Shown here one piece after another: positions 1 to 35,796 of a stretch of DNA of 35,796 nt. Each line of letters opens with the position of its first letter. The stretch's first letter is position 1. A program made the position numbers and the translations under genes. Origin of the DNA: an uncultured Oscillospiraceae bacterium (GTDB taxonomy: Bacteria; Bacillota; Clostridia; Oscillospirales; Oscillospiraceae); contig CANQSU010000007.1 in NCBI GenBank assembly GCA_947626585.1, forward strand, positions 1 to 35,796. The letters are read 5' to 3'. The notes beneath the pieces were generated by a model, which was not told the origin of the DNA, searched no databases, and saw only the letters and a program-made list of their open reading frames with translations.

Positions 1-1
1 A

Positions 2-32
2 CCACCAGTCCTGTTTCGCACAGAACTGGTGG
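2..32. terminator. Hairpin, possible terminator of an upstream gene
   Basis: CCACCAGT-c-CTGT-ttcgc-ACAG-a-ACTGGTGG; 12 paired positions with one mismatch; T-rich but not pure T tract follows. Confidence 0.4.
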
Positions 33-102
33 CCTAACCTTTTGCTTTTTGTGTCTACTATCTCTTGACTATTTCACGCACAAAGCGTGCTCCTCTTTTT
101 CG

Positions 103-220
103 TGATGGAGACAAGGGCTCCGGACCCTCAGCCTCCCGGATGCGGACCGAACGCTCCCGCGCGGTCCCAGACGACCGTCCAGGACAACGGAAAATGGCCT
201 GGTACCAACGCTTTGCGGGT
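103..220. repeat. Degenerate tRNA 3'-half-derived repeat, left copy
   Basis: Aligns with 35512-35635: shared ggatgcg(g/a)accgaacgctc(c/t)cgc and acggaaaatggcct(g/a)gtaccaacgctttgcgg; T-loop and CCA end are mutated. Confidence 0.65.
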
Positions 221-460
221 CTTACACCCTTCACGAACGGATATAGCGCACGCCCTATCGCCGCTTATTATTGAGGTCTGACGCAGATGGCATACACCTG
301 CGGCATGTCCCTCTTTTTTGTTTAAGGCGCACCTCCAATGTACGCATTGGAGCCGCACCACGTAGTGTATCAGAACATCCCCCGATTGTAAATACCCTAT
401 CTTCCGGCGCGCAGAGCAGTTGGATGACCGCGCCATGTCCCATCCTCCGCGCACTTCCTC

Positions 461-489
461 TTGCGCGGGGCCGCTCCGCATGATAAAAT
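461..489 (+). promoter_or_regulatory. Candidate promoter for the xdhC-like gene
   Basis: TTGCGC - 17 nt - TAAAAT with extended TGA just before the -10; ~57 nt upstream of the ATG. Confidence 0.45.
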
Positions 490-545
490 AGAGACGAAAA
501 AGACGGGACAGCGGACGAAGAAGCTGCGGCAAAAGGAGGACGAGC

Positions 546-1577
546 ATGTATCAGAATGACTATGCACAAATGGCTGCCCATCTCGAAGCGGGCGAGGGCA
601 TGGTCATACGAACAGTGATCCTCGGTCAGTCCGGTACGATCGCTCAGGACATGACCCGTACCCTTGCGCCCATTGCCGTGCCCGCGCATGGCAGCGCTGC
701 TGTAAAGCCCCGTTTTTCCTGCAAAGACGGATTTTTTCACATAGAAGAGCCTGTGCTGCCCCCGGAACGGCTCCTCATACTGGGCGGCGGGCACATCGCT
801 CTGCCCTTATGCCAGTTTGCCGCCCAATGCGGCTTCCGCGTGTTTGTGGCAGACGACCGCCCCGACTTTGCAAATGCAGACCGCTTTCCCCAGGCGGACG
901 GCGTCCTCTGCGACAGCTTTGACAAGGCTATCGAGACCCTCCGCATCACGCCATATGACTACGTGGTCATCATCACCCGCGGCCATACGCACGACGCCGA
1001 CTGTCTGCGAACCATCCTCCCGGGAACACAGCCGGCCTATCTGGGCATGATCGGTTCCCGGCGGCGGGTCAGCGGTCTTCTCGCCGCGCTGGAGAAAGAG
1101 GGTCTTGACCCGGAGCGGCTCGCGCATATAAACACGCCCATCGGCCTGAAGATCGGCGCGGTGACCCCGGCGGAGATCGCCGTCTCCATTCTGGCGGAGC
1201 TGATCGCCCGCAGACGTCTTCCGGACGAAAGTCCTGTTCCGCGGTCAGTGGCTGATACCGATCTGGAGCCGGACATCGTGCGCTATCTGGCGGAAGACCA
1301 TGACCCGAAGGCCATCGTCACCGTTGTGGAGACAAAGGGCTCTACGCCAAGGGGTCCCGGCGCGAAAATGGCCGTCAGTCCGCGGGGACAGGTGACCGGT
1401 TCTATCGGGGGTGGCTGCAGCGAGGGCTCTGTCATTCTGGACGCCATCGACATCATAGGGACCGGCCGATACAAGCTCGCGCATATCGACATGACCGGTG
1501 AAGTGGCCGAATCAGAGGGCATGGTCTGCGGCGGCACCATGACAGTCCTCATCGAGGACGGCACCGAGACGCTATGA
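546..1577 (+). CDS. XdhC/CoxI family Mo-hydroxylase maturation protein
   Basis: Rossmann motif LLILGGGHIALPLCQFA; C-terminal ETKGSTPRGPGAKM...GSIGGGCSEGSV...MVCGGTMTVLIE typical of XdhC_CoxI; AGGAGG RBS. Confidence 0.85.
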   Translation: MYQNDYAQMAAHLEAGEGMVIRTVILGQSGTIAQDMTRTLAPIAVPAHGSAAVKPRFSCKDGFFHIEEPVLPPERLLILGGGHIALPLCQFAAQCGFRVFVADDRPDFANADRFPQADGVLCDSFDKAIETLRITPYDYVVIITRGHTHDADCLRTILPGTQPAYLGMIGSRRRVSGLLAALEKEGLDPERLAHINTPIGLKIGAVTPAEIAVSILAELIARRRLPDESPVPRSVADTDLEPDIVRYLAEDHDPKAIVTVVETKGSTPRGPGAKMAVSPRGQVTGSIGGGCSEGSVILDAIDIIGTGRYKLAHIDMTGEVAESEGMVCGGTMTVLIEDGTETL

Positions 1578-2725
1578 TCTACGCCGATCACGCCGCGACG
1601 ACGCCTCTTGCCCCCGAGGTGCTGGAGGCCATGCTCCCTTATCTGCGGGAGCAATATGGCAACGCCTCTTCTCTGTACCGTCTGGGGCGCCAGGCCCGAC
1701 AGGCCATCGAAGACGCCCGGCAGACCGTAGCATCGCTCGTGGGGGCGGACCCCAGAGAGATATACTTCACCTCCGGCGGAACAGAGGCCGACAACTGGGC
1801 CGTCAAAGGTGTCGCCCGCTGGCGGGCCGCCGCCGGAAAGCGGCATATCATTTCCACCTCCATCGAGCACCACGCGGTGCTTTTGAGCACGAAGGCCCTG
1901 CAGGAAGAGGCGTTTGAGCTCAGCTGCCTGGCCCCGGACGCCGGCGGATTCATCTCCCCCGAGGCTGTCCTCACCGCGCTGCGGTCGGATACGGCTGTCG
2001 TGTCCGTCATGTATGCCAACAACGAGATCGGCTCCATCCAGCCCATCGATAAGATCGGAGCCATCTGTCGGGAGGCCGACGTCCCATTCCACACGGACGC
2101 CGTTCAGGCCGCCGGGATCCTGCCCATTGACGTAAAAGCGCAAAACATCGATCTGATGAGCCTTTCGGCCCATAAATTCTACGGCCCCAAAGGCGTAGGC
2201 GCGCTTTACTGCCGCCGGGGCATCCTTCCTCAGAAACTTCTGGACGGCGGCGCTCAGGAGAACGGCCGCCGGGCAGGCACAGAAAACCCCGCCCTCATCG
2301 TCGGGCTGGCCAAAGCACTGGAGCTCGCCTGCTCCCATGCGTCAGAGCGCGCAAAGCGTATCGCCGCCCTGCGGGATCTGGTGCAGGAGGGACTTCTCGC
2401 CATTGAGGGGAGCCAGCTCAACGGCGGTATGGATCCGCGTCTGCCGGGTATCGTCAACGTCTCCTTTTCCGGCGTGGACGGGCAGTCTCTCCTCTTCCAG
2501 CTGGATCTGGACGGCATCGCCGCCTCCTCCGGCGCGGCCTGCGCCTCCGGCTCCGTGGAACCAAGCCACGTCCTTCTGGCGCTCGGCGTCCCCTATGCCA
2601 AGGCACACGGTTCATTGCGTATATCCCTGGGCGCGGAGAACACCGTGCAGGACGCAGAGACCATCGTGCGCGCCGTAACAGAGGCCGTAGCCCTGCTCAG
2701 AAAGCGGCAGTCAGCCTCCCTGTGA
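1574..2725 (+). CDS. Cysteine desulfurase (NifS/IscS family)
   Basis: MIYADHAATTPLAPEVLEAM, SAHKFYGPKGVGALY (PLP Lys), SSGAACASGSVEPSHVL (catalytic Cys loop); 4-bp overlap with upstream CDS. Confidence 0.93.
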   Translation: MIYADHAATTPLAPEVLEAMLPYLREQYGNASSLYRLGRQARQAIEDARQTVASLVGADPREIYFTSGGTEADNWAVKGVARWRAAAGKRHIISTSIEHHAVLLSTKALQEEAFELSCLAPDAGGFISPEAVLTALRSDTAVVSVMYANNEIGSIQPIDKIGAICREADVPFHTDAVQAAGILPIDVKAQNIDLMSLSAHKFYGPKGVGALYCRRGILPQKLLDGGAQENGRRAGTENPALIVGLAKALELACSHASERAKRIAALRDLVQEGLLAIEGSQLNGGMDPRLPGIVNVSFSGVDGQSLLFQLDLDGIAASSGAACASGSVEPSHVLLALGVPYAKAHGSLRISLGAENTVQDAETIVRAVTEAVALLRKRQSASL

Positions 2726-2914
2726 GCCGATCTATGCGTTATGATATCCTCCTTTGTTACTCTGGAGCGGCCGGCAGACCTTCTCCAGCTTAGCATGGGA
2801 GGCTATCTTTTTCTCAGCATAGGCGCGGCCCTTTTGGTCAGCGCTCCCAGCCCGGGGCGGACGACTCTTCCGCAGATCTCATACGCCCCCGCCAGGACCG
2901 TACATGCGCTCTGG

Positions 2915-3415
2915 CTACAGCAGCGCGCAATCTGCCGGCCGGCCGGAGAGCATCTCCAGTCCGTGGGCCAGCGCTGGCAGCACCGCCGCCAGGTTCTCCT
3001 GCGCCGCCTTCGGCGAGCCGGGCAGATTCACGATCAGGCTGCCGCCCCGGATGCCCGCCTGGGCCCGGGAGAGCATGGCCCGGTCTGTGATCTGCGCCGA
3101 GGCGTACCGCATGGCCTCCGGGATGCCCGGCGTCAGGCGCCGGCACACCGCCAGCGTGGCCTCCGGCGTCACGTCCCTGGGGGCAAAACCGGTGCCTCCC
3201 GTGGTCACGATCAGCTCCGCTCCCAGCTGATCCGCCCAGCGGATGAGCGCATCCTCGATCTCGGTCTGTTCATCGGGCACGATGGCCGTCACGGCGATCT
3301 CGTACCCCGCCTGCTCCAGCATCCGGCACACCGCGGGACCGGCCCCGTCCGGCCGCTCCCCCCGGGCGCTCCGGTCGCTCACCGTCAGCACAGCCGCTCT
3401 ATACATCCTGTTCAT
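2915..3415 (-). CDS. mogA: MogA/MoaB family molybdopterin adenylyltransferase
   Basis: AAVLTVSDRSARGERPDGAGPAV; ELIVTTGGTGFAPRDVTPEAT; LIVNLPGSPKAAQENLAAVLPAL. Confidence 0.9.
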   Translation of the reverse strand: MNRMYRAAVLTVSDRSARGERPDGAGPAVCRMLEQAGYEIAVTAIVPDEQTEIEDALIRWADQLGAELIVTTGGTGFAPRDVTPEATLAVCRRLTPGIPEAMRYASAQITDRAMLSRAQAGIRGGSLIVNLPGSPKAAQENLAAVLPALAHGLEMLSGRPADCALL

Positions 3416-4451
3416 CCTCCCGCAATAACATGATATCCTCCGGCGCGACGGCGACCGTTATCTCCCCCTTATCGGGCACGGCCTGCCACGCGCTTTTTTC
3501 CATCTCCATCCGCAGCGGCGGCCCATTCGGCGCGCCGCCCTTCGGCCGCAGCAGCACGATGGTGGAAAACACGTCCTCCACCACTCTCTCCACGGCGCAG
3601 ACAAAGGCGTTCCCCTCCCCCGGCCGGGCCGGATGGACGTGGTGGGCCCGCACGCCGATGCGCCGGACGCTCTCCGGCACCGGTCCGCCCGTCCGCAGCG
3701 CCACGCCCCAGGCCGGGACAAGAAGCCCCTCCGGACAGGGCTGCACATCGGCATAGTTCCTGCAGCCGGACAACCGGGCCGCCGCCTCCGTGCCCGGATC
3801 CCGGAACAGGCCCTCCAGCTCCTGCACCCGCTGGGAGCGGCCCCGGTCCAGCACACACACCCTCCGGCAGTTGCGAAATACCTCGCCCCTGTCGTGGGAT
3901 ACCCACACCACCGGGCCGGAAAAAGCGTCCAGAGCCTCGGTCAGCTCCAGCTCCAGCTGATAGCGCATGTAGCTGTCCAGGGCGGAGAAGGGCTCGTCCA
4001 GCAGCAGCGCCTTCGGCTCCGAGGCCAGGATACGGGCCAGGGCCGTGCGCTGCTGCTGTCCCCCGGACAGCTGGCCCGGCTTTTGGCGGGCAGCTCCCGT
4101 CAGTCCGAAGCGCTCCATGAGCGCCTCCGCCCGCTCCCGGCGCGCTCTCCGGTCCGGCACCGCCGCGGCGATGTTCTGCGCCACCGTCATGTGGGGGAAC
4201 AGGGCGTACTGCTGGAAGAGATACCCCACACGCCGCTTCCGGGGCGGCAGGTCTATTTTCGCGGCGCTGTCGAAGAGTACCGTCCCGTCCAGCTCGATGC
4301 GCCCCTCGTCCGGCGTCAGGATGCCGGCGATGCACCGGAGCGTCACGCTCTTGCCGCAGCCCGAGGCCCCCAGCAGCGCCAGCCGCTCCCCGTCCGTATC
4401 GAACCGCACACGCAGATCGAACTCCGGCAGACGCTTTGTTATGTCAACCAT
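3399..4451 (-). CDS. modC: Molybdate ABC transporter ATP-binding protein
   Basis: Walker A GASGCGKS, signature LSGGQQQRTALARILASEPKALLLDEPFSALD, C-terminal TOBE/MOP-like region; start set at MVDITKRL. Confidence 0.92.
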   Translation of the reverse strand: MVDITKRLPEFDLRVRFDTDGERLALLGASGCGKSVTLRCIAGILTPDEGRIELDGTVLFDSAAKIDLPPRKRRVGYLFQQYALFPHMTVAQNIAAAVPDRRARRERAEALMERFGLTGAARQKPGQLSGGQQQRTALARILASEPKALLLDEPFSALDSYMRYQLELELTEALDAFSGPVVWVSHDRGEVFRNCRRVCVLDRGRSQRVQELEGLFRDPGTEAAARLSGCRNYADVQPCPEGLLVPAWGVALRTGGPVPESVRRIGVRAHHVHPARPGEGNAFVCAVERVVEDVFSTIVLLRPKGGAPNGPPLRMEMEKSAWQAVPDKGEITVAVAPEDIMLLREDEQDV

Positions 4452-5137
4452 CAGCTCCACTTGGCGCGCCTCCTTCCCGTCCTGCGCTGCTTCGCCTCCA
4501 GCAGGTTCACTGCCATAAGGAACACCGCGGAGATGGCGGCGTTGACCAGCACCCACCGCAGTGCCCCCGCGTCGTCCCCTGTGCGCCAGAGCTGGTAGAC
4601 CGTGGTGGACACGGTGGCCGTCCGGCCGGGGGTATAGCCCGCCACCATGGACGTGGCCCCGTACTCCCCCAGGCACCGGGCGAAGGCCAGCACCGTCCCG
4701 GCCAGGATGCCCTGGCGGCACACGGGCATGCGCACCCGCCAGAACACCCAGGCGTCAGACCGGCCCAGAGTGCGTCCCGCGTCCGCCAGATCCTCGTCGA
4801 AGCTCTCGAAGGCGCCCCGGGCCGTGCGGTACATCAGCGGGAACGCCACCACCGCCGAGGCGGCGATGGCCGCCGGCCACGCCATCACCAGGCGCACGCC
4901 AAACCGCGCCAGCACCCAGGCGCCCAAAGGGCGCCGGGGTCCCAGCAGCACCAGCAGCAGCCAGCCCACCACTGTGGGCGGCAGCACCAGCGGCAGCGTC
5001 AGCACCACGTCCAGCGCCCCCTTCACCAGCCGGGGCAGCCGGGCGATGCAGCAGGCCGCCAAGATACCCAGAAAGAAGACCAGCACGGTGGATATGGCCG
5101 CGATGCGCAGGGAGTTAAAAAGGGGGAACCAGTCCAT
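4451..5137 (-). CDS. modB: Molybdate ABC transporter permease
   Basis: MDWFPLFNSLRIAAISTVLVFFLG; TLPLVLPPTVVGWLLLVLLG; RTLGRSDAWVFWRVRMP EAA-like loop; adjacent to modA and modC. Confidence 0.93.
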   Translation of the reverse strand: MDWFPLFNSLRIAAISTVLVFFLGILAACCIARLPRLVKGALDVVLTLPLVLPPTVVGWLLLVLLGPRRPLGAWVLARFGVRLVMAWPAAIAASAVVAFPLMYRTARGAFESFDEDLADAGRTLGRSDAWVFWRVRMPVCRQGILAGTVLAFARCLGEYGATSMVAGYTPGRTATVSTTVYQLWRTGDDAGALRWVLVNAAISAVFLMAVNLLEAKQRRTGRRRAKWS

Positions 5138-5148
5138 GTCGCTTCCTC

Positions 5149-5979
5149 TTACGTCAGGGGCGTGAAGCCCACGCCTGCAAATATCCCGCCGGCGGCGTCC
5201 CCGGTGAGGTAATCCAGAAACGCCTTCGCCTCGTCCGGATGGGCGGAGGCGGCCGTCACCGCGGCGGGATAGATCACCTGGCCGCACATCTCCTCCGTGG
5301 CCTCGTCCACGGCGGTCAGGCCGGCGGAGAAGGCGTCGGTGGCGTAGATGACGCCGCAGTCCGCCGCGGCCTCGTCCACCTGGGTGGTGACCTCCTTGAC
5401 GTTGGAACCGTAGGTCAGCAGCCCGTCGCCGGCCATCTGTTCCTCGTCCAGTTCATAGTAGGCGAATATCTTCTGGGTGTACGCCCCCACGGGCACGTCG
5501 CTGTTGCCCATGGCCAGCAGCACGTCCCCCGCCTTCAGCAGATCTGCCAGGCCGTCGAAGCTCTCCACGCCCTTGGGGTCGCCCTCCGGCACTGCCAGCA
5601 CCACCTTGTTCTCCAGCAGGTCAAGCCGGGTGCCTTCCAGCACGCCGTCCTCCCCCTCCAGGGTGTCCATCTGCTTGGGCGCGGCGGAGAGGAACAGGTC
5701 GCACACCGCCCCCTCCTCGATCTGGGTCAGCAGGGTGCCGGAGGAGTCGTAGGTGGCCGTGACGGTCACGTTCGGAGCCTCGGCCTTGTAGGCCTCGATG
5801 ATCTGGTCCATGGTCTCCGTCAGGGACGCGGCGGCAAATACGTTCAGCTCCACCGGCTCCGTCTCAGCAGCCTCTTCCTTTTCCGACTCCGCCTCCGTGG
5901 CCTTCGCTCCGCAGCCTGCCAGCAGCAGGCATACGCACAGCAGCAGCGCCAGTACGGTCAGCATTTTCTTCATGCTCAT
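5149..5979 (-). CDS. modA: Molybdate-binding lipoprotein
   Basis: Lipobox LLLAGCG; LNVFAAASLTETMDQIIEAYKAEAPNVTVTATYDSSGTLLTQIEEGAVCDLFLSA. Confidence 0.95.
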   Translation of the reverse strand: MSMKKMLTVLALLLCVCLLLAGCGAKATEAESEKEEAAETEPVELNVFAAASLTETMDQIIEAYKAEAPNVTVTATYDSSGTLLTQIEEGAVCDLFLSAAPKQMDTLEGEDGVLEGTRLDLLENKVVLAVPEGDPKGVESFDGLADLLKAGDVLLAMGNSDVPVGAYTQKIFAYYELDEEQMAGDGLLTYGSNVKEVTTQVDEAAADCGVIYATDAFSAGLTAVDEATEEMCGQVIYPAAVTAASAHPDEAKAFLDYLTGDAAGGIFAGVGFTPLT

Positions 5980-6000
5980 CTTTTTCCTTTCTGTTGTTTA

Positions 6001-7020
6001 TTATTTTCCAAAGGGGCAGTCGGGCCAGTGACAGGGCTTGCACCCCAGGCACAGCCCGCCCTCGCCCAGCGCGGTGATATCTGTCCTGGATATCTCCACC
6101 CCCGCGGCGATGCGGGGCAGCAGCAGGTCGAACACCGTGGCTCCTGCGTACATCACGCAGCCGGGCAGGCCCAGCACGGGCTTTCCGTCCTGCCAGTACC
6201 CCAGCAGGAACATGGCCCCCGGCAGCACCGGCGCGCCGTAGGACACCACCCGCGCCCCGCTGTCGCGGATGGCCCCCGGCGTGTTGTCGTCCGGGTCCAC
6301 GCTCATGCCCCCGGTGCACAGCACCATGTCCGCGCCGCTGTCCCGCGCCGCGGCGATGGCGGCTGTCACCGTCTGCCGCTCGTCCCCGGGGTAGCTTACC
6401 GACAGCGTCTCGATGCCGTAGGCGGCCAGCTTTTGGCGCACCACCGGGGTGAAGGTGTCCTGGATAAGCCCCTTTTGCACCTCGCTGCCCGTGGCCACGA
6501 TGGCCGCCGTCTTCAGCTTCCAGGGCAGCACGGCCAGCAGCGGCCCGCCGCCCGCAGCCGCCTCCGCCGCGCACAGCTTCCGCTCCTCTATCACCAGGGG
6601 GATGACCCGGGTGCCCGCCAGCTTGTCCCCCGCTTTCACGGCCGTGTTCCCCTTCCGGGTGGCAATCATCAGCTCGTCCATGCCGTTGACCGCCAGCAGC
6701 CGGGCGCTGTCCACCTGAAAAAGTCCGTCGCAGGCCGCGGTAAGCTCGATCTTCCCCTCCCGCACCTCGCTCCAGGTCATGTTTTCCCGGCCGCACAGCG
6801 CCGCGAGGCGCTCCGCCGCGTCGTTTTCGTGGACCATCCCCGGCGTCATCTCCCATACGTACAGATGCTCCTTGCCCATGGCCAGCAGCACCGGGATGTC
6901 CTCCGCCGCCACCACGTGGCCCTTGCGGAACCGGGGGCCCTTGAACTTGTCCTTCACGATCATGGTCATGTCGTGGCACAGCACGTGCCCCACCGCATCC
7001 TCTGTCTTTATCAGCTTCAT
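6001..7020 (-). CDS. MoeA-like molybdopterin-binding protein
   Basis: ATGSEV..., ADMVLCTGGMSVDPDDNTPGAIRDSGARVVSYGAPVLPGAMFLLGY, VLGLPGCVMYAGATVFDLLLPRI; Cys-rich tail CLGCKPCHWPDCPFGK. Confidence 0.88.
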   Translation of the reverse strand: MKLIKTEDAVGHVLCHDMTMIVKDKFKGPRFRKGHVVAAEDIPVLLAMGKEHLYVWEMTPGMVHENDAAERLAALCGRENMTWSEVREGKIELTAACDGLFQVDSARLLAVNGMDELMIATRKGNTAVKAGDKLAGTRVIPLVIEERKLCAAEAAAGGGPLLAVLPWKLKTAAIVATGSEVQKGLIQDTFTPVVRQKLAAYGIETLSVSYPGDERQTVTAAIAAARDSGADMVLCTGGMSVDPDDNTPGAIRDSGARVVSYGAPVLPGAMFLLGYWQDGKPVLGLPGCVMYAGATVFDLLLPRIAAGVEISRTDITALGEGGLCLGCKPCHWPDCPFGK

Positions 7021-7460
7021 CCTTCCCGCTCCTTTATCGTGATCTCGTCCCCCGGCCGGACGACGCCCTCTCTCACCACCACCGCGAACACGCCCTCCGT
7101 GGGCATGACGCACCGGCCCGCCGCCTTCTTGATGGCGCAGTCGCTGTGACACTGCTTGCCGATCTGGGTGATCTCGATCTCCGTCTCGCCCACGGCCAGA
7201 TGCGTGCCCACCGGCAGGCTCTTCAGGTCCAGTCCCCGGGTGTTGATGTTCTCCGCGAACACCCCCGCGTCCAGCTCGACGGGGCACGCCGCCCGCATCC
7301 CGTCCACGCTCTCCTGGGCCAGCAGGCTGATCTGCCGGTGCCAGTCGCCGGCGTGGGCGTCCCCCACGATACCGTGGCGCAGCCGCAGCTGGATCTGCGG
7401 CACCGGGTGCTTGCGCACGCCCTTTTTCTCGCTGATGTTCACCGATACCACCTCTGCCAT
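7017..7460 (-). CDS. MOSC domain-containing protein
   Basis: LRLRHGIVGDAHAGDWHRQISLLAQESV...FAENINTRGLDLKSLPVGTHLAVGETEIEITQIGKQCHSDCAI. Confidence 0.9.
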   Translation of the reverse strand: MAEVVSVNISEKKGVRKHPVPQIQLRLRHGIVGDAHAGDWHRQISLLAQESVDGMRAACPVELDAGVFAENINTRGLDLKSLPVGTHLAVGETEIEITQIGKQCHSDCAIKKAAGRCVMPTEGVFAVVVREGVVRPGDEITIKEREG

Positions 7461-7463
7461 GTC

Positions 7464-7955
7464 TCACGCCTCCTTCGCGCGGTAATCCCCGCTCTTGCCG
7501 CCTGTCTTCTCCACCAGGCGGATGTGTTCGATGCGCATGTCCTTCTGGATGGCCTTGCACATATCGTAGATCGTCAGCGCCGCCGCGCTCACCGCCGTCA
7601 GCGCCTCCATCTCCACGCCCGTCACGCCCTTGCAGCGCACACGGGCGCGTATCTCCACCCGGCAGGGGTCGTCCTCCAGGGCGAAGGCGATGTCCACCCC
7701 CGTCAGGGGCAGCTGGTGGCACATGGGGATCAGCTCCCAGGTATGCTTGGCCGCCTGGATGCCTGCCACCTGGGCCACCGCCAGCACGTCCCCCTTTTCC
7801 ACCGTCCCCGCCCGGATGCGTCCCAGGGTCTCCGGCGAGACCAGCACCGTACCGGCCGCCTCCGCCGTGCGCACCGTCTCCGCCTTGCCGGACACGTCCA
7901 CCATCCTGGCCCGGCCCTGTTCGTTGAAATGGGTAAGCTCGTCCATATCCGTCAT
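7464..7955 (-). CDS. moaC: Cyclic pyranopterin monophosphate synthase MoaC
   Basis: [73 protein letters not shown]. Confidence 0.96.
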
Positions 7956-8896
7956 CCTCCTATCTCATTCATGTCCCGGGGCGTGTCGCTGGGCCGCTCC
8001 GTCAGGTGGTGCCGCTGCGGCTTTGCCGCTATTCCCCTGCGGATGGCCGCCTCCAGCGCCGGGCCGCGCAGGCCCCGCAGAGGCACTTCCTCCCGGCTGT
8101 GCAGGCAGCCCTTCAGCCGTCCGTCCGCCGTCACGCGGATGCGCCGGCACCCGTCGCAGAAGGCGTGGCTCAGCGGGGAGATGAGCCCCACCGTGCCCGC
8201 CGCGCCCGGCAGCCGGTACAGCCGCGCTACCCCCTCGCCGGGCAGCGGCTCCAGCTGCGGGTACCGCTCCGGCACCGTGTCGCAGGGCAGAAAGCGGTCC
8301 TTCTCCCATCCGGCGCAGGGGCCCATGGGCATCAGCTCGATGAACCGCACCTGCCAGGGCCGGTCCCGGGTCAGGGCCAAAAAGTCCCCGATCTCGTCGT
8401 CATTGAAGCCGCCGATGAGCACGGCGTTGAGCTTGATATGCGCAAATCCCGCCCGCTCCGCGGCCTCTATCCCCGCCAGCACGTCGGCCAGCTCCCCCCG
8501 CCGGGTCATGGCCCGGTACCGCTCCGGCCGCAGGGTGTCCAGGCTGATGTTCAGCCGGTCCACCCCCGCCGCTCGCAGCGGTCCGGCCATGGCGGCCAGG
8601 GCTGTACCGTTGGTGGTCAGGCAAAGCTCTGCCAGCCCCGGCAGGGCCTTCAATCCCCGCGCGATGTCCAGTATCCCACGGCGTACCAGCGGCTCGCCGC
8701 CGGTCAGGCGTATCTTTTTCACGCCGCAGGCCACCGCGGCGCGCCCGATCTCCACGCACTCCTCCACGGAGAGGATGTCCTCATGCCGCCGCTTGGGCAC
8801 ACCGTCCTCCCCCATGCAGTACCGGCACCGCAGGTCGCACAGATCTGTCACCGACAGGCGCAGATGATCCACCTGCCGGCCGAATGTATCTCTCAT
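7952..8896 (-). CDS. moaA: GTP 3',8-cyclase MoaA (radical SAM)
   Basis: [21 protein letters not shown] (CxxxCxxC), [22 protein letters not shown]-like region, C-terminal [22 protein letters not shown]. Confidence 0.95.
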
Positions 8897-8915
8897 CGCC
8901 TCCCCGCCCCCTTCC

Positions 8916-9872
8916 CTAACAGTCCCGCAGCGTTTCGCCGCCGGGAAAATAACGCTGAAAGATGCGCTGGCCCTGCTCCCGTATCTCGTCGCACATCTGC
9001 CGGTACGTCCCCAGAAGGCTGGCTCCTTCCGCCGTCAGCCGGGAGCCTCCGCCGCAGCTGCCTCCCTGATACCTGGCCAGGACCGGATATCCCAGCTGGC
9101 GCTCGATCTCATTGATCATCTTCCAGCCTTTAGAATAGGACATGTGCATACATTGGCATGCGCTGTGGATAGATCCGGTCGTCCGGATGAGTTCCAAAAG
9201 CTGCATGCATCCCGCTCCAAAAAAGGACGTTTCTCCCTGAAGACAGATCCGCATATCCAGCTGCAGATGCACCGGTCTGCCCGTCTTCTCCCGGCAGTAC
9301 CGCAGCAGTCTGGCATATCCCTCTCTCGTGTCTCCATCCAAGATCGTGCCCCGGTCCTCCACGGCCACATCCGTCGCCTTCACTCCATAGGACCGCATGG
9401 CGCCCCGCAGGCCGTCGGGCCCGCGATAATCCGCCAGACTCGATACCAGCTCGCCGGACAGGACGACAGGGTGTCCCCGGCGGCCGTGATGGACCGGCCG
9501 GACGAACGGTCCCTCCGCCGCCAGGATCGCCTGGACCGTGGCGCTCTCCACAAGAGGGATATCAGCGGGCGAGAGCAAAATACGCCTCGTCTCCGCGGGA
9601 AGCGCCTTCGCCCCCAGCAGCAGGGAATCGAGCATCTGCGTGTCAAAGTATCGCTCATTCCGGACAAACACAACGCCCCTGCCGCGCAGATGCTCCTCCA
9701 CATCCTTCGCCCGGTAGCCTGTGACGACCACCACCGGCTCCGCCCCGGCGGCAAACATATTGTCCACCACTCGCCGGATCATCGTCTTTCCGTCGATATC
9801 CAGCAGCGGCTTGAATTCTCCCATCCGGGATGAAACACCTGCTGCCAGCACAACAGCGGCAAGCTCTCCCAT
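8916..9872 (-). CDS. MocA-like molybdopterin nucleotidyltransferase fused to ModE-like winged-helix domain
   Basis: N-term AAVVLAAGVSSRMGEFKPLLDIDGKTMIRRV; C-term LLELIRTTGSIHSACQCMHMSYSKGWKMINEIERQLGYPVLARYQGGSCGGGSRLTAEG (ModE N-domain-like HTH). Confidence 0.9.
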   Translation of the reverse strand: MGELAAVVLAAGVSSRMGEFKPLLDIDGKTMIRRVVDNMFAAGAEPVVVVTGYRAKDVEEHLRGRGVVFVRNERYFDTQMLDSLLLGAKALPAETRRILLSPADIPLVESATVQAILAAEGPFVRPVHHGRRGHPVVLSGELVSSLADYRGPDGLRGAMRSYGVKATDVAVEDRGTILDGDTREGYARLLRYCREKTGRPVHLQLDMRICLQGETSFFGAGCMQLLELIRTTGSIHSACQCMHMSYSKGWKMINEIERQLGYPVLARYQGGSCGGGSRLTAEGASLLGTYRQMCDEIREQGQRIFQRYFPGGETLRDC

Positions 9873-9890
9873 CGTGTTACCTCCTGTTTT

Positions 9891-9914
9891 CGTTATTCTC
9901 GCCAGAGAATAACG
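9891..9914. promoter_or_regulatory. ModE-box-like operator
   Basis: Perfect palindrome CGTTATTCTC-GCCA-GAGAATAACG, 18 nt upstream of the mocA-modE start codon. Confidence 0.65.
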
Positions 9915-9920
9915 CCGTGC

Positions 9921-9965
9921 AAAAAATTCCCGCGCGGGCTTACGCAGTTTTTACTGCGTAAGCCC
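9921..9965 (-). terminator. Terminator at the 3' end of buk
   Basis: 13-bp stem GGGCTTACGCAGT/ACTGCGTAAGCCC with AAAA loop overlapping the stop codon, then CCCGCGCGGGAATTTTTT on the − strand. Confidence 0.65.
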
Positions 9966-11072
9966 CACGGCCTCGAATCCCGGAAAGACCGGCTCGCCGG
10001 TGTAGCTTTGGGGGATATCCTCTCCCCGCAGCACCCTGAGCGCACCCGCGGCCAAAGCCTCCATCTCATACTCGCCCGGATACACCCGCACCGGGCCGAT
10101 GAACCCGATCATATCGCGGATGCCGTCGATCAGATACTGAGAGTGGGCCAGGCCTCCGGTCAGCAGCACCCCGTCCACCTGTCCGTGCAGTACCGCCGCA
10201 TACGCGCCGATATCCTTTCCGATCTGGTAGATCGTGGTATCGTAGACATATTTTGCCCACCTGTCACCGTTGGCGATACGCTCCTCCACCTCCAGCGCGC
10301 TGGATGTGCCCAGCAGATCCACCCATCCGCCTGTCTTCTGGATCTTGTCCAGCAATTCCCTCTTGGTATACTCTCCGGAAAAACACAGTTCCACAACAGC
10401 CGCGGCGGGCAGGGCCCCTGTTCTGGTGGGCGCCATACGCCCCTCTCCCCTTGTGCTGTCGGCAGTGTCCACCATTTTGCCCCGCTCATGGGCGCTGACA
10501 GAAATGCCGCCGCCCATGTGAACGACCACCAGGTTCAGCTCATCGTAGCGTCTTCCGATATCCTTGGCGTACCGCATGGCCACCGCCCTTTGGTTCAACG
10601 GATGGCCCCGGCTGGTACGCAAAAGTCCGCGAAAGCCCGTGAGACGCGCCTGCAGACAAAACTCATCGGTGCTGCTGGGCTCTACCACAAAGCCCCTTGC
10701 ACCATATTTATCGGCCAGATCCTTCGCCAGGATGGGTCCCAGGTTGCCCGGATGACGGCTTCCCAGCATTTTGGCCGCGTCGGCTGCCATGCGGTCATTC
10801 ACCTCATAAACGCCGCCCCCCATGGGGGGCATGCCCGTGCAGATGGCCGAAAAAGCGTCTGTCTTCGCCAGATCGACGCCCGCCTCCTCCAGCGCCTGCG
10901 TGATCGCATCCCTGCGAAAGGGCAGCTGATCCGGTATATCCGCGAACGCGCCCAGCTCTTTCGCGCTGTGCTCGATGTTTGTGTAAAACCTGCGTTCTTC
11001 ATTTTGATAGACGCCCACTTTCGTGGAAGTGGAACCCGGATTCACCACGATGATCTGATACGCTTTCCCCAT
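9951..11072 (-). CDS. buk: Butyrate kinase
   Basis: IIVVNPGSTSTKVGVYQNE; VVHMGGGISVSAHERGKMVDTADSTRGEGRMAPTRTGALP; GVLLTGGLAHSQYLIDGI. Confidence 0.94.
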   Translation of the reverse strand: MGKAYQIIVVNPGSTSTKVGVYQNEERRFYTNIEHSAKELGAFADIPDQLPFRRDAITQALEEAGVDLAKTDAFSAICTGMPPMGGGVYEVNDRMAADAAKMLGSRHPGNLGPILAKDLADKYGARGFVVEPSSTDEFCLQARLTGFRGLLRTSRGHPLNQRAVAMRYAKDIGRRYDELNLVVVHMGGGISVSAHERGKMVDTADSTRGEGRMAPTRTGALPAAAVVELCFSGEYTKRELLDKIQKTGGWVDLLGTSSALEVEERIANGDRWAKYVYDTTIYQIGKDIGAYAAVLHGQVDGVLLTGGLAHSQYLIDGIRDMIGFIGPVRVYPGEYEMEALAAGALRVLRGEDIPQSYTGEPVFPGFEAVGLTQ

Positions 11073-11074
11073 CT

Positions 11075-11989
11075 CTAAGTTCCCCTCTTCTGCTCGATGA
11101 TCAGACATCCCAAAGCGATCGAGTACATCTTGGACTGTGCCGGGCTGGCCCGCGAGATCAGCACGATGGGCGCCTTCGCCCCCATCATCACGCCCGCTTT
11201 TTTCGCATGGGCAAAGTACTCCAGGGACTTATTCAATATGTTTCCTGCCTCGATATCCGGCGCGATCAGAATGTCCGCATGCCCCGCCACCTCCGAGCGG
11301 ATGCCCTTATGACGCGCGGCGTCCTCTGATACCGCATTATCCAGGGCCAGCGGCCCATCCACATGGCAGCCTGGGATCTCACCGTTCCGGCACATCGCGC
11401 TCAAAGCGGCCGCATCTAGGGTGCAGGGCATTTTGGGGTTCTCCTTCTCCACCGCGCAGAGCACCGCCACATTCGGCACGGCGTTGCCCAGGGCATGGGC
11501 GACAGCCACACTGTTGCGTATGATGGCCGCCTTCTCCTCCATCGTCGGCGCGATGATCATGGCCGAGTCGGCCACCAGGAGCAGTCTGTCAAAGCCAGGG
11601 ACCTCCATTACCGCCACATGGCTGATAGGATCCCGCCCCTTCAGGCCGTATTCCGGTCTCAGCACCGCCCGCATGACGGCGGAGGTGTCTACAAACCCCT
11701 TCATCAGGAACTGTGCCGAACCCTCGCTCACCATTGCCGCGGCCCTTTCGCAGGCTTCCTTCTTGTCCGGCTCATGGACGATCTCCAGATCCCCAAGTTC
11801 TATACCGGCGGTCATGGCAATGTCGCGTATCTGCTTCTCATCTCCGATGAGAACAGGGCGTATCAGTCCCTTGTCTGCGGCGATCCTGACGGCCTCCAAA
11901 ACAGCGTCATCCTGCGCGTTCGCCACCGCCATGACATACGGCCCGCGTTCCCTTGCCGTTTCTACGATCTCATCCAGCGTACGGATCAT
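11075..11989 (-). CDS. ptb: Phosphate butyryltransferase
   Basis: VANAQDDAVLEAVRIAADKGLIRPVLIGDEKQI; FLMKGFVDTSAVMRAVLRPEYGLKG; ILIAPDIEAGNILNKSLEYFAHAKKAGVMMGAKAPIVLISRA; next to buk. Confidence 0.94.
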   Translation of the reverse strand: MIRTLDEIVETARERGPYVMAVANAQDDAVLEAVRIAADKGLIRPVLIGDEKQIRDIAMTAGIELGDLEIVHEPDKKEACERAAAMVSEGSAQFLMKGFVDTSAVMRAVLRPEYGLKGRDPISHVAVMEVPGFDRLLLVADSAMIIAPTMEEKAAIIRNSVAVAHALGNAVPNVAVLCAVEKENPKMPCTLDAAALSAMCRNGEIPGCHVDGPLALDNAVSEDAARHKGIRSEVAGHADILIAPDIEAGNILNKSLEYFAHAKKAGVMMGAKAPIVLISRASPAQSKMYSIALGCLIIEQKRGT

Positions 11990-12011
11990 ACTACCTCCTA
12001 TAACCTGACCC

Positions 12012-12965
12012 TTATGTCAGGCCAAACCATCTCAGCAGGAACACGCCGACCACCAACGCAACACTGGACACCAGGATCGACATGCAGACCAGCTCAGACG
12101 ATATCTGCTCATTGCCGCCCATCTCCTTCGCCAGGACAAAGGAGTTAGACGGCTGCGCGCATCCTGCACACAGCAGCAGCGCGACCAGAACGTCTCCGCG
12201 AAAGCCGGCCATCGCGCCAAGACACACCCACACGAAAGGCTTTATCACGCTTGCAAACGCCAGGACAGGCAGCGTATACCGCAAATGACGCTTGACAACG
12301 TCGAAGCGTATGGCCGTGCCCATCATGAAAAGACATAGCGGTACAGCCACCTGACCCAGCTGTCTGACAGCCCCCGCCGCCCCGGTGGGCAGCGGCAGCT
12401 TCAAAAGGGAGCACAGCAGCCCCAGAGCGGCCCCGATCAGGATCGGATTTGTGATGACGGCACGCACCGCCTGCCTCACCATCCGGATGCTGTCGTGTTT
12501 CTCATCCCTGATCATCACGATAAAAATGATAGGGGCAAGAAAATTGGTGACGACCAAAGTGAGCGTGAGCATGAGATTGCCCATGACAGCGTCCTGCGCC
12601 GCATACATATTCGTCAGGATGGCATACCCCTGGGCCGTCACATTCACCCGGATCGTCGCCTGGGCAAGGCTGGCCGCGATAGCCCTGTCCTCTATCATTC
12701 TTGGAAGCACGACTATGGCAAGCACTGTGATGACCACCAGCGCCGTCAGCAAAAACACGATCGGGGTCATGTCTGTCAGGCCGGTGAGGTCAGCCTCCCT
12801 CAGGTTCTGGAACACCACACACGGCATGCACACGCCAAAGGCCAGCTTTGAGCACCCTCTTACGAACTCATCGTTTACGATCCGGAAGCGTTGAAAGAGA
12901 TATCCTATCGCGATGATAATCAGAAGCGGTGTGACCAGGTCAACGCTGAATATCAAATCGCTCAC
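12012..12965 (-). CDS. AEC family transporter (auxin efflux carrier/malate-malonate permease type)
   Basis: Multiple TM segments; FLLCAGCAQPSNSFVLAKEMGGNEQISSELVCMSILVSSVALVVG typical AEC C-terminus; GTG start with GGGGAGG upstream. Confidence 0.82.
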   Translation of the reverse strand: MSDLIFSVDLVTPLLIIIAIGYLFQRFRIVNDEFVRGCSKLAFGVCMPCVVFQNLREADLTGLTDMTPIVFLLTALVVITVLAIVVLPRMIEDRAIAASLAQATIRVNVTAQGYAILTNMYAAQDAVMGNLMLTLTLVVTNFLAPIIFIVMIRDEKHDSIRMVRQAVRAVITNPILIGAALGLLCSLLKLPLPTGAAGAVRQLGQVAVPLCLFMMGTAIRFDVVKRHLRYTLPVLAFASVIKPFVWVCLGAMAGFRGDVLVALLLCAGCAQPSNSFVLAKEMGGNEQISSELVCMSILVSSVALVVGVFLLRWFGLT

Positions 12966-13051
12966 TGCGGCGGCCGCCTCCCCTCTGCACGTCTGGAAGT
13001 ATATATGCTCAACATGGCTCTGTCTTCTGCCGTATGGGCGGATCGGATCTC

Positions 13052-14995
13052 TTACAGCATCCTTCCGAGACGGTACGCGTCCCATATAGCGCCCATGACG
13101 ATGCCGGGACGCACGCAGCTGCCGATAGAATACAGCTGTACGTCCTTTCCCGCCAGTTCGCAGCGCAGCTCATCCGCCGGACGCATCCCCACCGCCAGCA
13201 GCACATTGTCCGCCTTCAGCGTTTTTTCCTCGCCGCTGGCCGTGCGAACGACGACGCCATCCTTTTTGATCTCGGTGACAGTCGTATCCGTCATCGTTTT
13301 TATGCGCCGTTCCTCCATCAATTCGATCAGCTGCTTCCGATTGAACACATTCAGATCGGCAAGAAGCTCCGGGCGCATTTCTACAACGGTGACATCCTCC
13401 ATGGACTCCGCCAGCCATGCGGCTGTTTCACACCCGACCGTTCCGCCGCCAATGACGACAGCTGAGCTTCCTGCGCATTCTTTTTGACCGTTCAGGACCT
13501 CGACAGCCGTACACGCATTTTCCACGCCGGGAAGCTTTTGAGGAACGACCGGGACCGCTCCCGTAGCCATCACCACGGCGTCCGGCGCCATTTTTTCCAC
13601 CAGCTCCGCCGTTGCCTCCGTATTCAGACGCACACGCACCGGCAGCTTGGCCACCTGGCGCTTTTCATAGTCGATGAAATTTCGCAGATCCGCCTTGAAG
13701 TCCGGTTTGGCCGCGGCCAGGAAACTGCCGCCCAGCTCGCCTGACTTCTCCACGAGCGTTACCGTGTGGCCCCGAAGCGCTGCCACGCGAGATACCTCCA
13801 TGCCGCCGGGCCCGCCTCCGATGACCAGGATCTTTTTTACGTCCCTGGCCTGTTCCAGCGTCAGCTCCCGCTCCATGCCCGACGTGGGGTTCAACGCGCA
13901 GCTGACATATTTGTTCTCCAGACTGCGGACCAGACAGCCTTCGTGGCAGCCGATACACGGACGGATATCCTCCCATCGGCCGGTCCGGGCCTTCTCCGCC
14001 CAGTCCTGATCTGCCAGCCAGGGCCGCGCCAGCGCGATAAAATCCGCCTTCCCCTCCTGCAAAAGGCGCTCCCCGACCGCGGGGTCGTAAAGCTTCCCGA
14101 AGGCGATCACAGGAATGGAGACCTCCGGTTTTATCATTTCGGCAAAGCGGGCAGGCTCGCCGACGGGCCTGTATGTAGACGGATTGGCGAATCGCCGGTA
14201 CTCATAGGTGCCCGCCGTGGCATGGATCGCGTCCACACCGCTCTTCTCCAGTATCCGGACCATTTCCAGCGATTCCTCGAGATCACGGCCGCCGGGAACA
14301 TAGTTTTTCAGGCTCATACGGACGATCACGGGGAAATCGGCCCCCGCTTTGTTTTTGATGTCCGATAAGATCTCCAGCAGGAAACGCAGGCGGTTTTCTG
14401 TGCTTCCGCCGTATTCATCCGTGCGGTGATTCCACGGCTCGCTCAAAAACTGGTCAATGAGATGTCCGGCGCAGGCGTGCAGTTCCACTGCGTCCACGCC
14501 CACGGAGCGCAGCCGTGCCGCGGCGGTACCCATAGCCTGGACGATGGAGCGGATCTCCTCTTTCGTCATCGCTCTGGCAGTGATCGCCGGATTCCAGTAG
14601 CAGGGCACTTCCGAGGGGGCCAGGACCGGATTGGTGTTCACGGTATCCGGATAAGCCATACGCCCGAAGCCCGCTGAAAGATTGGCGCTGACCTTCGCGC
14701 CATAGTCATGGACCGCGTTCGTGAGCATCTCCCACTTGAGCTTGTACACCTCTCCGTCGATCCTGGGCTTGTTGCTCCAAACACCGTTCAAATGGTCCTC
14801 GACCTTATTCTCCACATGGAGGTGTCCTACGGTGATAAGGCCCGCTCCGCCCCTGGCATAAGCCGTGTAACGGGCAATGGCCCGGTCCGACAGGGTCCCG
14901 TCCGCGTCGGCCTCGCCGCGAATGCCATTGGGCGCCACGATGACACGGTTTTTCAGCTCCAATTCTCCGATCCTGCCTGAAGAAAACATCTTCAT
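13052..14995 (-). CDS. 2-enoate/2,4-dienoyl-CoA reductase-type FMN/FAD/4Fe-4S oxidoreductase
   Basis: Old-yellow-enzyme N-domain (ELELKNRVIVAPNG, HACAGHLIDQFLSEPWNHRTDEYGGSTENR), CIGCHEGCLVRSLENKYVSCALNP cluster motif, FAD/NAD GGGPGGMEVSRVAALRGH and VIGGGTVGCETAAWL. Confidence 0.92.
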   Translation of the reverse strand: MKMFSSGRIGELELKNRVIVAPNGIRGEADADGTLSDRAIARYTAYARGGAGLITVGHLHVENKVEDHLNGVWSNKPRIDGEVYKLKWEMLTNAVHDYGAKVSANLSAGFGRMAYPDTVNTNPVLAPSEVPCYWNPAITARAMTKEEIRSIVQAMGTAAARLRSVGVDAVELHACAGHLIDQFLSEPWNHRTDEYGGSTENRLRFLLEILSDIKNKAGADFPVIVRMSLKNYVPGGRDLEESLEMVRILEKSGVDAIHATAGTYEYRRFANPSTYRPVGEPARFAEMIKPEVSIPVIAFGKLYDPAVGERLLQEGKADFIALARPWLADQDWAEKARTGRWEDIRPCIGCHEGCLVRSLENKYVSCALNPTSGMERELTLEQARDVKKILVIGGGPGGMEVSRVAALRGHTVTLVEKSGELGGSFLAAAKPDFKADLRNFIDYEKRQVAKLPVRVRLNTEATAELVEKMAPDAVVMATGAVPVVPQKLPGVENACTAVEVLNGQKECAGSSAVVIGGGTVGCETAAWLAESMEDVTVVEMRPELLADLNVFNRKQLIELMEERRIKTMTDTTVTEIKKDGVVVRTASGEEKTLKADNVLLAVGMRPADELRCELAGKDVQLYSIGSCVRPGIVMGAIWDAYRLGRML

Positions 14996-15978
14996 CCCTG
15001 CAGCACCTCCTTGTTCACGATCGTCCGAACTGTCTTCCCCAGCAGCACGTCAGCGCAGATCTGCGCCGCCCGCTCCTGCTGATCGGCGTTGCTCTCGGCA
15101 GAATACCATGCGGTATGGGGCGTGACGATCACATTATCCATAGCCAGAAGAGGATTATCCATGTCGATGGGCTCCTTTTCCGTCACGTCAAGGCCGGCTC
15201 CGGCAAGCTTTCCGCTCCGCAGCGCCTCGATCAGCGCCTCTTCATCCACCAATCCGCCGCGGCTGACATTCACAAGGGACGCGCCGTCCTTCATCAGAGC
15301 GATCGACTCCCTGTTGATGATCCTGGCCGTGCTGGGCATCAGCGGAACATGGAGCATCACGATGTCGGATGTGCCAAGCACCTCCTCGAAGCTCTTCAGC
15401 TCTACGCCAAAGCCGTCGGCAACGTCCTGGGTCAGATAGGGATCGAAGGCGATAACAGTGAATCCGACGGCCTTCATCTTCACCGCCGCGATGCGGGCGA
15501 TCCGTCCAAAGCCAATGAAGCCTGCGACCTGCTTTTCCGCTCTGTGCATCGGCTTGAGAGAGGCGATGCCCCACTCCCCCTGCCGCAGTTTTCTCGCGCT
15601 GAGCATGATCTTTCTGTACATGCACATGGCCAAAGCCACAGACTGATCCGCCACCTCGCTGAGGCAATAATCGTCGATGTTGCATACGATAATGCCCCTT
15701 TTCGTCGCGGCCGCGACATCGATATTGTCATAGCCGATCCCATAACGCACGATCACCTTACAATGCTCCAGAGAGTCGATCAGCCGCTCTGTGATCTTCG
15801 CGAAACAGACCAGCAGCGCGTCGGCGTCTCTCGCCTCCTCTATGAGCTGATCCTCGTTTACATTTCCATACGGCTGAGAGGATCGGATCACTTCCGCTCC
15901 GATCGCTTCCAATATCTCCCGCTCGCGGTCCAGGTTCGCAAACCGCTCATCCGTGATCAGCACTTTAAATTGGCTCAT
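14992..15978 (-). CDS. D-2-hydroxyacid dehydrogenase (NAD-dependent)
   Basis: GFIGFGRIARIAAVKMKAVGFTVIAFDPY; LVNVSRGGLVDEEALIEALRSGKLAGAGLDVTEKEP; VIVTPHTAWYS. Confidence 0.93.
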   Translation of the reverse strand: MSQFKVLITDERFANLDREREILEAIGAEVIRSSQPYGNVNEDQLIEEARDADALLVCFAKITERLIDSLEHCKVIVRYGIGYDNIDVAAATKRGIIVCNIDDYCLSEVADQSVALAMCMYRKIMLSARKLRQGEWGIASLKPMHRAEKQVAGFIGFGRIARIAAVKMKAVGFTVIAFDPYLTQDVADGFGVELKSFEEVLGTSDIVMLHVPLMPSTARIINRESIALMKDGASLVNVSRGGLVDEEALIEALRSGKLAGAGLDVTEKEPIDMDNPLLAMDNVIVTPHTAWYSAESNADQQERAAQICADVLLGKTVRTIVNKEVLQG

Positions 15979-16000
15979 TTTATACCTCCCGTTTTGAGCA

Positions 16001-16031
16001 ATTATAGCGTTATTCACAACAACATTTGCAA
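16001..16031 (-). promoter_or_regulatory. Candidate promoter for the D-2-hydroxyacid dehydrogenase operon
   Basis: − strand TTGCAA - 19 nt - TATAAT in the divergent AraC/D2HADH intergenic region; spacer longer than optimum. Confidence 0.3.
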
Positions 16032-16117
16032 AATCCTTGCTGATTTTTTCTATTTTGACATGATATAATATCCTTATTCTCGTTCATCATATATTACTTG
16101 CAAGGAGGACGCGCTAT

Positions 16118-16954
16118 ATGGAAGACAACATTGAGATCGTATACCGTGAAGACGCAGACTCATTCAGTCATAGTCCGCATATCCATTCGGAATACGAGAT
16201 CCTCCTTTTTCTTGACGACGGCTCCGAGTTTTTTTGCGGGACCACGCTCTATCCCATCCACAGCGGATCGCTGTTTGTTCTGGACGGAAATATGATCCAC
16301 CACTGCGTGTCCCAGGCAAAGGCCTACAGGCGTTACATCCTTCACGTCTCCCGGGACGTTTTGCAACAGTTCAGCACTGCCCACAGCGATCTTCTTCTGG
16401 CCTTTGAACAGCTCAACTTCTGTTATGAGCTGAGCAAAGAGGACTACGATCTGCTGGTCAGCTTGTTTGACCAGTGCATCGCAAAAAAAGAACGCATTTA
16501 CTGCGACGACATCCTTCTGATGTCATTGAAGATCAATCTGTTAGCAACGATCTGTCAGAAGATCCACGCTATGTCGCCCACATCCATGGAGCTGCCCGAG
16601 AACGATGACCCCTCCTCACGCGTCGTGATGGAGATCATCAATTATATCCAGAACAACCTGACGGAAGAACTGAGTCTGGATATATTGAGCCAGCAGCTGT
16701 ATTTCAGCAAATACTATATGTGCAAGATCTTCAAAACGCTGACCGGATTCACCATCTGGCGCTACGTCTCCTACTGCCGGGTCTTGAAGGCGTGCGGCTA
16801 TCTCCGCAGCGGTTACTCCATTCAGGATGCCGCCAAGCTGTCTGGTTTTAAGGATTACGCGAACTTTACCCGTATATTTACCAAATATGTGGGCTTCTCT
16901 CCCGCCAAATACAAGGCCCAGCATCTACAGCGGTTCAATATTCCGCCGGACTGA
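16118..16954 (+). CDS. AraC family transcriptional regulator with N-terminal cupin-like sensor domain
   Basis: C-term SLDILSQQLYFSKYYMCKIFKTLTGFTIWRYVSYCRVLKACGYLRSGYSIQDAAKLSGFKDYANFTRIFTKYVGFSPAKYK double HTH. Confidence 0.93.
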   Translation: MEDNIEIVYREDADSFSHSPHIHSEYEILLFLDDGSEFFCGTTLYPIHSGSLFVLDGNMIHHCVSQAKAYRRYILHVSRDVLQQFSTAHSDLLLAFEQLNFCYELSKEDYDLLVSLFDQCIAKKERIYCDDILLMSLKINLLATICQKIHAMSPTSMELPENDDPSSRVVMEIINYIQNNLTEELSLDILSQQLYFSKYYMCKIFKTLTGFTIWRYVSYCRVLKACGYLRSGYSIQDAAKLSGFKDYANFTRIFTKYVGFSPAKYKAQHLQRFNIPPD

Positions 16955-16996
16955 TGAGCCGCGCGGGCAGTTCGCTCCGATCCCGCCTTTTTCTGC

Positions 16997-17041
16997 AATA
17001 ATAGCTCTTTATCTTACTGTGAAGAGAGCTATTATTTTTTT
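16997..17041. terminator. Bidirectional intrinsic terminator between convergent genes
   Basis: AATAATAGCTCT...AGAGCTATTATT 12-bp stem followed by TTTT; A-rich on the other side. Confidence 0.75.
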
Positions 17042-18431
17042 ATTTCCGGAGCTGCGCATGTCCTTTGCCCTTCACATATCCTGCCACGCCGCACGCGCCA
17101 GCCGCTGCCATTCCCACAAACAGCGAATCGACCGGCAGCACCTTCCACAGTCCGAACACCAGTACCAGCAGCGGTCCCAGGATCACCGAAGCCAGCATCC
17201 AATGCCGATCCACCTTTCCCGGCAAAAACAGCGCGCACAAAAGCGGGACCATGACCACGGCACTGCGCAGGCCCATGGACATGAACGCAAACGTGAGGAT
17301 GACGTCCCCCAGCCGGCCCGTACTGAGCGCGCACACCGAGGCAAGCACTGCCACCAGGCACAGCCGTGTTATCAGGAGGCTTTTTTGGGGACTGTCGAAC
17401 CGCCGGGTCAAATGCTTTACGATGTCATTCGTGACGATCGTGCTCACGCCAAGAGCCAGCCCCGCGCCCGTTCCCACGACCGTGATCAGCATCGTAGCCA
17501 GGACGATACCGCTCAGACCGTTCGGCATATATGTGAGAACGAACGCCGAAAAGGCGTCTTTCGCGCTGGCCAGCTCCGGATGATGTACGCGCATAAACTC
17601 GCCGATCAGAATGCCGGCCGCTCCAAGCGGGGGGATCATACATGCGCTGACCAGCGTGCCGACTCTTGCATCTCTGTCCGTCCGCCCCGCCAGGACAGCC
17701 TGGGCATAGCTTTGTGTGGTAAGGATACCAAACACCAGCGACAGTCCGTTTCCGCCGTCCATCCAGACGCCTCTGGAGAAGAGATTGAAATACGTCTTCT
17801 TATCCAGTGTCTCATACAGTGTCCTCAGGCCGGTGGAGCTGAGCACGATCACGGTCCCCAGCGCCATAACGGCATACAGGAGCACGAGTTTGACGAGCCC
17901 GATGACGCCGGCGCCCAGCGCGCCGCCGAAGATAACGTAGACCAGCATCAGCCCGGCCGCCAGCGCAAGGCACGCATAGGCGCCCATCCCCGGAAACACG
18001 GCCGGGACGATGGCCGTGGCCGAGAGCATCTGGGAGATGATGTTGATATAGATGCCGACTGAGCACAGAATAGACGCCGTCATACCCACGCGCTCGCCGA
18101 ATTCCTTTTGGATCATCTCCATCAGCGTCATGCATCCGGACCGGCGAAAAGGCCCCACAAAGAACAGCCCAAGCAGCAGGCACCCGATGCCCGCGCCAAG
18201 AGTGAACCACCAGGCGGACAAGCCGTTGGTATACGCCAGCTGAACGGTCCCCACTGTACTGGAACCGCCGACGATGGTGCCCAGTATCATGCCGGCCACC
18301 AGCGCTTTCCCGGCCTTCCCGCCGCCGGAAGCAAAATCCGCGCCGCTCTTGACCTTTCTCCCGCTCATAACGCCGATAGCCACGATAAGGACCAGAATAA
18401 ATACGGCGCCTATATAGTCCAAAACTCCCAT
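17040..18431 (-). CDS. Sodium:solute symporter (SSS family)
   Basis: ~13 hydrophobic segments; GMILGTIVGGSSTVGTVQLAYTNGLSAWWFTLGAGIGCLLLGLFF; LITVVGTGAGLALGVSTIVTNDIVK. Confidence 0.85.
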   Translation of the reverse strand: MGVLDYIGAVFILVLIVAIGVMSGRKVKSGADFASGGGKAGKALVAGMILGTIVGGSSTVGTVQLAYTNGLSAWWFTLGAGIGCLLLGLFFVGPFRRSGCMTLMEMIQKEFGERVGMTASILCSVGIYINIISQMLSATAIVPAVFPGMGAYACLALAAGLMLVYVIFGGALGAGVIGLVKLVLLYAVMALGTVIVLSSTGLRTLYETLDKKTYFNLFSRGVWMDGGNGLSLVFGILTTQSYAQAVLAGRTDRDARVGTLVSACMIPPLGAAGILIGEFMRVHHPELASAKDAFSAFVLTYMPNGLSGIVLATMLITVVGTGAGLALGVSTIVTNDIVKHLTRRFDSPQKSLLITRLCLVAVLASVCALSTGRLGDVILTFAFMSMGLRSAVVMVPLLCALFLPGKVDRHWMLASVILGPLLVLVFGLWKVLPVDSLFVGMAAAGACGVAGYVKGKGHAQLRK

Positions 18432-18455
18432 TTTTACCTCACCGATCCGGTCCTG

Positions 18456-19451
18456 TCACCGGGCCTTTTGCGCGTTTTTCTTCTCACGCAGCGCCATAAA
18501 CACCTTCTCCGGCGTAATGGGCAGGTCTGTGATCCTGACCCCGACGGCATCATAGATCGCGTTGGCGATAGCCGGCGCCGTGGGCATGATCGCGGGCTCT
18601 CCCACGCCCTTTGCGCCCATAGGCCCTTCCGGATCCGGTCTCTCAACGATGCCCACTTCGATGGTCGGCGTATCCAGCATGGTGGGAACGATATAGTCCG
18701 TGAACTGAGGATTCATCACCTTTCCTTCCTTCTGGACCATCTCCTCAAAGCTGGCAAAACCAACGCCCTGGGCAGTCGCGCCCTGGATCTGACCCTCCAC
18801 AAACATGGGGTTGATCGCCACGCCGCAGTCATGGGCGGCATAGATCTTCCGGACCTTATACGCGCCCGTCTCATCATCCACATCCACCACCGCGATCTGG
18901 GTAGCGAAGGCGTGCGTACCGTATTGTTTGCCGTGACCTCTCTCCGGGGAGATAGGCACGATATACGGATCATATACCCCGCAGCCTACGATAGGGGTCC
19001 CCTTTTTGTTCAGCGCGTAGGACGCGGCCTTCGCCACCGAAACACATCCCTCTTCATAGTTGCGGACATAGATCATGTTGTCCTTTGTCTCCAGGGCCTT
19101 GGGATTCACCCGGAGCAGCTCCCCGGCCGCGGCATAGAGCATTTTCTGCGCCTCTTTACAGGCATTGAGCACCGCGTTGCCGGTGACAAAGGTGGTGCGG
19201 CTGCCGACCGGTCCGCGGTCATAAGGCGCCATCTTGGAGTCGCCGTAAACGACCTCGACCTTTTCCAGGGTCAGCCCCATGGCCTCGCAGACGAGCTGCT
19301 TTAAAACGGTAACGCTTCCCTGCCCGATATCGGCCGTGCCGGTGTAGAGAACACCGCTTCCGTCCTCGTCCATTTTAAAAAAGCACGCAGACGGTCCGGC
19401 GGGCGCGATGGGGTAAAACATGGTAGCTGTACCGATACCTCTACGAATCAT
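18456..19451 (-). CDS. Molybdenum hydroxylase Mo-binding subunit, C-terminal half (NdhM-like)
   Basis: TADIGQGSVTVLKQLVCEAMG; YGDSKMAPYDRGPVGSRTTFVTGNA; GPMGAKGVGEPAIMPTAPAIANAIYDAVG (conserved active-site Glu). Confidence 0.9.
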   Translation of the reverse strand: MIRRGIGTATMFYPIAPAGPSACFFKMDEDGSGVLYTGTADIGQGSVTVLKQLVCEAMGLTLEKVEVVYGDSKMAPYDRGPVGSRTTFVTGNAVLNACKEAQKMLYAAAGELLRVNPKALETKDNMIYVRNYEEGCVSVAKAASYALNKKGTPIVGCGVYDPYIVPISPERGHGKQYGTHAFATQIAVVDVDDETGAYKVRKIYAAHDCGVAINPMFVEGQIQGATAQGVGFASFEEMVQKEGKVMNPQFTDYIVPTMLDTPTIEVGIVERPDPEGPMGAKGVGEPAIMPTAPAIANAIYDAVGVRITDLPITPEKVFMALREKKNAQKAR

Positions 19452-20704
19452 TGCAGATCTCCTCCCCTTCTGGCCATTTCGATCGCCTTGTCAAGAGTCT
19501 CTTCCAGGGTGACCACATTCATCCTCATGCCCGTGGGCAGATGTGCGCCGTCATGGATGAGGTTCAAGCGGCGGAACTGGATAGGATCCATGTTCAGCTG
19601 CTGGGCTATATAATCCGTATGGCACTCATAGGCAAAGCAGGTCTGGGGCAGGCCGAACCCGCGCATCGCGCCGCCGACGCTGTTGTTCGTATACACCAGA
19701 TATCCCACGACCTTGGTGTGGGGGATCTCATAGGGGCCGCAGGCGTGGATGACCGCCTTGTTCAGCGTCATTTTTCCCAACGTGATGTATCCGCCGCAGT
19801 CGGAGTAGATCTTCACTTCCCGTGCCATGATCTTGCCGTCTTTCCGAACGCCGGTCCTGTATGTCTCCACATAGGGATGGCGAACAGTAGACGCCGTAAA
19901 CTCCTCTTCGCGGGTATAGACGCACTTCACCGGCCTGTTGGTCCTCTCCGCCAAAACAGCGATCATCGGCTCGAACGTGTACTCATTTTTACCGCCGAAT
20001 CCGCCGCCGACCGCCGAGCAGATCACCCGGGTGCGGTTGATGGGGCGGTTGGTGGCGTTGGCCACGTCATTGACGACGATGGACGCCCGCTGCGTAGACG
20101 TTCGCACGACCATATCGCCGTTGTCGTCCACATAGGCGATGCCCGCATGCGGCTCGATCATGGCGTGCTCGATCGCCGGGGTGGTAAAGGTCTGCTCAAA
20201 AATAAAGTCGCTCTCGGCAAACCCCTGCTCCGTGTCGCCCTGGATCACCTTGACCTCCGCTACGATATTGTCGCCGGATCCGCCATTGATCACAGGGGCG
20301 TCTTCCTTCAGCGCGTCCTGGATGGAAAAAACGCCCGGGAGGTCCTCATAATCCACCTCGATGAGCCGGCAGGCTTCCTGCGCTATCTCCTCCGTCTCCG
20401 CCGCGACGGCGGCAATGGCGTCACCGTAGCCGCGCACCTTGTCCTCCGCGAAATACGTCTGATCCACATAGACATAACCGCAATGGTTATTCGCCATGTC
20501 CTTGGCCGTGATGACGGCCGCGACACCCGGAAGCCTTTCGGCCGCAGAGGTGTCGATCCTGAGGATATTCGCGTGGGCTCTGTCACTGCGCTTGATCACG
20601 CACCACAGCATATCCGGCATGTCGATATCCGCGCCATATTTTGACCGCCCCGTTACCTGCAGCTGGGCGTCATGACGTTGTATGGATCGCCCTAAAACGC
20701 TCAT
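19448..20704 (-). CDS. Molybdenum hydroxylase Mo-binding subunit, N-terminal half (NdhL-like)
   Basis: VTGRSKYGADIDMPDMLWCVIKRSDRAHANI; CSAVGGGFGGKNEYTFEPMIAVLA; VGGAMRGFGLPQTCFAYE. Confidence 0.92.
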   Translation of the reverse strand: MSVLGRSIQRHDAQLQVTGRSKYGADIDMPDMLWCVIKRSDRAHANILRIDTSAAERLPGVAAVITAKDMANNHCGYVYVDQTYFAEDKVRGYGDAIAAVAAETEEIAQEACRLIEVDYEDLPGVFSIQDALKEDAPVINGGSGDNIVAEVKVIQGDTEQGFAESDFIFEQTFTTPAIEHAMIEPHAGIAYVDDNGDMVVRTSTQRASIVVNDVANATNRPINRTRVICSAVGGGFGGKNEYTFEPMIAVLAERTNRPVKCVYTREEEFTASTVRHPYVETYRTGVRKDGKIMAREVKIYSDCGGYITLGKMTLNKAVIHACGPYEIPHTKVVGYLVYTNNSVGGAMRGFGLPQTCFAYECHTDYIAQQLNMDPIQFRRLNLIHDGAHLPTGMRMNVVTLEETLDKAIEMARRGGDLQ

Positions 20705-21177
20705 TGCTCCTCACCTCCCAGCGAATCAGCGTACTCCAGCACCGACTTGATTATATTGCTGTAACCGGTGCACCGGCATACGTTTCCGCTCATGCCGGCC
20801 CGCACCTCTTTTTCCGTCGGATGGGGATTTTTGTCGAGCAGCGCCTTGGCGGAGATCAGCATCCCCGGTCCGCAGTATCCGCACTGCAGCGCGCCGTTTT
20901 TCATGAATATCTTTTGCAGGGGGTGAAGCTCCCCCGCTTTCGCCATCGACTCAATGGTTTCAAACCGGTGACCCTCTCCCCGGAAGGCAAAGATCAGGCA
21001 CGCGTTCACCACATCGCCGTCCATAATGATGCTGCACGACCCGCATTCACCGGCAGCACAGCCCTTTTTCGTACCGTAAAGATGCAGCTTGTCCCGGATC
21101 ACATCGATGAGGATGTCCCGTTCATCTACTTCGACCCGGTAATCCCGGCCGTTTATATTCAGCGTGACCGTTCTCAT
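20701..21177 (-). CDS. Molybdenum hydroxylase [2Fe-2S] subunit (NdhS-like)
   Basis: KKGCAAGECGSCSIIMDGDVVNAC and LQCGYCGPGMLISAKALL...GNVCRCTGYSNIIKSV. Confidence 0.95.
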   Translation of the reverse strand: MRTVTLNINGRDYRVEVDERDILIDVIRDKLHLYGTKKGCAAGECGSCSIIMDGDVVNACLIFAFRGEGHRFETIESMAKAGELHPLQKIFMKNGALQCGYCGPGMLISAKALLDKNPHPTEKEVRAGMSGNVCRCTGYSNIIKSVLEYADSLGGEEQ

Positions 21178-22064
21178 ATGTCGTCACCTTCCATTCCGTC
21201 AACTGATCCCCTGAGGCCAAAAAGCCACTTGACCTGTCTGAAAAACAGGATCCCCGCCAGTTCGCTGCGGTACTCCTTACTGGCACGGATATCACTGATA
21301 GGAGACAACCCCTCCGCGACCAGCGCCGCCACATGATCGGGCTCGATCTCCTCATAGGACTTTCCTTCCAGATACGCGCAGGCATCGACCATGCTCCGGG
21401 GCGTGGGCGCACACGCGCCGATGCAGCCCCTCACATCCCGCAGTCTGTGATCCTCCACGGCCGCGCCGAGCGAGCAGTTGACGATAGAAAGCGTCAGGGC
21501 GCCGCGCCGGCCGAATTTTGTGAACGCGGCCTTGAACGCGGGACCCGGCCGGGGTACAACGATCTCTGTTATGATGTCCCCCGGCAGCAGGCTCGTCTTT
21601 CTGGGGCCCGTAAAGAACTCTTCCATGGGGATCTCCCGCTTTCCCCCGGATGACTGGGCCACCACGCGGGCGTTATATGTATACAGCGCCGGCGCTCCGT
21701 CCGCGCTGGGCAGCGCAGCGCACAGGTTCCCGCCGATCGTGGCCAGGCCACGCGTCTGCACACAGCCCACAGATTCGGCAGCGGATGCCAGAGCAGGCAG
21801 GACAGCCGCTATTTCCGGCGAGGAATACAATTGCTTCATCGTGCACAGCGCACCGATATGGATCGCCCCGTCTGAGACGGTTATCCTGTCAAGACCCAAC
21901 CCAGCCAGATCTATCAGATAGTCCACATGCATCGCGCCCTTGCGCAAAGGCGGGATCATGTCTGTTCCGCCGGCTACATACGCCGTGTCCGCATCTCGGT
22001 GCTGGTCATATAATTCAAGCGCTTCTGACAGGCTGTGGGGAAATAAAAACTCAAAGTTTTCCAC
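21174..22064 (-). CDS. Molybdenum hydroxylase FAD-binding subunit (NdhF-like)
   Basis: YVAGGTDMIPPLRKG; RGLATIGGNLCAALPSADGAPALYTYNARV; GTG start with AGGAGG upstream. Confidence 0.93.
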   Translation of the reverse strand: MENFEFLFPHSLSEALELYDQHRDADTAYVAGGTDMIPPLRKGAMHVDYLIDLAGLGLDRITVSDGAIHIGALCTMKQLYSSPEIAAVLPALASAAESVGCVQTRGLATIGGNLCAALPSADGAPALYTYNARVVAQSSGGKREIPMEEFFTGPRKTSLLPGDIITEIVVPRPGPAFKAAFTKFGRRGALTLSIVNCSLGAAVEDHRLRDVRGCIGACAPTPRSMVDACAYLEGKSYEEIEPDHVAALVAEGLSPISDIRASKEYRSELAGILFFRQVKWLFGLRGSVDGMEGDDI

Positions 22065-22113
22065 TTTGCTTCCTCCTATTTGGTATTTTGACAGGCCCTG
22101 TTACGCGTACCCG

Positions 22114-22452
22114 TTATTTCGCAGGAGGAAAGGACGGGGCATTGATAAGGATATACTCCGCTTCCTCACCGTCGGGAAGCACCTGATGCAGCTCGCCGCG
22201 TTCGAACCAAAAGGCCTGTCCGGCGGTATAATGCACGGTCTCGCCGCCGCAATGGACCTTCAGCCGGCCCTTGATCAGGATAAAGATGTGAATACTGTCA
22301 AAATCATGCGCGTGCGGCTCTACTCCGCCATCAGCGTGGATGCAGATATAATTCACCGTCACCCGCTCGTCCCTGAACACCCTGCGGCTGTCCAGATTCC
22401 AGTGTGCCGGAGGCGTCACCGCCGTGATATCCCGAATGGTCACTGAATGCAT
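22114..22452 (-). CDS. Small cupin-domain protein
   Basis: GGVEPHAHDFDSIHIFILIKGRLKVHCGGETVHYTAGQAFWFERGELHQV cupin motifs; AGAAGG upstream of ATGCATTCA. Confidence 0.87.
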   Translation of the reverse strand: MHSVTIRDITAVTPPAHWNLDSRRVFRDERVTVNYICIHADGGVEPHAHDFDSIHIFILIKGRLKVHCGGETVHYTAGQAFWFERGELHQVLPDGEEAEYILINAPSFPPAK

Positions 22453-22562
22453 ATTCGTACCTTCTTTCATAATAGTGATGTCGATACCGCTGGTCCTGTA
22501 TATCCGGATGGGGTCTGCGCCGCACACCCTGCAGCGACGCGCGGTATGTCCTGGTCTGATAT

Positions 22563-24461
22563 TTACGCCTGCTGGCGATCTGCCTTATGCTTTGACATGA
22601 GCAGATGCACGGCGCCCGTGGCCAAAATGACCACGATACCGATCGCATCTGTGACCGCGGCCGGATGGATCATCAGGATGCCGCCGACAATGAACAGGAT
22701 ACGCAGAGGCCACTTGATAGGCTCCTTCAGCCAGCCTATATTGCCCGCTGCCAGTCCGGCGATACCGATGACCGCTGTGACCAGAGATTTGATAGCGGCT
22801 GCGGGGCCGTTGATGGTCCACAGCATGTCCTGGTTAAAGGCAAAAAAGAACGGGATGATAAACGAGACGATACCTATTCGACACGCCTGGAACCCGACGG
22901 CGATCGGTTTGTCGCCGCTGATACCGGCCGTGGTGTATGCGGTGAGGCACACCGGCGGCGTGATAGTGGACAGGCTGGAGAAATGCAGCAGGAACATATG
23001 CGCCGCCAGCAGAGGAACGCCCAGCTTGGTCAGCGGACCGACACAGACGCTCGCGGCGATGACATATGCCGCCGACACAGGCAGTCCCATGCCGAGGATG
23101 ATAGAGATGACCGCCGTCAGGATCAGGGAAATGGCCAGGCTGCCCTGTCCGATCTCGAAGATGAAAGAGGTCATCTTGACGGCCAGACCGGTAACGTTCA
23201 GCATGGAGCTGACGATAGCGGCGCAGCCAAAGGAAATGCCGATGCTGGTGAAGCTGGTAGCGCATTTGTAGAAGGCCTGCGCGATCAGATGCAGGCTCTT
23301 CACAAAGGGCTGCCTGGTCTTGGGGTTGACATAAAACAGAACCAGTCCCAGCAGCATGGAGAAGCCCGCAGCCCGGAGCGGCGTCACCCGGAACAGCAGC
23401 AGCGCCGCGATGATCACGACCACAGGCGACAGCAGATACCAGCGGGACAGGACCTGTTTCCAGGGGGCTATTTCCTCGGTCGTGCCCTTCAGATCGAGGC
23501 GTCCTGCCTCAAAGTCGAGTGTGATGAACAGGTTGATGTAGTAGATCAACGCAGGAACGACCGCAGATATGGCGATCACGTTATAGGAAATACCGCTGAT
23601 CTCGCTGGCCAGAAATGCAGCGGCAGCCATAATGGGCGGCATGATCTGGCCGCCGGCCGCCGCCACGGCCTCGATGCCCGCGGCGAACTTGCTCTCATAG
23701 CCCGCCTTTTTCATCAGGGGGATGGTGAACGTTCCGGTGGCAACAGCGTTTGCCGCGCCGGCGCCGGAGATCGTTCCAAAAACGCCCGTGGAGACCACGG
23801 CGACCTTCGCCGGGCCGCCGCGGCTCTTGCCGGTCAGACGGTTGGCAAACTCCGTGAAGTAGTCGCCCGTACCGCACAGTTCCATCATCTTGCCCATCAG
23901 AACGAAGGGCAGCACGTAGGTGACGGAAATACCGGTGAGGGATCCAAAGTAGGAGCCCTGAATGTTGTACATGAGCGAGAATATCTTATTGGCAGAGATC
24001 GGCAGCGTGCGCATCGGCCCCTTGAGATAGTGGCCAAAGTACGCGTATACGACAAAGACGAGCGCCAAGATCACCATGGGCCAGCCCAGAGAGCGCTGGG
24101 CCATGATAAGTATATATACGAACAGGATGACGGAGAAAAACACGTCGACCTTCGTCATCGTGTTGGTAAATCTTGCTATCCAGGAATCGTGCGTTGCAAA
24201 GATATAGACTGTCGAGGCGATCACGCCGAGTATCAGCACCGTATCGATGACCCACCAAAGCGTAATGACCCATTTCTTCTTGCCGGGTTTGGCTATTCCC
24301 ACGTATGCCATGATGCAGAAAAAGGCCACATGCAAGGGTCTCAGATAGCCGGGAGATATGCTCACAAAGAGAAGGCAATACATCTGGATCAGGATCATCA
24401 CAACGGCAAACGCGGTGACGATCTTTCGGATCGTTGCATTGTCGATAGCTCGTTTCAGCAC
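22563..24461 (-). CDS. TRAP transporter fused permease (TAXI type), copy 1
   Basis: GVFGTISGAGAANAVATGTFTIPLMKKAGYESKFAAGIEAVAAAGGQIMPPIMAAAAFLASE; HFSSLSTITPPVCLTAYTTAGISG. Confidence 0.93.
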   Translation of the reverse strand: MLKRAIDNATIRKIVTAFAVVMILIQMYCLLFVSISPGYLRPLHVAFFCIMAYVGIAKPGKKKWVITLWWVIDTVLILGVIASTVYIFATHDSWIARFTNTMTKVDVFFSVILFVYILIMAQRSLGWPMVILALVFVVYAYFGHYLKGPMRTLPISANKIFSLMYNIQGSYFGSLTGISVTYVLPFVLMGKMMELCGTGDYFTEFANRLTGKSRGGPAKVAVVSTGVFGTISGAGAANAVATGTFTIPLMKKAGYESKFAAGIEAVAAAGGQIMPPIMAAAAFLASEISGISYNVIAISAVVPALIYYINLFITLDFEAGRLDLKGTTEEIAPWKQVLSRWYLLSPVVVIIAALLLFRVTPLRAAGFSMLLGLVLFYVNPKTRQPFVKSLHLIAQAFYKCATSFTSIGISFGCAAIVSSMLNVTGLAVKMTSFIFEIGQGSLAISLILTAVISIILGMGLPVSAAYVIAASVCVGPLTKLGVPLLAAHMFLLHFSSLSTITPPVCLTAYTTAGISGDKPIAVGFQACRIGIVSFIIPFFFAFNQDMLWTINGPAAAIKSLVTAVIGIAGLAAGNIGWLKEPIKWPLRILFIVGGILMIHPAAVTDAIGIVVILATGAVHLLMSKHKADRQQA

Positions 24462-24485
24462 CTTCTACACCTCCTTGTTATAATG

Positions 24486-24521
24486 AAGTCGGGCCAAATG
24501 CTCTTCCATTCGGCCCGACTT
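24486..24521. other. Intercistronic hairpin between TAXI SBP1 and permease 1
   Basis: AAGTCGGGCC-a-AATG-ctcttc-CATT-c-GGCCCGACTT; no U tract on the coding strand. Confidence 0.6.
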
Positions 24522-24532
24522 TTAAGTAAGAA

Positions 24533-25594
24533 TTACCCTTCCAGGCCGAAGTCTTCCGCGGTGTATTGCGCGGGCATCTGATCCAAAACGCCCATGTCCT
24601 CATAGAACTTGATCGCGCCGGGATGGAACGGGCCATAGGCACGGGCAAGCTGGCCGTAATCGGCCTCGTCGGGGAACAGCGCCACGGAGGCTTTCAGCTC
24701 ATCATAGTTATTCCAGAAGGACGCCGTCAGAGCGTACGCCACGTCATCGGGCATATCAGCGTTGCAGATCGTGGTGTTATAGAAGTTGATGCTCAGATAG
24801 TCCTCAGGCATGTCACGATACATCCCGCCAGGGATATAATCCTTGCTGTAGAACGGATAGGCCTCGCAAAAAGCTTCGACCTCTTCTTCATCGAACTGCA
24901 CGAAGTAGACGGTCTCGCTCGCGGACAGCTCCGTGGTAGCGGACATGGGGTGTCCGGCGCCCAGGCACGCAACGTCCAGCGTACCGTCCTTCAGCGCGTC
25001 GGTGGTATCGGCAAAGGCGCCATAGATGATCTCCTTGGGAGTGATATCAAAGAAGTCGAAGATCAGCTTGGCCAGATCCGCCTGACCGCCGGAAGCGGGT
25101 CCCAGGTTCACGGTCTTGCCGTCCAGATCGTGGATGGTCTTGATATCCGGATCAAGGGAGTACCAGCACAGCAGGGAGCCGTACTGCGGCCACAGGATGC
25201 GCACGTTTTCGCGGGGCGAGCCGCCGGTCCACTCGGCGTCAGGGTTGCCGGTCATGCCGTCGCTGAAGGACTTGTTGTTCGTAAAGCCAATGGCATAGGC
25301 CGTTTCGGAGCAGTCCAGGTAGTTGCCGCTGCCGCCGCCGCCGGGCTCGCACTGGAGGATGATGTTCCAATCCTTCTTCAGCGCTTCGCCGTACGCGATC
25401 GCGAGGGTGTACCAAGTGCCGCCTTCCGAACCGGAGGAGGCATACATCATGGAATACTCGTCGGGGATCTCGATGTTGGCCAGATGCTCGGCCACAGCCT
25501 CAGGCATATCGCTTTCCTCTCCGTCGGCGAACACAGCGACGCTCAGGCTCAGCATCATGCACAGGGCTATCAGCATTGCAATGATCTTTTTCAC
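24533..25594 (-). CDS. TAXI family TRAP solute-binding protein, copy 1
   Basis: Signal VKKIIAMLIALCMMLSLSVAVFADG; MMYASSGSEGGTWYTLAIAYGEALKKDWNIILQCEPGGGGSGNYLDCSETAYAIGFTNN; GTG start with AAGGAGA. Confidence 0.92.
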   Translation of the reverse strand: MKKIIAMLIALCMMLSLSVAVFADGEESDMPEAVAEHLANIEIPDEYSMMYASSGSEGGTWYTLAIAYGEALKKDWNIILQCEPGGGGSGNYLDCSETAYAIGFTNNKSFSDGMTGNPDAEWTGGSPRENVRILWPQYGSLLCWYSLDPDIKTIHDLDGKTVNLGPASGGQADLAKLIFDFFDITPKEIIYGAFADTTDALKDGTLDVACLGAGHPMSATTELSASETVYFVQFDEEEVEAFCEAYPFYSKDYIPGGMYRDMPEDYLSINFYNTTICNADMPDDVAYALTASFWNNYDELKASVALFPDEADYGQLARAYGPFHPGAIKFYEDMGVLDQMPAQYTAEDFGLEG

Positions 25595-25654
25595 GTTTTG
25601 TTCTCCTTTCAAAATCGATGTCGTCTTTGTTTCCTCTGCTTCAGAGTGCCCGGT

Positions 25655-25712
25655 CACTACTCAGAAAAACACCTCCTCAAACAAAGATACGTTTCTCCCG
25701 TCCGCGCTCAAG
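25655..25712 (-). pseudogene. Relic of an M24 peptidase gene 3' end plus duplicated leader
   Basis: − strand reads ...TTT GAG GAG GTG TTT TTC TGA (FEEVFF*), matching the M24 C-terminus FEEKFF*; downstream leader also resembles the leader of SBP2. Confidence 0.55.
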
Positions 25713-25731
25713 GCCATGTCGGGATATTGTC

Positions 25732-27744
25732 TTACTCAAGATCTATCGTATCCATGATATGCTCGCTGGCAGCAGCAGCCTCTTCCTCGAGCCGCTTGAG
25801 TTCTTCGTCGGAAATATCTGCTGTATCGGAGACCTCGAACTCCTCCGGATGGGATTTTTTGCGCGCAGCCACATAGGCTTTCTGGCACAGGAATACAGCC
25901 ACACAAACGATGATACCGACATAATCGGTGGCGGACGCCGGATGGACCAGCATCAGGCCGCCCGCAAAAGAGATGATCCGCAGCCAAACGGGCATACGTC
26001 CGTTCATCGCCCAGCCCACGACACCGCCAGACATAGCCACCACACCGATCACAGCGGTAATGAGCGTGCGTATGGCCGGCAGCCATCCATTGATGACCCA
26101 CAGCATGTCACTGTTATAGGCGAAGAAAAACGGGATGACAAAGGACACGATACCGATCTTACAGGCTGTCGCTCCCACCTTGAGGGGAGAGTCGCCGCTG
26201 ATGCCCGCCGCCGCATAGGCCGCCAGACAGACAGGCGGTGTGATGGAGGACAGGCTGGAGAAGTGCAGCAGGAACATATGCGCCGCCAAAAGAGGCACGC
26301 CCAATTCGGTGAGCGCGCTGACGCACACGCTGGTCGAGATGACGTAAGAGGCCGTTACCGGCAGTCCCATGCCCAGTATGATCGTGAGCAGCGCTGTCAG
26401 CACCAGGGAGAACAGAAGATTTCCCTGCCCCACGCTCAGCAGCAGAGAAGACGCTTTGACCGCCAGGCCCGTCATATTCAGCAGGGAACTGACGATAGAC
26501 GCACAGAAAAATGCAAGTCCGACCGTGATAAAGCTGGTACCAGCCCGCAGCATCGTGTTCAGAAGCATACCAAGGGACTTTACCAGGGGCTGACGCGTCT
26601 TTGGATTGATATAAAACAGCGCTACACCGATGATCATGCCGTAAGCCGCGCCCCGCAGGGGACTTTGCTTCAGCACCAGCATGGTGAGCATAACGACGAT
26701 GACCGGCGCAAAAAGATAGCTCTTTTTCAGCACATAGCTCCATCGCTGGAGCTGACTCTCCCGCAGGCCGCGCAGATTGTGCTTGCCCGCGGTGAAATCG
26801 ATAGCAAAGTAGAGATTGATATAATAGATCAGCGCGGGGACCACCGCCGCCAGCGCGATGGTGCCGTAGGGGATGCCGCTGAGCTCCGCGGCCAAAAAGC
26901 CGGCGGACGCCATGATCGGCGGCATGATCTGTCCGCCGGAGGATGCGACCGCTTCCACTGCCGCAGCAAAGTGACTGGGATATCCGGTCGCCTTCATCAG
27001 AGGGATCGTAAAGGTGCCGGTCGCCACAGCGTTAGCCGCGCCGGCTCCGGAGATCGTGCCGAAAATACAGCTGGAGATCGTGGCCACCTTTGCCGGACCG
27101 CCGCGCGTCTTGCCGGCCAGACGGTTGGCAAAATCGGTGAAGTAGTTGCCCGTTCCGCATATCTCCATGATCTTGCCCATGACCACAAAGGGCAGACAGT
27201 ATGTTACGCTCGTCCCGCACAGCGACCCGTAGAAGGAGCCCTGCACGTTGTATATTATCGAGAATATCTTGCGCGGCTTGATGGGCAGCATATGGAGAAA
27301 ACCGGGGATATGCTGGCCCACGAAAGCATACAGCAGAAATATGCTGCACAGGATCACCAGCGGCCACCCAACGCAGCGCTGGACAAATACCAGGATGAAG
27401 ATCACCATGACCACACTGAAGGCAATATCGGTATCGGTCATGGCATTCGTCATACGGAACAGCCACCCGGAATCATCCAGCCAGATATGCAGCGTGGAGC
27501 CGATGACGCCAATATACAGGATGGTGTCGATGATCCACCATATCAGCTTAGTACGATCGCTCTTCCCCGGCTTGGGCACGCAGAAATACGCCATAGTACA
27601 GACGAAAAACACGTGAAGCGGCCGAAGTATCCCCGGCGATGTCGCTGTGAAAAGCAACATATACAATTGCGCGATGATCGCAACCGCAGCGAATACTTTT
27701 ACAAATATCTCGATTTTTGGGTTATCTATACCTCGATTCAGCAT
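25732..27744 (-). CDS. TRAP transporter fused permease (TAXI type), copy 2
   Basis: CIFGTISGAGAANAVATGTFTIPLMKATGYPSHFAAAVEAVASSGGQIMPPIMASAGFLAAELSG; paralog of 22563-24461; acidic C-terminal tail. Confidence 0.93.
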   Translation of the reverse strand: MLNRGIDNPKIEIFVKVFAAVAIIAQLYMLLFTATSPGILRPLHVFFVCTMAYFCVPKPGKSDRTKLIWWIIDTILYIGVIGSTLHIWLDDSGWLFRMTNAMTDTDIAFSVVMVIFILVFVQRCVGWPLVILCSIFLLYAFVGQHIPGFLHMLPIKPRKIFSIIYNVQGSFYGSLCGTSVTYCLPFVVMGKIMEICGTGNYFTDFANRLAGKTRGGPAKVATISSCIFGTISGAGAANAVATGTFTIPLMKATGYPSHFAAAVEAVASSGGQIMPPIMASAGFLAAELSGIPYGTIALAAVVPALIYYINLYFAIDFTAGKHNLRGLRESQLQRWSYVLKKSYLFAPVIVVMLTMLVLKQSPLRGAAYGMIIGVALFYINPKTRQPLVKSLGMLLNTMLRAGTSFITVGLAFFCASIVSSLLNMTGLAVKASSLLLSVGQGNLLFSLVLTALLTIILGMGLPVTASYVISTSVCVSALTELGVPLLAAHMFLLHFSSLSSITPPVCLAAYAAAGISGDSPLKVGATACKIGIVSFVIPFFFAYNSDMLWVINGWLPAIRTLITAVIGVVAMSGGVVGWAMNGRMPVWLRIISFAGGLMLVHPASATDYVGIIVCVAVFLCQKAYVAARKKSHPEEFEVSDTADISDEELKRLEEEAAAASEHIMDTIDLE

Positions 27745-27763
27745 ATTATTCCCTCCAAGAGCT

Positions 27764-27806
27764 TAAAAAACAGGTGGTCAAACAATATTTCATGCTGGCC
27801 ACCTGT
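27764..27806 (-). terminator. Intercistronic terminator/attenuator between TAXI SBP2 and permease 2
   Basis: − strand ACAGGTGGCC...GACCACCTGT followed by TTTTTT. Confidence 0.6.
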
Positions 27807-27842
27807 CCTCCTTTAGCCTACATGGAATATGTGGAGCATGGT

Positions 27843-28868
27843 TTATTCGACATATTCTGCATAGAAAGCATCCACATGCGCGGTCTCCGGCAGATAGTCG
27901 GCCATATCATTGTCCTCATAGAACTGAATCGCGCCCTCGTGATAAGGCGTTCTGGCGCACAGGGCCAATTCCTCCGGGTCCTTCTCGCCCAGGCCGCTGG
28001 CCACAGCGTACATCTGGTCATAGTTGTCCCAGAAGGCCTTCGTCAGAGCATACGCCACCTCATCAGGCACATTCACATTGCACGCAAGCATGCTGTAAGA
28101 GCAGACGCTGAGGATGTCGCCGGTCTGGTTCTTGTAGCAGCCATCAGGAATGGTCGCGCTGATATACTGGGGATAAGCGGCCAGAAGCTCTTCGCTCTCC
28201 TCCTCGGTGAAGCCGAACATATAGCAGGAGTCGACCGTGGTCTCCAGCTCTGTGATGGCGGCAATGGGATGGCCGGCGGAAGCCAGCATCACATCCACCG
28301 TGCCGTCCTGCAGAGCGGTGGCGCCTTCGTTGTAGCTGCCGTAAACGGGCGTATACTCGATGCCGAAGACTTCGGCGGCGGCCATAGGTATCTCGTTCTG
28401 GATGCCGCCGCTGGGCCCGCAGTGGATGACCTTGCCGTCACAGTCGCTGAAGCTCTTGATGTCGGGATCTCTGGTGACGAAAATGATCGTGGAAGGATAC
28501 AGCGGCGCCAGAGCGCGCACATCCTCCAGCTGCTCGCCCTCATGGCTGGGGAGCTTGGAGTTGACGCCATCCAGGAAGTAGCAGTCACACGTAAGGCCAA
28601 CGTTGTAAGGATTGGTCGCGATGTCATAGAAGTTGGCGCTGCCGCCGCCGGCAGGCTCGCACTGCAGGGAAATGCCGAAGTCCTTCTTGGCCATCTCGCC
28701 CCAGCTCACACAGATGGTGTAATAGACGCCGCCCTCAGACCCGGACGAGCCGTACAGCATCTTCCAATCATCGGGGATCTCAATGTCGCTTTCTCCGTCG
28801 GCAAACGCAGCGGCGCTCAGGCTCAGCACCAGGCAGACGGTCAGCAAAATCGCGGTTATTTTTTTCAA
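27843..28868 (-). CDS. TAXI family TRAP solute-binding protein, copy 2
   Basis: Signal KKITAILLTVCLVLSLSAAAFADG; LYGSSGSEGGVYYTICVSWGEMAKKDFGISLQCEPAGGGSANFYDI; TTG start with AAAGGAGA upstream. Confidence 0.9.
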   Translation of the reverse strand: MKKITAILLTVCLVLSLSAAAFADGESDIEIPDDWKMLYGSSGSEGGVYYTICVSWGEMAKKDFGISLQCEPAGGGSANFYDIATNPYNVGLTCDCYFLDGVNSKLPSHEGEQLEDVRALAPLYPSTIIFVTRDPDIKSFSDCDGKVIHCGPSGGIQNEIPMAAAEVFGIEYTPVYGSYNEGATALQDGTVDVMLASAGHPIAAITELETTVDSCYMFGFTEEESEELLAAYPQYISATIPDGCYKNQTGDILSVCSYSMLACNVNVPDEVAYALTKAFWDNYDQMYAVASGLGEKDPEELALCARTPYHEGAIQFYEDNDMADYLPETAHVDAFYAEYVE

Positions 28869-28942
28869 TGCTCTATCTCCTTTCAAATGATCTAGTTGAT
28901 TTTGTTTTTCGATCCTTCTGCTTCGGCGCGAACGGTCAACAC

Positions 28943-30151
28943 TCAGAAAAACTTTTCCTCAAACGGATACACGCTCAGCACTTCCACGCCGGTCTCTGTA
29001 ACGATGAAGTTATCCTCCAGACGCACGCCGCCGACGCCCGGCTCGCCGTAATAGGGCTCTACAGAGAAGACCATGCCAGGCTGCAGGGTGACGGTGTTCT
29101 CCGGCTCAAAGACGCCCTTATAGGTGCCGATCAGAGGAGGCTCGCAGGAGCAGATGCCAAGGCCGTGGCCCAGGCTCTGGCCCAGGATGTTGCCCTTGCA
29201 GGACAAAGCCACATCGCGGGTGGTGGCGCCGGGCTTGATGGCCTCTTCCGCCGCGCGCAGCGCCTTGTAGGCGGTCTCATGGACCCGGCACATATCCTTG
29301 GAAGGCATGGCCTTCTCGCCGCAGATCCAAGTACGGGTGAAATCGCCCCAATAGCCGTTGAAACGGCCGCCCACATCAATGATGACGGGATCGCCGTACT
29401 GGATGATACGGTCAGAGGTAAAGCGGCGATAGGGAACGGTGTACGGGCCGCTGCAGACGATGTTGGAGCACTGGCTCCACTCGCTGCCGTAGTAGTACAT
29501 AGCCTTAAAGCACTCCGCCAGGACCTCGCACTCCTTCACGCCGGGGCGAAGATACTCTCTCGCAGCGGACATTCCGGCGCTGGTCATCTCATAGGCGATG
29601 CGCAGGCAGTTGATCTCATCCTGAGACTTGATGGCGCGGGCCTGGAGCATGATCTCCTGTCCGTCAATGAACTTCACGCCGGGGAACACTTCAGGCAGGA
29701 CTTCATACAGAGCCGGGCTCCACGCGTCCACAGCAATGCACTTCGGATGTACGCCCTGATCGGCCAGACGGCGCTTGATATCCTCCGCCCAATCGCGGGC
29801 GCCGGGAACAAGCTCCAGTCCGCGGCAGGTGGTCTCGGTCAGGTGATCGCCAAGCCAGGGCATACGCACCTTGCAGTTGCCGTAGTCCAGAGAATACAGG
29901 GTATAGTTACCTCCCTTGGGGACTACCGTTGCGGCCATGCCCCAGTGGGCCATGGGCCAGTCATGGGTCCGCAGGCCAGTGATATAACGGGTACCTTCCA
30001 GCCGGAACACGAACAGAACGTCGGCCTCGCTGTCGTCAACGGCCTTCGTGATGCGATCCAGTCTGTACTGTCTCATCCGCTCGTAGTTGATCCGCTCCTC
30101 CCAGTCAACACCCATCTGGCCAATTGCGACTGTTTCCATCTTCGTGATCAT
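28943..30151 (-). CDS. M24 family metallopeptidase/creatinase-like hydrolase
   Basis: Pita-bread metal ligand motifs: VIIDVGGRFNGYWGDFTRTW, GHGLGI, VFSVEPYYGEPGVGGVRLEDNFIVTETG; N-terminal creatinase_N-like domain; GGAGGG RBS. Confidence 0.88.
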   Translation of the reverse strand: MITKMETVAIGQMGVDWEERINYERMRQYRLDRITKAVDDSEADVLFVFRLEGTRYITGLRTHDWPMAHWGMAATVVPKGGNYTLYSLDYGNCKVRMPWLGDHLTETTCRGLELVPGARDWAEDIKRRLADQGVHPKCIAVDAWSPALYEVLPEVFPGVKFIDGQEIMLQARAIKSQDEINCLRIAYEMTSAGMSAAREYLRPGVKECEVLAECFKAMYYYGSEWSQCSNIVCSGPYTVPYRRFTSDRIIQYGDPVIIDVGGRFNGYWGDFTRTWICGEKAMPSKDMCRVHETAYKALRAAEEAIKPGATTRDVALSCKGNILGQSLGHGLGICSCEPPLIGTYKGVFEPENTVTLQPGMVFSVEPYYGEPGVGGVRLEDNFIVTETGVEVLSVYPFEEKFF

Positions 30152-30193
30152 AAGCAACCCTCCAAAAAATATATTCCTTTCCCCAGGTGGGGT

Positions 30194-31210
30194 TTAAGGC
30201 TCAATAATGATACGGATCGCGTTGGCGCTGCGATCCTTCCTGCAGGCGAACGCTGCCGGGGAATCCTCTAACGAAAATCTATGGGTAATGATCGGCTCTA
30301 TCCTCACCTCTCCTTTGGCGAGCATCTCGATGGCCTCCGCATACAGGTTGCCCGTTCCCTTCACACCGGATACGGTCATCTGTTTGTCGTAGAACAGACG
30401 GATCGGAACATCGTCCAGATTCTTTCCGTAAATGCTGAACACCATGACCTTCCCGTCCGGACGGACGATATCGATGGCCTGTCCAAATGCCGCCGCAACG
30501 CCCGAGGACTCGATCACATAGTCCGGGCCGCCGGGGATCATCTCATAGATATTCTTCTTCAGATCCGGATCCCGGGTGGAAAACACGTGATCCGCGCCAA
30601 GCTCATAGGCGATATCCGTGCTGACCTTACGGCCGGTCCCGATCATAACGACCTTTTCCAAGCCCGCGTTGTGAAGCGCCTGCACCAGGATCAGTCCGTT
30701 GTGTCCCGGACCTATCACCACAGCGGACTTACCGGGCTCCGGCTGCATGCGGTCCATCAAATTGATGACTGTCGCGATACTGGTGATCGACTGGGCCTCC
30801 GAGAATGTCACGTTGTCCGGCAGCTTATAGAGGATATTGGCCGGGACCTTAATGAACTCCGCCATGGCCCCGTCCACATCTCCGCCCAGAAACTTCCTGT
30901 TCTTGCAGTTGGCATGGTTGCCGGCCCTGCACGCGGGACATTCGCCGCAGCCGTAGCTGCCCCGCATATAGACCCGATCTCCGACCGCCAGCCCGCCACA
31001 GTCGCCCTGAAGCTTTTCCACAAGGCCTACCGCCTCATGGCCAGGGATGGTGGGCATCTTTGCCGGATGAAGGCCGTCAACGATCAGCGCGTCCGTCCCG
31101 CACAGGCCCACGCACTTGACGCGGACCAACGCTTCGCCGTCTTCCAGCACCGGCACAGGCACATCGCATACCTTCAGGCTCCCAGGCTGTTCACACACCA
31201 AAGCTCTCAT
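30194..31210 (-). CDS. Zinc-dependent medium-chain alcohol dehydrogenase
   Basis: GLCGTDALIVDG...PGHEAVGLVEKL, structural Zn GCGECPACRAGNHANC, VVIGPGHNGLILVQALHNAG. Confidence 0.92.
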   Translation of the reverse strand: MRALVCEQPGSLKVCDVPVPVLEDGEALVRVKCVGLCGTDALIVDGLHPAKMPTIPGHEAVGLVEKLQGDCGGLAVGDRVYMRGSYGCGECPACRAGNHANCKNRKFLGGDVDGAMAEFIKVPANILYKLPDNVTFSEAQSITSIATVINLMDRMQPEPGKSAVVIGPGHNGLILVQALHNAGLEKVVMIGTGRKVSTDIAYELGADHVFSTRDPDLKKNIYEMIPGGPDYVIESSGVAAAFGQAIDIVRPDGKVMVFSIYGKNLDDVPIRLFYDKQMTVSGVKGTGNLYAEAIEMLAKGEVRIEPIITHRFSLEDSPAAFACRKDRSANAIRIIIEP

Positions 31211-31228
31211 TTTTCTCTCCCCCGGGCC

Positions 31229-32446
31229 TCACGCCACATGAGCACGGCTCAGGATCGCCCGGAACTCATCCTCCGTCAGGCAGCGTCGATGCTGGATGGA
31301 GAAGTCCTTGACCTGGGCCAGGATATCCTGCACCACTTCATCGGCCGGGAGCGGTATCCCCAGCTCTTTCAGCTTCACTTGGATAGATTCCTTTCCGCTC
31401 TTCTTGCCAAGCACATACTGACGAGTCGCGCCCACCAGCTTCTCGCTCACCGGGAAGGTGACTGTGGGATGCTCCTTGGCCACCTTCATGCCGATGCCGC
31501 TCTCCTTCATGTAAGCCGCATCGCCCGCAATGGGCATATTGAACGGGATCTTCACCCCGCTCAGCTCCTCCACCAGCTTGCACGTCTCCATGAGTTTCTC
31601 CAGATGTATGCCGGTCTCGATCCCATAGAGCGTATGTGCGGCCAGAATGATCTGCTCAAGAGAGGCGTTGCCGCAGCGTTCACCGATGCCGTTGATGCAG
31701 CCGTGCACGACCTCCGCGCCGGCCTCCACTGCCGCCAGGGCATTGGCCACGCCCATACCCAGATCGTTGTGCGTGTGGATCTCCACCGGCCTGCCGTTGG
31801 CCCACCGCTTCACGTTCCTGACCAACTGCTTCACCGCCAGAGGAATAGCCGTACCCGTGGTATCCACCACGGCCACAGCATCCGGATCGCCGGCTTCACA
31901 GACCTGTTCCAGAAGCGCCTTCAAATACACCGGATCGGCCCGGGTCGTATCGTAAGGGAAATAGACCGTGTACAGGCCCGCCCTTTTGGCCGCCTTGACC
32001 GCCGCCACGCTGTTGTCGACGAAGTCCTTTATCGTCCAGTTGGGGTGCATGTACCTCATCCTCTCCTCACCGCAGGTAAGTTCGATGATGATACCGTCCA
32101 CACCAGCTTCCACCGCCTTCTCCACGTCGGGGATCGCCGCACGGGAAAAGCTGAATATCTTGCTCTTCAGTCCCATTTTGGAGATCTCTTTGATCGCGTC
32201 AAAGTCCATCTGAGAGACCGCCGGCATTCCTGCCTCAATGCGTTGGATGCCAAGCTCGTCCAGCTGTTTTGCGATCCGGATCTTATCCTCCTTCAAAAGC
32301 ACGACGCCAGGACTCTGCTCGCCATCACGCAGCGTCGCGTCATGAAAAATCACCTTTTCAGGGATCTCCATCTGCGCGCGGACTTCTTCCGAAAAGTTGT
32401 ATCTGCTGACAAGCCATAGTTCATTTTCCCATTGTTTCGCGTTCAT
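31229..32446 (-). CDS. HMGL-like (homocitrate/2-isopropylmalate synthase family) enzyme
   Basis: VIFHDATLRDGEQSPGVVLLKEDKIRIAKQLDELGIQRIEAG; EIHTHNDLGMGVANALAAVEAGAEVVHGCINGIGERCGNASLE; AAAGGTGG RBS. Confidence 0.9.
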   Translation of the reverse strand: MNAKQWENELWLVSRYNFSEEVRAQMEIPEKVIFHDATLRDGEQSPGVVLLKEDKIRIAKQLDELGIQRIEAGMPAVSQMDFDAIKEISKMGLKSKIFSFSRAAIPDVEKAVEAGVDGIIIELTCGEERMRYMHPNWTIKDFVDNSVAAVKAAKRAGLYTVYFPYDTTRADPVYLKALLEQVCEAGDPDAVAVVDTTGTAIPLAVKQLVRNVKRWANGRPVEIHTHNDLGMGVANALAAVEAGAEVVHGCINGIGERCGNASLEQIILAAHTLYGIETGIHLEKLMETCKLVEELSGVKIPFNMPIAGDAAYMKESGIGMKVAKEHPTVTFPVSEKLVGATRQYVLGKKSGKESIQVKLKELGIPLPADEVVQDILAQVKDFSIQHRRCLTEDEFRAILSRAHVA

Positions 32447-32912
32447 GTTATGAAACCCACCTTTGTCAAGAACTCCGCGCCGGCCGCGCAGCGCGCCACT
32501 CATACATTTTCACCAAAGTCTTGCGGCACATTTATTATAATACGACAATTTAGCACAAACCAGATTATATCTTGTTGTGTACATTGCTTATATTGTTCTT
32601 CTGTCATATGTTTGGCATTATGTGCATATTGTCTATATTTGTATGCAGACCATTTTGTGCTGTCCGCCGCCGGCCGCGTTTTCATTTTCAGGGAGCAGCG
32701 AGCGCTGCCCGGCAGAGCGCGCGCCTCTCTTCTCAGGCAGAACGGCCCCGGGAAAGCGGTCGGCAGGCTCTCACAGGCGAAGACCGGGAGCGTTGGTCCT
32801 GCGGACAGATGAGTACAATGTACAAAGACCATCTGTGCAAAATCAAGCTGTAAATAATGGATCCCGGCGCGGCCCGAGCCCTTGGACCGCTGTGGCCGTT
32901 CGCCCAAACCAC

Positions 32913-32942
32913 AAAAGCGCCGGCAGCTTCACCTGCCGGCGC
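32913..32942 (-). terminator. Second hairpin downstream of the GH5-like gene
   Basis: − strand GCGCCGGCAG-gtgaag-CTGCCGGCGC-TTTTGT. Confidence 0.6.
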
Positions 32943-32950
32943 AGAAAACA

Positions 32951-32983
32951 AATAAAAAAGGCACCTGCATTTCTGCAAGTGCC
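32951..32983 (-). terminator. Intrinsic terminator downstream of the GH5-like gene
   Basis: − strand GGCACTTGCA-gaaa-TGCAGGTGCC-TTTTTTATTTG. Confidence 0.85.
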
Positions 32984-33078
32984 CTGAGATGGCGGAGCAT
33001 GTTACGTTAAATCCGAGCCGAACGCCCGGCCGCTCGACATACGCCCTTGCCTGCTGGCCGGCGGGACGGCGGCGGGCG

Positions 33079-35280
33079 TTATTCGGCCAATAGCTCCTTG
33101 AAAAAATCGCCCATTTCCACATTGGCGTAATACGGGCTGTTCTCCAGGTCCCGGTATTCGATCCCCGCGAGATACGGGGCGGGCGTCACAAGGGCGTACC
33201 GGCCGATGTATTCGCAGACCCAGGCCAGTCCAAGCTCGTCAAAGAGGTCGAACTCATCTTTCAGGATCGCCTCCGCGGCGGCCTGGGAGACACCGGCCGC
33301 CGTCTGATCGCTGTCTCCCATAATGCCGCATTCGCCCACCATAAGATCCACGCCATACTGTCCGGCGATGCCGATCATATCCTTGATGGACAATCCGGAT
33401 CGCTTGATGTCCGCCAGCGAGTATGTACTGGTGCATGTCCCGTCCTCGCCGACCGTCACCGCCGCCATCGGCGTGCCTGCCCACCAATCGTGAATGGGCA
33501 TCAGCGCAGGCTCCGTCCCGTCGGACAGGCGCAGGGAGATATCCGACATGGTAAAGCACCCCTCCGGGCAAGAGATCTCAAAACTGCCGGCGCCCTCCGG
33601 GATGGTGACGGTCACCGGCGCGCTCACGCCGATGTGATCTGCCGCCTCGTCGTATGTATACGGCTCCATGCCCTCGTAAAGGGTCTGCCCGTCTGCGGCG
33701 ATGCGCATGGTCGTGTCAAAAGAGGAAAGATCCCCTATGGTGACAGTCAGCGCCGCGCCGCCCACCGCCCCGGTGAACCGGAGCGCGCCCTTCGCCTCTT
33801 CAGGCAGGGCCGTGTCATCATCCCCGAATCCGTGACCGTAGATGTTGGCGTTCACCAGGCAGGGCATCCCGGTGAGGCTCTCATAAAATCCCGGCTTGGC
33901 CGCTTCCTTTTCAGCCGAGATCGTGGAGATGTCCCCTATATTGTAGAAATGGCATGACAGCGCACAGCCCAGCCCGGCCATGCCCGCCCCGGTCACCTCC
34001 ATGCCCGCGTGGACATCCGCGACGATCACCCGCCCGGGGGACTGCTCCCAGATGGCGTTCACCGCGTCCGCAAACGCCCAGACGTAATTCTCGTCATCGG
34101 CGGGGCTGCACTCGTTCATCAGGTTGAAGCTGAGGTAGTTGTTGGGGATATCCGCGTAGCGCCGGGCCAGCATCCGCCAGAAGGCGGTCACGGTATCCCG
34201 CACCGTCTCGTCCGTAAAGACGGTGCTGCAGGCGATGTTCCAATCCTCTACGCGGTCATATGCTGCGTCGAAATCCAAATTTGGCACGTCGTTGAACACC
34301 AGCTGGATGTGGATGTCCCGCTCTATGCACCAGGAGATGATCTCGTCCAGCTGCTCCAGCCGCGAGAGGTTCACCACGTTTTCAGCGGTAAGGCCCGGCC
34401 CCTGGAAGTAGCTCCAGGACAGGTAGAGGTGGACGAAGTTCATGCCCAGCTCTTTGATATAATCCAGGTTGGCCTCCGCAAACGTGTCGTCCGGATCGCC
34501 GCAGAGCGCGCCGCTGAACATGCTGTTGAAGGAGATGTTGCATCCGCGCCAGGCGGGAAGGTCCTGGTTGGACGCGTCCGGCAGCGTGGTCTCGCCGGTA
34601 TACAGGGCGGGGTCGATGGTGTGCCGGCCAGCTGCCTCGTCGGTCACATCCACAAAAACGGGGTCCTTCTCAAAGGAGCGGGAAAAGCGCAGTACCGTCT
34701 CCACCGCCTCCCGCACGGTCACTTCCTCCATCGGGCGGAAGGTCCAGTCGTCGTACAGCGGCATCAGCTTGTCGCCGTTCGTCCTGTCAAAGGCGCACAC
34801 AGCATAATTGCTGGACTCCATACCGTCGTGGGTCAACTCGTCGATCAAACCACTGTCCGGGCAGTCCCATGCGCAGATCTCTCTGAATCCGCCGCCGACC
34901 TCATAATAGATCGCGGTGCCGTTCACCGGAGTGGTGTACCCAGCTGTCACGTCCTGATACACGTCGTAGAGAAGCTGCGCAAACTTATAGCGCTTCACGC
35001 CCTCTCCATCGGAGCGGCCGCTGGAGAACAAACGCAGGTGGCTGTTGGCATCAGCCTTGCCCATCACAGCCAGGGCGTTTTCCATCAGGGACGCCAGCTC
35101 CTGCACGGTGACCGGACGCTCCGGCTCTGCAAGGAGCTCTTCCCACGCGATGCCGAGTCCCACGGCCTCTTCCATAAGGTCGGCGGGCTCCTCCTGGGCA
35201 TAGCCGCCCGCCGGGAAAAGGCACGTCAGCATCATGACCGCAAGAACCATACAGACGGTCCGCTTGCATTTCATATCCAT
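33079..35280 (-). CDS. Secreted glycoside hydrolase family 5-like (cellulase-type TIM barrel) protein
   Basis: Signal peptide ...MVLAVMMLTCLFPAGGYAQ; WRGCNISFNSMFSG, LNFVHLYLSWSYF-like region, YLSFNLMNECSP (acid/base NE), DLMVGECGIMG (candidate nucleophile). Confidence 0.75.
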   Translation of the reverse strand: MDMKCKRTVCMVLAVMMLTCLFPAGGYAQEEPADLMEEAVGLGIAWEELLAEPERPVTVQELASLMENALAVMGKADANSHLRLFSSGRSDGEGVKRYKFAQLLYDVYQDVTAGYTTPVNGTAIYYEVGGGFREICAWDCPDSGLIDELTHDGMESSNYAVCAFDRTNGDKLMPLYDDWTFRPMEEVTVREAVETVLRFSRSFEKDPVFVDVTDEAAGRHTIDPALYTGETTLPDASNQDLPAWRGCNISFNSMFSGALCGDPDDTFAEANLDYIKELGMNFVHLYLSWSYFQGPGLTAENVVNLSRLEQLDEIISWCIERDIHIQLVFNDVPNLDFDAAYDRVEDWNIACSTVFTDETVRDTVTAFWRMLARRYADIPNNYLSFNLMNECSPADDENYVWAFADAVNAIWEQSPGRVIVADVHAGMEVTGAGMAGLGCALSCHFYNIGDISTISAEKEAAKPGFYESLTGMPCLVNANIYGHGFGDDDTALPEEAKGALRFTGAVGGAALTVTIGDLSSFDTTMRIAADGQTLYEGMEPYTYDEAADHIGVSAPVTVTIPEGAGSFEISCPEGCFTMSDISLRLSDGTEPALMPIHDWWAGTPMAAVTVGEDGTCTSTYSLADIKRSGLSIKDMIGIAGQYGVDLMVGECGIMGDSDQTAAGVSQAAAEAILKDEFDLFDELGLAWVCEYIGRYALVTPAPYLAGIEYRDLENSPYYANVEMGDFFKELLAE

Positions 35281-35334
35281 AGCCCCCTCTGAAAGCGATT
35301 TCCAGCCATCAAGTCCATCCAGTAATTCATATTA

Positions 35335-35362
35335 ATTATACGGTATTTGAGGCGAAATGCAA
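35335..35362 (-). promoter_or_regulatory. Candidate promoter of the GH5-like gene
   Basis: − strand TTGCAT - 16 nt - TATAAT, ~55 nt upstream of the ATG. Confidence 0.55.
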
Positions 35363-35378
35363 CAGAAAAAGGCGTGGC

Positions 35379-35507
35379 CGCAAAGCGTACTTTGCGACCT
35401 AAACGGGGCCCCCAAAGGGCACGCCTGCCCTTTGGGGAAAAGGAAGAACGGTTTTGGCCGATGATGAGGGCTCGCTTGCGAGCACTCAGAATCTCCAAAA
35501 CCGTTCT
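35379..35507. repeat. Cluster of strong inverted repeats
   Basis: CGCAAAG-cgta-CTTTGCG; CCCCAAAGGGC-acgcct-GCCCTTTGGGG; AGAACGGTTTTGG...CCAAAACCGTTCT enclosing GCTCGC-tt-GCGAGC. Confidence 0.7.
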
Positions 35508-35511
35508 GACG

Positions 35512-35575
35512 TGGTGGAGACGAAGGGATTCGAACCCTCGACCTCTCGGATGCGAACCGAACGCTCTCGCATGGT
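35512..35575 (-). pseudogene. Truncated tRNA 3' half (anticodon-loop reads CGC, Ala-like)
   Basis: − strand GCGTTCGGTTCGCATCCGAGAGGTCGAGGGTTCGAATCCCTTCGTCTCCACCA: anticodon arm, T-arm (GGTTCGAATCC) and CCA present; no D-arm or matching 5' acceptor strand. Confidence 0.7.
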
Positions 35576-35728
35576 ACTTGGTAATTGCCCGCCCATGATG
35601 ACGGAAAATGGCCTAGTACCAACGCTTTGCGGACTTTTCCCTGTTTCTGGCTCCGCCTTCTACTCGCTTTTTGCTTTTCTATCATCGGGATGTGACTTAG
35701 GTGCTACCCACCTGAATCATGACGTGGT

Positions 35729-35767
35729 AAAAAGATGGTAGACACGAAAAGTGCCTACCATCTTTTT
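35729..35767. terminator. Intrinsic (bidirectional) terminator
   Basis: AAAAAGATGGTAG-a-CAC-gaaaa-GTG-c-CTACCATCTTTTT. Confidence 0.75.
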
Positions 35768-35796
35768 GTGCTAAAATGAGGGAAAGGGGTGAGAAA

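Follow-up and report, generated by a model that had tools for sequence, protein, structure and literature searches.

A genuinely split molybdenum hydroxylase of an uncultured Oscillospiraceae bacterium, on a branch separate from nicotinate dehydrogenase

The four genes of the nicotinate dehydrogenase (NDH) of E. barkeri, NdhFSLM, and the sizes of their subunits have been confirmed in a review (PMC10331938). The division of the molybdenum (Mo) subunit into L and M chains is usually told as a trait of this one nicotinate enzyme, and no paper on split lineages other than NDH was found in a literature search. In the present analysis, clostridial Mo hydroxylases were found to alternate between split and unsplit forms, repeatedly and at one loop. 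The locus that led to this finding lies in a stretch of 35,796 nucleotides (the window) from an uncultured Oscillospiraceae bacterium, a gut-type anaerobe, whose genome (G000) is represented by a 3.08 Mb assembly of 286 contigs, 85% complete. It is concluded with high confidence that its Mo subunit is genuinely split and that the enzyme is separate from NDH.

In the window, the genes F, S, L and M follow one another from 22064 to 18456 on the minus strand and are joined by three 4-bp ATGA overlaps (Table 1). As the original prediction had stated, the Mo subunit is divided into ORFs of 418 and 331 aa that overlap by ATGA at 19448-19451, with GGGFGGK and RGFGLPQ in the first and GVGEP in the second, and the Pfam domains of F and S agreed with its separate FAD and FeS subunits. 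A purine-rich, Shine–Dalgarno (SD)-like stretch, GGGGAGGA (19467-19460), stands 8 nt 5′ of the M start. The Ald_Xan_dh_C and MoCoBD_1 models of Pfam were recognized in L, the latter matched over 7-244 of 244, and MoCoBD_2 was matched in M over 23-283 of 283, each reaching the final model position. The signature residues of the xanthine oxidase family, namely the catalytic Glu (GxGE, within the GVGEP of M) and the Mo-site Gln (STQ in L), are present, and the domain set of the family (hammerhead, MoCoBD_1, MoCoBD_2, 2x[2Fe-2S] and FAD) is complete over the four ORFs. FSLM is a genuine four-subunit Mo hydroxylase of this family. No MoCoBD_1 gene other than L is present in the G000 assembly. Base composition pointed neither towards nor away from horizontal transfer or a binning error; most of the same-genus genomes listed had no match to the L subunit. 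In a sequence search of the PDB, the top matches of L and M were chains A and B of 3hrd, respectively, nearly end to end, and each subunit is approximately 40% identical to its E. barkeri NDH counterpart.

Table 1. Features of the window, with the basis of each assignment and identities to counterparts in the genomes G671 and G906.
Feature	Position	Strand	Basis and remarks
XdhC maturation factor and NifS-type cysteine desulfurase	546..2725	+	Pfam/NCBIfam
Mo supply: ModC, ModB, ModA, MoeA, MoaA, MocA-ModE fusion	3399..9872	-	Pfam/NCBIfam
Butyrate kinase (9951-11108) and phosphate butyryltransferase-like (11075-11989)	9951..11989	-	NCBIfam
BaiCD/OYE-like flavoenzyme	13052..14995	-	Also in G906 cassette, 61%
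D-2-hydroxyacid dehydrogenase, cassette	14992..16017	-	Pfam; 54% in G671, 50% in G906
AraC-family regulator	16118..16954	+	Pfam; AraC-family gene also beside G671 cassette, 30%
Sodium:solute symporter, directly downstream of M	17040..18431	-	PF00474
M, C-terminal half of Mo subunit	18456..19451	-	331 aa; MoCoBD_2 PF20256; 3hrd_B E=3e-68; G671 orthologue 64%
ATGA overlap, L stop/M start	19448..19451	-	From sequence; conserved in G671
L, N-terminal half of Mo subunit	19448..20704	-	418 aa; hammerhead PF01315 and MoCoBD_1 PF02738; 3hrd_A E=9e-92; G671 orthologue 58%
S, 2x[2Fe-2S] subunit	20701..21177	-	158 aa; Fer2 and Fer2_2 (Pfam)
F, FAD subunit	21174..22064	-	296 aa; FAD_binding_5 and CO_deh_flav_C (Pfam)
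Small cupin	22114..22527	-	Pfam; in G671 cassette too, 47%
Fused TRAP transporter permease 1	22563..24461	-	TIGR02123 above cut-off
TAXI-type solute-binding protein 1	24533..25657	-	TIGR02122 above cut-off
Fused TRAP transporter permease 2	25732..27744	-	PF06808
TAXI-type solute-binding protein 2	27843..28886	-	TIGR02122 above cut-off
M24/creatinase-fold hydrolase, cassette	28943..30157	-	PF00557 and PF01321; 71-72% in G671, 44% in G906
Zn-dependent alcohol dehydrogenase, cassette	30194..31210	-	Pfam; 45% in G671, 48% in G906
HMGL-like (isopropylmalate/homocitrate synthase-type) enzyme, cassette	31229..32503	-	PF00682; 62% in G671 and G906

In a first, quick tree, the window enzyme occupied a long branch without close neighbours, and this branch was broken when searches of family and class genomes found G671 and G735. 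G671 (2 contigs, 97% complete) belongs to another genus of the same family as G000 and carries an orthologous F-S-L-M set, with identities of 58% for L, 64% for M, 63% for S and 51% for F, while the Mo subunit of G735 (L098) is unsplit. A scan of genome contigs yielded 29 NDH-clade loci with identities of 38-43%, E. barkeri included (L069). In the careful tree of 58 rows, the window enzyme grouped with G671 (support 100/99) and then with G735 (99/97), and the NDH clade (100/99) stood apart. When the window, G671 and NDH were forced into one clade, the tree was 93.6 log-likelihood units worse (AU p=3.2e-6). Additionally, the separate trees of the two halves were congruent, with G735 as sister in both (support 99 for L and 93 for M), and the AU test against the NDH grouping gave 0.0015 for the L half and only 0.06 for the M half alone. 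These findings place the window enzyme on a separate branch, not within the NDH group. The original prediction had called it NDH-like, which holds for the architecture, that is, the L/M split, the four-subunit plan, the break point and the top PDB matches to NdhL and NdhM, but not for kinship, the nearest relative of both halves after G671 being an unsplit enzyme outside the NDH clade, and probably not for function.

A frameshift introduced by sequencing or assembly into an ordinary, unsplit gene for the Mo subunit could also produce adjacent L and M ORFs in frames one base apart, as observed here, and unsplit relatives do run continuously across the break point. However, the orthologous set of G671, an independent genome whose L and M proteins are 58-64% identical, shows the ATGA junction again, with M preceded by a stretch resembling a ribosome-binding site, so that sequencing error is very unlikely; the identical error would be needed in both assemblies, and many other split loci are broken at the identical point. 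Thus, the frameshift, against which the original prediction had already argued, was rejected as having next to no probability: the split in the window is real, and neither chance nor artefact. Its origin is a different matter. On the 58-row tree, the split and unsplit states change eight times, also inside the NDH clade, with at least seven changes forced by well-supported branches. The break point is common to all split groups in which the start of M is readable, M opening two to three positions ahead of the conserved GxG in the second Mo domain, and this identity would fit a common split ancestor of NDH and the other split groups, from which unsplit relatives arose by later re-fusion. The change counts are independent of the root, so gain and loss are not separable on this tree, and the deep branches among the window's neighbours are weakly supported (81/65), which leaves some room for an older common split followed by several re-fusions. 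On the other hand, the forced changes, the unsplit state of the outgroups and of most deep branches, and the p=0.015 obtained for a split clade of the window, G671, L100 and L108 without G735 make such an ancestor improbable. Since the nearest other relative of the window branch is unsplit, the window gene most likely split independently of NDH, at a loop where the family tends to be cut; the cut site, one interdomain loop, is shared among the split groups, but the split events need not be. Because both states alternate across the tree, even among NDH-clade loci with a nicotinate cluster, the split is not diagnostic: it says nothing on substrate, and it is unusable for assigning either substrate or selenium. 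L100 and L108 are two more split loci, with the gene order M-S-L, in which M lies upstream of S and not after L. Another mixed split/unsplit clade (L122-L126, L129 and L120 together with L118, L119 and L127) has a pocket signature (E, K, M) and a loop (YGTGYGNGFPD) that set it apart from NDH.

The best PDB matches, the subunit plan, the break point and the identity of about 40% would suit an orthologue of NdhFSLM acting on nicotinate or a close pyridine with labile selenium on Mo, which is contradicted by the AU test on the joint clade and by the residues of the pocket. At the alignment columns of Glu802 and Arg880 of bovine xanthine dehydrogenase (XDH), the window enzyme has Asn and Lys, the NDH-clade rows Leu and Arg, and the selenium-dependent XDH rows Glu and Arg; the purine-binding pair of XDH is therefore absent from the window enzyme. 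Over three pocket columns, the window and G671 read N/K/M versus L/R/F in the NDH loci, M occurring at the third in one early NDH branch. The loop reads YPIAPxGxSACF in the window and G671 versus a YGxGNTGLPNPxxAF-like sequence in every readable NDH row, and at the GNTGLPN segment the window enzyme has the shorter YPIAPAGPS, so that it lacks the NDH pocket signature (the L, R and F/M positions and the GNTGLPN loop). The gene content pointed in the same direction. The E. barkeri gene presumed from its cluster position to be Hnr (6-hydroxynicotinate reductase) has full-length matches in three NDH genomes (E. barkeri, G057 and A. colihominis), whereas no match was found in G671, and in G000 (85% complete) only a ferredoxin-domain match. 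FSLM in the window has no counterparts of the E. barkeri nicotinate genes in its flanks, while the NDH-clade loci with enough flank mostly have nicotinate genes on both sides, split or unsplit alike, the unsplit ones including Anaerotruncus colihominis. Because the pocket residues differ and Hnr is missing from G000 and G671, a nicotinate role is unlikely for the window enzyme. Membership of the NDH group was rejected on the AU test, the pocket residues, the gene content of the locus and the missing Hnr; with SelD and YqeB also not found in the 85% complete G000, orthology with NdhFSLM was considered very improbable. In G057 (G057:C43:18594-24249), an unsplit Mo hydroxylase stands beside two tandem Hnr-like reductases, about 40% identical to E. 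barkeri Hnr, perhaps as another heterocycle cluster.

Regarding the ligand of Mo, matches to SelD and YqeB at or above cut-off were obtained from E. barkeri, G057 and the orthologue genome G671, and none from G000 (85% complete) or G735. The labile selenium proposed by the original prediction is thus unsupported in G000, for which a sulfido ligand would be the simpler reading, although the missing 15% of the genome could hide SelD or YqeB. The XdhC gene of the window, the only one in G000, adjoins that of the NifS-type desulfurase. Its match to an 'aldehyde oxidoreductase maturation' model was dropped as functional evidence, because NDH genomes match this model equally or better, so that XdhC gives no pointer to aldehydes. 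The domain order of XdhC (546-1577) is swapped, with Rossmann before CoxI, in the window, G671 and A. colihominis (L152 and L156 among the loci), and usual in E. barkeri, G057 and G735. Among the Mo-supply genes, a MocA-like cytidylyltransferase is fused to a ModE-type DNA-binding domain (8916-9872); the GC content of these genes (3000-9000) is 0.69 versus 0.55-0.61 from 9 kb to the window end, possibly reflecting a mosaic origin. In G057, a SelD match (L146, G057:C12:2639-3565) contains one in-frame TGA, which may be a selenocysteine codon.

Around its FSLM genes, G671 carries an AraC regulator, hydroxyacid dehydrogenase, M24 hydrolase, HMGL-like enzyme, cupin, TRAP, TAXI and alcohol dehydrogenase; the window has two tandem TRAP-TAXI pairs (22563-28886) versus one in G671. 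The butyrate kinase of the window was above its NCBIfam cut-off, and the transferase scored 387 bits against the cut-off of 399 of its best-matching family. When close homologues of the M24 hydrolase (E<=1e-90) were sought in sampled genomes of the family (331) and of the class (321), G671 and G906 were the only genomes other than G000 to have one; within the family, only G000 and G671 did. The cassette of G906 comprises, on one strand, M24, AFOR (tungsten aldehyde:ferredoxin oxidoreductase), hydroxyacid dehydrogenase, HMGL, alcohol dehydrogenase, TAXI, TRAP and OYE genes. Its AFOR, between M24 and the hydroxyacid dehydrogenase, is closest to solved aldehyde:ferredoxin oxidoreductases. The order of the cassette genes in the window is unlike that in G671 and G906.

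Since an AFOR stands in the G906 cassette and a search found none in G000 and G671, FSLM and AFOR may do an equal job, the oxidation of an aldehyde intermediate, and this reaction, suggested by the comparison with one genome, has at best an even chance. The AFOR neighbour could be coincidental, because G906 has 15 AFOR matches, and aldehyde oxidation is not universal among AFOR relatives. It is a more tentative proposal that the cassette represents an anaerobic catabolic pathway not described before, one step of which can be served either by a tungsten AFOR or by a Mo hydroxylase that was split independently of NDH. Alternatively, FSLM might hydroxylate the ring of another N-heterocycle or cyclic acid, which the OYE-like enzyme would reduce, M24 open and the HMGL-like enzyme cut, a counterpart of the nicotinate pathway built from different proteins. 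In favour of this, members of the family often hydroxylate N-heterocycles, the cassette hydrolase has creatinase and ectoine hydrolase, both cutters of C-N bonds, among its M24 relatives, an OYE-like gene is present in the window and G906, and Lys occupies the position of Arg in XDH and NDH. However, AFORs are not ring hydroxylases, and the G906 cassette contains one, while the 45 kb of that genome that were read include no FSLM gene; moreover, a search of 55 kb surrounding the G671 cassette did not find the OYE-like gene. A ring hydroxylase was considered less likely than aldehyde oxidation.

The preferred reading, with a probability of about 0.6, is that of a split hydroxylase separate from NDH that serves the cassette by aldehyde oxidation, with sulfur on its Mo; the assembly of its subunits, the cofactor, the sulfur ligand and the substrate are parts that we infer. 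The L and M genes would be translationally coupled and together yield the Mo-binding polypeptide; the hammerhead and the first of the two Mo domains come from L, and the other Mo domain, which bears the catalytic Glu, from M. As in chains A and B of the E. barkeri crystal structure, the two chains would assemble around one molybdopterin-cytosine-dinucleotide centre, with sulfur, supplied by NifS and XdhC, as the most likely ligand of its Mo, and electrons would pass from it to the two [2Fe-2S] clusters of S and on to the FAD of F. The catabolic cassette served by FSLM would combine TRAP-TAXI uptake, the M24 hydrolase, the HMGL-like C-C bond enzyme, hydroxyacid and alcohol dehydrogenases, the flavoenzyme and phosphate butyryltransferase–butyrate kinase (Ptb-Buk), and the most likely reaction of FSLM would convert an aldehyde intermediate to the acid. 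An uncharacterised organic-acid cassette is indicated, which is open to direct assay.

Compared with known systems, E. barkeri NdhFSLM (PDB 3hrd) shares with the window enzyme the F-S-L-M order, the cut loop, the GGGFGGK, RGFG and GVGEP motifs and about 40% identity in both halves, but differs in its branch, its pocket residues, its nicotinate pathway genes and the presence of SelD and YqeB, not found in the 85% complete G000. The selenium-dependent xanthine dehydrogenase (TIGR03311) has the superfamily domains in common, whereas its Fe-S domain is fused to an unsplit Mo subunit and E/R stand at the purine-binding positions instead of N/K. Among the unsplit xanthine oxidase family enzymes of Clostridia, the nearest is that of G735, which is the sister in the trees of both halves and agrees with the window enzyme in having N at the E802 position and K at the R880 position, but it is a single chain, with no cassette genes beyond the enzyme in 19.5 kb. 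Finally, although the tungsten AFOR of G906 belongs to an unrelated protein family, it sits in an equivalent cassette, from which we infer its functional equivalence with FSLM.
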